This document shows, piece by piece, positions 1 through 60,926 of a DNA stretch of 60,926 nucleotides; within the stretch, counting starts at the first letter, position 1; every line of letters begins with the position of its first letter. Under the pieces are notes generated by a model that searched no databases, was not told the DNA's origin, and saw only the letters and a program-made list of their open reading frames with translations. Origin of the DNA: an uncultured Clostridia bacterium (GTDB lineage Bacteria > Bacillota > Clostridia > Oscillospirales > Oscillospiraceae); assembly GCA_945915065.1 (NCBI GenBank), contig CAMEER010000006.1:1-60926 (forward strand). Reading direction: 5' to 3'. The position numbers and the translations under genes were made by a program.

Positions 1-43
1 TCCTTGACGCACGGATTTTTACGCAATACGCTCTATCAAGGAA

Positions 44-1162
44 TCATGCACAAGAAATGTTATCTGTCATCATCCCCCAGATAAAACAAGCCATTTCTCT
101 TGCCACAGCAGTCTTTGCAATGTTTACCTTTGATCGCATTGCAATTTTAAAGTATTTTTTCTTTAGCCGTGCGTTTGCCTTATCCGCATAGGCAACAGTC
201 AATGAATCGCACTTTGCCTGCCGTTCCTTGAGCGCTACTGATTTTCCGCTTTTTGTTGCGCTCCGACCAAATACCTGAGCCGTTTCTACAAGTAGTTTGC
301 GAAGATGTGAATTGCCGGCTTTTGTAATACCGGTATATTGCTGCTTATCACCACTGGAGCATTCTCCCGGCACCAGTCCAAGATAGGACGCAAACTGCTG
401 CGCAGTCGCAAACCGCCGGAAGTCTCCTACCTCAACACAGAAAGACAATGCCGTATGCGCGGCGATACCGCGAAAGCAGCCCAGCTTCTCCACCTTTTGC
501 CGGTAAGGTTCTGCCTGTGCAAGTTCGTTGATGCGCATATCATACATATCCACCTGCTCCCGCAGCTGGTAGTAACGGATCAGATACTCTTGCAACACTT
601 CGGACAGAATCTTATTGCCGAGATCCAAACTTGAGAGCCACACCAAATGCTTGTTTGTCCAATAGCTCTTACCATCATGGATTTTGCCGTGTCGGATACA
701 AAATGCAATAATCTGTTGCTTGACGCGAGCCAATGCGCTGTTGGCGTCATCACGCATACGGATATACTCTTTCACTGCGTCATCCATTTCCGTCGGAATA
801 TACACAGGGCTGTAAGTATGGAAAGCAAGGCACTTGCTGATTAGACGGGCATCTCTGCGATCTGTCTTGATGCGCTTGCCTGGCGTTGTCATCATCGTGG
901 TCGGTGCAAGGATCACGCAGTCAATACCGTGAGCGTGCAGTTGATGATACAATGAGTAACCGAGACATCCTGCCTCGTAACCGCAGACAATGCGACAATC
1001 CCTGCTCTGTTGCTTTTCAATGCGAGCGAGGTATTTCAGAATATTTTTCGCATCCGGCTCGACTTGGACCTCGGCAAAAAAGCGGTCATCCTCCATGCTG
1101 TAGCAGCAAAGCGTGTAATTTGTGGTATGGACATCCATTCCTACATAGATTATACTTGTCAT
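44..1162 (-). CDS. IS110-family transposase
   Basis: DEDD-type transposase/recombinase that would catalyse excision and insertion of its IS element. The N-terminal RuvC-like domain shows the first acidic residue in YVGMDVHT, the glutamate in GYEAG and the aspartates in KTDRRDA. The C-terminal transposase_20 region shows the serine-containing motif CSSGDKQQYTGITKAGN. The start at 1162 is chosen because GAGGAGGAG lies just upstream; the frame is open further but without a ribosome site. Length (372 aa) is close to the family norm, so it may be active. It lies just beyond the truncated end of the PolC-like gene upstream, which it seems to have interrupted. Element ends cannot be fixed from the sequence; the left end may lie outside the window. 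Confidence 0.93.
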   Translation of the reverse strand: MTSIIYVGMDVHTTNYTLCCYSMEDDRFFAEVQVEPDAKNILKYLARIEKQQSRDCRIVCGYEAGCLGYSLYHQLHAHGIDCVILAPTTMMTTPGKRIKTDRRDARLISKCLAFHTYSPVYIPTEMDDAVKEYIRMRDDANSALARVKQQIIAFCIRHGKIHDGKSYWTNKHLVWLSSLDLGNKILSEVLQEYLIRYYQLREQVDMYDMRINELAQAEPYRQKVEKLGCFRGIAAHTALSFCVEVGDFRRFATAQQFASYLGLVPGECSSGDKQQYTGITKAGNSHLRKLLVETAQVFGRSATKSGKSVALKERQAKCDSLTVAYADKANARLKKKYFKIAMRSKVNIAKTAVAREMACFIWGMMTDNISCA

Positions 1163-1214
1163 GATGACTCCTCCTCTTGTATGTGGTAATTCCTGTGTGC
1201 TTTTTGTTTGCACT

Positions 1215-2246
1215 TTAAGTATGACAGGTAAATCCACGCTTTACAAGCGAAGGGGTCATTTCATATTGTCTATTCTCGCTTATCGCACAACGCGTGATAA
1301 GCCTCACCGCACAAAAACGGGCGCCGATGTAGTATTTCGGCAGACGCAAGGTGCAGCTGAGATAGCGCTTCAGTTCTTCCGGCATGCCGCAGCGGGCATA
1401 TTTGCCCTTGCGCACCGCCTCCATGATCTGCCAGGGGATGCCGTTCTCGGCGCGGGCTTTGGGCGGCGTGTGCCGACGGATCAGGTCATACACGTCCTCG
1501 CGAAAGGCGATCACGTCCAGAAAATCGACATCACCCCGGTGAATGGCGATCTGCTCTGCCCGACTCCACGCGCCCTCCGCCAACTGCAGGCCCATGGCCT
1601 TGATGTGGTGGTAGGTGGTCGTCAGCGGCGGCAGGCCCTCCAACGCCGGAGCATCGTCCCGCAGCGCACCGATCTCGATAATGCCTTGCTGGCCATCCGA
1701 TTGGACGAGCCGCAGCGCGGTCAGCTCCTCATCGCTGTAAGGCTCCAACGTGAGAGTCCCGTTCTCGTCCATGCGCTGCCAGTAGTCCGGAATGAAGTCC
1801 GTCACCAGCTGCCGTATTTCATCGGGGACGCGAAGGCTGATATCCGGCAGTCGCATCGCCAGCGAACGGCTGGAGAGCCGATGACCGTCGCCCTCCATGC
1901 TGCCGCCGCAGGCCGGGCAGACGGCGTCCGGCATGTCCCAGCCATCCTCATAATGGTCACAGTTGAAGGTAGTATAGTGACAGTTGTTGCAGCGGTAGTA
2001 AGGCGGCAGGGGATTCACCGATGTGGCGCCCAGCAGGCAGGCCAACAGCGAGTCGTTGGTACTGCCAAGAACCAGCACATTCTCCGGGCCGAACTCCTGC
2101 CGCAGTGCCGCGACGCACCGCCATAGGGGCATCCATGTGCTGCGGCCCACCAGCCGCATTTCTTCCGCCAAGCGCCCGTAGACCCGCTCAGACTTCCCCG
2201 CGCCGTAATACTCCTCCACAAGCTTCACCAGCAATGTTTTTTGCAT
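1215..2246 (-). pseudogene. PolC-like DNA polymerase III fragment, cut by IS110
   Basis: Resembles the C-terminal part of Gram-positive PolC: VNPLPPYYRCNNC with a second CPAC pair about 25 residues on (zinc-binding, residues 79-113), then PDISL where PolC has its catalytic PDIDLNF, and a late block FREDVYDLIRRHT and IMEAVRKGKY (roughly 255-290). The large polymerase core between these blocks is missing and the second catalytic aspartate is changed, so this is not an active polymerase. After LPKYY (near 1320) the reading runs into IS110-adjacent sequence, so the natural C-terminus is lost. Good ribosome site (AAAGGAGGG) before the start at 2246. It follows two small helix-turn-helix genes on the same strand and probably belonged to a mobile element. 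Confidence 0.7.
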
Positions 2247-2322
2247 GATACGCCCTCCTTTGTTGTGGTAAGGCGTAGTATAGCAGAGAAGGTGGACAGA
2301 GAGTGTCGCTGGCAGAAAAATA

Positions 2323-2496
2323 TTAGATCATATTGTTTCGCAAAAAGTCTTCGAGATACTGCCTGCTGATCCTCCATTCACGCCCTATCTTCATCGCCGG
2401 AATCAATTGTTGGGCGATCATTTTTCGTACCTGCTGCTTCGTGGTCTTCAGCAAGGCTGCGGTCTCGGCTACGGTAAGAAGTTCGATTACGCCCAC
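2323..2496 (-). CDS. Small excisionase/MerR-type helix-turn-helix protein
   Basis: A 57-residue protein, MGVIELLTVAETAALLKTTK at its N-terminus, with the pattern of HTH_17/excisionase DNA-binding domains: a first helix TVAETAALL, a recognition helix around QQVRKMIAQ, then the wing IPAMKIGREWRISRQYLEDFL. It begins with GTG overlapping the stop of the upstream 80-residue gene (GTGGGCGTAA), suggesting translational coupling. The PolC-like gene starts about 75 bases downstream. It could be an excisionase or a small regulator of the decayed element; the sequence alone does not decide. Confidence 0.7.
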   Translation of the reverse strand: MGVIELLTVAETAALLKTTKQQVRKMIAQQLIPAMKIGREWRISRQYLEDFLRNNMI

Positions 2497-2729
2497 GGAT
2501 CGTCGTCCCTTCTCGCAGCCATGCTCTTTTCCTCTTTGTACAAGAAGTTGTGCAGTCGACGCAGGTCGTGGCAGGTCAATCCCCAGTCGCCGATCTCATT
2601 TCGGCTGGGCTTCACGTTGTACTTCTCGCAGCTTTTTCTCAGATTCTCCTTGTCCATTTCCAGCAGACGGCAAACCTCCTTGATGCTGTAGAACTCATTC
2701 AGGTCCGAGTATGAAATATACTGAATCAT
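2487..2729 (-). CDS. Hypothetical small HTH-like protein
   Basis: An 80-residue protein with a MerR/HTH-like N-terminal part (YSIKEVCRLLEMDKENLRKS) followed by NEIGDWGLTCHDLRRLHNFLY. The start at 2729 has AAGGAGG at correct spacing. It is the first gene of a minus-strand trio with the 57-residue HTH protein and the PolC-like fragment, with overlapping or close junctions. Such sets accompany replication modules of Firmicute mobile elements; the exact role is unknown. About 330 bases upstream (2730-3060) are AT-rich with no supportable gene. Confidence 0.6.
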   Translation of the reverse strand: MIQYISYSDLNEFYSIKEVCRLLEMDKENLRKSCEKYNVKPSRNEIGDWGLTCHDLRRLHNFLYKEEKSMAARRDDDPWA

Positions 2730-3069
2730 AATCTGATCCTCCTTGGCGTGAGATAAAATGATTTAAAATTTGTACATAGGAATCGAGATTCTTTGGCACA
2801 GCTCACGCGTTCTTATATGTATGTTTGTTATTTCAATATAAAATTACATAAAATGACAAGGAAATCTTGGCAGAGAATCAAAACATGCAGGAGGAGAAGA
2901 GCCATTTTTGCTCGGAAAACATGCATAAAATTTTCCCTTATTGTTTCCCTTAAGCGGGAAAAATCGGCCCGGAAGCAATAACACAAACAGGTACGAAAAG
3001 TAATGATATTTGTGAAGAAACTGAAACAATCAGTAACAATCATGCTGTGGTAACACGTGCCTTGGGCAA
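2730..3069. other. AT-rich intergenic stretch without a supportable gene
   Basis: No reading frame here combines a ribosome site with a recognisable protein; several short open frames on both strands are low-complexity and basic and were not accepted. The stretch separates the small HTH genes from the attachment-site-like sequence and probably holds the promoter of the minus-strand trio close to 2740-2800. Confidence 0.5.
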
Positions 3070-3092
3070 TTCAAATCCGGGTGTCACCTCCA
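3070..3092 (+). repeat. tRNA-Cys 3'-end copy, probable attachment-site remnant
   Basis: The 23 bases read as T-loop TTCAAAT, the 3' T-stem strand CCGGG, the 3' acceptor strand TGTCACC, discriminator T and CCA. The T discriminator followed by CCA is typical of tRNA-Cys (and tRNA-Gly). The 5' half is absent and the bases upstream (gggca) cannot pair with CCGGG, so this is a displaced 3' end rather than a tRNA gene. It lies 80 bases past the end of a decayed tyrosine integrase, where an attachment core is expected. Confidence 0.6.
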
Positions 3093-3098
3093 ACCAAA

Positions 3099-3132
3099 AC
3101 TCCCGAAACACCTGTGTTTCGGGAGTTTTTTA
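3099..3132 (+). terminator. Rho-independent terminator
   Basis: Perfect 12-base arms ACTCCCGAAACA and TGTTTCGGGAGT with a 4-base loop, followed by TTTTTTAT on the plus strand. It lies directly after the tRNA-Cys-like 3' end and may be the original terminator of that tRNA gene. Confidence 0.8.
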
Positions 3133-3174
3133 TGCTCAGAAGCAGGTTTTAGCCTTATTTTTAGCCTTATGGGA

Positions 3175-3752
3175 TCAGCCTGCGGAGATTGACTGGATGA
3201 ACCGCTCCATTCTGTCCGCACTTTCCCGCTTCATCTGATCCATCACATGGCCGTACACATCCAGCGTAAACGCGGCGGTGGCGTGGCCCAGATTACCCTG
3301 CACTGTCTTGATGTCGTCTCCGGCGCGGATCGCGGCAACTGCGTAGGAGTGACGCAAATCGTGGAAACGGGCGTTGGGGCAGCCTATAGCCGCCACAGTG
3401 CGTTTGTACTCGCAGATGGCCGATCAATACCGCCTGTTGCAGCGCTTTGTGCAGGACACCGTGGACGTTTTTCACCGTTTTGGCCGAAAGCCCCTTTGGA
3501 TTCTGTTGGGACGGCTCGCCCATGGCATTGTAGAAGGCCTGTATCATCGGTGCGTTCAACGCCTCCAATCGTACCGCCCCCAGCGCAGGAAGGACCGGTG
3601 ATACTGCGCTGGATCTGCTTTCCTGTGCCGGGGTCAAATCCCTTGGTGTAGCGGGCCTGCCAGTAGGTGTAGGTTTTCCCGTTTTTCGTTGTTGTGATCT
3701 TTCTGATGGAGCCGGCACCACCGGCTCCTTTTCCTGTTTTTGTACGCGGCAT
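3175..3752 (-). pseudogene. Decayed tyrosine recombinase (phage-type integrase)
   Basis: Three pieces in different frames. The N-terminus (start 3752) reads MPRTKTGKGAGGAGSIRKIT with an arm-binding repeat YWQARYTKGFDPGTGKQIQ. The core-binding piece includes LEALNAPMIQAFYNAM and LSAKTVKNVHGVLHKALQQA. The C-terminus (3175-3396) keeps FHDLRHSYAV, NLGHATAAFTLDVYGHV with the catalytic R, H, H and tyrosine. At least one frameshift and a large in-gene deletion of the catalytic domain front (including the first arginine) make it non-functional. It ends 80 bases from the tRNA-Cys-like 3' end and follows an excisionase remnant, the usual xis-int-att order. Confidence 0.85.
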
Positions 3753-3839
3753 ATACGCTCCTTTCCGCCGCGCGGAATGTACCACCTCCATGATATATCC
3801 CGCGCGGCTGTTGTGCAAGTTTTTTCTGTGACAAGAGCT

Positions 3840-3950
3840 TTACTTCTGCAGGAACTCCAGCAGGGCATCCCGCGGGATGCGGATCTGCCGTCCAATGCGG
3901 ACGTTGCGGAGCCAGCAACCCTTGCAGCATCAGATGGGCGCACTTCACCC
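3840..3950 (-). pseudogene. Excisionase C-terminal remnant
   Basis: On the minus strand the bases before the TAA at 3840-3842 encode RNVRIGRQIRIPRDALLEFL, the wing and last helix of an HTH_17 excisionase (typical text: KIGRxWRIPRDALLEFL). The helix-turn-helix front part is lost or frameshifted. It sits about 90 bases upstream of the decayed integrase start, as expected for a xis gene. Confidence 0.6.
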
Positions 3951-4567
3951 GTTGACAAAGAGAACCGTTTCCGGTGCTTTTCCGCAGGAACAAAGGCTTG
4001 TAATAAGCGGGGAGCCTTGCTGCTGCGTGCTTTTCACGGCCTGCCTGTATGCCTGTCTCTCTTTACTTGTGCCAGGTCAGTACGAAGCCACATGGGGCGA
4101 ATACGCCCTGCTCCGATGGAGCGGTGGCGGACACCAGGCCGCTGAACTCGGCTGCGGAAGGCTCCGCCAGTGTCCTGTGATCCGTCCGGCAACGGATCGG
4201 GGATATTCGAACCCTGCATGACCGGCGCCGCACTCTGACTGCGGCATACAGGGGCGGGAGCTTACCTCTCCCTTGACGATTTTCCTGCCGTATCGTCCCA
4301 ACGGCTTTTTACACAACCTCTTTTTCTTGATCTGCACCGAAGCGATTTCGGTGCTCTTCCTTTTTCCTGCGGTATCGTGGCGGTGGCAAGTGCCGCGACA
4401 AAAACGGTAAGCAAAAACGCAGGAAGAATCTTCCTGCCGTTTCGGCTTCATACGATCCTTCCTGCGTTTGCAGTATTGTTCCATTCTGATGGCCTTCCCG
4501 CTTTGCCGGGAGGGCGCATTTTGACATACTTCGAGTTCTTAGTCAAGGCAAAAGACCGATAATAGTC

Positions 4568-4688
4568 TTTCCACCTGTGCCTGCTCTGCTCCGACCTAAA
4601 TGCGCGATGCCTTAAGTAAGGCATATCTTAGCACGGCGGCAAAGCGGCGTACAGGTGGAAAATGCTGTGAGAAATTTTCTCACAGCAT
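4568..4688. repeat. Nested inverted-repeat cluster
   Basis: Outer arms TTTCCACCTGT (4568-4578) and ACAGGTGGAAA (4651-4661) are exact complements 72 bases apart; between them is the palindrome ATGCCTTA-AG-TAAGGCAT (4607-4624). Immediately after the outer arm lies a perfect 13-base-arm palindrome ATGCTGTGAGAAA-T-TTTCTCACAGCAT (4662-4688). No T-tract follows, so it is not a simple terminator. It may be a recombination site, oriT relic or structured RNA. Confidence 0.7.
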
Positions 4689-4903
4689 AGTCATTGAAAC
4701 ACGAGGGCACAATGGCCCTAATCTCAAACGGGAGCATGATGTCCCTCAGTACAAACTTAACAACGTGTGCGATGCAGATATTGGTTCTGCAAATGGTGCA
4801 CAAAGAACAATGATAATTCTTATATACCACAATATGTTGTAGTTGTCAATACAGAAATATCAAAATGGTGTATTAATAGAAGGCGTAGTCAAAAACGCAA
4901 TGC

Positions 4904-4943
4904 GCATTATCTCCGTATTAAATGCGTATTACGGAGATAATGC
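4904..4943. repeat. 14-base-arm palindrome with iterated TGCGTATT
   Basis: Arms GCATTATCTCCGTA (4904-4917) and TACGGAGATAATGC (4930-4943) are perfect complements. TGCGTATT occurs at 4923, 4941 and 4952, giving direct repeats superimposed on the palindrome. The arrangement suggests a protein-binding or recombination site; no function is known. Confidence 0.65.
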
Positions 4944-5210
4944 GTATTGTGTGCGTATTAAAGACGTATAGAAAGGGCTTTAAAAATTTTCATTGGGTAT
5001 ATTGACACCGATAGAGAAGCATGAGCTGTACCTTACTGCATAAAAGCGACCAGCAGCGCTTGGCTGTTGTTCGGGTAATTTTATATTTTTCACTGTTCTC
5101 TTGACGGAGTACGGTTCACACCGCTGCCCCGGGGGTTGGATATATCGTACAATCACGGCGGAAAAGAATTGTAAAAGCTCACAAATTTGACATAGATGGC
5201 GAAGAAAGGA

Positions 5211-5246
5211 TTGCTTCTATCTTAACTATTTGATATTATATCAAAT
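5211..5246 (+). promoter_or_regulatory. Promoter and GntR-type operator before the regulator gene
   Basis: ATTTGATATTATATCAAAT (5228-5246) is a perfect palindrome with a central T. A plausible promoter TTGCTT (5211-5216), 17 bases, TATTAT (5234-5239) places the -10 box inside the palindrome, so a bound regulator would block transcription. The same palindrome with one central change occurs at 5970-5988. The short AT-rich dyad fits the operators of FadR-type GntR regulators, implying autoregulation by the gene at 5288. Confidence 0.75.
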
Positions 5247-5287
5247 ATAAAGGGGCGGGTATCCGCTGATACAGTGGAGGAACATAC

Positions 5288-5953
5288 ATGGCAAAAGGAA
5301 CACAGAGTTTCTATACCACAAAGAACGATATGCTTTACAGCCGCCTGAAGGACAAGCTGCTCTCGGGTGCGTACCATCCGGGTGAGCGGCTGGTGGTGGC
5401 GGACTTGGCTGCGGAGTTTAACGTCAGCTCCATGCCCGTCCGGGAGGCGCTCCAGCGCCTGCAGCAGGACGGCTGGGTGGAGATCACGCCCCACGTGGGC
5501 GCGCGAGTCGTCTCCTTCAACAAGTCCAAATATCTGGAGATCATCGCAGTCCGAAGCGAGCTGGAGTCCATGGCGGCGCGGCTGGCGGCGGAGCGGATGG
5601 ACACCGCTCATGTGGGCCGGCTGTTCGAGATCGTGGCAGAGATGGAGGCCTGCATAGACGACGGAGACCCCAGCAGCTATACGAAGCTCAACCGCCAGTT
5701 CCACGACGCCATATACAGCTGCTGCGGCAACGAGACGCTGCTTGGCATCATCAACGACCTGATTGCCAAGTCCAGCCAGTCGCAGAGCATCTTTTATCTC
5801 TCCCCCAAGCGTATGCAGATATCCGCCCAGGAGCATCGGCAGATCGCGGAGGCTATCAGCGTCAGGGATCTTGAAAAGGCGCAGTTCCTGATGCGGCTGC
5901 ATAAGGAGGAGGGCTTCGAGCTGACGGTTGAATTGCTGAAAGAAGACAGCTGA
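5288..5953 (+). CDS. GntR-family (FadR/FCD) transcriptional regulator
   Basis: A 221-residue regulator. Residues about 12-75 form the winged helix (LYSRLKDKLLSGAYHPGERL, then SSMPVREALQRLQQDGWVEI), and about 85-210 the all-helical FCD ligand-binding domain, with a metal/ligand signature in NRQFHDAIYSCCGN and the later histidine in SAQEHRQIAEAI. These domains bind small carboxylates, which fits control of the downstream TRAP-transporter operon. Start chosen at ATG after GTGGAGGAACATAC. Matching palindromes lie upstream of this gene and upstream of the operon at 6023, so it probably represses both until the transported substrate or a product is present. Confidence 0.93.
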   Translation: MAKGTQSFYTTKNDMLYSRLKDKLLSGAYHPGERLVVADLAAEFNVSSMPVREALQRLQQDGWVEITPHVGARVVSFNKSKYLEIIAVRSELESMAARLAAERMDTAHVGRLFEIVAEMEACIDDGDPSSYTKLNRQFHDAIYSCCGNETLLGIINDLIAKSSQSQSIFYLSPKRMQISAQEHRQIAEAISVRDLEKAQFLMRLHKEEGFELTVELLKEDS

Positions 5954-5969
5954 TGCTGTTTTGCCTAAT

Positions 5970-5988
5970 ATTTGATAAAATATCAAAT
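5970..5988 (+). promoter_or_regulatory. Second GntR-type operator, before the catabolic operon
   Basis: ATTTGATAAAATATCAAAT matches the palindrome at 5228-5246 in 18 of 19 positions and lies 34 bases before the PreA-like gene. It probably lets the regulator at 5288 control the whole operon from 6023 to 12203. Confidence 0.75.
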
Positions 5989-6022
5989 CTAATATCGACA
6001 AAAGCCAACAGGAGGTAGTGGA

Positions 6023-7222
6023 ATGGAATCTGTACTTAAAACGGAATTCTGCGGGATCACGTTCAAAAACCCGGTGGTGGTGGCCTCCACGGACATCGGC
6101 CGCAGCGCGGTGGTGTTCGAGCGCTTTGCCAAGACGGGCGTAGGCGGCATCATCACCAAATCCGTGACGGACGCCGCGCCGCTTCAGAACAAGGGCATCA
6201 CCATGTTCGACATCCGCACCATGGACGAAACGCCGGTGGAGCAGTGTGCTTCCATTCCGGACGACTACTATTTCTTCTCCCGGGGCGGCTCCATGGTAGC
6301 CATGGACGACTACGAGCCGGTGGCAAAGGAGATATTGCAGATCGCTGAGCGCTATCACGTGGTCCCCATCGCCAGCATCTGCGCCGGCAAGCTGGAAAAC
6401 TGGGTGGCGTACGCCAGGCGGTTCGAGGCGATGGGCTATCCCATGCTGGAGCTGAATTTGGGTAATCCCCACGGCGAGGCCGCAAAGGATAAGCTGGGCT
6501 TCAAAATCAGTCAGGAGACAGATCTTTGCGTAGAGGTGGCCGCCGCGGTGATCCGCGCGGTGCGCATCCCTGTGGTAGTGAAGTTGACGCCCCAAGTGGC
6601 TGACCTTGCGGTGCTCACCTCCACGCTGGAGGCGGCCGGCGTGCAGGCCGTTACCATTATGCACCGCTATCAGGGGCTGGTCATCGACCACGAGACGCTG
6701 GAGCCGGTGATCGGCGGCTACGCGGCCATCGGCGGCCCCTGGATGAAGCCGCTGTCTCTGGCAAACGTGGCGAAGGTGCGCAACGCCACCCATCTCTCCA
6801 TCATGGGCAGCAACGGTGCCGACACAGCTCAGGATGTGCTGGACTTTCTGCTGGCCGGCGCGGGATTGGTGCAGGTAGGCTCCTCCATGATGCTGAAGGG
6901 CCCGGCCTACGCGGCTAAGCTGGTCAGAGAGCTGGAGACGCTGACGGCGGCCACCAGCCGCAGTCCGGCGGAGCTGTCCGGCCTGGTGGCAAAGAAGATT
7001 GTTCCCTACAAGGAGCTGGCAAAAATCGCCGCACGCAGAGCGGTCATCGACACCTCGCTGTGCCGTTCCTGCCGGGAGAAGCCCTGTCTGGAGCGCTGCT
7101 ACTATCAGGCCCTGTCCCTTGCCGGCGGAACGCTGGTCCACGACGATGTTTCTTGCAGTGGCTGCGGAATGTGCAGAGCAGTCTGTTCCAATGCCGCTGT
7201 CAGAATAGAAAAAATCAGATAA
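6023..7222 (+). CDS. PreA-like dihydroorotate/dihydropyrimidine dehydrogenase with ferredoxin domain
   Basis: A 399-residue FMN TIM-barrel enzyme of the DHODH/dihydropyrimidine dehydrogenase type. The barrel (about 1-320) starts with FCGITFKNPVVVAS; ELNLGNPHG stands where the catalytic cysteine of NxSCPN would be, so the usual base is absent; IPVVVKLTPQ is the FMN-contacting strand. The C-terminus (about 345-395) carries cysteine clusters CRSCREKPCLERC and CSGCGMCRAVC, a 2[4Fe-4S]-type ferredoxin module. PreA normally pairs with the FAD subunit PreT, which is not present here. Its place at the head of a TRAP-transporter operon, and the altered active site, suggest an oxidation or reduction of a ring or enoyl substrate other than uracil. 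Ribosome site AGGAGG. Confidence 0.85.
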   Translation: MESVLKTEFCGITFKNPVVVASTDIGRSAVVFERFAKTGVGGIITKSVTDAAPLQNKGITMFDIRTMDETPVEQCASIPDDYYFFSRGGSMVAMDDYEPVAKEILQIAERYHVVPIASICAGKLENWVAYARRFEAMGYPMLELNLGNPHGEAAKDKLGFKISQETDLCVEVAAAVIRAVRIPVVVKLTPQVADLAVLTSTLEAAGVQAVTIMHRYQGLVIDHETLEPVIGGYAAIGGPWMKPLSLANVAKVRNATHLSIMGSNGADTAQDVLDFLLAGAGLVQVGSSMMLKGPAYAAKLVRELETLTAATSRSPAELSGLVAKKIVPYKELAKIAARRAVIDTSLCRSCREKPCLERCYYQALSLAGGTLVHDDVSCSGCGMCRAVCSNAAVRIEKIR

Positions 7223-7238
7223 AGGAGAAGAAACTCAC

Positions 7239-8240
7239 ATGAAAAAGTCTCTTAAAGCGCTGTTTGCATTGACGCTGGCCCTGCTCATGCTGTTTTGCAC
7301 GGCCTGCGGCAACACACCTGCCGGTGACGGCGCAGGCGATGCCTCCGATGCGGCAAAGACGGTGGACACCATCACCATCGCCTCTGCCAACTCCGGCGGC
7401 GCCTGGTATACCATCGCCGGTGCACTGGCTGATCTCTTCCAAAACAACATCGAGGGAGTGACCTCCACCGCCACCAGCGGCGCAGGCATTTCCAACATCT
7501 TCAGCGTCGCCGCCAATGAGGCACAGCTGGGCTTCGGCTTCCCCGATGACGTACTGGATGCCCAGAACGGCGTCGGCGATTTCGAAGGCAACGCCCTGAA
7601 TAACGTGGTGGGCGTTACTGCCCTGTATCCGGGCGTGCTGCACATCGCGGTTGCCGCCGACTCCGGCATCAACACCATCGAGGACCTGGTGGGCAAGACC
7701 ATCTGTACCCAGGCCAAGGGCAACGCCGCCTATAAGATGACCTGGAAGGTACTGGATGCCTACGGCATCACTGAGAAGGACGTGACCATGAACTACGTCG
7801 GCTTCTCTGACGCGGCTGACCTGATCAAGGACGGCCATGCGGATGCCCTGTGCTATATGTCCACTTATCCCTACTCTGCGCTGCAGGATCTGGCAGAGTC
7901 CAGAGGCGTACACCTGCTGGAGGTGGATGAAGAGCACATGGCCACTATCCTGAACAGTTCCCCCGCCTACTCTACGTTCACCGTCCCCGGCGGCACCTAT
8001 CCCGGCGCAGATGAGGACGTGAACTGCTTGGGCTGCACCACCATCCTGTTCACCAACAGCGAGATGCCCGAGGATGTGGTCTATCAGATGACCAAGCTGA
8101 TGTTCGACAATTACGACGACCTATGCGTAGTCAATAAGTCCCTGGCAAATATGACCCCCGAGTTCGTGGTGGAAAATATCGGCATTACCCTGCACCCCGG
8201 CGCCGAGAAGTACTTCAAGGAAGTCGGCGCCATTCAGTAA
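7239..8240 (+). CDS. TAXI-family TRAP transporter substrate-binding lipoprotein
   Basis: A 333-residue extracytoplasmic receptor. The N-terminus is a lipoprotein signal peptide (MKKSLKALFALTLALLMLFC, lipobox TAC before GN) and so is anchored outside the membrane. The mature protein starts TITIASANSGGAWYTIAGAL, the hallmark of TAXI receptors (NMT1_3 fold), and later has GVTALYPGVLHIAV and the VGKTICTQAKGNAAY hinge. TAXI receptors deliver organic acids (dicarboxylates, glutamate and others) to fused TRAP permeases, here encoded 70 bases downstream. The exact ligand cannot be told. Confidence 0.93.
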   Translation: MKKSLKALFALTLALLMLFCTACGNTPAGDGAGDASDAAKTVDTITIASANSGGAWYTIAGALADLFQNNIEGVTSTATSGAGISNIFSVAANEAQLGFGFPDDVLDAQNGVGDFEGNALNNVVGVTALYPGVLHIAVAADSGINTIEDLVGKTICTQAKGNAAYKMTWKVLDAYGITEKDVTMNYVGFSDAADLIKDGHADALCYMSTYPYSALQDLAESRGVHLLEVDEEHMATILNSSPAYSTFTVPGGTYPGADEDVNCLGCTTILFTNSEMPEDVVYQMTKLMFDNYDDLCVVNKSLANMTPEFVVENIGITLHPGAEKYFKEVGAIQ

Positions 8241-8310
8241 CCGACCTTAAAGCCCAGCCGGGTGACGCTGAAGGACATATTCGGCGTCGCCCGGCAAGTT
8301 AGGAGATATT

Positions 8311-10212
8311 ATGGACGCGACAAAAAAGAACTTCAACGGTGCCGTGATCTTCCGGTGGGTCGCTATCCTGATGGCACTCTACCATCTGGTGACGTGTATT
8401 GTCGGTATTCCGGCATCCCAACTACACCGTGCGGTGCACCTGCTGCTGGCGTGTGTGCTGACGTTCGGCTGCTTCAACTTCAAGGGGAAAAAGAACAACG
8501 GAAAACTCGACATCGCAGACTGGCTCCTGATCGTTGCCACCGTTTTTTCCATGGGTTACCTGGTGGTAGAGAACAGAGTTTTGGAAAATCGCATCGCCTT
8601 CGTTACGCCGTTTTCCACCATACAGTATACCGCCCTGATCCTGATCGTTGTGCTGGTTTTGGAGGCTACGCGCCGCCTGACCGGCCTGACGTTACCCATT
8701 GCGTGCCTCGTCTTTTTGGTCTACGCCTTTTGGGGCGATAAGCTGCCCGGCGTGCTGGGCCACTCGCACCTGACGGCAAAGCGCATTCTGGAACAGATCT
8801 CTATCACCAGCGAAGGTATTTTCGGCTCCTCTCTGGGTATCAGCGCCACCTATGTTGTCATATTTATCATCCTCGCTGGCTTCCTAGAGACCACCGGCGC
8901 GGGTCAGTTCTTCATCGACCTGGCTTCCAGCGCCACCGGCACAAACCGCGGTGGCCCCGCGAAGATCGCCGTCCTGGGCAGCTGTCTTTTCGGCTCCATC
9001 TCCGGCAGCTCCGTGGCCAACGTGGTGTCTACCGGCACTTTTACCATCCCCCTGTCCAAGAGCGTGGGCTACCCCTCTTATTTCGCCGGCGCTGTGGAGG
9101 CCGTTGCCTCTACCGGCGGACAGCTCATGCCGCCCGTCATGGCGGCCGTGGCGTTCATCATGGCGGATAACCTTGGCGTGCCCTATATCAGCATCTGCGG
9201 CGCGGCCTTGATCCCTGCTGTCCTCTATTACTGGAGTCTCTTCACCATGGTGGATGCCAAGGCAGTGAAGCTGGGCATCGCCGGCTTGAAGAGGGAAGAG
9301 CTTCCCAAGGGCCGGGAGGTCCTGAAGAACGGCTGGTATCTGGCACTGCCCTTCGTGGTCCTCATCGCCCTGCTGATGCTGAACTATACGCCTATGATGG
9401 CCGGCTTCTTCGCTGTCGTGTCGCTGCTGGTCATTCTGCTGATCTTCAACCGCAAGAAGCTGAACTGGAAGACCATTACCAATGCCTTGGAGAGCGGCGC
9501 AAAGGGCGTTATCAGCGTCTCCGTGACCTCCGCCTGCGCCGGCATCATCGTGGGTGTCATCATGATCACCGGCCTCGGCCTGAAATTCACGTCCATCATC
9601 ACCACCGTTTCCAACGGCAACCTGCTCATCGCGCTGATCCTGTCCGCGGTAGTGGCGATCATTCTCGGCATGGGTCTGCCCACCGTCCCGGCGTATATCG
9701 TCATGTCCTCGCTGGTGGCTCCCGCCCTGATCAAGATGGGCGTAGCGCCCATGGCGGCCCATATGTTCGTGCTATACTTCGCGGTGCTCTCCTGCATCAC
9801 GCCTCCGGTGGCCATCGCCTCCTACGCGGCGGCGGCCATTGCCGATGCCAACGCCATCCGGGTGGGCTTCGAGTCCGTCCGTCTGGCTGTAGTGGCGTAT
9901 ATCATCCCCTTCATATTCGTATACAACCCCGTGCTGCTCTTTGAGGGCGCACCCATCGACATCTTCCTCTCCTTTGCCACCGCCGTGCTGGGCTGTATGG
10001 CCCTGACGTGGGCGATAGAGGGCGTCGTGGAAGGGAAGATACCGTGGTGGGCCCGGATATTGTCGCTGCTGGCGGCGGCGTTCCTGGTCTGGCCGGAGCA
10101 CCTGTCGGATGTGTTCGGCGTGGTGATCTTCGCCGTACTCTATTATTTCTATCGCCATAAGGTCAAAAAGCAGCAGAAAGTGCTGCCTGTTACAGAAAAT
10201 TTGGAGGAATAA
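8311..10212 (+). CDS. TRAP transporter fused DctQM permease
   Basis: A 633-residue membrane protein in which the small DctQ-like part (about 1-140, four helices) is fused to the large DctM-like translocation part (about 150-590). Conserved DctM text is seen: GSISGSSVANVVSTGTF, then MPPVMAAVAFIMAD and MGLPTVPAYIVMSSLVAPAL. Transport is sodium- or proton-driven in this family. The fused form is the usual partner of TAXI receptors, matching the gene directly upstream. The start has AGGAGA at proper spacing; the next gene begins 3 bases after the stop. Confidence 0.95.
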   Translation: MDATKKNFNGAVIFRWVAILMALYHLVTCIVGIPASQLHRAVHLLLACVLTFGCFNFKGKKNNGKLDIADWLLIVATVFSMGYLVVENRVLENRIAFVTPFSTIQYTALILIVVLVLEATRRLTGLTLPIACLVFLVYAFWGDKLPGVLGHSHLTAKRILEQISITSEGIFGSSLGISATYVVIFIILAGFLETTGAGQFFIDLASSATGTNRGGPAKIAVLGSCLFGSISGSSVANVVSTGTFTIPLSKSVGYPSYFAGAVEAVASTGGQLMPPVMAAVAFIMADNLGVPYISICGAALIPAVLYYWSLFTMVDAKAVKLGIAGLKREELPKGREVLKNGWYLALPFVVLIALLMLNYTPMMAGFFAVVSLLVILLIFNRKKLNWKTITNALESGAKGVISVSVTSACAGIIVGVIMITGLGLKFTSIITTVSNGNLLIALILSAVVAIILGMGLPTVPAYIVMSSLVAPALIKMGVAPMAAHMFVLYFAVLSCITPPVAIASYAAAAIADANAIRVGFESVRLAVVAYIIPFIFVYNPVLLFEGAPIDIFLSFATAVLGCMALTWAIEGVVEGKIPWWARILSLLAAAFLVWPEHLSDVFGVVIFAVLYYFYRHKVKKQQKVLPVTENLEE

Positions 10213-10215
10213 GCT

Positions 10216-11091
10216 ATGGGTTTGATCGATCTGCACGTACACGCGGGCCCCTCCGTTATGCCCCGGGAGCTGGACGGCGTGGATATGTATAAGGAGGCTG
10301 TGGCCGCCGGCTACTCCGCCTATATCATCAAGGATCACTATTTCCCCACCATGATGAGTGCGGAGAACATCTCTCGCAACATGGGCAACGGAAAGTGCCG
10401 GGTCTTCGGCGGTCTAGCTCTGAACAATTCCGTGGGCGGCCTGAATCTCAAGGCGGTGGACGCCGCCTGCGCGCTGGGCGCCAAAATCATCTGGATGCCC
10501 ACCGTCTCAGCGCTCCGCCACAAGATCATGCACAGCGGCCACGGGCTGGCCTTCCCCGGCAGCAAGGGAATGAGCGTAGAGGAAAAGCCCATCATGTACC
10601 TAGACGACAACGGTGAGCTGCATCAGGATGTCAAAGGCATTTTGGCGTATTTGGCCAATAAACCCGATGTGATCCTGGGCACCGGCCACGGCAGCCGCGA
10701 TGAGATCGACAAGCTGATCCGCGAGGCTGTGAACACCTACGGCATCCGGCGCATCCTGGTGAACCACCCTCACTATATGATCGGCGCCAGCATGGACGAT
10801 ATCGAGTCTTGGGCTAAGCTGGGCTGCTATATCGAACTGAATGCGGTGGCCTTCGTGGAGGGCTCCCACTTCAAGTCCAACGATATCTCCGAGGCCAAGG
10901 AGATGATCTGCCGCTGCGGCCTGGACAGAATCGTGATCGACTCCGACTATGGTCAGAAAAACAACGGCAGCCCCGTGGCCGGCGTAGCGAAGTTTATCGA
11001 GCTGTTGCAAAGCGCATGCGGTCTGACAAACGACGACATCCGCCGCATCGGCGAGACGAACCCCGCCTGGCTGCTGGGATTGGAACTTTGA
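10216..11091 (+). CDS. DUF6282-like metal-dependent hydrolase
   Basis: A 291-residue TIM-barrel protein of the amidohydrolase/PHP type. Metal-ligand candidates are HVH in GLIDLHVHAGPS (residue 7 onward), the histidine in IIKDHYFP, H in TGHGSRDEID, VNHPHYM and the aspartate in IVIDSDYGQ. I recognise it as similar to proteins annotated DUF6282, whose reactions are not established. In this operon it may open a cyclic amide, lactone or ester before the aldolase step (inference). It begins 3 bases after the permease stop with its own GGAGG, and the cupin follows. Confidence 0.75.
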   Translation: MGLIDLHVHAGPSVMPRELDGVDMYKEAVAAGYSAYIIKDHYFPTMMSAENISRNMGNGKCRVFGGLALNNSVGGLNLKAVDAACALGAKIIWMPTVSALRHKIMHSGHGLAFPGSKGMSVEEKPIMYLDDNGELHQDVKGILAYLANKPDVILGTGHGSRDEIDKLIREAVNTYGIRRILVNHPHYMIGASMDDIESWAKLGCYIELNAVAFVEGSHFKSNDISEAKEMICRCGLDRIVIDSDYGQKNNGSPVAGVAKFIELLQSACGLTNDDIRRIGETNPAWLLGLEL

Positions 11092-11121
11092 CAAGCCAAA
11101 AGAAAGCTGAGGTATAAAACT

Positions 11122-11454
11122 ATGTATAATCACGCAAATTGGGATACGCTTCCCTGGACGGACGTGCGCCCCGGCGTGCGCCGCAAGGCGTTCACCGGCG
11201 AGGGAGCCACTATCGCCCTGAACGAGCTTCTGCCGCACCATGAGCCTCGCCCCCACAAACACCCCCACGAGCAGATTGCTTACATCACCGCCGGCCAGTG
11301 CGACTATCACATCGAGGATCAGGTATTCCGCCTAGTTCCCGGCAGTATGCTGGTGATTCCCCCCAACGCCATGCACTACGCGGAGGTGGTTGGCGATGAA
11401 GTGCTGATCAACATCGACATCTTTACGCCTAAACGCGAGGAGTACGTAAAATGA
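11122..11454 (+). CDS. Small cupin-domain protein
   Basis: A 110-residue single-domain cupin. Cupin motif 1 is seen as HHEPRPHKHPHEQIAYITAG with several metal-binding histidines and a glutamate, and motif 2 as PGSMLVIPPNAMHYAEV. Such proteins are isomerases, epimerases or binding proteins for small acids and sugars. Its stop overlaps the aldolase start (ATGA), so the two are co-translated. It probably acts on an intermediate of the operon pathway; no specific reaction can be assigned. Confidence 0.88.
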   Translation: MYNHANWDTLPWTDVRPGVRRKAFTGEGATIALNELLPHHEPRPHKHPHEQIAYITAGQCDYHIEDQVFRLVPGSMLVIPPNAMHYAEVVGDEVLINIDIFTPKREEYVK

Positions 11455-12203
11455 TCTCGGCGGATTTCAAGCAGAAGATATACGGCAAAAAGCCCCTGCG
11501 GGGCACCTTTGTCAAGATGAACTGTCCCACGGCCATCGAGGCTTTGGGCCTCGCCGGCCTTGATTTCATCATCATCGACGGTGAGCACGCGCCGCTGGAC
11601 GAGATGCACCTGGAGTCTATGCTGCGAGCGGCGGACTGTGTGGGCTTACCCGTGGTGGTGCGTGTTCCCGTGGCGGATGAATTCCACATCCTCAAGGTGC
11701 TGGACATGGGCGCCGCCGGCGTGCAGATCCCCGGCCTTACCTCCACAGAGGAGGTACGAGCCTGTCTGGATGCCGCTCTGTATGCCCCCGAGGGCCATCG
11801 CGGCCTGTCCTTTGCGCAGCGCTCCGCCCGCTACGGCACCATGGATAAGTTCGAGTATATGCGCTTTTCCAACGATAATTTGGTCAAGGTGTTCCATGTT
11901 GAAAATCGCGAAATGGCAGAGCGCGCCGAGGAGCTGTGCCGGATCAAGGGCGTGGACGTTCTGTTCATCGGTCCCATGGATCTGAGTCAGTCTTTCGGCC
12001 ACCCCGGCGATCCCTCCAACCCGGAGGAGCAGGAAGCCATCCGCCGCATCATTGAAGTAGCGGCGCGGTATGACGTTCCCGTAGGCATCTTTGTTGGCAC
12101 TGCGGAAGCCGCAGCCAAATACGAGGCCATGGGCGTGCGCTATATCGCCATCGGTTCCGACGTCAGCTTCCTGATGAACGGAGCGCGGAAGGCCCTTACA
12201 TAA
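11451..12203 (+). CDS. HpcH/HpaI-family class II aldolase
   Basis: A 250-residue metal-dependent aldolase of the HpcH/HpaI family, which cleaves 4-hydroxy-2-oxo acids to pyruvate (or a similar keto acid) and an aldehyde. Recognisable blocks are GTFVKMNCPTAIEALGLAG, FIIIDGEHAPLD (base region), PVVVRVPV, AAGVQIPGL with the conserved active-site neighbourhood, and DVLFIGPMDLSQSFG (metal and phosphate-side loop). It would be the last carbon-releasing step of the operon, sending product into central metabolism. The gene overlaps the cupin stop by 4 bases and is followed by a strong terminator, marking the operon end. Confidence 0.93.
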   Translation: MISADFKQKIYGKKPLRGTFVKMNCPTAIEALGLAGLDFIIIDGEHAPLDEMHLESMLRAADCVGLPVVVRVPVADEFHILKVLDMGAAGVQIPGLTSTEEVRACLDAALYAPEGHRGLSFAQRSARYGTMDKFEYMRFSNDNLVKVFHVENREMAERAEELCRIKGVDVLFIGPMDLSQSFGHPGDPSNPEEQEAIRRIIEVAARYDVPVGIFVGTAEAAAKYEAMGVRYIAIGSDVSFLMNGARKALT

Positions 12204-12291
12204 CAGATCAGGAAATTTCTTAAATCCTCTCTTCCTTCCCCTATCTCCTCACAGGAGGAGGACCCCGCCATCACGACGGTTTCGCAATCGA

Positions 12292-12329
12292 CCCGGAGCA
12301 GGCAAGTCCTGCTCCGGGCCGCCTTTTTA
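12292..12329 (+). terminator. Terminator of the TRAP/aldolase operon
   Basis: Arms CCCGGAGCAGG and CCTGCTCCGGG with a 5-base loop, followed by gccgccTTTTTAT. Confidence 0.85.
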
Positions 12330-12339
12330 TATCCGTGCC

Positions 12340-12640
12340 TCAGGATTTGACGTTGGCGGCGGTCTGGGAGGCCAGATAATACTGCCCATCGCCGCCCAAA
12401 TAGTAGATGTCCTGTATGAAGCCGTGGAGGTCATATTCCTCCTTCGTGTTGTGCCCGGCCAGCGTGATGCCGTATTGCTGGGCAGGATCGATATCCTCTC
12501 AGCTGTTAGGCCATCCTCCGTCAGGTCGCCGCCCTTCTCAATGGTCCGGTTCAAGTTCGCGTCATAGCACACCACGGAATTGTCCTGCATCCAGCTGGGA
12601 ACATAGACCGTCTTTACCCCGGAGGATGCGTCCTCCGTAC
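12340..12640 (-). pseudogene. C-terminal fragment of an unknown protein
   Basis: On the minus strand a readable protein tail (VKTVYVPSWMQDNSVVCYDA ... LAGHNTKEEYDLHGF ... YYLASQTAANVKS) ends at the TGA at 12340. A frameshift near 12500 joins the two halves. There is no start: the upstream end runs into a sigma-factor fragment on the opposite strand near 12640. The protein looks like the tail of an extracytoplasmic or lipoprotein-type protein after a low-complexity linker (PPAADSTEDASS); its family is unknown. Confidence 0.5.
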
Positions 12641-12655
12641 TATCCGCCGCAGGCG

Positions 12656-13156
12656 GAACAGCGTGTGCTGGTCGAGCGGATATTCCATGAACACCGTATC
12701 CACTTCCAGCGCATTTCGTTCAAAATCGTAAAATCAGAAGAAGCCGCAGAAGATGTTGTATCCACCGCTTTTGTCAAGATCATGGACAACATCGAAAAAA
12801 ATTCCGAATTACCCTGTTCCCAAATGACCGCTTTCTACGTTAGTATAGTGAAAAATGCTTCTATTGATGTGCTGCACCAATCCCGGCAGAGTGTTCACAT
12901 GGACTGTTGGGACAATGTTCCGGGCGAGGATGCTGACGATCTCGCAGACGAATGTATCCATAATGCCGATGTGCATAGACTGTCCAAGGTAATCGACAGC
13001 CTTGATCCCGATGACAGCCGCTTTCTTTATCTTCGGTACACGCAGGAAATGGGATACAAGGAGATTGGAACACTGCTGAACATCTCCGAGGACGCCGCAA
13101 AAAAGCGCGGGCAGCGGCTTATCAAGAAGCTCCGGAAGCTGTATGAGGGAGGGTAA
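12656..13156 (+). pseudogene. ECF-type sigma factor, 5' end lost
   Basis: The frame reads a sigma-70 family protein from region 2 (EEAAEDVVSTAFVKIMDNIE) to region 4 (DSRFLYLRYTQEMGYKEIGT followed by the helix NISEDAAKKRGQRLIKKLRK). A full homologue would need a short N-terminal extension and a start; here the frame enters from unrelated sequence and only a weak GTG (12665) is available, with no ribosome site. It abuts a head-on minus-strand fragment, so a deletion probably removed its front. The gene downstream is broken too. A GTG-started functional protein cannot be fully excluded. Confidence 0.7.
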
Positions 13157-13160
13157 GACT

Positions 13161-13202
13161 ATGGATATGAGTTGGCAGGCTATTGTACCTTATCCACTGT
13201 AA
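13161..13202 (+). pseudogene. Stub of the gene after the sigma factor
   Basis: ATG with GAGGGAGGG upstream opens a frame MDMSWQAIVPYPL that stops after 13 codons exactly where IS256-like sequence begins. Sigma factors of this kind are followed by a membrane or regulatory partner gene; this looks like its first codons, cut by the insertion. Confidence 0.45.
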
Positions 13203-13204
13203 GA

Positions 13205-13812
13205 CAACATCTATTGTATACAAATATAAACGCAAATTCTGGCTGAACGTGCTGAATGGCCTCAAAAGCAGGGGCGTTTTGGATGTATATCTGTTCTGCA
13301 CAGACGGCCTGTGTGGGATGATGCAGGCTATCGAGGCTGTCTTCCCCAAAAGCAGGCTGCAGCGCTGCATCGTCCACCAGGTGCGCAGTTCCACCAGATA
13401 TGTCAGCTACAAGGACATCAAGAAAGTCGTTGCGGATCTGAAGAAGATCTATGGTGCCGTCACACTGGAGGAAGCCGAGAAAAATCTGCAGACCTTCGCG
13501 GAGACCTGGCGCAAGCAGTACCCCTCCTGCGTGAAAAGCTGGGAGGAAAACTGGCCAGTTTTAAGCACATTCTTCGAATACCCCGTGGAGATTCGGAAAA
13601 TCATATACACGACGAACATCATCGAGGGCCTGAATCGCCAGTTCCGGCAGATCACGAAGAACAAGCCCTCCTTCACGAACGACGACTCCCTGCGCCGGAT
13701 GCTGTATCTGGCCTCCCAGCGTATCGTGAAGCACTGGCACGCCAGATGTCAAAACTGGGATCTGGTGCTCAGTCAGCTGGAGATCATGTTCGCCGACCGA
13801 GCCGTTGGCTGA
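13205..13812 (+). pseudogene. IS256-family transposase, C-terminal part
   Basis: The frame carries the second half of an IS256 transposase: FWLNVLNGLKSRGV, FCTDGLCGMMQAIEAVFPKS with the second catalytic aspartate, CIVHQVRSSTRYV, and the late TTNIIEGLNRQFR with the catalytic glutamate. The first half with the first aspartate is absent; about 190 of the usual 390-410 residues remain. It has no ribosome site of its own and inserts just after the stub following the sigma factor. A relic. Confidence 0.9.
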
Positions 13813-13929
13813 CTCCCTTGTCCTAGTATGCCACAGCGGCCAGACCGGCATTCACGCCGGAGCGGCGCGCATACCGTTCTGACCGCTATGGTTTTCGGTT
13901 ACCAAGGGATTCAGGCCAGAATCCGCCCT

Positions 13930-14430
13930 GCTTTCCAGCGCCATTCTTGATTTTTGTCGAAAAACGCTTACACAAAATTTTACGTCGGGCCGGAACTCTT
14001 CATACGCGATCCACGCCGTAATTGCGATTATCCGGATGCTCTTCGAGGATCTTTTTGACCTTTCCCGCAAGAAGCTGACGGCTGCTGTGCCTGTCCCGGT
14101 TTCGCAGCCACCGGTAATAACCGGATTCGCTCAGGTGCAGGACGCGGCACATCTCCTTTGCCGTGTAGACACCCTTGCGTTCGACTACGAACAGGTGTCG
14201 TTCACACGCTTTTACTTCTTGCGGTCTTTTGCGAAAAAACCGAGTGCATCCTTGAGAATGTCGTTTGCGGTTCGCAGCTCGGCATTCTCCCGTTCAAGCT
14301 CACGGATGCGGATGGATTGCTCCTCCGCACGCAGCGTCTTCGCGGGCGGTGTATTTCGGCGTATGCTATGCCCGAATCTGCTGTTTTCCCTTATTTCTCC
14401 CTTTCGCGGCGCAAAGACGCCCTGACGCTA
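13930..14430 (-). pseudogene. IS3-family transposase relic (OrfA end and OrfB start)
   Basis: On the minus strand, 14260-14360 encode an OrfA tail (RIRELERENAELRTANDILK then DALGFFAKDRKK and a stop), and 14040-14200 the OrfB front (FVVERKGVYTAKEMCRVLHL, SESGYYRWLRNRDRHSSRQL, HPDNRNYGVDRV). The frame is broken at about 14030, and the DDE catalytic half of OrfB is missing. The order OrfA-OrfB with overlapping frames is typical of IS3/IS150-like elements. A non-functional fragment next to the IS256 piece. Confidence 0.85.
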
Positions 14431-14492
14431 TCGGTTCCAGGGCTGTCGTCTGTCGGGGCATCCGGCTGCCTGTCTGTTCTCCGCAGCCGATC

Positions 14493-15497
14493 TTACTTCT
14501 CTTTGCTACTGTCCCGCCGGGAGAGGGAGCTGGGCAGTTCTACCCGCAGCGCGATTTTCCTTGCATTGCTGATCCGGTCGATCATGACGCGGGCCGCCTG
14601 CTTCCCCAACTCATTGATGGGAATATGCACCGTGGTGAGCATCGGAGAGAAATAGCTGGCAACATCAATATCGTCCACGCTGATCACAGATACGTCCCCT
14701 GGCACCTCCAGGCCGTGACTGCGCAGCGCCTTTACCGCTCCCATGGCTGCCTCGTCATTGGCACAGAACAGAGCGGAAAACTTCTGCCCTGCCGCCAGCA
14801 GCTTTTCCGTGCCGCCGTAGCCACCGTCCATGGTCTGCTCGGCATCTGCCGAGAGCTCCTCCAGGCCGTTCTCCTGCACAAAATCGTGATAGCCTTTATA
14901 CCGCATTTCCCGGCGCTTTTCTCCCACATAAGCAATGTGCCGGTGCCCCAGTCGGTAAAACTCCCGCATGACACTCTGTGCCGCTTTATAGGCATCACTG
15001 AACACCACGTCATGGTTGGCGGATTCCGTACCGCTGAGGGATACATAGACCACATTCTTCATCTTTTCCACCACTTCCCGCATCTGCTCATCAAAAAAGC
15101 GGCCCATGACGATCATGCCGTCCACATTCGTTCCGGCCAGCACATTGGCGAAGGTCTCCACATCCATGCCGCCGGCGTAAATGGAATACTTCATCACATA
15201 GCCGTTCTTAAAAAGCTCATATTCAATAGCGGCGGCCAGTTGGGAGAAAAAAGAGTCCACCCGGTGGTTGGAGGTCCGGGCATAGATGCAGGCAATGTAT
15301 TTTTTCTCCGTCTTGTCCCGGCGCCGGCTCCGCAGCTCGCGGGCCACGGTATTGGGCGTATAGCCTGCTTCGCGTACCACACGCCAGATCTGTTCCTTCA
15401 CCTTCCGGGACGCCGCCTTCGTATCCTGGTCATTCAGGACCCGGGATACCGTGGAAACGGAGACCCCCACTTTATCCGCAATATCCTTCAGCGTCAT
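14493..15497 (-). CDS. LacI-family transcriptional regulator
   Basis: A 334-residue repressor. Residues 1-55 hold the LacI helix-turn-helix and hinge (MTLKDIADKVGVSVSTVSRV, then GYTPNTVARELRS). Residues about 65-325 form a periplasmic-binding-like ligand domain, with GMIVMGRFFDEQM, PSALFCANDEAAMG-like text (FSALFCANDEAAMGAVKAL) and VSVISVDDIDVASYFSPMLTT. Ribosome site GGGAGAG before the ATG at 15497. It lies downstream of the TSUP permease and SDR genes on the same strand, and may control them or a sugar pathway; no operator is obvious. Confidence 0.94.
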   Translation of the reverse strand: MTLKDIADKVGVSVSTVSRVLNDQDTKAASRKVKEQIWRVVREAGYTPNTVARELRSRRRDKTEKKYIACIYARTSNHRVDSFFSQLAAAIEYELFKNGYVMKYSIYAGGMDVETFANVLAGTNVDGMIVMGRFFDEQMREVVEKMKNVVYVSLSGTESANHDVVFSDAYKAAQSVMREFYRLGHRHIAYVGEKRREMRYKGYHDFVQENGLEELSADAEQTMDGGYGGTEKLLAAGQKFSALFCANDEAAMGAVKALRSHGLEVPGDVSVISVDDIDVASYFSPMLTTVHIPINELGKQAARVMIDRISNARKIALRVELPSSLSRRDSSKEK

Positions 15498-15573
15498 GAC
15501 CCGTCTCTCCCTTCCCGAAACTATGCCGTGGTCTTCTCTTTGATTTTACAGGAAACGGCGGCAAAAAGCAATC

Positions 15574-16356
15574 TCATGCCGCAAATTGGACAGCGTTATA
15601 CAGACAGATACCGATGATGACCGCCAGCAGTGCATAAAACAGCCGGTCAGCTGTTCCGGCTGAGATCCGCCGGTTCACACCCGCGCCGATCATACCCCCC
15701 AGCACTCCGGCCGGCACCATCAGAAGCAGATAATACCACGAAAATACCGGGAACGTCCCCTTGACCGCTGTTGTCAGAAAGCTGGCAGCCTGCGAGCAGA
15801 GAATGATATACAGGGAATTGGCGGATGCTTTCTTCGTACCCATGGAAAAGAAAAAATACAGCACCGCCAGATTGATCGGGCCGCCGCCGATTCCCAGGAA
15901 GGCCGACAAAAGCCCCATCACAAAACCGATCAGGCCGCAGGCGGGCAGACCGGCGACATGATAGGAGCGGATACGGCGGCGCAGAAGCGCGCTGTATAAC
16001 AGTGTGGCCAGAGTCAGTGTAGCCAGGACCAGAGCCTGTACCATGCCCACTGTCTGTTCGCTGCCCACCGCTCCCTTCAGCGTCTGGAACAGCGCATTTC
16101 CTGCCACGCCGCCCAGTACGGCGCCTGCCGCCAGCGCGCTGCTGATCCGCAGCTCCAGCAAGCGCTCCTTTCTCCGCCGCAGCACTGATACCGCAGACAT
16201 GCCGAGCACAGTCAGGCCGGAAAGAAAGTGCAGGGCGGACACGGACATCACACCCATGGCATCCAGTACCGGTTTGATGATGACACCGCCGCCGATCCCG
16301 CAAATGCCTCCGATAACCGACGCCGCCAAACACACGGCAAAAATGATAATACCCAT
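15574..16356 (-). CDS. TSUP (TauE/SafE) family membrane transporter
   Basis: A 260-residue integral membrane protein with about eight helices and the two TSUP signature turns GGICGIGGGVIIKPV (near residue 15) and AFLGIGGGPINLAVLY (near residue 155). The family exports or imports sulfite, sulfonates and small organic acids; the substrate here is unknown. I prefer the ATG at 16356 over the GTG at 16371 because GAAAGGGG lies just before it. It lies between the SDR gene and the LacI regulator on the same strand; a terminator separates it from the SDR gene. Confidence 0.9.
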   Translation of the reverse strand: MGIIIFAVCLAASVIGGICGIGGGVIIKPVLDAMGVMSVSALHFLSGLTVLGMSAVSVLRRRKERLLELRISSALAAGAVLGGVAGNALFQTLKGAVGSEQTVGMVQALVLATLTLATLLYSALLRRRIRSYHVAGLPACGLIGFVMGLLSAFLGIGGGPINLAVLYFFFSMGTKKASANSLYIILCSQAASFLTTAVKGTFPVFSWYYLLLMVPAGVLGGMIGAGVNRRISAGTADRLFYALLAVIIGICLYNAVQFAA

Positions 16357-16377
16357 ATTTCCCCTTTCCACCGGATA

Positions 16378-16414
16378 GAAAACAGGCGTGCGCCGCCATA
16401 CGGTACACGCCTGT
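16378..16414 (-). terminator. Terminator of the SDR gene
   Basis: Minus-strand arms ACAGGCGTG and CACGCCTGT around a 15-base loop, followed by TTTTCTAT on the minus strand. Confidence 0.6.
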
Positions 16415-16439
16415 TCCGGTCATAACACGATACTGCCGC

Positions 16440-17198
16440 CTACATGTAGATGCCGCCGTTGACTTTCATGGAATCGCCTGTCACATAGTCAGACAGATCG
16501 CTGGCATAGAACAGCACCGCCTTGGCGATATCCTCGGCACAGCCGTACCGACCCAGTGGAATATAGGTCTTGGGATCCACATGGGACCACGACATGGTTT
16601 TGCCCATAGGGGTGAGAATATTGCCGGGGCAGACGGCATTGGAGGTGATATGGTATTCGGCGCCGGCCAGTGCAAACCCCATGCTCAGGTTCAGCGCGCC
16701 CGCCTTGGCGATGGCATAGGAGGCGTCGGCGCTGCGGCCGCCCCGCTGTCCTGCCAGAGAGGACATGTGCACCATCTTGCCGTAACGTTGCTCTTTCATG
16801 ATCTCAAACACCGCCTGAGACACAAAGAACATGCTCTTGAGGTCGATGTCCATCATACGGTCCCAGCTCTCAAAGGTGATCTCCTCAATGGAGCAGGTCC
16901 CGGCGATGCCAGCCACGTTTACCAGAATATCAATACGCCCGAAAATACTGCGGGCCTGTGCCACCTTTTCCCTGATATGGGGAAAATCCGCCACATCGAA
17001 CATCATCGCGGCTGCCTCGCTGCCCTGCGCGTTCAGGCTGTCCGCCACTGCCTGCGCCGTCTTTTCGTTCAGATCCGCCAGGATCACTTTCGCTCCGTAT
17101 TCCGCCAGGATCCGGCCGCAGGCTTCGCCGATCCCCTGACCGCCGCCGGTGACAAGGGCTACGCGCCCTGCCAGCAGTTCCTTTTTGCTGTCGCTCAT
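16440..17198 (-). CDS. Short-chain dehydrogenase/reductase (SDR)
   Basis: A 252-residue classical SDR. NAD(P)-binding glycine motif TGGGQGIGEA near residue 15, NVAGIAG near 90, the catalytic serine in SSLAGQRGG and the YxxxK pair in ASYAIAKAGAL, and the C-terminal FYASDLSDYVTGDSMKVNGG. The acidic residue in LADLNEKTA after the second strand favours NAD over NADP. Start at 17198 because AAAGGAG precedes it. It lies 13 bases after the chimeric dehydrogenase and is probably co-transcribed; substrate unknown (sugar alcohol or 3-oxoacyl type). Confidence 0.93.
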   Translation of the reverse strand: MSDSKKELLAGRVALVTGGGQGIGEACGRILAEYGAKVILADLNEKTAQAVADSLNAQGSEAAAMMFDVADFPHIREKVAQARSIFGRIDILVNVAGIAGTCSIEEITFESWDRMMDIDLKSMFFVSQAVFEIMKEQRYGKMVHMSSLAGQRGGRSADASYAIAKAGALNLSMGFALAGAEYHITSNAVCPGNILTPMGKTMSWSHVDPKTYIPLGRYGCAEDIAKAVLFYASDLSDYVTGDSMKVNGGIYM

Positions 17199-17211
17199 CA
17201 CACGTTCTCCT

Positions 17212-18702
17212 TTACCCCTTATGTACCGAGCGCCCGAAAGCGTCCAGTGCCGCTTCGCGTACCATCTCACACAGGGAGGGATGGGCCACGATCATCTGTT
17301 CCCATTGTTCAACTGTCAGGCCGTCCGCAACCGCGGATGCCGCCATGGCGATCATCTCGGAGGAGTTTTCGCCCACGATGGTAACGCCCAATGTTTTTGT
17401 CGTCGCCTTGTCGGCCACCACAAACACTGCGCCGGACGCACCCTCCGCCAGCGCCATACCGTTGGCGCCGTAGTCAAAGCTGCCCAGCACCGGCTCGTAT
17501 CCGGCCTCTTTTGCTTTGCCGGTGGTCATGCCCACCGATGCAAAGCAGGGAATGGTATAGGTGCACACCGGAACCGGCATGGTACCATAGGGCTTGTCTT
17601 CACCCAGGATATCCGCCAGCGCGGCTTCGCCCTCGGCGTAAGCCGCATGGGCCAGCTGATAGCCTCCCACGACATCACCGATGGCGTACACGCCCGGCAG
17701 GCTGGTGCGCTGGTGGCTGTCCACCACGATGCAGTTTTTCTGATCCAGCTGCAGCCCCAGTGCCGCCGCGTCGATGCCGGTGAGGTTGGTTTTCCGCCCG
17801 GCCGCCATCAGCACCTGCTCACAGTCGGTGTACTGCTCCTGGCCGTCTCTCTCATAAACCGCCCTCAGCAGTCCCCCGTTCTTTTCGATGCGCAGCATTT
17901 TCGCGCCGGTTTTCAGAGCGATCCCCTGTTTCTTCAGGTCGTTCACAAGGATCCGCACCGCCTCGGGTTGTTCATGAGGCATCAGCTCCGGCAGCATTTC
18001 CACCACCGTCACCTCGGTACCGTAGGCCGCAAAGGCACAGGCCAGTTCAAGGCCGATGACACCGCCGCCCATGACCGTCATGCTGCGGGGCAGGCTGGCC
18101 AGATTCAGCGCTCCGGTGGAATCGATGCAGTATTCGTGACCGGGCACAGGGATCATCATCGGTACGCTGCCGGTGGCAATGACCACATGCTTTCCCTGAT
18201 ACTCCTTGCCGCCACAGGTGACAATGCAGTTCTTCTGCAGTTTTGCCTCACCTTCGATAACAGCAGCTCCCGCTTTTTTCAGCAGAAACTTTACTCCGTT
18301 TACCAGTTTTCCGGTCACCTCGCTTTTGCCTTTTTGGATCTGCTTGAAGCTGAAGCTTCCGGCGTCGCGGAAAATCTCCTGTTTCACCAGCGCCCGGACC
18401 TTCTCCATGGCGTTCGCCGCCTTCAGCTTAAGGCAGAGCAGGGTGAGTGCCGCTCCCGCAAGGAACGCAAACACACCGATCACAATGTATGCTTCTCCTC
18501 CGTTATGCAAAAGCACCGTACCATACTCCGTCTGAATGGTAAAAATTCCCGGTCCCTGTTTCAGCCCGAGCAAAATGCCGATCCCGCCGCTCAACACGGT
18601 GCACACGGCAGTCAGGCCGGCCATAAGCCTTTTCTCATGCCTGCTGCGGTAACGTGAGATCTGTTTTCGTATCTGCTCCATTCTCATTCGCAAATCCCGC
18701 AA
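17212..18702 (-). CDS. Chimera: two-helix membrane protein fused to a headless dihydrolipoyl dehydrogenase
   Basis: A 496-residue open frame. Residues 1-95 are a basic segment followed by two membrane helices (near 27-47 and 72-92), in the style of the 129-residue sigma-operon protein at 20080. From about residue 110 it continues as a pyridine nucleotide-disulfide oxidoreductase: SEVTGKLVNGVKFLLKKAGA, HVVIATGSVP, the NAD motif VMGGGVIGLELACAFAAYG, the second FAD motif GVYAIGDVVGG, and the dimerisation domain ending in IVAHPSLCEMVREA with the H of the active-site HP. The first FAD GxGxxG motif and the CxxxxC redox disulfide, normally in the first 60 residues, are missing. It is probably a deletion fusion and unlikely to be a working lipoamide dehydrogenase. 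Confidence 0.8.
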   Translation of the reverse strand: MRDLRMRMEQIRKQISRYRSRHEKRLMAGLTAVCTVLSGGIGILLGLKQGPGIFTIQTEYGTVLLHNGGEAYIVIGVFAFLAGAALTLLCLKLKAANAMEKVRALVKQEIFRDAGSFSFKQIQKGKSEVTGKLVNGVKFLLKKAGAAVIEGEAKLQKNCIVTCGGKEYQGKHVVIATGSVPMMIPVPGHEYCIDSTGALNLASLPRSMTVMGGGVIGLELACAFAAYGTEVTVVEMLPELMPHEQPEAVRILVNDLKKQGIALKTGAKMLRIEKNGGLLRAVYERDGQEQYTDCEQVLMAAGRKTNLTGIDAAALGLQLDQKNCIVVDSHQRTSLPGVYAIGDVVGGYQLAHAAYAEGEAALADILGEDKPYGTMPVPVCTYTIPCFASVGMTTGKAKEAGYEPVLGSFDYGANGMALAEGASGAVFVVADKATTKTLGVTIVGENSSEMIAMAASAVADGLTVEQWEQMIVAHPSLCEMVREAALDAFGRSVHKG

Positions 18703-18762
18703 GAAACCGACCTCCTTCCTTCCCCTGAGATTACCTGTTATTACATAAAAGACAAAAAAAGA

Positions 18763-18793
18763 AAAAAACTTCCACCCAGGGCAGAAGTTTTTT
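18763..18793 (-). terminator. Terminator after the PrsW gene
   Basis: Arms AAAAAACTTC and GAAGTTTTTT around an 11-base loop; on the minus strand it is followed by TTTTTTCTTTTTTT. It separates the sigma-PrsW operon from the chimeric dehydrogenase gene. Confidence 0.8.
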
Positions 18794-18819
18794 GGAGATT
18801 TTTGCTGATTTTTGTCCTG

Positions 18820-19461
18820 TTATTCCAGCCGGATATGTATCTTCGGCAGCAGGAGACGCAATCCGAAGATGCCAAGGATCAGCACGGACGGGAACATATA
18901 TCCGATGGTCCTCCACACCCCTTCGGCCGTGACCAGCAGATTATAAATGGCATGAAACACGATACAGGCCCCCAGAATCCCCACCGTTCCGGTGACGGCA
19001 AGCCAGCGCTGGCGGAACACGTATGCGATGCCATAGCCCACCGCAATGCCGCATAAAATATGAATGGCGCCCGCTGACATACCGCGGATCAGAAGAAACG
19101 TGAAATTCCCGGCGCCGTTTTCCGACAGGTAACACACATTTTCAAACGTAGCGAAGCCAACGGCAACGGAGATGGCCGCCGGTGTGATCTCCTTTGGCTC
19201 CGGCTCAAAGATGAGGATATAAAACAGCAGCGGCACCAGCTTCAGAATTTCTTCGCAGACCGGAGATATCTCAATGGCCGCGGTGACGCCGTCCACCTGA
19301 TACAGCACCATGAAATAGCTGTTCACATATGCCGATACCATGCAGATCCCCATTCCGATGCACAGCAGCAGGGTATACTTTCGCTGAGCCCCTTTCACCA
19401 GAAGCAGAGAAAGCAGCAGCGGTACGGAAATGCAGATAAACACATTTTCAATATAGGTCAA
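18820..19461 (-). CDS. PrsW-family intramembrane metalloprotease
   Basis: A 213-residue multi-helix protein with the three motifs of PrsW proteases: EExxK (PVCEEILKLVPLL, residues 70-74), a histidine in GAIHILCGIAVGYG, and the final HxxxN in VFHAIYNLLV. In Bacillus PrsW cuts an anti-sigma factor to release an ECF sigma factor; here it lies in one operon with an ECF sigma gene and two membrane proteins, so site-1 cleavage of one of them is likely (inference). I choose the TTG at 19461, which overlaps the upstream stop (TTGA) and has GGGAGG 9-10 bases before it. The frame is open further upstream but overlaps the neighbour. Confidence 0.88.
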   Translation of the reverse strand: MTYIENVFICISVPLLLSLLLVKGAQRKYTLLLCIGMGICMVSAYVNSYFMVLYQVDGVTAAIEISPVCEEILKLVPLLFYILIFEPEPKEITPAAISVAVGFATFENVCYLSENGAGNFTFLLIRGMSAGAIHILCGIAVGYGIAYVFRQRWLAVTGTVGILGACIVFHAIYNLLVTAEGVWRTIGYMFPSVLILGIFGLRLLLPKIHIRLE

Positions 19462-20087
19462 GGCTGCCGCACCTCCCTTCGGATCATCCAGAACAAGCTG
19501 CACAGGCTGATCGTAAACAGGATATCTATCGCGAAGTACAGATTGAACGTACTGAAGTCCGAAATATATTCCGAAACGAAATACACCAGGATCTGAAGAA
19601 TGACCACGGCGATCATCATCCCGTCGAAGGCCGCCGCAGGTGTGCCGGACAGACGGGCGCAGCGGAGCCTGACAGACGAAATATAGACGATGGCGCCTGC
19701 TGTTGCGCCGAATGCCAGGGACATGAGCACGGAGTTTCCCATTACCTCGCTGTGCACCGAGGCCGCCACAGTGCCCAGCGCCAGCATTGCCGGAACCGGC
19801 TGAAGGGTCGCCTTTTTCCATTCATGCCGCAGTGTGACGAGGAACAGGAAAAACAGATATCCGGCCATCCAGGAAATTTCAGATACATAGAATATCCGCG
19901 GGATATCTCCGATGATCGTCAGATGGAGCATGTAAAAAAGCGTCCCCAGCATGATACTGCCATATGCGCAGGCCAGCACCACCAGCTTGCGGCTGGAATA
20001 CTTCAGCCCGGCGGCGCCGGAAACGATCATCATGACCATCAGCGACAGGGTCTGAAACGCATTATCATAGATCTCAAAGTTATCCAT
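19458..20087 (-). CDS. Membrane protein of the sigma-PrsW operon
   Basis: A 209-residue protein with about seven predicted helices (for instance LMVMMIVSGAAGL, YGSIMLGTLFYMLHL, MAGYLFFLFLVTL, MIAVVILQILVYFVSEY) and no soluble domain. I do not recognise its family. It overlaps the preceding gene by 8 bases and the PrsW gene by 4, so the operon is translationally coupled. It may sense the membrane signal or help present the anti-sigma factor to PrsW. Confidence 0.75.
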   Translation of the reverse strand: MDNFEIYDNAFQTLSLMVMMIVSGAAGLKYSSRKLVVLACAYGSIMLGTLFYMLHLTIIGDIPRIFYVSEISWMAGYLFFLFLVTLRHEWKKATLQPVPAMLALGTVAASVHSEVMGNSVLMSLAFGATAGAIVYISSVRLRCARLSGTPAAAFDGMMIAVVILQILVYFVSEYISDFSTFNLYFAIDILFTISLCSLFWMIRREVRQP

Positions 20088-20469
20088 CCCCGTCAGACTC
20101 CTTCGTGTCAGACGCCTTCCCGTCGGGCTCGTGCCTCTGCCGCTGCTGCCTGCGGTGGATCACATGAAGGAGCAGCGTCACGCAGATCCCCAGCAAAAAG
20201 GCAAAGACGGCCATGATCACATAGCCCAGCGCCTCGTTTCCGGCCAGCAGGCTGGCTGCCCCCGATGTGTGGGTTACCGCTGCTTCGCCAAAACCGGAGA
20301 GGATCTGCGGCATTGCGCTGCCCATGGCCACCAGAAGGCACAGGCACGCCGCCAGACTCGCCCCGCCCAGAACCGTCATCTGAATTTTGTGTTTCTTCCT
20401 CCGCCGTTCTTCTTTTATGGTTTCGGTACGCTGCCGGACCAGTGCCGCGCGTTCCTCATTTGTCCGCAT
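20080..20469 (-). CDS. Small membrane protein, candidate anti-sigma factor
   Basis: A 129-residue protein: a very basic N-terminal segment (MRTNEERAALVRQRTETIKE), then two membrane helices (about 34-52 and 82-102) and a charged C-terminal tail. It overlaps the sigma gene end by 14 bases. The cytoplasmic basic helix plus membrane anchor immediately after an ECF sigma gene is the layout of an anti-sigma factor and would be the natural PrsW substrate (inference). Its architecture resembles residues 1-95 of the chimeric dehydrogenase at 17212. Confidence 0.7.
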   Translation of the reverse strand: MRTNEERAALVRQRTETIKEERRRKKHKIQMTVLGGASLAACLCLLVAMGSAMPQILSGFGEAAVTHTSGAASLLAGNEALGYVIMAVFAFLLGICVTLLLHVIHRRQQRQRHEPDGKASDTKESDGDG

Positions 20470-21010
20470 ACTCGAATCCCTCTTCCTCCAATATGGTTTT
20501 CAGGCTTTGCTTTCCTCTGTAAACCAGCTTGGTGATCTGACTTTCTGATTTTCCCATAACGGAAGCTGCCTGCCGGTAGCTCATATCCTCAAAGTATACC
20601 AGATACAGCGCTTCCCGATAGTCGTCCCTCAGCTTCTCCATGGCCTGATACAACTGCCGTTTCCGTTCCATGCCGTATAGCGGCGTTTCCGCCAGCACTT
20701 CGCCCTTCGGCTCGAATGTCAGCTCATCCAGGCTCAGCAGCCGCAGCCGGTGCTTCTGCCGGTGCCGTCCGGCAAGATTTCTCCCGACCCTGAACAGATA
20801 TCCTCTGAAACTGCCCGGCTCACTGACCGGCCGGGGCTTGGCGAACATCAGGGCGAACGCCTCGATCATCAGGTCTTCTGCCTCATGAAGGTCGCCGAGG
20901 AATCCATGTATGTATAATGTAAGCGTATCACCATACCGCGCGACCAGTTCATCCGCCGCCGTTTCATCCCCGGCAAGATACTGCTGATACAGTCTTTCAT
21001 CCTCTGCCAC
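20456..21010 (-). CDS. ECF-type RNA polymerase sigma factor
   Basis: A 184-residue sigma-70 family protein. Region 2 spans about 5-80 (DETAADELVARYGDTLTLYI, DLHEAEDLMIEAFALMFAKP) and region 4 about 115-170 (LRDDYREALYLVYFEDMSYR, QAASVMGKSESQITKLVYRG). Starts with GTG at 21010 after GAAGGA. It heads a four-gene operon with two membrane proteins and PrsW, which suggests control by regulated proteolysis in response to an envelope signal such as antimicrobial peptides. Confidence 0.93.
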   Translation of the reverse strand: MAEDERLYQQYLAGDETAADELVARYGDTLTLYIHGFLGDLHEAEDLMIEAFALMFAKPRPVSEPGSFRGYLFRVGRNLAGRHRQKHRLRLLSLDELTFEPKGEVLAETPLYGMERKRQLYQAMEKLRDDYREALYLVYFEDMSYRQAASVMGKSESQITKLVYRGKQSLKTILEEEGFEYADK

Positions 21011-21049
21011 AGTACAGTCCTTCTTCTTTCGTAATCATGATTTGGGACA

Positions 21050-21078
21050 AATATACCATATTTCGCATGATTTTTCAA
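21050..21078 (-). promoter_or_regulatory. Promoter of the sigma-PrsW operon
   Basis: On the minus strand TTGAAA, 17 bases, TATATT, ending about 40 bases before the GTG start of the sigma gene. A housekeeping-type promoter. Confidence 0.6.
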
Positions 21079-21151
21079 TGGATTTTTATGCCGGCGGCTC
21101 CGGCCGTGACACGGTCCGAAAGAATTGCCATAAAAAAAACACCGCACCGGC

Positions 21152-21180
21152 TTGCAAAACGGTCGCGCGTCTGCTACAAT
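21152..21180 (+). promoter_or_regulatory. Promoter of the surface-protein gene
   Basis: TTGCAA, 17 bases, TACAAT on the plus strand. The start codon lies 165 bases downstream, leaving a long untranslated leader. Confidence 0.7.
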
Positions 21181-21186
21181 TGGTTT

Positions 21187-21344
21187 ATAAGCCAACCTGT
21201 GCAGCAGGGGGAGATGGACTGGCCGCGCGAAGCGTCCGGCTGTTTCCGGAAAACGGATGCCGTCAGGCCGCTGCCGCCGGAGAGAGGGAAGGAAACAAGA
21301 ACGCCCCGCGCGGCTCATGGCGCGGGAGAAAGAGAGGACACATC
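21187..21344 (+). promoter_or_regulatory. Long GC-rich structured 5' leader
   Basis: About 158 transcribed bases before the surface-protein start, rich in self-complementary stretches, including CCCGCGC and GCGCGGG (21304-21327) shortly before the ribosome site GAGAGGA. It matches no riboswitch class I can recognise. It may affect translation of the surface protein. Confidence 0.4.
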
Positions 21345-22805
21345 ATGAAAAAACGAATTTTGAGTATTCTGCTGTGCCTTTGCATGGTGCTGATGCTCTG
21401 CCCGGTGACGGCCTTTGCGGAAGGGGAAGCCCTGGAAGAGATAACAGAAATTGCCGTTTACGACGTTAAGACCCCGGTAATTGATGAGCACCCTGATTAT
21501 GGTAGTTGGCTGTATAGCTCGACGCCTTCCGGTGTTGTCAATGTAGGTCTTCAATGGTATCAGATATCTAAGGAGGCATACACCGGAGCAGCAGGGGATA
21601 GTTGGCAACTTATTAATTCCGGGTATTCTTGCAGTAAAGACTACTACTATAAAGCAGTCTTTTCCGTTCGCGTTGGCAATAGTGTAACAGAAACCCACAC
21701 CATTCCCAATACTGTCAAGGCGACCATTAACGGTGAAACCTGTGATGTTCAAGTAGCGCCTGACGGTAAGTCTTGCGATCTGAGTCGTATATTTGAGGCA
21801 AAGGAACTTCAGCCAATCAGCAATATTGCCGTTACAGTGGACGAGCCTGTGATCGGCGCAAAACCCGACTACACCCCTGAGTTTACAGCAACCCCTGAGG
21901 GCAGCGTAACACTGGATGAATTCTTTTGGTATAAGATTTCTGAGGATGATTATGCCGGCACCAATGAAGATGCATGGGATGAAATATCTGCGGATGATGT
22001 GTTTGAGGAGGGCTACTACTATTCCGTTGAGCTATTCTTCACTCCCAATGAGAATTATTCCTTAAACGAAGATATGACCGCTGCTGTGAACGGAGAGCCT
22101 CACGACGATGCCTACGGCCCTGTTTACGATGGATTTTTCGGTAAGGCTTACGTCAGTGGTGTCTTCGGGCCGCTGGTGCCGCAGCCCACTCTGAAGGTGC
22201 CCTTCACCATCACGGTGAAGCAGGGCAGCAGCGCAGCACCCAGAAAGACGGTGTTTGAACTGGAGATCGTGAATTCTCAAGGTGATAAGTTAGTCTTCAA
22301 TGGCGTGGAAGTCACCGCCGCCGTCACCACCAACGGCAAGGGCACCTATAAGGGTACCATGACCTTCACCGGTTCTTTGGAGGATCTTGATGATATGCTC
22401 GGTGAGGGCGCGTTCGTGCGGCAGGTGGACGCAGGAAAAGCGAACTGGACCTATGACGACACAGTGTGGGGGCTGTTCCTGCGGAATGTTGCAGAACTCG
22501 CAGATGATGCAGCGCCGGAAAATACCGTGTTCATCTTCCCGGCAACCTGCGAGAAGACGGACGACGGCGGCTTGTCCTACAGCATGGTTGATGGAGCAAA
22601 CCCGGTGGAGCGGATGACCTTTACCAACACCTATACAAAATCCAGTACCAGACCGTCGGAAAACGGCACGAATACCGGAACGATAACAAGCCCGCAGACC
22701 GGCGACAACAGTAACCTTACCGTATGGTTTGCCCTGCTTGCCGTATCGGCTGCCGGTGTGATGGGCGCAGGCGTGTACAGCAAACGCAGAAGAAGCTCCC
22801 GGTAA
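21345..22805 (+). CDS. Sortase-anchored surface protein with two tandem repeats and a pilin-like domain
   Basis: A 486-residue secreted protein. Signal peptide MKKRILSILLCLCMVLMLCP with cleavage after AFA. Two homologous repeats follow, about 28-150 and 151-275: both show I-x-x-IAV, PVI, PDY, a WY(Q/K)IS block and an x-D-x-W-x-x-I block. Residues about 283-435 (VPFTITVKQGSSAAPRKTVF to MTFTNTYTK) resemble the DUF7601/FctA-type domain of Gram-positive pilins. The C-terminus has SPQTGDNS, a hydrophobic stretch and KRRRSSR, a variant LPXTG sorting signal. The start at 21345 follows GAGAGGA. The repeat region is less GC-rich than its flanks, which suggests transfer. Role: probably adhesion or a pilus component. 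Confidence 0.85.
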   Translation: MKKRILSILLCLCMVLMLCPVTAFAEGEALEEITEIAVYDVKTPVIDEHPDYGSWLYSSTPSGVVNVGLQWYQISKEAYTGAAGDSWQLINSGYSCSKDYYYKAVFSVRVGNSVTETHTIPNTVKATINGETCDVQVAPDGKSCDLSRIFEAKELQPISNIAVTVDEPVIGAKPDYTPEFTATPEGSVTLDEFFWYKISEDDYAGTNEDAWDEISADDVFEEGYYYSVELFFTPNENYSLNEDMTAAVNGEPHDDAYGPVYDGFFGKAYVSGVFGPLVPQPTLKVPFTITVKQGSSAAPRKTVFELEIVNSQGDKLVFNGVEVTAAVTTNGKGTYKGTMTFTGSLEDLDDMLGEGAFVRQVDAGKANWTYDDTVWGLFLRNVAELADDAAPENTVFIFPATCEKTDDGGLSYSMVDGANPVERMTFTNTYTKSSTRPSENGTNTGTITSPQTGDNSNLTVWFALLAVSAAGVMGAGVYSKRRRSSR

Positions 22806-22839
22806 CAGGAAACGGAACAAAACAGCATAACTGACAAAA

Positions 22840-22876
22840 CACCCTGCAGGACGGCAAAATCCTGCAGGGTGCTGCT
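22840..22876 (+). terminator. Terminator of the surface-protein gene
   Basis: Arms CACCCTGCAGGA and TCCTGCAGGGTG with an 8-base loop; the following T-tract is weak (CTGCTCTTT). Confidence 0.6.
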
Positions 22877-22960
22877 CTTTCCCGCTGTATGGCACGGCGC
22901 AAGGCAGCTTGAGCGGCAAAAAGATGCCCCGGCGCCAAGCACGGTTGTCGGGAAGTGAGG

Positions 22961-22989
22961 TTGCAAGCGGCGGGAGGGAATGGTATACT
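22961..22989 (+). promoter_or_regulatory. Promoter of tex
   Basis: TTGCAA, 17 bases, TATACT, 59 bases before the tex start codon. Confidence 0.65.
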
Positions 22990-23048
22990 ATGGCTGCTAT
23001 ATCTTACCGGACGCCGCGCCGCGGCATCCTTTTCGGAAAGGAATACCT

Positions 23049-25223
<2,175 letters not shown>

Positions 25224-25362
25224 GGACTCCTCCCCCTGTGACCGCGTTTCTTTCCCCCGCGACATCTCCGTGCTGCTGAGCGGTAAGGTGAATTGGAAAG
25301 CATCGCCCAAACCATCTGCGGTGATGAGGAAGCGTAGGCGACAGGATCGGCTAAATATGCGA

Positions 25363-25392
25363 CAAAGAGGGAGCGTGACCGCTCCCTCTTTG
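25363..25392 (+). terminator. Terminator downstream of tex
   Basis: Perfect 13-base arms CAAAGAGGGAGCG and CGCTCCCTCTTTG with loop TGAC. The perfect symmetry could serve both strands, ending tex and the rpiB-like gene that faces it. Confidence 0.75.
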
Positions 25393-25490
25393 CCGTTTAT
25401 GCAGTTATATGGTTGTCATGAGGGCCCGTAATAGTCCCTAAGATAAAAGCCGAGCGGATACGCTGCCGCTAACGATCATATTTCCGAATA

Positions 25491-25928
25491 TCAATGCGTT
25501 TGCTCATACTCTACGATGGCATCTACCTTTTTGCCGGACCTTTCGTTGTACACATACTCGCACTCCAGATAGGCACTGATCAATTCTTTTGCCAACATAT
25601 TTCCTGTTGTTTGGCAGCCAATTGTAATAATGTTGCAGTTATTGCTCAAGCAGGCCCGCTTTGCGGCATAGGCATTCCCTACATTTGCCGCATACGCCCC
25701 TTTCACTTTATTTGCTGCCAACATGACGCCGATCCCTGTCCCGCAGAAAAGGATCCCTCTGTCGCACTGTTTCGCGGCGACAGCTTCACCGACTTTTGTC
25801 GCTACATGGGCGTAGATGATATCATCACTGCCGAAATCCACTACTTCATGTCCCAGAGATTTCACAAACGCCATCATCTCTTCTTTATAAAGCTGGGCAT
25901 TGGGATCACAACCCATGGCAATTTTCAT
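25491..25928 (-). CDS. RpiB/LacA/LacB-family sugar-phosphate isomerase
   Basis: A 145-residue isomerase. Family signatures: MKIAMGCDPNA at the N-terminus (D in the GxDxA loop), the active-site cysteine in RGILFCGTGIGVMLAANKV (about residues 58-76), and a C-terminal helix region with NIITIGCQTTG. It interconverts ribose/allose 5- or 6-phosphates or galactose-6-phosphate. It follows the fragment of another gene on the same strand and was probably in a sugar operon that has been cut. Codon usage is more AT-rich than in tex nearby. Confidence 0.92.
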   Translation of the reverse strand: MKIAMGCDPNAQLYKEEMMAFVKSLGHEVVDFGSDDIIYAHVATKVGEAVAAKQCDRGILFCGTGIGVMLAANKVKGAYAANVGNAYAAKRACLSNNCNIITIGCQTTGNMLAKELISAYLECEYVYNERSGKKVDAIVEYEQTH

Positions 25929-25943
25929 ATTGTATCCTCTTTT

Positions 25944-26150
25944 CTATTGAAATTCCACTTCACAGCCAAGAAGTATCTTGCCGATTCGCTTCAAATTTTC
26001 TTCTTTTCCCACATAGATCCAGGTCGCAATCGTGTCCATGCAGGACGATCTTCCATATTCACCGAGGACGGCCGGAAGGCTGCATTCAATTTCCGCAAAT
26101 CCATGATCGGGGCCGCCATCATTATATACATGTACGGAGAATCCTCTGAC
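25944..26150 (-). pseudogene. C-terminal fragment of a gene upstream of the isomerase
   Basis: The minus frame ending at 25944 reads FSVHVYNDGGPDHGFAEIEC, then LPAVLGEYGRSSCMDTIATW and a tail KEENLKRIGKILLGCEVEFQ. This looks like genuine coding sequence (about 68 residues) resembling the end of an aldose-epimerase-like or sugar-related protein, but the family is not certain. No start exists: the 5' side runs head-on into an ABC ATPase fragment near 26150. It is probably the 3' end of the gene before the isomerase in a former sugar operon. Confidence 0.45.
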
Positions 26151-26462
26151 GCCCGGCCGCGGCTCCTCATCATGGATGAGTCGGAAAGCAACCTTGATTA
26201 CCACAACCAGATGCATATTCTCGGTCTGATCCGGGAGCTGTCCAAAGACACGGCGTGCATACTCAACACACACTATCCGGAGCATGCCCTGCGGTATGCC
26301 GACAAGGCCCTGTTGCTGTGTCAGGACGGCACCGGGATCTCAGGCGCCGCAGAGCAGGTGATCACCGAAAGCAATCTCCGCATGGCCTTCGGGATCGACG
26401 TCTGCATAGGCACCCACCGGATCGGAAGCAATGACTACAAATACATCATTCCCATGCATTGA
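26150..26462 (+). pseudogene. ABC transporter ATPase fragment (iron/cobalamin type)
   Basis: The last ~100 residues of an ABC ATPase: Walker B region RPRLLIMDESESNLDYHNQM followed by the H-loop LNTHYPEHALRYADKALLL and a tail ending IPMH. THYPEHAL is typical of FecE/BtuD-type metallophore importers. Walker A, the Q-loop and the signature motif are all missing, and Walker B has ESES where EPTS is expected. No promoter or start can be defended. It is joined head-on to the minus-strand fragment at 25944, indicating a deletion or rearrangement junction. Confidence 0.8.
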
Positions 26463-26486
26463 ACACCGGCCGTTCGGCATAACGAA

Positions 26487-26540
26487 ACACCCCATGCGTC
26501 AGACAGTACACCATTCCGTCTGACACATGGGGTGTCATTC
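26487..26540. terminator. Bidirectional terminator hairpin
   Basis: Arms ACACCCCATGCGTCAGAC and GTCTGACACATGGGGTGT with one mismatch and a 13-base loop. Lies between the ATPase fragment and the HAD gene, ending transcription from both sides; on the minus strand TTTCG follows. Confidence 0.75.
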
Positions 26541-26577
26541 TGTTTTCACGGGGCTTTTGTTTCGCCGGTTCCCTTCG

Positions 26578-27300
26578 TTACGGCGTACAGGGCCGCAGCT
26601 CCTCCGTGATGAGCTGCATCAACCGGTCGAAGCTGCCCCTCCTGTGCCGACTGATGTCCTTCCCCTCTTTGTTGATCAGGCAGTCTGTCAGCAGGAACAC
26701 CTGCATGCCGGTCTCCTCGGCCGCCATGTCCTCCTGCGCATCATTGCCCACCATCAGGCATTCCGCCGGACTGACGCCCAGCCGCCGCGCGATCTCCCGG
26801 TAATAGTCGGGATTCGGCTTGCAGTACCCGATATTCTCATAGGTCGTGTACAGCTCGAAATCCTCCGGCGCTAGTCCGGCCCAGCGGATGCGGCTCTCCG
26901 TGGCAACGGCGGGGAAAATAGGATTGGTGGCCAGAACCGCCCGCAGTCCCAGCCGCTTCACCGCGTGAACGGCGGCTGCGGCCTCCGGATTGCTGCCGCA
27001 CAGATGCCGGGCCTCCTGAAACTCATTGGTGTAAAACGCGTCGAACAGCTCCTTGTCCGCCAGCACTTTGTCGCCGTAAATGCCGGTGAATTTCTTCCAG
27101 AAGGCGGCCTCGTTGGTCTCTCTGCCGTCGTTCTGCACCATGGCGGCCGTCCCCTCCCAGATAGCTTCCACCAACTGTCGGGGTTCGTATCCGTGGGGCG
27201 CCAGCTTGGCGGCCAGAAGCTTGAAGTAGCCCTTTGTAAAGGCGTCGTTGTCCATGGGCAGCAGCGTGCCGTCCAGATCAAACAGAACCGTTGTTATCAT
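26578..27300 (-). CDS. HAD-family hydrolase
   Basis: A 240-residue HAD phosphatase. Motif I FDLDGTLLP (nucleophile Asp at residue 8), the motif II threonine/serine region in LRAVLATNPIFP, and motif III/IV text LMVGNDAQEDMAAEETGM. A helical cap lies between motifs I and II, as in the phosphoglycolate phosphatase/YjjG class. ATG 27300 is preferred over the TTG immediately before it. It lies downstream of two degV genes on the same strand, separated by 27 bases, so the three are probably one operon. The substrate is a small phosphate, not identifiable. Confidence 0.93.
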   Translation of the reverse strand: MITTVLFDLDGTLLPMDNDAFTKGYFKLLAAKLAPHGYEPRQLVEAIWEGTAAMVQNDGRETNEAAFWKKFTGIYGDKVLADKELFDAFYTNEFQEARHLCGSNPEAAAAVHAVKRLGLRAVLATNPIFPAVATESRIRWAGLAPEDFELYTTYENIGYCKPNPDYYREIARRLGVSPAECLMVGNDAQEDMAAEETGMQVFLLTDCLINKEGKDISRHRRGSFDRLMQLITEELRPCTP

Positions 27301-27327
27301 CAAAGTGATCGTCCTTTCTTCTGCATA

Positions 27328-28164
27328 TCAGCTCTCAAAGCCCACCAGCACGCCGCCCTTTTCCGCATAGTAGGAACACAGCCCGCGGTTGACACCGATC
27401 CGGATATCGCAGTCGGGATAGCTCTCCCGAATGGTCTCCGCAAGCTGCTGGGCGGCGTTGGGGTTCTCCGAATGCCGGATGCGGACCTTTCCGCCTGTGA
27501 AGCCACCATCCCGCATACACTCCCAAAGCTGGCGGATGGCGCGCTTTTCTCCGCGGCATTTGTGCAGCGGCTCCAGCTCGCCCTCATCGCTGGCCCGTCC
27601 CACAATGCGGATCCCCAGAATACTGGCCGCCGCGGCAAGGGCCGGGCTGACACGCCCGTTCTTTGCAAAGTTTGACAGGGATTCCAACGAAAACAGCAGG
27701 TGCGTCCGCCGGGCATACTGCCGGATCCCGTCCCGCACCTCCTCAAAGGCACAGCCCTGTTCGATCAGGTCCCGGTATTGCTCGATCAGCAGCTCCAGCT
27801 CAGGGCCGGTGGAAAGGGAGTCCAGCACGAACACTTTTCGCTCGGGATGTTCCGCCATATACTGCTGCGCCGCAATGCAGGCCGCATTGTAGCAGCCGGA
27901 CAGGTGGCTGGTAAGGGAAACGCCGTACACCTCCCGGGCGTCTCCGAAGGCCTCCAGCCAGTCCCCCACGCCGGGGCAGGCCGAGCCGGAACGGCCCTTG
28001 TACTCCCGCAGGCCGGCCAGCATTCCGGCAACATCCAGCGACTCATCGTCCACGTATTCTTTCTCGCCGGCAATGATCTTCAGCGGGACAGGCGTAAAAT
28101 CCGCGCAGTCGCCCCGATACAGGTTGGCGGAGGAATCCGCCGCGATGATATAGTCTTTTCGCAT
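27328..28164 (-). CDS. DegV-family (FakB-like) fatty-acid-binding protein
   Basis: A 278-residue DegV-fold protein: N-terminal IIAADSSANL with the conserved serine, KVFVLDSLSTGPELELLIEQ, and LLFSLESLSNFAKNGRVSPA, followed by ILGIRIV. DegV proteins of the FakB type hold a fatty acid for phosphorylation by FakA. FakA is not in the window. It lies 16 bases after its paralogue at 28181, and each copy may prefer a different acyl chain. The motif after the first strand differs from the paralogue (SSANL against STADI). Confidence 0.92.
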   Translation of the reverse strand: MRKDYIIAADSSANLYRGDCADFTPVPLKIIAGEKEYVDDESLDVAGMLAGLREYKGRSGSACPGVGDWLEAFGDAREVYGVSLTSHLSGCYNAACIAAQQYMAEHPERKVFVLDSLSTGPELELLIEQYRDLIEQGCAFEEVRDGIRQYARRTHLLFSLESLSNFAKNGRVSPALAAAASILGIRIVGRASDEGELEPLHKCRGEKRAIRQLWECMRDGGFTGGKVRIRHSENPNAAQQLAETIRESYPDCDIRIGVNRGLCSYYAEKGGVLVGFES

Positions 28165-28180
28165 GATTCTTTTGCTCTCC

Positions 28181-29044
28181 TTATGTGCGGTACAAAATCC
28201 CGATCATATCGGGGCCGGTATTGATGGCGATGACACATCCCACCGGATACTCGGCAATGGGAGGAAGATCCATGACTTGAGCGCAGGCCTCTTTCAGTGC
28301 GCCGAAGGCCTCCTGATTGCTGCCGTAAACAAGGGCGTAGTTGGTGCCGGGGCGGCGCTCCTTTTGGCACTGCTCCACCAGAGCGGCGATGGCCTTGCGC
28401 TCCCCTCTGACCTTGCCGATGATCCTGGCCTCTCCCTCCTCGAAAGTGATCAGCGGCTTCAGGCCGATGGCGTCGCCGGCAAAGGCCGCCGCCGGGGAAA
28501 TGCGGCCGGACTTCTTGACGCACCGCAGGTTCAGCGGGACAAAAAGGGGACGGGTATGCGCCAGCCATTCCTCGATATGAGCGATCACCTCGGCCACAGA
28601 GGCGCCCTGACGCACCAGCTGCGCCCCTTCGATGACGCCGATGCCGTAGGCCATGCTGTAGGTCTGGGAGTCGATGATATGAATGGAGAGCTGCTCCCTG
28701 GCTTCGGGATGCTCCTCATAAAAGAGATCCCGGGACAGGACCGCGGCCTGATAAGTGCCGGAGCCCTTGGAATTGATCGTCACCTGGATCAGGTCGGTAT
28801 AGCCGGCTTTCCAGGTCTCCTTAAACAGCTCCGTATACAGGACGGAGGCCACCTGAGAGGAGACCGGCAGCTTCTTGGACGCGTCGATGATGCGGTAAAA
28901 TTCCTGGGGGGTAATGTCCACGCCGTCCCGGTACTCCTTTTCATCCGCCACAACCGTCAGGGGCAGAACGGAGATGTTCAGCTCCTCACAAAACGACTGG
29001 GGGATATCGGCCGTGGAATCCGTGGAAATCTTGATTTTTGTCAT
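28181..29044 (-). CDS. DegV-family (FakB-like) fatty-acid-binding protein
   Basis: A 287-residue DegV protein: KISTDSTADIPQSFCEELNI, PVSSQVASVLYTELFKETWK, IIDSQTYSMAYGIGVIEGAQ, FVPLNLRCVKKSGRISPAAA. The TDSTAD start and the late LRxxKKSGRIS block are typical of FakB fatty-acid carriers. It heads the degV-degV-HAD operon. The ATG at 29044 has GAAAGGAG before it. A TetR-type regulator is divergently transcribed 313 bases away and may respond to acyl molecules (inference). Confidence 0.94.
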   Translation of the reverse strand: MTKIKISTDSTADIPQSFCEELNISVLPLTVVADEKEYRDGVDITPQEFYRIIDASKKLPVSSQVASVLYTELFKETWKAGYTDLIQVTINSKGSGTYQAAVLSRDLFYEEHPEAREQLSIHIIDSQTYSMAYGIGVIEGAQLVRQGASVAEVIAHIEEWLAHTRPLFVPLNLRCVKKSGRISPAAAFAGDAIGLKPLITFEEGEARIIGKVRGERKAIAALVEQCQKERRPGTNYALVYGSNQEAFGALKEACAQVMDLPPIAEYPVGCVIAINTGPDMIGILYRT

Positions 29045-29181
29045 GGTATACTCCTTTCGGATGGGGCAGGGCAGGTAAAACGGGAGGGCTGCGAAGGAGC
29101 TTTCCGGGCTTCCCTGGCAGGCAGCGTCTCCGCGCCGTCAGCCCGCGAAACACGGGGCGCACGGGATCCTGCGTGTTGTTC

Positions 29182-29210
29182 TTGACTTTTCCGACATCGC
29201 CTGCTATGCT
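29182..29210 (+). promoter_or_regulatory. Promoter of the TetR-type gene
   Basis: TTGACT, 17 bases, TATGCT, about 150 bases before the start codon of the regulator, in the divergent region between degV and the regulator. Confidence 0.6.
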
Positions 29211-29357
29211 GACAAAAGAAGCGAAGGACGCTCAATGCAACTTATGTCGCAGGAAAATGCCGCAAATGATTATAAAAGATTTGGGAAAAATAATCAATCC
29301 CGTTTGCGGCAAAAGCAACTCTTATGGGAAAAAGTCGCTCACACAGGAGGCCATAGT

Positions 29358-29882
29358 ATGGGAGCCAGTCCGAAAACCACCTCTTTTTTAAAGGAATGCA
29401 TGGCGGATGCCCTCCTCCAACTGATGAAGGAGAAGCCGTTCGCCAAGATCACCGTCAACGAGATCGCCCGGATCGCAGGCGTCAACCGCTCCACCTGGTT
29501 CCGTAACTTTGCCACCAAAACGGAGGCCCTGACCTTTAAGCTGATGGTGCTCTGGTACCGGTGGGCGGCCAACCACGGCATGACAGAATATCACCGCTAT
29601 ACCGTGGACAACGCGGATCTGTTTTTCTCCTTCAACGCGTCAGTCCGGGACATGCTCTCCCTCATCTATCAGGCGGAGCTGCAGGCCTGCGTATATGACG
29701 CCTTTTACCAGATCATGAAACCCCAGTACGGCGATGATCCGGTGGAGTGCTACGAGGCCCGGTTCTATTCCTACGGTCTGTTCGGGCTTCTGGACGAATG
29801 GATCAAGCGGGGCTTTTACGAGACGCCGGAGCAGCTCACAACGCTGTTCCGGGAGGTGGTCAGGGATCTGTGGCCGACGTGA
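29358..29882 (+). CDS. TetR/AcrR-family transcriptional regulator
   Basis: A 174-residue regulator. The N-terminal helix-turn-helix covers residues about 8-55: FLKECMADALLQLMKEKPFA, then ITVNEIARIAGVNRSTWFRN with FATKTEAL. The C-terminal ligand domain is short and aromatic (FYQIMKPQYGDDPVECYEAR, YSYGLFGLLDEWIKRGFYET). ATG 29358 has CAGGAGG before it. It lies divergent from the degV-degV-HAD operon and upstream of a flavin reductase-rubredoxin gene that has its own promoter; either could be its target. Confidence 0.9.
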   Translation: MGASPKTTSFLKECMADALLQLMKEKPFAKITVNEIARIAGVNRSTWFRNFATKTEALTFKLMVLWYRWAANHGMTEYHRYTVDNADLFFSFNASVRDMLSLIYQAELQACVYDAFYQIMKPQYGDDPVECYEARFYSYGLFGLLDEWIKRGFYETPEQLTTLFREVVRDLWPT

Positions 29883-29903
29883 CATGCAGGCGGCAACTTC
29901 TGC

Positions 29904-29932
29904 TTGCTATTTTGGGTAAAAGGGATTACAAT
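29904..29932 (+). promoter_or_regulatory. Promoter of the flavin reductase-rubredoxin gene
   Basis: TTGCTA, 17 bases, TACAAT, 35 bases before the start codon. Confidence 0.65.
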
Positions 29933-29967
29933 GGGGCATAGAGCCATTATAAGAAAGGAGATAACCT

Positions 29968-30600
29968 ATGGATCGTAATGTATTTGAAAAGCTGAATTAT
30001 GGCCTGTATATCGCGGCGGTTTCAGACGAAGGCCGCAGCTATGGATGTCTCATCAGCTCCTTCTCTCAGATCACCAGCGGTAATCCCCGCAAGTGTGCCG
30101 TTATCCTCAACCGGGACAACCGCACCTGCGACGCGCTGCTGAAAAAGGGTACGCTGGCCGTCTCCATGGTGGGGCAGGACGCCGACAAGGAGCTGCTGAA
30201 CACCTTTGGCTATAAATCCAGCCGTATCATGGACAAATTTGCCGGGCTGGCGGTGCAGCAGGACGCCTTCGGCAACCCCTACCTGACGGAAAAGATGGCG
30301 GCGTGGGTCAGCCTGAAGGTCACGGAGACCATTCCCGTAAAGAACTACTATCTGTTTATCTGCGACGCGATGGACGGACAGGTCCTCAGCAATGAGCGGC
30401 TGATGACCATGGACGAGTTCCTGCAGAAGGGTTCCTTTGCGCCCCCTCCCACCGCCACCGTATACCGCACCATGGCGGAGGACGAGGGCTGGATCTGCCC
30501 CATCTGCGGCTATCACTACACCGGCGAGGTCATTCCCGAGGGCTATATCTGCCCCCTGTGCCGCTGCCCCGGCGAGAAATTTGAGAAGAAAAAGGCCTGA
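29968..30600 (+). CDS. Flavin reductase-rubredoxin fusion (high-molecular-weight rubredoxin)
   Basis: A 210-residue two-domain electron carrier. Residues about 1-150 are an FMN-binding flavin reductase-like domain (KLNYGLYIAAVSDEGRSYGC, SGNPRKCAVILNRDN). Residues about 165-205 are rubredoxin with all four iron ligands in CPICGY and CPLCRCP. The fusion is known from clostridia, where Hrb-type proteins pass electrons from NAD(P)H to flavodiiron proteins or rubrerythrin to remove oxygen and peroxide. Preceded by AAAGGAG. No flavodiiron gene lies nearby. Ends in a strong terminator. Confidence 0.93.
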   Translation: MDRNVFEKLNYGLYIAAVSDEGRSYGCLISSFSQITSGNPRKCAVILNRDNRTCDALLKKGTLAVSMVGQDADKELLNTFGYKSSRIMDKFAGLAVQQDAFGNPYLTEKMAAWVSLKVTETIPVKNYYLFICDAMDGQVLSNERLMTMDEFLQKGSFAPPPTATVYRTMAEDEGWICPICGYHYTGEVIPEGYICPLCRCPGEKFEKKKA

Positions 30601-30646
30601 GCAAAACCGCCCCGGGCAATCTGAACCGGTAATCTCTTAAAAAAAT

Positions 30647-30676
30647 GACAGGCAGCCGCCGGCTGCCTGTCTTTTT
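30647..30676 (+). terminator. Terminator of the flavin reductase-rubredoxin gene
   Basis: Arms GACAGGCAGCC and GGCTGCCTGTC with loop GCC, followed by TTTTT. Confidence 0.88.
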
Positions 30677-30719
30677 GATTGGTGGAAAGCTTTACGCCGC
30701 CGATTCTTGCCGAAATCCC

Positions 30720-30748
30720 TTGACAGGCAGGCACCGGTATGATACATT
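30720..30748 (+). promoter_or_regulatory. Promoter of the pyrimidine operon
   Basis: TTGACA, 17 bases, TACATT (with TATGAT slightly upstream as an alternative). Transcription would start about 25 bases before pyrC. There is no room for a PyrR-binding attenuator leader. Confidence 0.65.
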
Positions 30749-30779
30749 ATAAAAAATTTGCAGAAAAGGGGCGAGATCG

Positions 30780-32063
30780 ATGACCGTAACGCTGAAACAT
30801 GCTCAGGTTTACTGCCGTGGTGGTTTTTCCGGCAGCGATGTTTCCTTCCCCTGCGGGGACAGTGTTCTTCCCGGCGGCCGTACTGTTCCCACCGCCGTGG
30901 ACGCTTCTTCTTTTTTTGTATTACCCGGTTTCGTCGATGTACACGTACATCTTCGTGAGCCGGGTTTTTCTTATAAGGAGACCATCCGCACCGGCACGCT
31001 GGCGGCGGCCCGCGGCGGATACACCACGGTATGCACCATGCCGAATCTGGACCCGGTGCCCGATTCTCCGGAGCATCTGCAGGCGCAGTTAGATCTGATC
31101 GCCCGGGACAGTTGCATCCGCGTCCTGCCCTACGGGGCCATTACCGTGGGGCAGCAGGGACAGGCGCTGGCGGACATGGCCGCGCTGGCGCCCTGCGTGG
31201 CCGCCTTTTCCGACGACGGCCGCGGCGTGCAGAGCGACAGTCTCATGCGTCAGGCCATGCTTGAGGCCAAGCGGCTGAACAAGCTGATCGTCGCCCACTG
31301 CGAGGACAACACGCTGCTGCGGGGCGGCTATATCCACGACGGCAGCTACGCCCGCCTCCACGGCCACCGGGGCATCTGCTCGGAAAGCGAATGGGGCCAG
31401 ATCCGCCGTGATCTGGCGCTGGTGCGGGAGACCGGCTGCGCCTATCACGTCTGCCACGTCTCCACCAGGGAGAGCGTGGCGCTGCTGCGCCGGGCCAAGG
31501 CGGAGGGGCTGGACGTCACCTGCGAGACGGCGCCCCACTACCTGCTGCTGGACGAATCCATGCTGCAGGAGGACGGCCGCTTCAAGATGAATCCCCCCCT
31601 GCGGGAAAAAGCCGACCGGGAGGCGCTGCTGGAAGCGGTGCAGGACGGCACCATCGACATGATCGCCACCGACCACGCGCCCCACAGCGCCGAGGAGAAA
31701 GGCCGGGGACTTGCCGACAGCGCCATGGGCATCGTGGGACTGGAGACTGCCTTCCCCCTGCTGTACACCTATCTGTTCAAGCCCGGCATTCTCTCCTTCC
31801 CCCGGCTGATGGAGCTGCTGCACAGCGCCCCCAGCCGCCGCTTCGGCATTCCGGAGCGCCCCACAGAGGGGGAAAACGCCAGCTTCACCGTGTTTGATTT
31901 GCACACACCGTACACCATCGACCCGGCATCGTTCCTGTCCAAGGGCAGGGCCACGCCCTTTGCCGGCTGGCAGGTACAGGGCCGCTGCGTCCTGACGGTG
32001 TCCGACGGCCGCATCGCCTGGAGCGACGGCACACTGCTGCCGCAGGGAGGAAATACGCTATGA
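30780..32063 (+). CDS. pyrC: Dihydroorotase
   Basis: A 427-residue zinc amidohydrolase that closes carbamoyl aspartate to dihydroorotate, step three of UMP synthesis. Motifs: GFVDVHVHLREPG (metal histidines near residue 55), the HCED block in KLIVAHCEDN, YHVCHVST, and the aspartate in MIATDHAPHS. Length fits the class I bacterial enzyme. It is the first gene of the pyr operon and overlaps pyrK by 4 bases. The ribosome site is modest (AAAAGGGG). Confidence 0.96.
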   Translation: MTVTLKHAQVYCRGGFSGSDVSFPCGDSVLPGGRTVPTAVDASSFFVLPGFVDVHVHLREPGFSYKETIRTGTLAAARGGYTTVCTMPNLDPVPDSPEHLQAQLDLIARDSCIRVLPYGAITVGQQGQALADMAALAPCVAAFSDDGRGVQSDSLMRQAMLEAKRLNKLIVAHCEDNTLLRGGYIHDGSYARLHGHRGICSESEWGQIRRDLALVRETGCAYHVCHVSTRESVALLRRAKAEGLDVTCETAPHYLLLDESMLQEDGRFKMNPPLREKADREALLEAVQDGTIDMIATDHAPHSAEEKGRGLADSAMGIVGLETAFPLLYTYLFKPGILSFPRLMELLHSAPSRRFGIPERPTEGENASFTVFDLHTPYTIDPASFLSKGRATPFAGWQVQGRCVLTVSDGRIAWSDGTLLPQGGNTL

Positions 32064-32794
32064 AACAGACTACCTTCACCATTGTGCAGAATACCCCCCT
32101 GGCCGAGGGCATCTACCGCCTGCACCTGCAGGGGGACACCACGGCCATCACCGCTCCGGGCCAGTTTGTGAACCTGAAGCTGGAGGGCTTCTATCTGCGC
32201 CGCCCCATCTCCGTGTGCGACTGGGCCGACGGAGAGCTGACGCTGCTGTACAAGGTGCTGGGCCGGGGCACGGAGGCGATGACCCGCCTTCCCGCCGGGA
32301 CGCGGCTGGACGTGCTGACCGGTCTGGGCAACGGCTACGACATGACCCTCAGCGGCGACAGGCCGCTGCTGGTGGGCGGAGGCGTCGGCATCCCGCCCCT
32401 GTACGGTCTGGCAAAGCGGCTGCGGGCTCAGGGCAAAGCCGTGCAGGCCGTGCTGGGCTTCAACAGCGCGGCGGATCTCTTCCTGCTGGAGGACTTCCGG
32501 GCGCTGCGGATCGAGCCGGTGGTGACCACCGCCGACGGCAGCGCTGGACTGCGTGGTCTGGTGACAGACGGCATGGCGGCGGCCGGGCCGTACAGCTACC
32601 TGTACACCTGCGGCCCCGAGGCCATGCTGCGGGCGGTGTGGCAGCACTGCGGCACCTCCGGACAGTTCAGCTTTGAAGAGCGCATGGGCTGCGGCTTCGG
32701 TGCCTGCATGGGCTGCAGCTGCCGCACGAAATACGGGACCAAGCGCATCTGCAAGGACGGCCCCGTTCTGCAAAAGGAGGAGATCCTATGGTAA
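32060..32794 (+). CDS. pyrK: Dihydroorotate dehydrogenase electron-transfer subunit
   Basis: A 244-residue ferredoxin-reductase-type subunit. FAD-binding barrel RRPISVCDW (RxxS type, near residue 50), NAD-binding GGGVGIPPLYGLAKRL, and a C-terminal [2Fe-2S] cluster CGFGACMGCSCRT plus a later cysteine in RICKDGPVL. It moves electrons from the PyrD subunit to NAD+. It overlaps pyrC by 4 and pyrD by 7 bases, giving equal expression with its partner. Confidence 0.96.
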   Translation: MKQTTFTIVQNTPLAEGIYRLHLQGDTTAITAPGQFVNLKLEGFYLRRPISVCDWADGELTLLYKVLGRGTEAMTRLPAGTRLDVLTGLGNGYDMTLSGDRPLLVGGGVGIPPLYGLAKRLRAQGKAVQAVLGFNSAADLFLLEDFRALRIEPVVTTADGSAGLRGLVTDGMAAAGPYSYLYTCGPEAMLRAVWQHCGTSGQFSFEERMGCGFGACMGCSCRTKYGTKRICKDGPVLQKEEILW

Positions 32795-33705
32795 ACACGG
32801 CAGTCACCCTCTGCGGTATCCGGCTGGATAACCCCATCATCCCCGCCAGCGGTACTTTCGGCTACGGCTATGAGTTCGCGCAGCTCTACGACATCAACAT
32901 GCTGGGCACCTTCTCCTTCAAGGGCACCACCCGCCAGCCCCGGTTCGGCAACCCCACGCCCCGCATCGCAGAGTACGCCGGCGGGCTGCTGAACGCCGTG
33001 GGGCTGCAAAATCCCGGCGCGGACGCCGTCATTGCCGAGGAGCTGCCCCGACTGCGGCAGGTGTTCCGCAAGCCGGTCATGGCCAACGTAAGCGGCTTCT
33101 CAGTGGAGGAATATGCCGAGACCTGTGCCCTGCTGGCGGCGCAGGAACAGGTGGGCTGGGTGGAGGTCAACATCTCCTGCCCCAACGTACACGGCGGCGG
33201 CGCTGCCTTCGGCGCGGATCCCAAGGCCGCCGCGGAGGTCACGCGGGCCGTCCGGGCCGTGACGGATAAGCCCCTGATCCTGAAGCTGTCCCCCACGGCT
33301 GCGGACATCGCCGCCGTGGCCCGGGCCTGTCAGGACGCCGGGGCCGACGGCGTCAGCCTCATCAACACCCTGCCGGGCATGCGCATCGACCTGAAGCGCA
33401 GGGCTCCCCTGCTGGCCAACGGCACCGGCGGTATGTCCGGCCCCGCCATGCTCCCGCTGGCGGTGCGCATGGTCTATCAGGTCTATCAGGCGGTGGAGAT
33501 CCCCATTGTGGGCATGGGCGGCGTCAGCCGCGCCGAGGACGTGCTGGAGCTGATGCTGGCAGGCGCCACTGCCGTAGGCGTGGGCGCCGCCAATCTGGTG
33601 GAGCCGTACGCCTGCCGGAACATCATTGAAACGCTGCCGGACGTTATGCTGCGTTACGGCATTCACGACTTAAACGATATCATAGGAGGCGCGCATCATG
33701 GGTAA
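32788..33705 (+). CDS. pyrD: Dihydroorotate dehydrogenase B, catalytic subunit
   Basis: A 305-residue FMN TIM barrel that oxidises dihydroorotate to orotate. Class 1B features: PIIPASGTFGYG near the N-terminus, KGTTRQPRFGNPTPRI, the catalytic cysteine in NISCPNVHGGG (near residue 130), NTLPGMRIDL and PIVGMGGVS. It works as a heterotetramer with PyrK, whose gene overlaps it. The PreA-like protein at 6023 is a distant relative lacking this cysteine. Confidence 0.97.
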   Translation: MVNTAVTLCGIRLDNPIIPASGTFGYGYEFAQLYDINMLGTFSFKGTTRQPRFGNPTPRIAEYAGGLLNAVGLQNPGADAVIAEELPRLRQVFRKPVMANVSGFSVEEYAETCALLAAQEQVGWVEVNISCPNVHGGGAAFGADPKAAAEVTRAVRAVTDKPLILKLSPTAADIAAVARACQDAGADGVSLINTLPGMRIDLKRRAPLLANGTGGMSGPAMLPLAVRMVYQVYQAVEIPIVGMGGVSRAEDVLELMLAGATAVGVGAANLVEPYACRNIIETLPDVMLRYGIHDLNDIIGGAHHG

Positions 33706-34396
33706 GGACGTTATCATCGCACTGGACTTTGACAGCAAAGACAAAACACTGGCCTTTCTGGACCGCTTCACGGAGGAAAAGCCCTTTGTGAAGATCGGCA
33801 TGGAGCTGTTCTACGCCGAGGGGCCCGCCGTTGTACGGGAGATCCGTGCCCGGGGCCACCGCATCTTTCTGGATCTGAAGCTGCACGATATCCCCAACAC
33901 GGTCAAAAAGGCCATGGCGGCGCTGTCCGCGCTGGACGTGGACATGATCAACCTCCACGCCGCCGGCACGAAGGCCATGATGACTGCCGCGCTGGAGGGT
34001 CTGACCCGTCCGGACGGCACCCGTCCCCTGCTCATCGCCGTGACGCAGCTGACCTCCACCGACCAGAGCCGTATGGAGGAGGAGCTGCTGATCCGGGAGC
34101 CTTTGGATCAGGTGGTGCTGCACTATGCCGCCAATGCCGCTGAGGCGGGGTTGGACGGCGTGGTCTGCTCCCCGCTGGAAGCCGACATCGTCCACCGCCG
34201 CTGCGGAGCGGGCTTCCTCACCGTCACGCCGGGCGTGCGCTTTGCCGGCGGCGAGACCGGCGACCAGAAGCGTGTGACCACCCCTGCCCAGGCCCGGGCG
34301 CTGGGCTCCGACTACATCGTGGTGGGCCGTCCCATCACCCAGGCGGAGGATCCGGTGGCCGCCTACCGCCGCTGCATGGCCGAATTTGTAAAATAA
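33698..34396 (+). CDS. pyrF: Orotidine 5'-phosphate decarboxylase
   Basis: A 232-residue TIM-barrel enzyme that decarboxylates OMP to UMP. The catalytic K-D-x-D set is seen: IALDFDSKD at the start, FVKIGMELF, and FLDLKLHDIPNTV (DxKxxD, near residues 60-65), with the phosphate loop TPGVRFAG and YIVVGRPITQA. The length fits the short type I bacterial enzyme. It overlaps pyrD by 8 bases, with AGGAGG upstream. Confidence 0.97.
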   Translation: MGKDVIIALDFDSKDKTLAFLDRFTEEKPFVKIGMELFYAEGPAVVREIRARGHRIFLDLKLHDIPNTVKKAMAALSALDVDMINLHAAGTKAMMTAALEGLTRPDGTRPLLIAVTQLTSTDQSRMEEELLIREPLDQVVLHYAANAAEAGLDGVVCSPLEADIVHRRCGAGFLTVTPGVRFAGGETGDQKRVTTPAQARALGSDYIVVGRPITQAEDPVAAYRRCMAEFVK

Positions 34397-34414
34397 TGAC
34401 AGGAGGATCATTTT

Positions 34415-35065
34415 ATGGACATTCGCAACACCATCGCCCGCAGCCTGCTCTCCATCGGAGCCGTTTTTCTCCGGCCCCAGGAGCCGTTTCTCTGGGCCAG
34501 CGGCATCAAAAGCCCCATCTACTGTGACAACCGCCTGATCCTCACCGCGCCGGAGGTGCGCGATCAGGTGGAGCAGGCCATTGCCGACACCGTGAAGCAG
34601 ATCTATCCCACCGCGGAGGTGCTGATGGGCACCTCCACCGCCGGCATCGCCCACGCCGCCATTGCCGGCCATATTCTGGGCCTGCCCATGGGGTATGTCC
34701 GCTCCGGCAGCAAGGATCACGGCCGCCAGAATCAGATCGAGGGCCGGCTGGAGCCGGGCCAGCGCGTGGTGGTCATTGAGGATCTGATCTCCACCGGCGG
34801 CAGCGTCATCAGCGTGGTGGAGGCGCTGCGGGACGCCGGGGCTGACGTGCTGGGCGTGGTGAGCATCTTTACCTACGGTATGCAAAAGAGCGTGGACCGT
34901 CTGGCGGCCGCCGGTGTGCAGAACACCAGCCTGACCGATCTGGACGCCGTGGCGCAGGCCGGTGTGGAGGGCGGCTACATCACCCGGTCTGACGTGGCCC
35001 GGCTGCTGGCTTTCCGGGACGATCCGTCCGACGAAAGCTGGATCAATAAAGGAGGAATCGACTGA
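34415..35065 (+). CDS. pyrE: Orotate phosphoribosyltransferase
   Basis: A 216-residue type I phosphoribosyltransferase joining orotate and PRPP to form OMP. The PRPP loop is [14 protein letters not shown] (near residues 113-126); substrate side text includes [15 protein letters not shown] and [18 protein letters not shown] with the flexible-loop residues. It follows pyrF by 18 bases and has AGGAGG; pyrB begins 1 base after its stop. Confidence 0.97.
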
Positions 35066-35066
35066 T

Positions 35067-35981
35067 ATGAAGCATCTCATCGACATTCTGGAACTCTCCC
35101 CTCAGGAGATCATGGAGCTGGTGAACAAAGCCTGCGACATCATGGAGCACCCTGCGGACTATGCCCACAAATGCGACGGCAAAATCCTGGCCACTCTGTT
35201 CTTTGAACCCTCCACCCGCACCCGTCTGAGCTTTGAGAGCGCCATGCTCTCCCTCGGCGGTCAGGTGCTGGGCTTCTCCTCCGCCAACAGCTCCTCCGCC
35301 GCCAAAGGCGAGAGCGTGGCGGACACCATCCGCACCGTCAGCTGCTACAGCGATATCATCGCCATGCGCCATCCCAAGGAGGGTGCGCCGCTGGTGGCCT
35401 CCATGCACTCTCTGGTGCCGGTCATCAACGCCGGCGACGGCGGCCACAATCACCCCACCCAGACCCTGACGGATCTTCTGACCATTCACAAGGAGAAAGG
35501 CCGCTTCGATCACCTGACCGTGGGCTTCTGCGGCGACCTGAAGTTCGGCCGCACCGTTCACTCTCTGGTGGGCGCCATGAGCCGCTACGAGGGCATCAAA
35601 TTCGTGCTGGTCTCTCCGGAGGAGCTGAAGCTCCCCCGCTATGTCAAGGAGGAATCCATCAAGAAGCGCGGTATCCCCTATGAGCAGTCCGTCTCGCTGG
35701 AGGCTGTCATGCCCGAGTTGGATATTCTGTATATGACCCGCGTCCAGAGAGAGCGCTTCTTCAATGAGGAGGACTACCTCCGTTTGAAGGACAGTTATAT
35801 CCTGACGCCGGACAAGCTGCAAAACGCCAAAGAGGATCTGCGTATCCTCCACCCGCTGCCCCGCGTCAACGAGATCTCCGTGGCCGTGGACAACGACCCC
35901 CGAGCCTGCTACTTCAAGCAGGTGCAGTACGGCAAATACATCCGCATGGCGCTGATCCTGAAGCTGCTGGGCATGGACTGA
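35067..35981 (+). CDS. pyrB: Aspartate carbamoyltransferase catalytic chain
   Basis: A 304-residue enzyme joining carbamoyl phosphate and aspartate, the first committed step. Carbamoyl-phosphate loop [13 protein letters not shown] (near residue 50), [25 protein letters not shown], and the aspartate-side [12 protein letters not shown] 35067 is chosen over an upstream in-frame ATG because GGAGGAATC lies in front. It is followed by pyrI, so the holoenzyme is the regulated two-subunit form. Confidence 0.97.
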
Positions 35982-35999
35982 GGAAAGGAGTAAGCCAAT

Positions 36000-36416
36000 A
36001 TGATCATTGATTCGATTCAGAACGGCATCGTGATCGACCACATCACCGCCGGAAAAGCCATGGAACTGTACCGTATCCTGGGGCTGGACAAGCTGGACTG
36101 CACCGTGGCCATCCTGAAAAACGTGGCCAGCAGCAAGCTGGGCCGCAAGGATATCATCAAGATCGACCGGGAGATGGATCTGGACTGGGACCTGATCGGT
36201 TATGTGGATCCCACCATCACCGTCAACTGCATCCGCAACGGCCAGCTGGTGGAAAAGCGCACCCTGAAGCTGCCGGAGCGGATCACCGGCGTTCTCACCT
36301 GCAAGAATCCCCGCTGCATCACCTCCGTGGAGCAGGAGCTGCCCCAGGAGTTCGTGCTGACGGACCCTGTCCGCCGCGTCTACCGCTGCCGCTACTGCGA
36401 GACGCAGAGCAAGTGA
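36000..36416 (+). CDS. pyrI: Aspartate carbamoyltransferase regulatory chain
   Basis: A 138-residue subunit. The N-terminal allosteric domain (IQNGIVIDHITAGKAMELY) binds nucleotides; the C-terminal zinc domain has its four cysteines in CKNPRC and YRCRYCET. It gives feedback inhibition by CTP-type effectors in the known enzymes. It follows pyrB by 18 bases with GGAAAGGAG. Confidence 0.96.
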   Translation: MIIDSIQNGIVIDHITAGKAMELYRILGLDKLDCTVAILKNVASSKLGRKDIIKIDREMDLDWDLIGYVDPTITVNCIRNGQLVEKRTLKLPERITGVLTCKNPRCITSVEQELPQEFVLTDPVRRVYRCRYCETQSK

Positions 36417-36480
36417 ATGATGCGGCCTTCGGAAACAGAAGCCGCACACAACCATAAAAAACAATACAGGAGGCGGTTTT

Positions 36481-37278
36481 ATGAAGCTTGCACTTTGCCA
36501 GATGCGCATGAGCGCGGACGAGGCGGAGAATCTGGAGCGGGGTCTGGCGGCGCTGCGGACGGCGGCGGCAAACGGCGCCGATCTCATCGTCTATCCGGAG
36601 CTGCAGCTCCACCGGTTTTTTCCCCAGTACGCAGGGCGGAACGCGGCAGACAAGCTGCTGACCGTTGACGGCCCCGTTGTCCGGCAGTTCCAGGAGGCGT
36701 GCCGGCAGCACCGCATCATGGCGGCGCCCAACTTCTATCTGCAGGAGCCGGCCGGCCGCTTCGACACCACGCTGCTCATCGACAGCGACGGCACGCTGCT
36801 GGGCCGGCAGAAGATGGTGCATATCGCCCAGGCGGCGCAGTTCTATGAGCAGGACTACTACACGCCCTCCGATGACGGCTTTCTGGTGTTCGACACCGCC
36901 TTCGGCAAGCTGGGCATCGTGGTGTGCTTTGACCGCCACTACCCCGAGAGCATCCGCACCGAGGCGCTGATGGGGGCGGATCTGATCCTGATCCCCACCG
37001 CCAACACGGAGAGCGAGCCGCTGGAGATGTTCGACTGGGAGATCAAGGTGCAGGCCTTCCACAGCAGCGTGGCCATCGCCATGTGCAACCGCACCGGCCG
37101 GGAGGATGACATGATGTTCTCCGGCGGGTCGCTGGTGGTGGACGCCAACGGCGACACCATCGCCAAGGCCGGCAGCGGCGAGGAGCTGCTGTACGCTCAG
37201 GTGGACATGGCGGCCTCCGCCCGGATCCGCGCCGCCCGTCCCTACACGAGCCTGCGCCGCCCCGCGCTGTACCGCTGA
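36481..37278 (+). CDS. Nitrilase-superfamily carbon-nitrogen hydrolase
   Basis: A 265-residue amidase-fold enzyme with the catalytic triad visible: Glu in LIVYPELQLH (near residue 41), Lys in LLGRQKMVHIA and Cys in LGIVVCFDRHYPESI (near 148). The closest types are omega-amidases, N-carbamoylputrescine amidases and beta-ureidopropionases. It is the last gene before the pyr terminator, 64 bases after pyrI with AGGAGG, so it is probably co-transcribed. A role in removing or recycling carbamoyl or amide by-products of pyrimidine metabolism is possible but unproven. Confidence 0.88.
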   Translation: MKLALCQMRMSADEAENLERGLAALRTAAANGADLIVYPELQLHRFFPQYAGRNAADKLLTVDGPVVRQFQEACRQHRIMAAPNFYLQEPAGRFDTTLLIDSDGTLLGRQKMVHIAQAAQFYEQDYYTPSDDGFLVFDTAFGKLGIVVCFDRHYPESIRTEALMGADLILIPTANTESEPLEMFDWEIKVQAFHSSVAIAMCNRTGREDDMMFSGGSLVVDANGDTIAKAGSGEELLYAQVDMAASARIRAARPYTSLRRPALYR

Positions 37279-37361
37279 GGAGGCAGCCGCTTCCCCGCCG
37301 GACGAAGCAGGGACTCCGCTGTGCATCCTTGCCCACAGGTTCACGGTGAACCCACAACCCC

Positions 37362-37397
37362 AAAGGATCCTGCGCATTTTCGCGCAGGATCCTTTTT
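37362..37397 (+). terminator. Terminator of the pyrimidine operon
   Basis: Arms AAAGGATCCTGCGC and GCGCAGGATCCTTT with a 6-base loop, then TT. Confidence 0.88.
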
Positions 37398-37494
37398 TGT
37401 CAAAAATGAGGAACGGCCGACTTCTCTGAAGCTGTTTTTCATTCTCTCCTCTCTCTTTATACATCTATGCATGACCATTCTGTATATTTACTTA

Positions 37495-37643
37495 TCATTT
37501 TGCATAATAGTCGGTAATTTATTCTTATCTTCCCAGCCTATATGCATAAAAATTGAATTTTGAATGAATATCCTCTTGACATTTTCCGGTGTTTACGTAT
37601 AATTATGCACATGAAATACATAATGATGCAAGGAGGCACCATC
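37495..37643 (+). promoter_or_regulatory. argG promoter with candidate ArgR boxes
   Basis: TTGACA (37576-37581), 16 bases, TATAAT (37598-37603). Around it are AT-rich imperfect dyads like ArgR boxes: TGCATAATAG (37501), TATGCATAAAAATTGAAT (37541-37558) and TATAATTATGCACATGA overlapping the -10 box. The placement fits arginine-dependent repression of the operon from argG; ArgR itself is not in the window. Confidence 0.6.
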
Positions 37644-38864
<1,221 letters not shown>

Positions 38865-38895
38865 GCGGCATATTTCCCCGGAAAGGACAGAAACC

Positions 38896-40290
38896 ATGGC
38901 AAAAATGTGGGCCGGCCGGGCTGAAAAGGAAACGGCACAGATCGCGGACGACTTCAATTCGTCCCTCCATTTCGACTGCCGGATGTACCGGCAGGATATC
39001 ACCGGCTCCATGGCCCATGCCGCCATGCTGTCCCATTGCGGCATTCTCACCGAGCGGGAGGCCCAGACGCTGGTGCTGGGGCTTGCCGGGATCATGGCGG
39101 ATCTGGACGAGGGCAAGCTGGCCTTCGACCCCGCCGCCGAGGATATCCACATGTTCGTGGAGCAGGTATTGACGGAGCGGTTGGGCGATGTGGGCAAGAA
39201 GCTCCACACCGCCCGCTCACGAAACGATCAGGTGGCGCTGGATCTGCGGCTGTACCTGCGGCAGGAGATCGCCGCCATCCGCGGTCTGGTGCTGGCGCTG
39301 CTGGCCGTCCTCACCGACAAGGCGGAGCGGTACAGGGACGCCATCATGCCGGGCTATACCCATATGCAGCGGGCACAGGGCGTCACCTTCGGCCACCATC
39401 TCATGGCCTACGCCATGATGCTGCAGCGCGACGTGGGACGGCTGGACGATACCGCAGCGCGCATGGACGTCTCCCCCATCGGGTGCTGCGCGCTGGCGGG
39501 CACCACCTTCCCCATTGACCGGGTGTGGGAGGCCCAACAGCTGGGCTTCTCCTCTGTGGCCCTCAACAGCATGGACGGCGTGTCCGACCGGGACTTCTGC
39601 GTGGAGTTTCTCTCCGCCTGCGCGGTGCTGATGATGCACCTGTCCCGCTTCTCCGAGGAGCTGATCCTGTGGAGCAGCTGGGAGTTCCGCTTCGTGGAGC
39701 TGGACGACGGCTTCACCACCGGCTCGTCCATCATGCCCCAGAAGAAGAACCCGGACATGGCGGAGCTGTGCCGGGGCAAGACGGGCCGCGTCTACGGCGA
39801 CCTGATGGCGCTGCTGACCACCCTGAAGGGCCTGCCCCTGGCCTACAACAAGGACATGCAGGAGGACAAGGAGGCGGTGTTCGACTGTGTGGACACGGTG
39901 AAGATGTGCCTGCAGGTGTTCACCCCCATGATCGCCACCATGAAGCCCTGCGTGGAGAACATGTACAAGGCGGCCCAGAAGGGCTTCCTCAACGCCACCG
40001 ATCTGGCGGACTACCTGACGAAAAAGGGCGTCCCCTTCCGCACCGCCTACAAGATCTCCGGCCAGCTGGTGTCCTGGTGCATCCATCACGACACGGTGCT
40101 GGAGGCCCTGCCGCTGGAGACGCTGCAGCAGTACAGCGATGTATTTGACGAGGATGTGTACCCGGCCATCACGCTGGAGAACTGTGTGGCACGGCGCACC
40201 TCGCTGGGCGGCCCCGCCTCCGTGGAGGCGCAGATCGCCGCCGTAAAAGACTATCTTTCCCAACAACAAACTGAACAAAAAGGAGAATGA
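38896..40290 (+). CDS. argH: Argininosuccinate lyase
   Basis: A 464-residue member of the fumarase/aspartase superfamily releasing arginine and fumarate. Signature GSSIMPQKKNPD (near residue 280), plus KLHTARSRNDQVALDLRLY and YTHMQRAQGVTFGHHLMAYA. The start ATG 38896 has GGAAAGGA. Its stop overlaps or abuts the binding-protein start, so the transporter is in the same transcript. Confidence 0.97.
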   Translation: MAKMWAGRAEKETAQIADDFNSSLHFDCRMYRQDITGSMAHAAMLSHCGILTEREAQTLVLGLAGIMADLDEGKLAFDPAAEDIHMFVEQVLTERLGDVGKKLHTARSRNDQVALDLRLYLRQEIAAIRGLVLALLAVLTDKAERYRDAIMPGYTHMQRAQGVTFGHHLMAYAMMLQRDVGRLDDTAARMDVSPIGCCALAGTTFPIDRVWEAQQLGFSSVALNSMDGVSDRDFCVEFLSACAVLMMHLSRFSEELILWSSWEFRFVELDDGFTTGSSIMPQKKNPDMAELCRGKTGRVYGDLMALLTTLKGLPLAYNKDMQEDKEAVFDCVDTVKMCLQVFTPMIATMKPCVENMYKAAQKGFLNATDLADYLTKKGVPFRTAYKISGQLVSWCIHHDTVLEALPLETLQQYSDVFDEDVYPAITLENCVARRTSLGGPASVEAQIAAVKDYLSQQQTEQKGE

Positions 40291-40292
40291 AC

Positions 40293-41074
40293 ATGAAAAA
40301 GTTAAACAAACTGACCGCGCTGGCACTGGCGCTGGTGATGGTACTGGGTCTGCTGGCCGGCTGCGGCAGCAGCAACGCGGACAGCAGCACCGACAACTCC
40401 GGCGAAGATACCGCCAAGGACAAGCTGGTGGTGGCCACCAGCCCCGATTTCCCGCCCTTTGAGTCTCTGGAAGGCGGCGAGGTGGTGGGTATCGAGGTGG
40501 ATATCCTGAAGCTGATCGCCGAAAAGCTGGGCATGGAGCTGGACATCCAGCAGATGGACTTTGACTCCGTGATCCCCGGCGTGCAGGCCGGCAAGTTCGA
40601 TGTGGGCATGTCCGGCATCACCGTCACCGACAAGCGGAAGGAGAACGTGGACTTCTCCAGCGTGTACTTCATGGCGGCCAGGCCATCGTGGTGAGCGCCG
40701 ACAGCGGCATCACCGGCAAGGCCGATCTGGAGGGCAAGAAGGTGTCCGTGCAGACCGGCACCACCGCTGAGGACTACTGCATGGCCAACGGCTATGAGGT
40801 GCTGGCCTTTACCGCCAACAACGACGCCGCCTCCGCGCTGACCGGCGGCAAGGTGGACGCATGGGTGGTGGACAACGAAGTGGCGCTGGCCATGGCCCCC
40901 GATCTGGGTCTGACGGTGCTGGACGAGGCCATGACCGCCGAGCCTTACGCCTTTGCCTTCCAGAAGGGCAGCGAGCTGGTGGCCCCCTTCAACGAGGCGC
41001 TGGACGCCCTGCTGGCCGACGGCACCGTGGAGAAGATCTTCTCCGACTACGGTGTGACCTACGTCGGGCCCTGA
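40293..41074 (+). pseudogene. Amino-acid ABC transporter binding lipoprotein, frameshifted
   Basis: A family-3 extracellular solute-binding protein. Signal peptide with lipobox LLAGC-GSS, mature start DKLVVATSPDFPPFE, then FDVGMSGITVTDKRKENVDF. At about 40670-40680 the frame breaks: the text runs YFMAARPSW-stop, while the next frame continues QAIVVSADSGITGKADLEGK to the C-terminus (EKIFSDYGVTYV). One missing G (ATGGCGGCCAG where ATGGGCGGCCAG would restore the frame) explains it. It is either a recent frameshift or a sequencing error. The start 40293 is better spaced from AAGGAG than 40287. Likely ligand arginine, ornithine or a related amino acid, from context. Confidence 0.85.
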
Positions 41075-41098
41075 CCGCCCCTGAGCAAGAAAACCCGT

Positions 41099-41132
41099 GA
41101 GGTACTTCTGCCCGCAGCGGCAGAAGTACCTC
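41099..41132 (+). terminator. Strong hairpin between binding protein and permease
   Basis: Perfect 14-base arms GAGGTACTTCTGCC and GGCAGAAGTACCTC with loop CGCAGC, not followed by a T-tract. It may be an mRNA-stabilising or partial-termination hairpin that keeps the binding protein in excess over the permease. Confidence 0.6.
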
Positions 41133-41239
41133 GTCCCCGCGGGAGTTCGGCCTTTCAGCCGTTAAATACCCCAGATCCCCATCAATTGTCCCGCGCCGCG
41201 CCATGCGGCATGATAAGATAACCTAAGGAGCCGCCGGAT

Positions 41240-41956
41240 ATGAATATTTTTACCGCCATCGGTGAATTCTTCACCAGCTGGGGGGCAAAGCTTGCCTCCA
41301 CGTTTCTGGAGGACGACCGCTACATGATGCTGGTGGAGGGCCTGGGCAACACCGCCGTCATCACCCTGGGTGCGCTGTGCATCGGCGTGGTCATCGGCGC
41401 GATGGTGGCCATCATCAAATACTGCGGCGAGGGCGTTCCCGCGCTCAAGCCCCTGTGTACCCTGTGCGACATCTATACCACCGTGATCCGGGGCATCCCC
41501 GTGGTGGTGGTGCTGCTGATCTTCTACTTCGTCATCATGCAGTCCGCCAACGGCATCACCGTGGGCATCGTCACCTTCGGCATCAACTCCGGCGCCTATA
41601 TGGCCGAGCTGATGCGCAGCGGGATCGGCGCGGTGGACGCGGGCCAGATGGAGGCGGGCCGCTCGCTGGGCATGTCCCGGCTCCAGACCACCGTCCATGT
41701 GATCCTGCCCCAGGCCATGAAGAACATCCTCCCCGCCATCGGCAATGAGATGATCGCCCTGCTGAAGGAAACGGCGGTGGCGGGCTATGTGGCGGTGCAG
41801 GATCTGACCCGGGCCGGCAACCTGATCCGCAACAACACCTTTGACGCGTTCAATCCCCTGATGGTGGTGGCGGTGACGTATCTCGCCATCGTGGTGGCGC
41901 TGACGCGGCTGCTGGCGGTGCTGGAAAAACGGCTCCGCAAGGGCGACCGCCATTAA
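41240..41956 (+). CDS. Amino-acid ABC transporter permease (HisM type)
   Basis: A 238-residue inner-membrane permease with about five helices and the EAA loop [20 protein letters not shown] (near residues 135-155) that contacts the ATPase. [16 protein letters not shown] marks the start of the HisM/QM region and [16 protein letters not shown] a later helix. It should pair with the binding protein upstream. The usual ATPase gene is missing: argF follows 32 bases later. A shared ATPase elsewhere may serve it. Confidence 0.93.
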
Positions 41957-41988
41957 ACCCCCCTATCAAAACCGGAAGGAGCAACATC

Positions 41989-42981
41989 ATGACCAGTCTG
42001 AAAAACAAGGATTTTCTCAAGCTGCTGGACTTTACCCCCGAGGAGATCGCCTACCTGCTGGAGCTGGCGGCGGAGCTGAAGGCCAAGAAAAAGGCCGGCA
42101 TCCCCCACGCTCTGTGTCAGGGCAAGAGCATCGCCCTGATCTTTGAAAAGACCAGCACCCGTACCCGCTGCGCCTTCGAGGTGGCGGGGCATGATCTGGG
42201 CATGGGGGTCACCTATCTGGACCCCAGCGGCTCCCAGATCGGTAAAAAGGAGAGCATCGCCGACACCGCCCGCGTCCTGAGCCGTATGTTTGACGGCATC
42301 GAGTACCGCGGCTTCGGCCAGAGCATCGTGGAGGAGCTGGCCCGGTACGCCGATGTTCCCGTGTGGAACGGCCTGACCAACGAGTTCCACCCCACCCAGA
42401 TTCTGGCGGACTTCCTGACCATTCAGGAGCACTGCGGCGGTCTGAAGGGCAAGAAGCTGGTGTACATGGGCGACGCCCGCTACAACATGGGCAATTCCCT
42501 GATGGTGGGCTGCGCCAAAATGGGCATGCACTTTGTGGCCTGCGCCCCGGAGAAGTACTTCCCCGATCCGGCGCTGATCGGTCAGTGCCAGGCCATTGCT
42601 GCCCAGACCGGCGCCACGCTGGAATTCCTCACCGAGCCCGCCGCGGCCGTGAAGAACGCCGACGTGATCTACACCGACGTGTGGGTGTCCATGGGAGAGC
42701 CCATGGAGGTCTGGCAGGAGCGTATCCACGATCTGGCCCCCTATCAGGTCAACGCCCAGCTGATGGCGCAGGCCGGCCCCCAGGCCGTGTTCATGCACTG
42801 CCTGCCCGCCTTCCACGACCACAAGACCACCATCGGCAAGGAGATGGGCGAGGCCTTCGGCCGTGACGCCATGGAGGTCACCGACGAGGTGTTTGAAAGC
42901 CCCCAGTCCATCGTCTTTGACGAGGCGGAGAACCGGATGCACACCATCAAGGCGGTCATGGCCGCCACTCTGGCCGGTTAA
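41989..42981 (+). CDS. argF: Ornithine carbamoyltransferase
   Basis: A 330-residue transferase making citrulline. Carbamoyl-phosphate loop [15 protein letters not shown] (near residue 55), [12 protein letters not shown], and the ornithine-side HCLPAFHD (near 270). Its position with argG and argH favours the biosynthetic role, although catabolic arcB has the same fold. Ends the operon before a strong terminator. Confidence 0.95.
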
Positions 42982-43090
42982 CGGCCCTGAAATTACCATC
43001 TTCTTTCATTTCCTTTCGCCCGGAGCCGCAGCGGCAGCGCTGCGGCTTCGGGCCGCTGACGGGCACTTTCCCGCCCCAAAGCAGCAGCAA

Positions 43091-43126
43091 ACCCCACCAC
43101 GGTTTTCCCGTGGTGGGGTCTCTTTT
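43091..43126. terminator. Terminator between argF and purB
   Basis: Arms ACCCCACCACGG and CCGTGGTGGGGT, a 5-base loop, followed by CTCTTTTT on the plus strand. It also lies just after purB on the other strand. Confidence 0.85.
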
Positions 43127-43135
43127 TGTATCACA

Positions 43136-44554
43136 CTACACCGTGATCCCGCCGTCGGCGGCCTGCGCCTCCCGCAGCAGCGGCGCGCAGCTCTCCAGAA
43201 ACCGGGTCACCTGCTGCGGGCAGCGGCCGATATACCGTGCCGGCTCCATCAGGTCCTCCAGCTCCTGCCGGCTCAGGCCGAAGGCCGGATCTCCCGCCAG
43301 ACGCTCCAGCAGATCGCAGGGCTGTCCCTCCTTCATCCGGGCCGTGGCGGCCATGGAGTGGCGGCGGATGCTCTCATGGAGCTGCTGGCGGTCGCCGCCC
43401 CGCTTCACCGCCTCCATCATCAGGTTCTCCGTGGCCATAAAGGGCAGATACTCCCGCAGCGTCCGTTCCACCACCGTCTCGTTGACGCGCAGCCCTGCCG
43501 TCACGTTCTGGCACAGCCGCAGCACCGCGTCGGCGCACAGAAAGCCCTCCGGCATGGAGATGCGCCGGTTGGCGGAGTCGTCCAGCGTCCGCTCCATCCA
43601 CTGAGCGGCGGCGGTCATGGGGGCGTTCATGGCGTCCGCCATCAGATAGCGGCTCAGGGAGCAGATGCGCTCGCAGCGCATGGGGTTGCGCTTATAGGCC
43701 ATGGCGGACGAGCCGATCTGGCTGTCCTCGAACGGCTCCTCCACCTGCCGGTCGTGCTGCAGCAGGCGGATATCGTTGGCCATGCGGCAGGCACTCTGGG
43801 CGATACCGCTGAGACAGTTGAGGATCCGGCTGTCCACCTTCCGGGGATAGGTCTGGCCGCACACGGCAAAGCACTCCGCAAAGCCGAATTCGGCGGCAAT
43901 GCGGCGGTTCATCTCGTCGATCTTCTCCTCGTCGCCCTCAAACAGGTCCATAAAGCTGGCCTCGGTGCCGGTGGTACCCCGGCAGCCCAGGAATTTCAGC
44001 TCCGCCAGCACCTGATCCAGCTCCTCCACGTCACAGAGGAAGTCCTGCATCCACAGCGTGGCCCGTTTGCCCACCGTCACCGGCTGAGCCGGCTGATAGT
44101 GGGTATAGCCCAGCGTGGGGGTGGCGGCGTACCGCCGGGCGAAATCCGCCAGATTCACCAGCACCGCCAGCAGCTGCTTCCGCAGATACCGCAGGCCGTC
44201 CCGGTACAGGATCAGGTCGGCATTGTCGGTGACATAGCAGCTGGTGGCGCCCAGATGGATGATGCCCGCCGCCGTGGGAGCAGCCTTGCCGTAGGCGTAG
44301 ACGTGAGCCATGACATCGTGGCGCACCTCACGCTCCCGGGCCGCCGCCGTGTCGTAGTCGATATCGGTGATATGGGCCTCCAGCTCCGCCACCTGCTCCG
44401 CCGTCACCGGCAGGCCCAGCTCATGCTGGGCACGGGCCAGCGCCGTCCACAGCCGCCGCCAGGTCTGAAAGCGGCTGTCCGGCGAAAACAGGTGCAGCAT
44501 GTACGGCGAGGCGTAGCGGGACGCCAGCGGCGAACGGTATACGTCATTTCCCAT
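43136..44554 (-). CDS. purB: Adenylosuccinate lyase
   Basis: A 472-residue member of the fumarase superfamily acting twice in purine synthesis (on SAICAR and adenylosuccinate). Signature GSSAMAYKRNPMRCE (near residue 285); LGATSCYVTDNADLILYRDG and TLGYTHYQPAQPVTVGKR are family blocks. ATG 44554 is chosen because AGGAGAAACACC precedes it; the frame is open upstream inside purA. It follows purA by 14 bases. Confidence 0.96.
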   Translation of the reverse strand: MGNDVYRSPLASRYASPYMLHLFSPDSRFQTWRRLWTALARAQHELGLPVTAEQVAELEAHITDIDYDTAAAREREVRHDVMAHVYAYGKAAPTAAGIIHLGATSCYVTDNADLILYRDGLRYLRKQLLAVLVNLADFARRYAATPTLGYTHYQPAQPVTVGKRATLWMQDFLCDVEELDQVLAELKFLGCRGTTGTEASFMDLFEGDEEKIDEMNRRIAAEFGFAECFAVCGQTYPRKVDSRILNCLSGIAQSACRMANDIRLLQHDRQVEEPFEDSQIGSSAMAYKRNPMRCERICSLSRYLMADAMNAPMTAAAQWMERTLDDSANRRISMPEGFLCADAVLRLCQNVTAGLRVNETVVERTLREYLPFMATENLMMEAVKRGGDRQQLHESIRRHSMAATARMKEGQPCDLLERLAGDPAFGLSRQELEDLMEPARYIGRCPQQVTRFLESCAPLLREAQAADGGITV

Positions 44555-44568
44555 AGGTGTTTCTCCTG

Positions 44569-45843
44569 TCATCTCACAATCAGGCTGTCTCTCTCCGCGC
44601 CCACGGAGACGTAGCCGATGGGGCAGCCGATGGCCTGCTCCACATACGCCACATAGTCCCGGGCCGCCTGAGGCAGCTGCTCCCACGTCCGGGCACCGGA
44701 GATATCGCACTGCCAGCCGGGACGGTACTCCATCACGGGCTTGGCCTGCTCCAGCAGCGCCGGGAAGGGGAAATCATGGGTGATCTGCCCGTCGATCTCA
44801 TAGGCGGCGCAGACGGGGATCCTGTCCATATAGCTGAGGATGTCCAGCTTGGTCAGGGCGATGCTGGTGGCGCCCTGGGTCTCCACGCCGTAGCGGGTGG
44901 CCACCAGATCAATGGGGCCTACCCGGCGGGGACGGCCGGTCTTGGCGCCGTACTCGGCGCCGGCCTCCCGCAGCTTATCCGCCTCCTCCCCCAGCCATTC
45001 GCAGGTGAAGGGGCCTTCCCCCACGCAGGAGGAATAGGCCTTTACCACGCCCACCACCTCGTCAACGGAAGCCGTGGGCAGACCCGCGCCCACCGGGGCG
45101 TAGGCGGCGATGGTATTGGAGGAGGTGGTATAGGGATAGATGCCGTAGTCCAGATCACGGAGAGCGCCCAGCTGTCCCTCAAACAGGATGGACTTACCCT
45201 CGGCCTGGGCCTGACGCAGATAGCGGCCCGTATCGGCCACATAGGGGCATACCTGACCGCCGAAGCGCTCCAGCCACGCCGTCATCTCGTCCATGGTATA
45301 GCCCTTGGCGCCGTAGACCTCCCGCAGGATCAGGTTCTTCCACTCCAGCAGGTCCTGCAGATGGGTCTTGAGCTGCCGGGGATACCGCAGCTCGCCGGCC
45401 TGAATGGTCTTTTTCTGGTACTTATCGGAATAGAAGGGCGCGATGCCCTGCTTGGTGGAGCCGTACTTCTTGTCCTTCAGCCGTGCTTCCTCCAGCGCGT
45501 CCAGCTCACGGTGCCACGGCAGCAGCAGCGACGCCCGGTCGCTAACCATCAGGTTTTCCGGCGAAATAGCCACACCGGCGGCCTGCAGCGTGCCGATCTC
45601 CTCCATCAGGTTCTCGCAGTCCAGCGCCACGCCGTTGCCCAGCACGTTCATCACGCCGCGGCGGAAAATACCGGAGGGCAGCAGATGCAGGGCGAATTTG
45701 CCCATCTCATTGATGACGGTGTGTCCGGCGTTGCCGCCGCCCTGATACCGCACCACTACATCGAACCGCTCCGTCAGGTAATCCACCATGCGGCCCTTGC
45801 CCTCGTCACCCCAGTTGATGCCTACGATCGCGCAATTTGCCAT
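44569..45843 (-). CDS. purA: Adenylosuccinate synthetase
   Basis: A 424-residue GTPase joining IMP and aspartate. The GTP P-loop is INWGDEGKGRMVDYL (near residue 8), then YQGGGNAGHTVI and the IMP-side GRPRRVGPIDLVATRYG; SVGAERDSLI forms the C-terminal loop. ATG 45843 follows AGGAGGCAGGAAGC. With purB it forms the AMP branch. Confidence 0.97.
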   Translation of the reverse strand: MANCAIVGINWGDEGKGRMVDYLTERFDVVVRYQGGGNAGHTVINEMGKFALHLLPSGIFRRGVMNVLGNGVALDCENLMEEIGTLQAAGVAISPENLMVSDRASLLLPWHRELDALEEARLKDKKYGSTKQGIAPFYSDKYQKKTIQAGELRYPRQLKTHLQDLLEWKNLILREVYGAKGYTMDEMTAWLERFGGQVCPYVADTGRYLRQAQAEGKSILFEGQLGALRDLDYGIYPYTTSSNTIAAYAPVGAGLPTASVDEVVGVVKAYSSCVGEGPFTCEWLGEEADKLREAGAEYGAKTGRPRRVGPIDLVATRYGVETQGATSIALTKLDILSYMDRIPVCAAYEIDGQITHDFPFPALLEQAKPVMEYRPGWQCDISGARTWEQLPQAARDYVAYVEQAIGCPIGYVSVGAERDSLIVR

Positions 45844-45901
45844 GCTTCCTGCCTCCTGTTCTGAATATTGTAACGGATATTCCGCAAACAAACAACACGT
45901 T

Positions 45902-45930
45902 ATTATACGCAGGTTTCAAGTATAAGTAAA
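45902..45930 (-). promoter_or_regulatory. Promoter of purA-purB
   Basis: On the minus strand TTTACT, 17 bases, TATAAT, about 60 bases before purA. I looked for a purine riboswitch in the short leader and saw none. Confidence 0.65.
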
Positions 45931-46009
45931 CTATCTATTTACAATATAAAAAATAAGTTCCGCTTATTGTTTTGTGGGAGCAGACCATGGTGGAAAACGG
46001 AAATATCAC

Positions 46010-46038
46010 TTGCAACCCACGCCGCGCTGTGATAAAAT
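46010..46038 (+). promoter_or_regulatory. Promoter of the PduL-like gene
   Basis: TTGCAA, 17 bases, TAAAAT, 52 bases before the start codon; divergent from the purA promoter. Confidence 0.6.
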
Positions 46039-46090
46039 ACCCTCGAAAATACGACACGGCCCGCCGCTGTGTATAAGGAGGAACATCACC

Positions 46091-46654
46091 ATGTCTTTCA
46101 TGATCGAAACATCTGCCCGCCACATCCATCTGACCCAGGAATCCGTGGAGAAGCTGTTTGGCGAGGGCTATCAGCTGACCATCCGCAAGCCCCTGTCCTA
46201 CCCCGGCCAGTACGCCAGCAACGAGCGCCTGACCATCGTGGGTCCCAAGAAGGAAATGGCCAACGTGTCCATCCTCGGCCCCGTCCGCAAGGCCGATCAG
46301 GTGGAGATCTCCGCCACTGACGCCCGCACGCTGGGCATCGACGCCCCCATCCGCGAGAGCGGCGACGTAAAAGGCTCCGGCGCCTGCAAGCTGATCGGGC
46401 CCAAGGGCGAGATCGACCTGACGGAGGGCGTGATCGTGGCCAAGCGTCACCTGCACGTTACCGAGGAGGACGCCGCCAAGATGGGCGTCAAGGACAAGGA
46501 GATCATCCGCGTTTCCTGCGGCGGTGAGGGCCGCAAGCTGATCTTCGACGACGTGGTGGTTCGCGTCAACGTGGGCGGCGCCACCACCATGCACATCGAC
46601 ACCGATGAGGCACAGGCCGCCGGCAACCCCACCGTGGGCGAGATCTTCCGCTGA
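46091..46654 (+). CDS. PduL-type phosphate acyltransferase
   Basis: A 187-residue zinc phosphotransacylase converting acyl-CoA and acyl phosphate (acetyl or propanoyl). Both PduL domains show the metal histidine motifs: SARHIHLTQE near residue 10 and AKRHLHVTEED near 120; LRVRVDES-like linkage is replaced by GEIDLTEGVIVAKRH. There is no microcompartment-targeting peptide at the N-terminus and no shell genes nearby, so it probably serves as a free housekeeping phosphotransacetylase (EutD/Pta substitute). Ribosome site AAGGAGG. Confidence 0.92.
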   Translation: MSFMIETSARHIHLTQESVEKLFGEGYQLTIRKPLSYPGQYASNERLTIVGPKKEMANVSILGPVRKADQVEISATDARTLGIDAPIRESGDVKGSGACKLIGPKGEIDLTEGVIVAKRHLHVTEEDAAKMGVKDKEIIRVSCGGEGRKLIFDDVVVRVNVGGATTMHIDTDEAQAAGNPTVGEIFR

Positions 46655-46670
46655 CTCAGATACATATAAA

Positions 46671-46708
46671 AAAGATGACGCTCCCGGGAGCGTCATCTTT
46701 TTTTATTC
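46671..46708. terminator. Terminator between the PduL-like and MATE genes
   Basis: A 30-base perfect palindrome with arms AAAGATGACGCTCCC and GGGAGCGTCATCTTT, then TTTTA. It probably serves both converging genes. Confidence 0.85.
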
Positions 46709-48103
46709 CTCCTGCGGGTGGGTCAAATGGTGGTGCTTCCGCAGCAATCCCTCCCGTCGGTAGAGCCTGCGCAGCATGAAAATATAGCACACCAGATGGG
46801 TCAGAAACGTCAGCGCCCACGAGATGGGATACGACCAGTAGACCACCTCCGGCGTGTGGAACCGGGGCACCTGAAAGACGGTGGCGATCCACAGCACCCG
46901 GAAGGCGCAGGCGCCCAGCAGCGTCACGATCATGGGGGTGACGGAGTAGCCGATGCCGCGGATGGAGCCTACGATCACGTCCATCAGGCCGCACAGCACA
47001 TAGGGCAGGAACATGATGGTGACGCGCACCATGCCGGCGGCCACCACCGCGTCGCTGTTGGAGTAGATATGCAGCAGCTGCGGGCCGAAGACGTACCCCA
47101 GTATGCCGCCCACGGCAGCCACCGATGCGGAGCAGGCGGCGGAGCACAGGGCGATGGGCCGCAGCCGCCCATAGTTCCCCGCGCCGTAGTTCTGGCTGGT
47201 GAAGGCGGTGTTGGCCTGACAGAACGCGTTGCAGGCCACATAGATGAAGCCCTCGATATTTCCGGCGGCGGTGTTGCCGGAGATGACCGTCTCGCCGAAG
47301 CCGTTGATGGCCGCCTGAATGATGACGTTGGACAGGGAAAAGGCCACACCCTGCACGCCGGAGGGCACACCGATCTCCAGGATCTGCCGCAGGCGGGCCG
47401 GAACGATCCGCATCTGACGCAGCACAAGGCGGATACCGCCCTCCTCCCGCATCAGGCAGCGCACCACCAGAAGCGCCGACAGATACTGGGAGATGACGGT
47501 GGCGATGGCCACGCCCGCCACATCCAGCCGGAACACGATGACCAGCAGCAGGTTCAGTCCCACATTGACGAAGCCGGCCGCCGTGAGGTAGTACAGCGGC
47601 CGCCGGGTGTCACCCACCGACCGCAGCAGCGCCGCGCCGAAGTTGTACAGCATGGCGGCAGGCATTCCCAAAAAGTAGAGGCGCAGGTACAGGGCGGCCA
47701 GCGGCAGGATGGCGTCGGGCACCTGCATCAGATGCAGCAGCGGCTTTGCCGCCGTGACGCCCACCACCGTCAGCACGATGCCGCTGAGAAGCGCCAGCAG
47801 CATGGAGGTATGCACCGTCTGCCGCAGGGAATCCTGATTGCCGGCCCCGATGAACCGGGCCGCCAGAATGTTGGTGCCCACCGACAGCCCCACGAACAGA
47901 TTCACCAGCAGATTGATGAGGGCCGCGTTGGAGCCCACCGCCGCCAGAGAGTTGTCCCCGGCAAATTTGCCCACCACCACAATGTCCGCCGCGTTGAACA
48001 ACAGCTGCAAAACGCTGGAGCACATCAGCGGCAGGGCGAAGGCCAGTATTTTCGGCAGCAGCTTGCCGCTGCACATGTCGATCTCGTACCGGTTGGCCCG
48101 CAC
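46703..48103 (-). CDS. MATE-family efflux transporter
   Basis: A 466-residue membrane protein with about twelve helices in two halves. The first half has ILAFALPLMCSSVLQLLFNA and ADIVVVGKFAG, the second IGVPSGVQGVAFSLSNVIIQ and AINGFGETVISGNTAAGNIE, typical of DinF/NorM-like MATE pumps exporting drugs or metabolites with sodium or protons. I prefer the GTG at 48103, which has AAGGAGGGG 8 bases upstream, over the ATG at 48130 or 48127. Substrate unknown. Confidence 0.93.
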   Translation of the reverse strand: MRANRYEIDMCSGKLLPKILAFALPLMCSSVLQLLFNAADIVVVGKFAGDNSLAAVGSNAALINLLVNLFVGLSVGTNILAARFIGAGNQDSLRQTVHTSMLLALLSGIVLTVVGVTAAKPLLHLMQVPDAILPLAALYLRLYFLGMPAAMLYNFGAALLRSVGDTRRPLYYLTAAGFVNVGLNLLLVIVFRLDVAGVAIATVISQYLSALLVVRCLMREEGGIRLVLRQMRIVPARLRQILEIGVPSGVQGVAFSLSNVIIQAAINGFGETVISGNTAAGNIEGFIYVACNAFCQANTAFTSQNYGAGNYGRLRPIALCSAACSASVAAVGGILGYVFGPQLLHIYSNSDAVVAAGMVRVTIMFLPYVLCGLMDVIVGSIRGIGYSVTPMIVTLLGACAFRVLWIATVFQVPRFHTPEVVYWSYPISWALTFLTHLVCYIFMLRRLYRREGLLRKHHHLTHPQEE

Positions 48104-48142
48104 GACAGATTCCCCTCCTTCTTCCATCAAATCAGTCCGATT

Positions 48143-48170
48143 ATCATATCATCTTTTCACAAAAATGCAA
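48143..48170 (-). promoter_or_regulatory. Promoter of the MATE gene
   Basis: On the minus strand TTGCAT, 16 bases, TATGAT, about 40 bases before the start; divergent from the promoter at 48188. Confidence 0.55.
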
Positions 48171-48187
48171 CACCTTTTTTGTATTTC

Positions 48188-48217
48188 TTGACAATTTGTA
48201 CGGTTTTCCTCTATAAT
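48188..48217 (+). promoter_or_regulatory. Promoter of the CmpB-like gene
   Basis: TTGACA, 18 bases, TATAAT, 36 bases before the start codon. Confidence 0.7.
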
Positions 48218-48252
48218 GGGACGCAATATCACTTGTGTAAGAGGTGCTGTGC

Positions 48253-49128
48253 ATGAACTGGACGCTGCTGTGCCGGCTGGTCGTACTGTTTTTCGTGTTC
48301 TCCTTTCTCGGCTGGGTCATGGAGGTCACACTGAAATACATCCAGTACCACCGGTTCATCAACCGGGGCTTTCTCATCGGGCCCTACTGCCCCATTTACG
48401 GCGCCGGCGTGGTGATGGTGACGGTGCTGGTGGGCGGTCTGGTGGGCATCCGTGGCGGCACGCCGGGGGAGATCTTTCTGGCGGGCTTTTTCATCTGCGG
48501 CGCGCTGGAATACTTCATCAGCTGGTACATGGAAAAGGTCTTCCATGCCCGCTGGTGGGATTACAGCCGCAAGCCCATGAACCTGAACGGCCGCATCTGG
48601 ATCGGCAATCTGATGCTGTTCGGTCTGGCCAGCGTGGTGATCGTGCTGTGGATCGACCCGTTATTCTTCCGGATGATCGAAAAGTGGTCCCCCTTCTGGC
48701 TGCATGTTGCCGCCATCGCCATCGCGGCGCTGCTGGTAACGGACTATGTGATCTCCCACCTGCTGATGGACATTGTCCGCAGGGAGATCGACGCCCAGGA
48801 GGGCGACAGTACCGAGGAGATCAGCCGCCGCGTCCACGAGCTGCTGCGGGACCGCAACCTGTTCCTGCGCCGTATCCATCAGGCGTACCCCGAGCTGCAG
48901 GCCCGTCCCCGCGCTGTGATGGAGCGTCTGGACAAAGCCCGCAAGGAGTTCAGGGACGCCAATCGCCGCGTAAAGGAGCTGCTGGGCGAGATGGCGCGGC
49001 AGCGCAAGGCCGATGGTCCTGTGGAGGAGCTGACCGCCCGTTTGGAGACCGCCGCGGCCACCTTGAAGGAGCGCCGGGCCAAGCTGCGGGAATTGGAGCG
49101 CCGTTTCCTGCGGAAAGAGGACGAATGA
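48253..49128 (+). CDS. Putative ABC transporter permease (CmpB/PF06541 type)
   Basis: A 291-residue protein. Residues 1-175 carry about five membrane helices with the family text SFLGWVMEVTLKY, NRGFLIGPYCPIYG and GALEYFISWYMEKVF followed by RWWDYS. The remaining 115 residues form a charged, probably coiled-coil cytoplasmic tail (ELTARLETAAATLKERRAKL). The family is annotated as ABC permease, but without an ATPase and with this fold its real role is uncertain. ATG 48253 has AAGAGG at proper spacing. Confidence 0.85.
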   Translation: MNWTLLCRLVVLFFVFSFLGWVMEVTLKYIQYHRFINRGFLIGPYCPIYGAGVVMVTVLVGGLVGIRGGTPGEIFLAGFFICGALEYFISWYMEKVFHARWWDYSRKPMNLNGRIWIGNLMLFGLASVVIVLWIDPLFFRMIEKWSPFWLHVAAIAIAALLVTDYVISHLLMDIVRREIDAQEGDSTEEISRRVHELLRDRNLFLRRIHQAYPELQARPRAVMERLDKARKEFRDANRRVKELLGEMARQRKADGPVEELTARLETAAATLKERRAKLRELERRFLRKEDE

Positions 49129-49132
49129 GACG

Positions 49133-49163
49133 AAAGAGACACGCATCTGCGTGTCTCTTTTCC
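49133..49163. terminator. Terminator after the CmpB-like gene
   Basis: Arms AAAGAGACACGCA and TGCGTGTCTCTTT with a 2-base centre, then TTCC. It also ends the converging small gene at 49163. Confidence 0.8.
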
Positions 49164-49405
49164 TATTCCCGCCATGCCTCCGCGTCCCGGTCAAAGACCA
49201 CCTGCACCTGACTTTGGGGCGCAGCGGAGGTGTCCTCCAGGGCGGCGTGCAGCGCCGTCAGATCCTTCATGGCGCCGGCCAGCTCCCGGATCTCCCGCAC
49301 GCCGGTCCTGCCGGCCTCCATACCGGCCGCCGTCTCCGCGCAGGCACGGCCCAGCTCCACCGCCGCCCGCTTCATGTAGGTCTCCCACGATCCGCCGCGT
49401 CCCAT
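49163..49405 (-). CDS. Small alanine-rich hypothetical protein
   Basis: An 80-residue, probably helical protein (MGRGGSWETYMKRAAVELGR, IRELAGAMKDLTALHAALED, VQVVFDRDAEAWRE). I do not recognise a family. AAGGAGGAACGG precedes the ATG, and the start overlaps the stop of the zinc-ribbon gene by 1 base (TAATG), so both are one unit. Gene pairs of this look occur near phage modules, but nothing else phage-like is here. Confidence 0.65.
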   Translation of the reverse strand: MGRGGSWETYMKRAAVELGRACAETAAGMEAGRTGVREIRELAGAMKDLTALHAALEDTSAAPQSQVQVVFDRDAEAWRE

Positions 49406-49572
49406 TACCGTTCCTCCTTCACCAGAAACGGCGCCAGCATCCGCTCCGCATAGTCCCTCAGACAGTCCCGGCAAAGGGCCTGCCCGTTGATGTAATAGTA
49501 GGCCTCCCCTTGATAGATCTCACCGCCGCACAGGGCGCATTCCCTGCTGACGGCGCCTTCGTATGGCTCCAT
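49405..49572 (-). CDS. Small zinc-ribbon protein
   Basis: A 55-residue protein with two cysteine pairs, CALCGGEIYQGEAYYYINGQ and ALCRDCLRDYAERM, which probably bind one zinc (CxxC...CxxC, LIM-like spacing). ATG 49572 is chosen because GAGAGGAGTGG precedes it; the frame continues upstream without a ribosome site. It is translationally coupled to the 80-residue gene. Function unknown. Confidence 0.65.
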   Translation of the reverse strand: MEPYEGAVSRECALCGGEIYQGEAYYYINGQALCRDCLRDYAERMLAPFLVKEER

Positions 49573-49641
49573 ACCATCCACTCCTCTCACCCTTGGAGGC
49601 CAGAGGGCGGATCGTTGCCCGCCAAAAGGCAACACAACGTA

Positions 49642-49667
49642 AAAAAACCATCCTTTCGGATGGTTTT
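49642..49667. terminator. Terminator hairpin
   Basis: Arms AAAAACCATCC and GGATGGTTTTT with loop TTTC. On the minus strand it ends the gene at 49689, on the plus strand it is followed by CCGTT. Confidence 0.8.
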
Positions 49668-49688
49668 TCCGTTAGATACCGTGGGGCC

Positions 49689-49949
49689 TTACGCCGCGAA
49701 GTTACGGATCTCCATCAGGCCCACAATGATCTGCAGCAGGGCGAAAGCCAGCAGCAGTATGCCCGCCAGCTTGCGGGGCTTGTTTTTCTGGGCAATATAG
49801 CTCATGCTCAGCAGGCCCATGGCAACCGCCAGCGAAATGGCCGCCAGACCGGGGATGTACAGGATATTGGCCTTGCGCAGTGCCCAAAAGACCACCGCCA
49901 CCGCCAGAAGCACGATCTCAAGGAGCGTTCTTCCGTCCAGTTTTCTCAT
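49689..49949 (-). CDS. Small membrane protein
   Basis: An 86-residue protein with three membrane helices (TLLEIVLLAVAVVFWAL, IPGLAAISLAVAMGLLSMSY, LAGILLLAFALLQIIVGLME) and short basic loops. No family recognised. GGGAGGAAGAAAGAT precedes the ATG. It is followed by its own terminator. Confidence 0.7.
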   Translation of the reverse strand: MRKLDGRTLLEIVLLAVAVVFWALRKANILYIPGLAAISLAVAMGLLSMSYIAQKNKPRKLAGILLLAFALLQIIVGLMEIRNFAA

Positions 49950-50023
49950 ATCTTTCTTCCTCCCAAAGGCTTTCTTTATCTATATAGTACCGTATCCTCG
50001 CCCAAAACACAAGGCTTTTCCCG

Positions 50024-50557
50024 TCAGCGCAGCAAATTTTTCGCCTTCAGCGCCGCACAGACCGTTTTCGCGTCGGTGATCTCCCCGTTCATGCAGCGCT
50101 CCGCCAGCTCCTCCAGCGGCATCCGCTCCAGCGACAGGAACTCGTCCTCGTCGGGATGGGTCGCGCCGTAGTGGAGTCCCCGGGCCAGATACAGGTACAG
50201 CACCTCGTCATAGCAGCCCGGCGAGGCGATCAGCGTCCCCATGGACATCCACTCGTCGGCGGTGGCGCCGGTCTCCTCCCGCAGCTCCCGTTGGGCGGTG
50301 GTCAGCGGCTCCTCGCCCTTTTCCCGCTTGCCGGCGGGGATCTCCAGCAGCGTGCGGCCGAAGGCGTAGCGGTACTGCCGCACCAGCAGCACGCTGCCGT
50401 CCTCCTCCAGCGCCAGAATGCCCACGCCGCCGGGATGCTCCACCACCTCCCGCACGGAGGTATGGCCGTTGGGCAGCAGCACCTCGTCCCGCCGCACGCG
50501 GATGATGCGGCCGTGATAGACCTCCCGGGTGGTCAGCGTCTTTTCCGTCATATCCAT
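50024..50557 (-). CDS. Nudix hydrolase, ADP-ribose pyrophosphatase type
   Basis: A 177-residue Nudix enzyme. The Nudix box spans about residues 78-100: G at its start in PAGKREKGEE, then the catalytic RELREETGATAD. The preceding LVRQYRYAFGRTLLEIPAG and following ASPGCYDEVLYLYLARGL are typical of ADP-ribose/ADP-sugar pyrophosphatases. Start 50557 has GGGAGGTACC upstream; 50551 is an alternative. It lies divergent from smpB. Confidence 0.94.
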   Translation of the reverse strand: MDMTEKTLTTREVYHGRIIRVRRDEVLLPNGHTSVREVVEHPGGVGILALEEDGSVLLVRQYRYAFGRTLLEIPAGKREKGEEPLTTAQRELREETGATADEWMSMGTLIASPGCYDEVLYLYLARGLHYGATHPDEDEFLSLERMPLEELAERCMNGEITDAKTVCAALKAKNLLR

Positions 50558-50657
50558 AAAAGGGTACCTCCCGTTGTCTGATGAGGCCAGTATAGCAGGT
50601 TTCGCGGCGAGGCGCAAGGCATTGTTCCCGCCGCCGACAGGATTCCCGCCTTTCTCC

Positions 50658-50686
50658 TTGCATTTGCCGGTGAAATGTGCTATACT
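50658..50686 (+). promoter_or_regulatory. Promoter of smpB
   Basis: TTGCAT, 17 bases, TATACT, 34 bases before the smpB start codon. Confidence 0.7.
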
Positions 50687-50719
50687 GTCTATCCAGTCCA
50701 AGGAGAGGAGGGACTTGCC

Positions 50720-51187
50720 ATGGCAAAAAGCGGCGGCGTCAAGACCGCGGCCCAGAACCGCAAAGCGTTTCACGACTACTTCGTGGAGGACCGCTATGAG
50801 GCCGGTATCGAGCTGGCCGGCACCGAGGTCAAGTCCATCCGGGGCGGACAGCTGAACCTGAAGGACAGCTACTGCGCCGTCACCAAAGAGGGGGAGCTGA
50901 TGGTCTACAACATGCACATCTCTCCCTATGACAAGGGCAACATCTTCAACCGCGACCCCGACCGGCCCAAGCGCCTTTTGATGCACAAGCGGGAGATCCG
51001 CAAGCTGCACGAGGCCCAGAAGCTGGACGGCTATGCCCTGATCCCCCTGAGCGTCTATTTCAAGAACGGTCTGGTCAAGGTGGAGCTGGGGGTCTGCAAG
51101 GGCAAGAAGAACTACGACAAGCGGCAATCCATCGCCGAGCGGGACGCCAAGCGGGAAATGGACCGGGCCCGCAAAGAGCGCTATTGA
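50720..51187 (+). CDS. smpB: SsrA-binding protein SmpB
   Basis: A 155-residue partner of tmRNA in rescuing stalled ribosomes. Family text: [38 protein letters not shown], the late [20 protein letters not shown] basic tail that acts in the decoding site. ATG 50720 follows AGGAGAGGAGGG. A cyclophilin gene follows 21 bases later, and tmRNA itself lies 600 bases downstream on the same strand, so both partners are adjacent. Confidence 0.97.
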
Positions 51188-51208
51188 CACACAAAGGAGG
51201 ACGATCCC

Positions 51209-51742
51209 ATGGAAAATAACCCCATTGTCACCATTGAAATGGAGGACGGCGGCGTCATCAGGGCGGAGCTGTACCCCGATATCGCGCCGGAGAGCGTGCG
51301 GAATTTCATCTCCCTGGCCAACAGCGGCTACTATGACGGGCTGATCTTCCACCGCTGCATCTACGGCTTTATGATCCAGGGCGGCTGTCCCAGGGGCGAC
51401 GGCACCGGCGGACCCGGCTACTGCATCAAGGGCGAGTTCAAGTCCAATGGCTTCAACAACGATCTGCGCCATACCCGCGGCGTGCTGAGCATGGCCCGCA
51501 CCATGATCCCCGACAGCGCCGGCAGCCAGTTCTTCATCATGCACAAGGACGCGCCCCATCTGGACGGCGAATACGCCGCTTTCGGCATGGTCATCGACGG
51601 TATGGACGTGGTGGATGCCATCGCCTCCGCGCCCCGGAACATGATGACCAACAAGCCCAAGAAGGATCAGCGGATGGCCAAAGTGCGGGTGGATACCCGC
51701 GGCGTGGACTATCCCCAGCCGGAGAAGCTGCCGGAGCGGTAA
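51209..51742 (+). CDS. Cyclophilin-type peptidylprolyl isomerase
   Basis: A 177-residue cytoplasmic cyclophilin with no signal peptide. Active-site arginine in FHRCIYGFMIQGG (near residue 50), then GTGGPGYCIKGEF, SMARTMIPDSAGSQFFI (the SQFFI motif) and LDGEYAAFG. It speeds proline isomerisation in folding. Strong AAAGGAGG ribosome site; co-transcribed with smpB. Confidence 0.95.
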   Translation: MENNPIVTIEMEDGGVIRAELYPDIAPESVRNFISLANSGYYDGLIFHRCIYGFMIQGGCPRGDGTGGPGYCIKGEFKSNGFNNDLRHTRGVLSMARTMIPDSAGSQFFIMHKDAPHLDGEYAAFGMVIDGMDVVDAIASAPRNMMTNKPKKDQRMAKVRVDTRGVDYPQPEKLPER

Positions 51743-51794
51743 GCCTTCTCCTGTTTCCCCAGTTTTTTCCCGCCCTTTCCGGGGCGGGTCATAC

Positions 51795-52142
51795 GGGGGC
51801 GTACTGGTTTCGACGGGGGTGTGGAGACCGGATAAGCGGGCGGTGGCGCCTGACCACCATACAACGGGCAAATTAAAATTAACTGACAACACTAACACTG
51901 TTGCCGTCGCTGCTTAAGCAGTGACCGTCTGAACCGGAGCGGCCACCGGCCGGGGAAGGCGTCGTTAAGGTGGCGTCCGTGAGGCAGGTAAGAGTTGCCC
52001 TGCCCACGCATCATGACTCTACTGAATCGCCGCGTCTGTTGCGTGCCGCGTCGAGGAGGGAATGTTCAAATCGTAACTGCGCCCGGAGAAAGTCCTGTTG
52101 AAGCGCTTTCGGACAGGGGTTCGACTCCCCTCGCCTCCACCA
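51795..52142 (+). ncRNA. ssrA: Transfer-messenger RNA (tmRNA)
   Basis: 348 bases. The 5' end GGGGGCG pairs with 3' CGCCTCC to form a 7-base acceptor stem ending in ACCA; TGGTTTCGACGGGG is the tmRNA D-loop-like signature and GGTTCGACTCC the T-arm. The tag frame reads AAATTAACTGACAACACTAA onward to GTTGCCGTCGCTGCTTAA, that is ...KLTDNTNTVAVAA-stop, preceded by GGC or ACG as the probable resume codon. It works with SmpB, encoded just upstream. Its 3' end is a common integration site, and accessory DNA begins immediately after it. Confidence 0.96.
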
Positions 52143-52151
52143 AATCAATAT

Positions 52152-52195
52152 AATCCGAACCTTTATCCAATCGGAGATGGGTTCGGATTTATTGT
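52152..52195 (+). terminator. Terminator after ssrA
   Basis: Arms AATCCGAACC and GGTTCGGATT around an 18-base loop, followed by TATTGTTT. Confidence 0.6.
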
Positions 52196-52270
52196 TTATA
52201 TCGAGGAAATTGAAGATTGGTAAACGCAAAACCGGGAGGACTGCCGAACATGGCAATCCTCCCGGTTCGT

Positions 52271-52456
52271 TTATGTAGAATCTTTCGCCGCAGCTTCTTT
52301 TTTCTCTTTCCATTCGGCAAATGCCCGCTTGCCCTCATCGCTTTCATAATACTTCTGAATCACCGGCAGCAGACTCCTTGCCAGAGACTCATATACAAAC
52401 TCTGGAATCTCAGCGGAGTTAACATCATTCACATCATAGCAGTTCTTTTTCTTCAT
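52271..52456 (-). CDS. Small hypothetical protein of the mobile region
   Basis: A 61-residue, helical, charged protein (MKKKNCYDVNDVNSAEIPEF, VYESLARSLLPVIQKYYESD). GGGAGG lies 6 bases before ATG 52456. No family recognised with certainty; similar short proteins accompany MobC/RepA modules of Firmicute integrative elements. It is the last gene of the minus-strand mobile set before ssrA. Confidence 0.6.
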   Translation of the reverse strand: MKKKNCYDVNDVNSAEIPEFVYESLARSLLPVIQKYYESDEGKRAFAEWKEKKEAAAKDST

Positions 52457-52568
52457 TCTGTTCCTCCCTTCACGGCGCACAGGTGCGTTTTTATGGCGCG
52501 GGTGAGTAAAGATATGCCCCTCAGCGTTTGCGTCTCTTGTGGAGCATAAAATATCCTATTTTCGACCT

Positions 52569-52961
52569 TTATCCTGACAGATTTTCGCCCGCCTCCTTCG
52601 GGCGGATCAGCTTTGCGTTGGACGGGTAATTGAGCGTGATCAACGCTGGCTTTCCAAGGCCCTGTTTCTTTCGGCAGATCAATCCGCTATATTCCAATTC
52701 TCGGAATATGCGTGTAACACACTGCCGACTTCGATGCAGTTTCTTCTGTGCCTGTTCTACGGTGAAGTAGAGACGGATTGTGCCGTCTGCCTCTATGAAT
52801 CCGTTAACCTTTGAAATGCTGGCTCTGTCCAGCATAAGCGCATACAGCACCTTTGCATCGTTGGATAGATCCGCAAGGCTGTCCTCCATAAGAAACCGTG
52901 GGAACGGTATGTACGATGCCGAAAGGCTCTCTGTAGTAAATCGTAAAAAATTCTGTGTCAT
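52569..52961 (-). CDS. RepA_N-type replication initiator (N-terminal domain)
   Basis: A 130-residue protein matching the winged-helix N-terminal domain of replication initiator protein A: FLRFTTESLSASYIPFPRFL, LSNDAKVLYALMLDRASISK, then a regulatory-wing region LHRSRQCVTRIFRELEYSGL and RKKQGLGKPALITL. Full RepA_N plasmid proteins are about 300 residues; this short form ends after the domain, as in some integrative elements. GGAGG lies before the ATG at 52961. It may direct replication of an excised element, or be truncated. It lies with mobC upstream on the same strand. Confidence 0.85.
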   Translation of the reverse strand: MTQNFLRFTTESLSASYIPFPRFLMEDSLADLSNDAKVLYALMLDRASISKVNGFIEADGTIRLYFTVEQAQKKLHRSRQCVTRIFRELEYSGLICRKKQGLGKPALITLNYPSNAKLIRPKEAGENLSG

Positions 52962-53084
52962 TGTGACCTCCTATCCCATCCTATCCATCAAAAAACGGTA
53001 TTGATTGGATTGATGGATGACTCTATTGAGCGTTAGTTTATTTCTTATTGATTTGGGTATGAATTTCATCCTCTGTGAATGTTC

Positions 53085-53190
53085 GGAAAACCGACGTCCG
53101 GAAATCCAATAACGGTGCGCTCCGGAGCGTCTGGTTATCCACCTTCTGAAAATCCGGTGACGGGAAATCCATACACGGATAATCCCGTTG
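53085..53190. repeat. Iteron-like short repeats upstream of repA
   Basis: Several related units, such as GTCCGGAAATCC, GAAAATCCGGTGAC, GGGAAATCC and GGATAATCCC, occur on alternating strands within about 100 bases between mobC and the repA-like gene. They share the core (G)GAAATCC. Such iterated sites are where RepA-type initiators bind. Confidence 0.4.
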
Positions 53191-53193
53191 TGG

Positions 53194-53523
53194 TCATAGT
53201 TCCGCCCTTTGCGACTGCTTGAGTAGTTCCCAAATTTCACACTGTTTCGCTTTCAACTCGACGATATCATCCTGATAGAAATGCCCTGTCTGATTGATAC
53301 GGCGGCAGATCTGGTTGATGTTTCCTGCAACTCGGCTGACGGCAGCAGCCAGTTTCTTTTGCTCGGTGTAATCCACTTTGATGATATAGCCGTCGATCGC
53401 CATCTTGCGTAGATAGGCTCCCATGTTATGGGTGCCGAGCTGCGCCATCTTTTGTTGTATGAGTTTCTTTTCCTGTTCGGTGACGCAGAACTCAATGCGT
53501 ATTGGTCTTGTTCGGTCTGCCAT
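53194..53523 (-). CDS. mobC: MobC-type relaxosome accessory protein
   Basis: A 109-residue protein of the bacterial mobilization (MobC/ribbon-helix-helix) family: IRIEFCVTEQEKKLIQQKMA, GTHNMGAYLRKMAIDGYIIK, then AVSRVAGNINQICRRINQTG. MobC helps the relaxase open the DNA at oriT. In intact elements mobC precedes a MobA relaxase; here the sequence goes into the iteron-like region and repA with no relaxase. GGGAGTG precedes the ATG. Confidence 0.9.
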   Translation of the reverse strand: MADRTRPIRIEFCVTEQEKKLIQQKMAQLGTHNMGAYLRKMAIDGYIIKVDYTEQKKLAAAVSRVAGNINQICRRINQTGHFYQDDIVELKAKQCEIWELLKQSQRAEL

Positions 53524-53542
53524 AAAAACACTCCCTTCAATT

Positions 53543-53629
53543 TACAACGGACATTATTCAGCCCATTGGGGGGTAATTCCCACAGATTTTTTGTTTTTTC
53601 TTTCACCCTACAACGGACATTTTTTCAGC
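53543..53629. repeat. Direct repeat pair upstream of mobC, oriT candidate
   Basis: TACAACGGACATTATTCAGC (53543-53562) and TACAACGGACATTTTTTCAG (53609-53628) agree in all but a few bases, 66 bases apart, in an AT-rich stretch just before mobC. oriT sites usually lie beside mobC. Confidence 0.5.
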
Positions 53630-53739
53630 GTTTGTCCACCGGTACGCGAAGATTTCAATAAAAAACGCGCTCTCGGTTTTTCTGGAAACGAGAACGCATT
53701 GGAGATACATGTATAAGATTTTAGAGAATAGCAAGCACA

Positions 53740-53810
53740 TCCGGTGTCCGTACACACCGGAAAAATGAGCGTTTCAGCCTTGCAGCCGATACGCTCATTT
53801 CCTCTTTTGG
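53740..53810 (+). terminator. Two hairpins at the edge of the mobile module
   Basis: TCCGGTGT-CCGTAC-ACACCGGA (53740-53761), directly followed by AAATGAGCG (53763-53771) and CGCTCATTT (53792-53800) with CCTCTTTT after it. Could be a terminator or part of a transfer origin. Confidence 0.5.
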
Positions 53811-53968
53811 GAAAGTCCCAAACCCTTGATTTCTGAATTGGAAATTCTTTCTGAACTTCGCGGGAAACCTATTGATTTTATTCGCTAATCGGACTATAAT
53901 ATATAATGATTTATTGTAACTACGATCAGGCTAACAAGCTGAGAGGACAGACCGGGAGGGCTGCAACC

Positions 53969-54166
53969 ATGAAGTATCTTTCTGTCCCGCAGACCGCCGA
54001 GAGGTGGGGTATCTCATCACGGCGCATACAGATATTGTGCAACGAGGAACGCATACCGGGTGCGGTGAAAATCGGCAACAGATGGGCAATCCCTGATGAT
54101 GAGCCGAAGCCCGCAGACGCGAGAATCAAAAGCGGAAAGTACGTTAAGAAGCCCACTAAAAATTAA
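53969..54166 (+). CDS. Helix-turn-helix DNA-binding protein
   Basis: A 65-residue protein: MKYLSVPQTAERWGISSRRI at the N-terminus (HTH_17/MerR-like), QILCNEERIPGAVKIGNRWA as the wing, and a basic tail. GGGAGG lies 9 bases before ATG 53969. Proteins of this shape commonly precede restriction or toxin cassettes and may act as a controller of the Mod-Res genes 170 bases downstream, or be an excisionase. Confidence 0.75.
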   Translation: MKYLSVPQTAERWGISSRRIQILCNEERIPGAVKIGNRWAIPDDEPKPADARIKSGKYVKKPTKN

Positions 54167-54334
54167 AAATGAGCTGCAGACAATAGCGACTCTAACTCGA
54201 AATAGCAGCGCGCATTCCACCTCGCGGGTGCGAATTGACGCATCAGGATCAGCGGGCAAATTTAGTCCTTCCGATACGGGAAAGGTCATTCACGACAATA
54301 GTTTTACAATGTCTGACGTATGGAGGAAATCAGT

Positions 54335-56449
54335 ATGGCAGCGATAAACGATCTCATTCGACAGATTGAGGATAAATATTTGCGCGACCGCTTACAGCAG
54401 GAAGTGGCGCGTTTGAGCAAACAAAAAAAGTTCGGGCTTGTGTTTGAGGATCACATTCCCGAATGTACGCCGCTGTATGGCGTAGCTGTCCGCAAGGGAT
54501 CGCTTGTTGCGGTTAAGGGAGAGGACATACGCGATGTATATTTTGTGTCCGCGATCTCTGACGGAAGGGCAGCAATTGTCAATAAAGCCACAGGCGAAAA
54601 GAGCGAGCGTCCGCTTGATACTCTCGTTGCTGTGGCGCAATTTGGCGAGCCTATTTTTCCGTCCCTTATCCCGATGGACAGCGTAGAAAATGCACCCGAT
54701 AGCAACTTGTGGCATACGCTGATCGAAGCTGACAATTTCCATGCGTTGCAGCTTTTGGAATATCTCTATCCGAAACAGGTGGATTGCATTTACATAGACC
54801 CGCCCTACAACACAGGAGCGCGGGATTGGAAATACAACAACGACTATGTAGACTCCTCTGATAGCTATCGTCACAGCAAATGGCTGTCTATGATGCAGCG
54901 GCGGTTGAAAATCGCAAAAAGGCTGCTCAATCCCGAAAACTCGGTGCTAATCGTCACCATTGATGAAAAAGAATATTTGCATCTTGGCTGTCTGCTTGAA
55001 GAAATGTTCCCCGAAGCGAGAATACAGATGATCTCGACTGTTATAAATCCTAAAGGCAATAGACGAGACAACGAGTTTTCTCGCTGTGAAGAATACATTT
55101 ATTTTATCTATATTGGTGCTGCCGCTATCATTTCCAATGGTACAGATATGCTACGTGAAGTGGAAGAAGATGAAATAGGAGATAGCAAAGACAAGTCTGT
55201 ACGGTTGAGAGCGTTGTTAAGACAGGCAAGCAATCATGGAAAGCGTACAGATCGTCCTAATCTATTCTATCCGCTTCTTTTTGAAAGCAATACAGGAAAG
55301 TTTGTCGGTCACGGACCTGTCCTTGATATTGCCGAAGATAGAAACAGCTACATGCCCCCCGAAGGAACTGTGGCTATGTGGCCTATTGGAGCAAATGGAA
55401 CAGAGCTTACTTGGAACTTGCAACCCGCGACATTAATGGATAAGCACCGTCAGCATTTTTTGAGTTTTGGGCGTTGGGACGGCGATAAAAGAACGGGCTA
55501 TTATTTATCGGAAGGTCAGGAGGAAAACTTCAAGAAAGGTCTCTATAATGTTGTAGGGCAAGATCAGGATGGTGCATATATTATTGAACTAAAATCCGCT
55601 GAGGATAGAGATGTTCGCCCAATGACTATATGGCATAAGAAATCACATTCTGCAAGCGAATATGGAACTACACTGCTCAACAACATTTTCCACGATCGGC
55701 GGTTTTCATTCCCGAAGTCACTATATGCTGTTCGTGACACTCTGCGGTTTTTCGTTGCGGACAAGCCTAATGCACTCATCGTTGACTTTTTCGCAGGCAG
55801 CGGCACAACGCTTCATGCAGTCAATCTTCTCAACGCAGAGGACGGCGGCAATCGCCGCTGTATCTTAGTAACAAATAACGAAGTATCCGATGACGAGGCG
55901 AAAGCTTTAAAAAAGCAAGGCTATCAGACGGGGGACGAAGAATGGGAAAAGCTCGGTATCGCCCGATATGTCACCTGGCCGCGGACGGTATGCAGTATTA
56001 CAGGGCAAGATGTAAACGGCAACCCGCTGAAAGGCGAATATCTGGGCAGTGAGATTTCTATGAGTGACGGTTTTGCCGCCAATGCGGAGTATTTCAAACT
56101 CGGTTTTTTGGATAAGAGCAGTGTTGCCCTCGGTCAGCAGTTTCGTGAGATACTTCCTATGCTTTGGCTGAAAGCGGGCGCGGTTGGCAAGCGTCCTGCC
56201 CTTGCCGATGGAGAACTGCCCGATATGTTGATCCCTGAAAGCAGCAATTTTGCGGTGCTGATCGATGAACGTTATTTCGGTGCATTTTTGGCTGAAATAG
56301 AGGCGCGTCCCGATATCGAGTATGTTTACCTTGTCACCAACTCAGAGGACGCATACAGGGAAATGGGATCGCGGATCCGCACCCGAAATGTGACACAGCT
56401 ATACAGGGACTATATTGATAATTTTGTTATCAATAGCAGGAGGATTTGA
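54335..56449 (+). CDS. Type III-like DNA methyltransferase (Mod), N6-adenine type
   Basis: A 704-residue modification subunit. The catalytic motif IV VDCIYIDPPYNTGARDW lies near residues 150-165 (DPPY 155-158) and the AdoMet motif I VDFFAGSGTTLHAV near 483-496, so the order is that of beta-class adenine methyltransferases such as EcoP15I Mod. A roughly 250-residue target-recognition region lies between. It would methylate a short asymmetric site and give Res its specificity. ATG 54335 is preferred over 54320 because GGAGG precedes it by 8 bases. Its stop lies 2 bases before the res start. Composition is less GC-rich than the housekeeping part, indicating transfer. Confidence 0.93.
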   Translation: MAAINDLIRQIEDKYLRDRLQQEVARLSKQKKFGLVFEDHIPECTPLYGVAVRKGSLVAVKGEDIRDVYFVSAISDGRAAIVNKATGEKSERPLDTLVAVAQFGEPIFPSLIPMDSVENAPDSNLWHTLIEADNFHALQLLEYLYPKQVDCIYIDPPYNTGARDWKYNNDYVDSSDSYRHSKWLSMMQRRLKIAKRLLNPENSVLIVTIDEKEYLHLGCLLEEMFPEARIQMISTVINPKGNRRDNEFSRCEEYIYFIYIGAAAIISNGTDMLREVEEDEIGDSKDKSVRLRALLRQASNHGKRTDRPNLFYPLLFESNTGKFVGHGPVLDIAEDRNSYMPPEGTVAMWPIGANGTELTWNLQPATLMDKHRQHFLSFGRWDGDKRTGYYLSEGQEENFKKGLYNVVGQDQDGAYIIELKSAEDRDVRPMTIWHKKSHSASEYGTTLLNNIFHDRRFSFPKSLYAVRDTLRFFVADKPNALIVDFFAGSGTTLHAVNLLNAEDGGNRRCILVTNNEVSDDEAKALKKQGYQTGDEEWEKLGIARYVTWPRTVCSITGQDVNGNPLKGEYLGSEISMSDGFAANAEYFKLGFLDKSSVALGQQFREILPMLWLKAGAVGKRPALADGELPDMLIPESSNFAVLIDERYFGAFLAEIEARPDIEYVYLVTNSEDAYREMGSRIRTRNVTQLYRDYIDNFVINSRRI

Positions 56450-56451
56450 CC

Positions 56452-58974
56452 ATGAGGGAAAAACTATTCGGATTTCAGGAGGACGCACTCTCTGATCTCC
56501 ATAAACGCATCAACAGTGCGAACAGTATGCTCCTGTCTGACGCAGAAGAACAAGTTATCATTTCTTTCTCTGCCCCCACAGGATCGGGTAAGACCATTGT
56601 GATGACTGCGCTTTTTGAGGACATATTTTTCGGTTCGGCTGAAACACAGGGCGATCCCGACGCTATTGTTGTATGGTTGTCCGATATGCCCGAACTCAAC
56701 GAGCAGTCCCGCCGCAAAATCGAGAGCAAATCCGATAAAATCCGTGTCCGCAACATTCACACCATCGACTCCGTTTTCGACAGCGAAACCTTGGAGTGCG
56801 GCAATATCTACTTTCTGAACACACAGAAGCTCGGCAGTGATAAGCTGCTGACGCATAAATCGGACAAACGACAGTATACCATCTGGGAAACGCTGACCAA
56901 CACGGTGCGGGAGTATAAGGGCAAGCTGTACCTTGTCATTGACGAGGCGCACAGAGGCACGAATGTTTCCGCAAAAGCCGAAAATGCTGCAAAATCCATC
57001 ATGCAGAAGTTTATCATAGGGAGTGCACCGGACGGCTTATGCAAAATGCCCCTTGTGATTGGCGTTACCGCTACCCCTCAGCGTTTTCATAAGCTGATCG
57101 AGAATACCGAGTCCCCCGAACTCAAAGTGATTATCAAGCCCGAAGATGTTCGTGATTCCGGGCTGCTTAAAGACCGTGTTGTGATTCACTATCCCGAAAT
57201 CGCCATCAATGCCGATATGACGATGTTTCAGGGCGCGGTTGCAAGTTGGCAGCGCAAAGCGGAGCAATGGGCGCAGTATTGCGAAAAAGAACGCGAGGAT
57301 AAGACTGTCAAGCCCGTCCTTGTTATTCAGGTTGAGGACGGCAACGATAAGATCGTCAGCAATACGGAAATTGAATCCTATCTTGCCATGCTTGAAACAC
57401 AGCTTGGGCGTCCCCTTGTGAACGGCGAAGTTGTGCATTGTATGGACAGCAAGAAGCTGCTGACCGTTGGTACATGGACGATTCCCTACATGGAAGCGTC
57501 CCGCATTGAGGAAAGCGATCAGGTTAATTTTGTCATTTTCAAAATGAGCCTTTCCACAGGCTGGGACTGCCCCCGCGCCGAGGTTATGATGTCGTTCCGC
57601 AGCGCACAGGACTACACCTATATTGCGCAGCTTTTGGGGCGCATGGTGCGTACTCCATTGGCGCGGCGTATACCGTCCAATGACGAACTGAACGAAGTCA
57701 GCCTGTTCCTGCCCTATTACAACGAACAGACCGTGAAAGAGGTTGTGGACGCGCTGAACAGCGGCGAGGACATTATCCCCACCGATACCGTCACCAACCG
57801 TACCGGTGTGACCTATTACCAAGATCCGCAATTTGCTGATGTATTCGCGGATATGGATGGCAAATTGATTACATACCGCATTGAAACGGCGCGTAAAATC
57901 ACGTCTTTGCGTAGGCTCATGCAGTTTTGCCGCGCTATCAAGGACGATATGATCGATATCAATATCCACCATGATATGCAGAAATCCATTGTACAGCTTA
58001 TGGCGGATGAAATCGAAAGTATCAAAAATGCAGGTGAATACGACGCGCTTGCACAGGCGATCACAGGCTTTAATCTGAAATCGCTGACTTTTGATTATGG
58101 CGATAACGCCTATCGCGTGGACGAAGCTGACCACATGATCGTGACCGAATTTGACATTGACCGATATTTCAAGGTTGCGGGTAAAAAACTCGGTGACGGT
58201 TTGGATTATGCCTACTGGATTTTCAAACATAATCAGGGGATTGATGATAAGGACGCGAAAATTGAGGTTGTTGTGCTGGCAGGGCATAATGACGCTATGC
58301 AACGTATCAACGATTGGTGCGAGGACAAGTTCGCGGAGCTGTATAACAAATACCGCGCCAAAATCGGCAAGCTGAACGATGCTCGGCGTATTGAGTATGA
58401 ACGCCTGTCTGACGCTACCGACAGACCGCAGGATATAGATTGGCACTTGCCGTCAAGCGTGGGCTTTACCGTAGGTGAGGACAGCCGCGCTTATGATAAG
58501 CACATCTATATCGCACAGGACGGCACTTTCCAAACTACGCTCAATGCATGGGAACATGATCTGTTGCTTGAAGAAATCGGAAAAGGCGCGTATGCGTGGC
58601 TGAGAAATCTTGACCGCAAGCCCTGGTCTCTCTGCATCCCTTATCGGAGCGCGGGAAAGATTCTTCCCATGTACCCCGACCTGCTTATCGTCGAAAAGGA
58701 CGGTGAGGATTATTCGTACAGTATCTTGGAGCCGCACGATCCGAGCCGCACTGACAATGTGGCAAAGGCGGTTGGCTTAGCCGAGTTTGCGGATAAGCAC
58801 CAATTTACCTATAACCGTATTCAGCTTATCCGAAAGAAAATGGGCGCAGACCGCAAGGAGCATTTCTACCGCTTAGATATGGCGAAGGTGCAAGTGCGGA
58901 ACAAGGTCAAGGCGATCACTGATAACGCAGCTCTGGACGCGCTATTTGATACGGATGCAGATGTGGACGTATGA
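56452..58974 (+). CDS. Type III-like restriction subunit (Res), SF2 helicase
   Basis: An 840-residue protein. Walker A SAPTGSGKT at residues 40-48, DEAH box in LVIDEAHRGTN (near 163), motif III-like GVTATPQ (near 203), helicase C-terminal text FKMSLSTGWDCPRAEVM and a motif VI-like QLLGRMVRTPLARR. The last 130 residues hold a nuclease-like end: YPDLLIVEKDGEDYSYSILE (near 740) followed by PHDPSRTDNVAKAVG. This gives PD...E-x-H in place of the PD...ExK of classical Res proteins. It follows Mod by 2 bases (AGGAGG inside the mod end), so translation is coupled. Confidence 0.92.
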   Translation: MREKLFGFQEDALSDLHKRINSANSMLLSDAEEQVIISFSAPTGSGKTIVMTALFEDIFFGSAETQGDPDAIVVWLSDMPELNEQSRRKIESKSDKIRVRNIHTIDSVFDSETLECGNIYFLNTQKLGSDKLLTHKSDKRQYTIWETLTNTVREYKGKLYLVIDEAHRGTNVSAKAENAAKSIMQKFIIGSAPDGLCKMPLVIGVTATPQRFHKLIENTESPELKVIIKPEDVRDSGLLKDRVVIHYPEIAINADMTMFQGAVASWQRKAEQWAQYCEKEREDKTVKPVLVIQVEDGNDKIVSNTEIESYLAMLETQLGRPLVNGEVVHCMDSKKLLTVGTWTIPYMEASRIEESDQVNFVIFKMSLSTGWDCPRAEVMMSFRSAQDYTYIAQLLGRMVRTPLARRIPSNDELNEVSLFLPYYNEQTVKEVVDALNSGEDIIPTDTVTNRTGVTYYQDPQFADVFADMDGKLITYRIETARKITSLRRLMQFCRAIKDDMIDINIHHDMQKSIVQLMADEIESIKNAGEYDALAQAITGFNLKSLTFDYGDNAYRVDEADHMIVTEFDIDRYFKVAGKKLGDGLDYAYWIFKHNQGIDDKDAKIEVVVLAGHNDAMQRINDWCEDKFAELYNKYRAKIGKLNDARRIEYERLSDATDRPQDIDWHLPSSVGFTVGEDSRAYDKHIYIAQDGTFQTTLNAWEHDLLLEEIGKGAYAWLRNLDRKPWSLCIPYRSAGKILPMYPDLLIVEKDGEDYSYSILEPHDPSRTDNVAKAVGLAEFADKHQFTYNRIQLIRKKMGADRKEHFYRLDMAKVQVRNKVKAITDNAALDALFDTDADVDV

Positions 58975-59036
58975 AATCAAATGTTTTTGTGTGCTGAAGC
59001 TTACCGCTAAATTGAGAGTCAGAGAGGATACTATAA

Positions 59037-60821
59037 ATGAAACAGGGTAATCTGGTCAAATGGAAAGATATTTCTGCGTGCAAAAATTTGTTGTTTTTTG
59101 CTCAGTTAGTTGATGAACTCCTTTTTGATTATTCTATTCCGTCTAATCGAATATCTACACTTAATAGCCATTATCTCTGTCTAGATGCCCTTAGCGCTAT
59201 AAATGGAATCGACGAACACGGTGTCCCGGAAGGAACGCTCAGGCCAATAGCCGAAGAATTGTATATTTCCCTGACAAAAGACCCCGCATTTGATCTTATT
59301 AATAACAGTCCTTTGAGATATTTTGTAAAGTACCAAAATGAGCGATACAGAATTAGCACTAGTGTTTCGGAGCTAAACTATGACGAGATCAAAAAGGCAA
59401 TATTGGCAATTGACTCGCGTTTCTTTGAAAATAACAAGTATTATGAGACATTAAAGACCAGAGTAATGGAGAAGATTCTATCCAATGAAGAATCGGATCA
59501 ACTTGATTTATTCAGACTTGTAAAATCATTGTTAACAGAGCTAATCAACTTGGGATACAGCCAAAATTACATCAAAAAAGTTATGTCTGACGTTTTCTGG
59601 AATTCAAATAGTGACATAGTATCGCCTAACGTGATTAATGACTTTTTCTCTGCGTTTACATTCGAAAAAAACAACTATACAGTAGTGTTCATTGTAAACA
59701 GAGGACGTATTAGTCAATTTACTGACCACATTGAGAACCTGTCCTGTATAGAAAGTTTTGAACAAAGGTATGAATCGCATGCAGAGAAGGTATTTTTACA
59801 GAAAAATAGGAATCAAGCCTATTTGATCATAGATCGAAAGGCTTTAGATCCATATCAAGCTGCCTATAGTGCTAGATTAACACTTTCTATCAATGCCTCC
59901 TTGTATCGATTAAACAACCATGACTATCGATATGACATTAATACCGCAAAATGCGGCGTGTATAGTGATTCGGAGTTTTTTAGAGCTGAGCAAGAAAAAA
60001 GTGCAGTATCGCATGTTAAAATGCCTTCTAGAGAACAAATCGTTAAGAATATGGAGGCTTTAGAAAAGGCTATCAACAATCAAAGATCTGTTCGAGAGAG
60101 AGTAGCGCTTATTAACGCGGCTCGTTTCCATTCACATTCTCTTGATAGTATCTCTATTGAGAATCAATTACTTGATTTGTGGGCAATTTTCGAATCAATT
60201 CTCGACATTAGTAACAAGCACACATCAGATAGAATTGTTCAAGTGTGTATGTATCTTGTTCCAATTTTGAAGCGCAGATACATTTATTCTCTGTTTTCTC
60301 AGTTTTCTATAGATTTCAAAAACTATAATGATGAGAAATATCGTGAAATTGTCGGTGATAGCACCGATGAGGCTGAGATAATCCAAAAACTGTGTGAATT
60401 TGTTGTGCTAAATGAACACAAAACTGATCGCGATTCTTTCTTGACACAATGCGGTGATTTTCCTCTTTTCAGGGAACGTATAGAGTATTACGAGAGTGTT
60501 TTCAGCACTCCGTATGATGTTTATCAGTTTGTTGAAAAACATGCGGAGAGAGTAAAGTGGCAAATAATGAGAATTTATAGGAATAGAAATCTGATCATTC
60601 ACAATGGTGATAGTATGCCTTATTTAGCACTCCTTGTTGAAAACCTTCATTCATATGTAGATGATTTCCTGAGTTATGTGATTCATGGTCTATCTACCGG
60701 ACATGATATCAACAGCTTGTGCCAAGAATTGTTTGCCAAAGAATGCGATTGGGTTGCAGATTTTTCAAATAGAAAGGCGGTAATGACAGCTGATGTAGTA
60801 ACAAAAATGCTTTCCATCTAA
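59037..60821 (+). CDS. Large AT-rich protein with C-terminal HEPN-like domain
   Basis: A 594-residue protein I do not recognise as a named family. Residues 1-330 are mixed alpha/beta without a known motif. Residues about 345-594 are helical; near 511-525 stands MRIYRNRNLIIHNGDSMPYL, an R-x-x-R-N-x4-H pattern like the RNase motif of HEPN domains (ApeA-like type), followed by a helix with aromatic residues (LLVENLHSYVDDFLSYVIHG). It is downstream of Res on the same strand, 62 bases away, with AGAGAGGAT before the start. GC content is clearly below that of mod-res. Likely an accessory or backup RNase effector of the restriction cassette (inference); a plain HEPN protein with another role is possible. 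Confidence 0.7.
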   Translation: MKQGNLVKWKDISACKNLLFFAQLVDELLFDYSIPSNRISTLNSHYLCLDALSAINGIDEHGVPEGTLRPIAEELYISLTKDPAFDLINNSPLRYFVKYQNERYRISTSVSELNYDEIKKAILAIDSRFFENNKYYETLKTRVMEKILSNEESDQLDLFRLVKSLLTELINLGYSQNYIKKVMSDVFWNSNSDIVSPNVINDFFSAFTFEKNNYTVVFIVNRGRISQFTDHIENLSCIESFEQRYESHAEKVFLQKNRNQAYLIIDRKALDPYQAAYSARLTLSINASLYRLNNHDYRYDINTAKCGVYSDSEFFRAEQEKSAVSHVKMPSREQIVKNMEALEKAINNQRSVRERVALINAARFHSHSLDSISIENQLLDLWAIFESILDISNKHTSDRIVQVCMYLVPILKRRYIYSLFSQFSIDFKNYNDEKYREIVGDSTDEAEIIQKLCEFVVLNEHKTDRDSFLTQCGDFPLFRERIEYYESVFSTPYDVYQFVEKHAERVKWQIMRIYRNRNLIIHNGDSMPYLALLVENLHSYVDDFLSYVIHGLSTGHDINSLCQELFAKECDWVADFSNRKAVMTADVVTKMLSI

Positions 60822-60849
60822 TAAAAATGAAATGTTCACAAAGAACTCC

Positions 60850-60888
60850 AAAATCCGGGTTGACTATATCCCGGATTTTGATTATACT
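60850..60888 (+). promoter_or_regulatory. Palindrome with embedded promoter (terminator or operator)
   Basis: Perfect arms AAAATCCGGG (60850-60859) and CCCGGATTTT (60870-60879) with a 10-base loop. A promoter TTGACT (60860-60865), 17 bases, TATACT (60883-60888) begins in the loop. The hairpin ends in TTTTG, so it can terminate the HEPN gene, and the same dyad could be an operator for the next gene. Confidence 0.7.
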
Positions 60889-60918
60889 ATTATTAACCCG
60901 AAAAGGAGGTTGGCTTCA

Positions 60919-60926
60919 ATGAAACA
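60919..60926 (+). CDS. Start of a further gene, cut by the window edge
   Basis: ATGAAACA is preceded by AAAAGGAGG at 9-base spacing and by the promoter at 60860-60888. Only the first two codons are visible; nothing can be said of the product except that it has its own promoter next to the defence cassette. Confidence 0.5.

Follow-up and report, generated by a model that had tools for sequence, protein, structure and literature searches.

We find that a type III-like modification and restriction pair (mod and res) in an uncultured Clostridia genome is followed, 62 bases further on and on the same strand, by a gene that full-length homology places in the ApeA family of anti-phage HEPN proteins. 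The window, by which we mean the whole stretch of 60,926 nucleotides that was analysed, ends at the end of its contig (position 60,926), and the genes in question lie shortly before that end, beside ssrA. As a cassette they are a composite of known kinds; the new part is that the type of restriction-modification (R-M) system changes in front of related ApeA genes.

Results

The gene following res encodes an ApeA homologue

The third gene, apeA (59,037–60,821, + strand), is intact and encodes 594 residues. Its GC content is 0.36, compared to 0.47 for mod and 0.50 for res, so it was probably acquired separately. The initial annotation had given its length, strand, spacing and AT-richness correctly, and had called the product an unknown protein of HEPN RNase type with ApeA as a family to test. 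The family was well chosen, and the protein can no longer be called unknown: it matches the solved Escherichia coli Ec2ApeA (PDB IDs: 9hxd; 9hxi) over residues 3–562 with a phmmer E-value of 2.3e-50 and Ec3ApeA with 9.5e-49 (alignments start at residue 2 or 3 and end at 562 or 563), and an ApeA profile (A1) additionally reaches Ec4 and Ec1. A source citing Gao et al. 2020 counts ApeA among the HEPN proteins of phage defence (PMC10952713). Compared to the E. coli proteins Ec1–Ec4ApeA (PDB IDs: 9hxb; 9hxd–9hxj; 9hxm; 9hxn), the window protein is homologous over its full length, similar in size and has the same C-terminal HEPN R-x4-H motif, but it is divergent and adjoins a type III-like pair. 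It has no Pfam domain at E≤1 and no match to the PADLOC ApeA model at E≤1. When applied to six other members of the ApeA tree, that model (PDLC02157) matches three (L006, L032 and L033) and misses three (L002, L015 and L055). By these comparisons the window gene belongs to a branch beyond the Pfam and PADLOC models tried, its membership resting on homology to solved ApeAs.

The same homology supports a HEPN fold; an AlphaFold2 model built from four sequences had a pLDDT of 41, too poor for the fold to be read. Most solved ApeA entries contain 10 or 12 chains (the Ec2ApeA entry 9hxd contains two), which suggests that ApeA is a large oligomer. The catalytic motif lies within R512-IY-R515-N-R517-N-L-I-I-H522, where the canonical R-x4-H is formed by R517 and H522 (R-N-L-I-I-H; 60,585–60,602, + strand). 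The motif first described here, R-x-x-R-N-x4-H, was thus a real HEPN motif with its spacing off by one. Both R517 and H522 are kept in each of the 25 alignment rows spanning the site, the window included; a 26th row is a fragment lacking it, and L034, L074 and L075 were left out of the alignment. The deposited chain 9hxe reads A at the position equivalent to the arginine.

The gene is under purifying selection, with a dN/dS of 0.17 between the window and a 95%-identical full-length copy on a related metagenomic viral contig, L004. Together with the phmmer match, these values argue that the reading frame is not a chance one. Positions 58,496–60,912 of the window align with 9,461–11,877 of L004 at 95.7% identity, the junction of res and apeA being kept, and as this junction recurs on a second contig we rejected an assembly artefact. 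In L004, res is reduced to its final 158 codons beside an intact apeA, which shows that apeA stays intact without a full adjacent res. Apart from the window, the junction was found in L004 alone, which belongs to the same lineage; together with L042 it represents one contig of that lineage and was counted with the window.

The type III-like pair

The first gene of the pair, mod (54,335–56,449, + strand; 704 residues), encodes a predicted type III-like N6-adenine DNA methyltransferase of the beta class. It matches the PADLOC model MTase_III (PDLC03645) with an E-value of 1.1e-166 over residues 1–699 as well as Pfam N6_N4_Mtase, and segments of it match the EcoP15I Mod chain (PDB ID: 4zcf; E=1.8e-19). 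The order of its motifs, DPPY at 155 followed by DFFAGSGTT at 484, is that of the beta class, and Res adjoins it. An in-frame ATG at 54,320 is also possible as a start. The second gene, res (56,446–58,974, + strand; 842 residues), encodes a putative type III-like restriction helicase-nuclease; its TTG start overlaps the mod stop by 4 bases, with an alternative ATG at 56,452. Res matches Pfam ResIII (E=1.1e-13), and its helicase motifs (Walker A, DEAH, TATP and QLLGRMVR) are intact and largely conserved across 13 relatives. With the main motifs of both proteins in place, we rejected the idea of a broken mod or res, and the type III-like pair proposed at the outset is well founded.

In gene order, overlap, MTase_III and ResIII matches and helicase motifs, the pair resembles type III R-M systems of the EcoP15I/EcoP1I kind. 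It differs in that Res scores weakly against the PADLOC REase_III models (best E=7.3e-12) and that its predicted nuclease end carries the motif PD...SILEPH, with a histidine at the expected lysine of PD-(D/E)XK. A search for solved relatives of Res found none at E≤0.1. The EPH form is present in the window protein and in 12 of the 13 relatives, the other (L052) having DPH; at a further position the window and L052 have S where the 12 carry D.

Setting of the cassette

The cassette sits beside ssrA, the tmRNA gene found by ARAGORN (51,795–52,142, + strand). It continues with a RepA_N replication-initiator-like gene of a mobile element (52,569–52,961, − strand; Pfam RepA_N E=5.2e-17) and a NikA/MobC-like mobilisation accessory gene (53,194–53,523, − strand; Pfam NikA-like E=2.2e-15, MobC E=3.1e-8). 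The HTH gene that had been noted before mod is indeed there (53,906–54,166, + strand; Pfam HTH_17 E=1.2e-6), and it encodes a small DNA-binding protein that also matches the PHROG excisionase phrog_2655 (E=3e-7); it is possibly a regulator or excisionase-like. An ATG start for it at 53,969 is possible. By homology to L004, a further gene begins after apeA and is clipped by the contig end (60,919–60,926, + strand); its L004 counterpart encodes an HTH_3/Xre protein (HTH_3 E=1.2e-17).

None of the seven congener stretches examined has the cassette beside ssrA. When the genome itself was searched for the opposite attachment site, in the form of a repeated ssrA 3′ end, the single match was ssrA. 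Promoter-like sites in the region are as frequent as in shuffled sequences (14 found, 14.1 expected), terminator-like sites number 5 against 6.9 expected, and none of the latter is listed between res and apeA. These frequencies lend no support to co-transcription of res and apeA, which may nonetheless share a transcript.

Neighbours of ApeA and Res relatives

We surveyed 27 distinct ApeA loci and 13 relatives of Res, considering about six reading frames either side, part of which were scanned with Pfam. A mod-res pair lies beside ApeA at only one of the 27, and ApeA lies beside none of the 13 (one of these, L044, shows only 124 bases after res). Homologues are thus found mostly without mod-res, which by the initial annotation's own yardstick speaks against its reading, and as the trio does not recur we rejected a conserved three-gene system. 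The ApeA set includes five weak loci (L034–L038; profile E-values from 1.9e-6 to 1.1e-15), one of them, L034, in two pieces; without these, mod-res is found at one of 22 loci and an upstream R-M system on the same strand at four of 22. It also includes a fragment (L003), a locus with only 582 bases visible upstream of apeA (L075), and two sets of near copies (L016/L056 and L017/L019). In four genome searches every genome with a match was examined. The plasmid records examined were 3 of 107 from one search and 3 of 3 from another; for Res, one of 29 matching plasmid records and one of 2 phage records were examined, and a genome matching a Res fragment only (G393) was left out.

At most of the ApeA loci examined, the neighbouring genes read include no R-M gene. 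Nevertheless, within one ApeA clade (support 99/99), three unrelated R-M systems lie directly upstream of ApeA on the same strand: the type III-like pair of the window, an EcoRII-type system in a Lachnospiraceae locus (L002) and a PstI/BsuBI-type system in a genome of the window's class (L054). Upstream R-M systems are weakly clustered on the ApeA tree, 48 of 500 shuffles giving as few changes. From the density of one methyltransferase family, a gene of that family would be expected within 5 kb in less than 1% of cases, an estimate that holds for that family only and is qualified by the fact that defence genes cluster anyway. Relatives of mod-res have other neighbours, including ABC-3C-like genes upstream (L044, L045 and L051; the Pfam scan covered L044 alone), McrBC downstream of res (L039), AIPR (L046) and KptA (L045).

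Among 250 genomes of its own family ApeA was found only in the window's genome, and searches of the genera of two other ApeA genomes, G1123 (one of eight) and G361 (one of two), found only those genomes themselves. There was no ApeA match among phage records, nor for three other ApeA queries among viral contigs.

Discussion

We lean towards reading the cassette as two layered defences on a mobile element beside ssrA, with ApeA a self-contained sensor and effector that does not bind Mod or Res. In the first layer, Mod would methylate host sites and Mod-Res would cut unmodified DNA. The second would be the ApeA-family HEPN RNase, which may sense, by way of deoxydinucleotides, that DNA is being broken down in an infected cell; HEPN sites formed in the ApeA oligomer would then cut RNA and halt the host before phage production. 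Placed after an R-M system, ApeA would complement it without contact with its proteins. Here we infer the single transcript, the sensing part of ApeA, the RNA target, the layering and the absence of direct contact. Deoxydinucleotides activate ApeA according to the title of a 2026 preprint, a result that may not extend to the branch of the window. That most ApeA loci have no R-M neighbour fits what would be expected of a self-contained effector, and if ApeA depended on touching a single, conserved R-M partner, the three unrelated R-M types in one clade would be hard to explain. The composite of a DNA and an RNA layer first proposed for this region is thus plausible in a looser form, as the unrelated upstream systems of L002 and L054 suggest, but not as a fixed pairing of ApeA with mod-res.

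The low counts in both directions (one of 27; none of 13) mean that mod-res and apeA may also be chance neighbours on a mobile element, independent defence genes that are functionally unconnected and may each have a promoter of their own. We regard this as a real possibility, though not the probable one: the varied other neighbours of mod-res relatives resemble an ordinary defence island, GC content breaks between res and apeA, and the congeners examined lack the cassette at ssrA, but the two genes share a strand at short distance with no terminator-like site listed between them, their junction is conserved in L004, and unrelated R-M systems occupy the same position before related ApeAs, where the density of the one methyltransferase family measured would rarely place such a gene, although defence genes cluster anyway. 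Considerably less probable is a guard of the kind known for PrrC, an anticodon nuclease silenced by a linked type I R-M enzyme (PMC3710099; PMC2610378), in which Mod or Res would silence bound ApeA until a phage anti-restriction factor freed it. A 2013 census puts forward such silencing for R-M-linked HEPN genes (PMC3710099), and PrrC-EcoPrrI likewise combines the gene of a HEPN RNase with R-M genes in a logic of layered defence (PMC3710099); however, the window protein has no ABC-ATPase domain (Pfam, E≤1) and belongs to a different HEPN family. A fixed guard contact is argued against by the R-M partners of related ApeA loci, which vary or are absent, and if R-M were the keeper, the free toxin from the intact apeA beside a res remnant in L004 should be harmful to its host, unless mod-res is encoded elsewhere in it. 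It is very improbable, finally, that the pair is dead or non-restricting (e.g. Mod with an epigenetic role beside a Res that does not cut), leaving apeA as the sole working defence gene. The missing lysine and the substituted aspartate of Res would favour this, but EPH is the form of the subfamily rather than a local lesion, the serine is shared with L052, and the helicase motifs are intact.

Within the layered reading, the two activities could be coupled through DNA breakdown, a proposal we make tentatively and think rather unlikely as it stands. R-M systems of any type would cut invading DNA, exonucleases would yield deoxydinucleotides, and these would activate the ApeA encoded downstream, so that restriction, or restriction being overwhelmed, would dial up RNA cutting and growth arrest. 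As such a relay would need no contact with R-M proteins, the module before related ApeAs could be of any kind. The pairing of HEPN and R-M genes as such was published in 2013, and the census lists ApeA (BMEI1217) in epsilonproteobacterial R-M operons (PMC3710099, Table 1); the loci described here resemble these in having an ApeA-family gene beside R-M, and here carry type III-like (window), EcoRII-type (L002) and PstI/BsuBI-type (L054) systems.

If true, the coupling would mean that the innate cutting of DNA is tied to the abortive cutting of RNA by a small molecule and not by a protein guard like that of PrrC. Defence-gene counts that rest on the PADLOC ApeA model or on Pfam would miss this branch of the ApeA family.

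Results

All three genes of the initial annotation were borne out at their coordinates: mod (54335-56449), which encodes a type III-like beta-class methyltransferase (PADLOC MTase_III, E=1.1e-166), res (56446-58974), whose product has a ResIII domain, and a third gene (59037-60821) that begins 62 bases past res. The product of this third gene, which had been taken to be an unknown protein, is ApeA. When compared to solved structures with phmmer it matches Ec2ApeA (PDB IDs: 9hxd; 9hxi) with E=2.3e-50 over its residues 3-562, Ec3ApeA with 9.5e-49 and Ec4ApeA with 3.1e-7, and a profile built from seven relatives additionally reaches Ec1ApeA; the molecule names of the matched structures read ApeA, a HEPN phage-defence protein according to PMC10952713. 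Pfam and PHROGs gave no family for the protein at E<=1, and NCBIfam and PADLOC gave only weak, unrelated ones. The PADLOC ApeA model does not reach this branch of the family: among six other members scanned, those of the fetched loci L006, L032 and L033 match and those of L002, L015 and L055 do not. The HEPN-type motif proposed for the protein is present as RNLIIH, with R517 and H522 both found in 25 of the 25 rows covering the site; the Ec2ApeA chain 9hxe, as deposited, has alanine at the position equivalent to the motif arginine.

The Walker A, DEAH, TATP and QLLGRMVR motifs of Res are all intact, and its C-terminal end reads PD...EPH, the EPH being common to 12 of 13 aligned relatives, with DPH in L052. 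The nuclease motif of this type III-like Res subfamily (around 58675-58758) has EPH in place of the expected EXK.

A metagenomic viral contig of the same lineage (L004) carries an apeA copy 95% identical to that of the window, within a DNA homology that runs from 58496 to 60912 (95.7%) and takes in just the final 158 codons of res. The dN/dS between the two copies is 0.17 (30.5 non-synonymous and 42.5 synonymous changes), which marks apeA as a living gene. Next in L004 are an HTH_3 regulator and then a DUF1016/YhcG nuclease gene; the window ends, with its contig, just inside the gene after apeA.

The cassette closely follows ssrA and is accompanied by RepA_N and NikA/MobC genes. A 934-base stretch ending with ssrA is matched, wholly or partially, in 26 of 31 genomes of the genus, the cassette's own genome counted. 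In all seven stretches fetched from other genomes of the genus the match to the window stops at the end of ssrA, beyond which L071 and L073 run for just 775 and 22 bases, respectively. The five longer stretches (L067-L070, L072) have other genes after ssrA, a recombinase gene in the nearest of them (L067, flank 97.9% identical). As different genes stand there in the genomes read, the stretch after ssrA (ssrA itself at 51795-52142 in the window; L067-L073 in the congeners) is a variable site in the genus. No second attachment site was found in the cassette's own, incomplete genome.

ApeA of this kind is rare. A draw from the class had it in 6 of 391 genomes and one from the phylum in 9 of 398; two further draws, made around relatives, gave 4 of 348 and 4 of 206, and some genomes occur in more than one of the four. 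We looked at 27 distinct ApeA loci, including two from genome contigs and six on plasmids, with the window and L004 counted once. Mod-res adjoins ApeA in one of the 27, and none of 13 Res relatives (31-56% identical; L044 stops 124 bases after res) has ApeA beside it; at the loci read, the proposed pairing is not recurrent, and ApeA homologues mostly stand without mod-res.

A same-strand upstream DNA methyltransferase accompanied by restriction or helicase genes is seen at four of the 27 loci: the type III restriction-modification (R-M) system of the window; a C5 methylase, EcoRII and Vsr in L002; an Eco57I-class methylase and BsuBI/PstI endonuclease in L054, where apeA is split over two ORFs; and an N6_N4 methylase, PglZ and SNF2 helicase in L033. 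In two further loci the methylase is on the opposite strand: L007 has a convergent Eco57I methylase and PLD/SNF2 helicase, and L038 a divergent D12 methylase with a GmrSD gene farther out. Among the partly scanned neighbours of the other 21 no methylase was seen. L021 has an HNH gene 5 kb downstream, and L020 an annotated restriction endonuclease some 10 kb downstream. As a rough yardstick, 41 of 65 genomes from the class have over-cut-off N6_N4_Mtase matches (~97 pieces, at most ~1.5 per genome), by which <1% of genes would be expected to have one no more than 5 kb away. This figure covers one methylase family, holding two of the four R-M cases, and takes no account of defence-gene clustering.

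In the midpoint-rooted ApeA tree, a group supported at 99/99 unites the window, L004, L015, L002, L003 and L054, the last two of which were entered as partial sequences. R-M genes stand upstream in four of these six rows (in L004 only the res remnant), or three of five lineages, and the three systems are mutually unrelated. Of the remainder, L003 has an ApeA that lacks the N-terminal half and adjoins an integrase-like gene, as judged by eye, and no R-M was seen in L015. The ApeAs of L002 and L054 are 66% identical across 433 aligned residues and their type II systems are unrelated; the R-M partner was thus exchanged or acquired separately. When labels were shuffled on the tree, equally few changes were obtained in 48 of 500 shuffles, so the clustering of upstream R-M is modest.

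Other neighbours were also seen. A Schlafen AlbA_2 gene, a candidate second partner of ApeA, lies directly upstream in L055 (6914-10342) and L056 (7452-10595), and upstream with an FRG gene in between in L016 (8148-12382). The ApeA of L015 is the closest relative of the window's outside its own lineage, and a 254-residue ORF (L015, 11613-12377) starts on the last base of its stop codon; this ORF matches uracil-DNA-glycosylase only weakly, at E=0.003, which falls short of the curated cut-off. A weak ApeA relative in L036 lies near subtilase and AAA ATPase genes, a peptidase-containing neighbourhood (9118-19297).

On the Res side, the three closest relatives have genes upstream of mod arranged like an ABC-three-component system, and McrBC (L039), AIPR (L046) or KptA (L045) follows res in others; mod-res of this kind therefore keeps varied company. 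The genes directly before mod encode a CTD11 protein, a small protein and a DUF2326 ABC ATPase (L044, 2401-5477; L045, 2941-5997; L051, 2365-5615), assigned by Pfam in L044 and judged by gene beginnings in L045 and L051. One of these loci sits on a phage genome (PV036457), and a composite of ABC-three-component and type III R-M systems is possible. The RNA 2'-phosphotransferase (Tpt1/KptA) gene of L045 (10634-11179), 18 bases past the type III res, is odd company for R-M.

Discussion

Restriction could be coupled to ApeA via DNA breakdown, which is our inference. The title of a 2026 preprint reports that deoxydinucleotides activate ApeA. If this activation applies to this branch, ApeA would sense DNA breakdown and then cut RNA, and exonucleases degrading invader DNA cut by the adjoining R-M system could supply the signal. 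Alternatively, ApeA may respond to host DNA that the phage breaks down once restriction has failed. A direct contact between the R-M proteins and ApeA, as for PrrC, has a precedent in a 2013 HEPN census (PMC3710099), but is less likely: related ApeAs adjoin R-M proteins that are mutually unrelated, and at most of the ApeA loci read no R-M is seen.

The census describes "ApeA/BMEI1217" as embedded in R-M operons in epsilonproteobacteria and, for at least 16 HEPN clades, puts forward a multi-pronged defence that joins R-M and HEPN (PMC3710099), and as ApeA is already paired with R-M there, the R-M/HEPN concept is not new. We found no paper in the open literature searched on ApeA with type III R-M, an example of which the figures of the census might show. 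What is new is the branch to which this ApeA belongs, its place behind three R-M systems that are unrelated to one another, and the idea of a relay between restriction and ApeA, which is testable.
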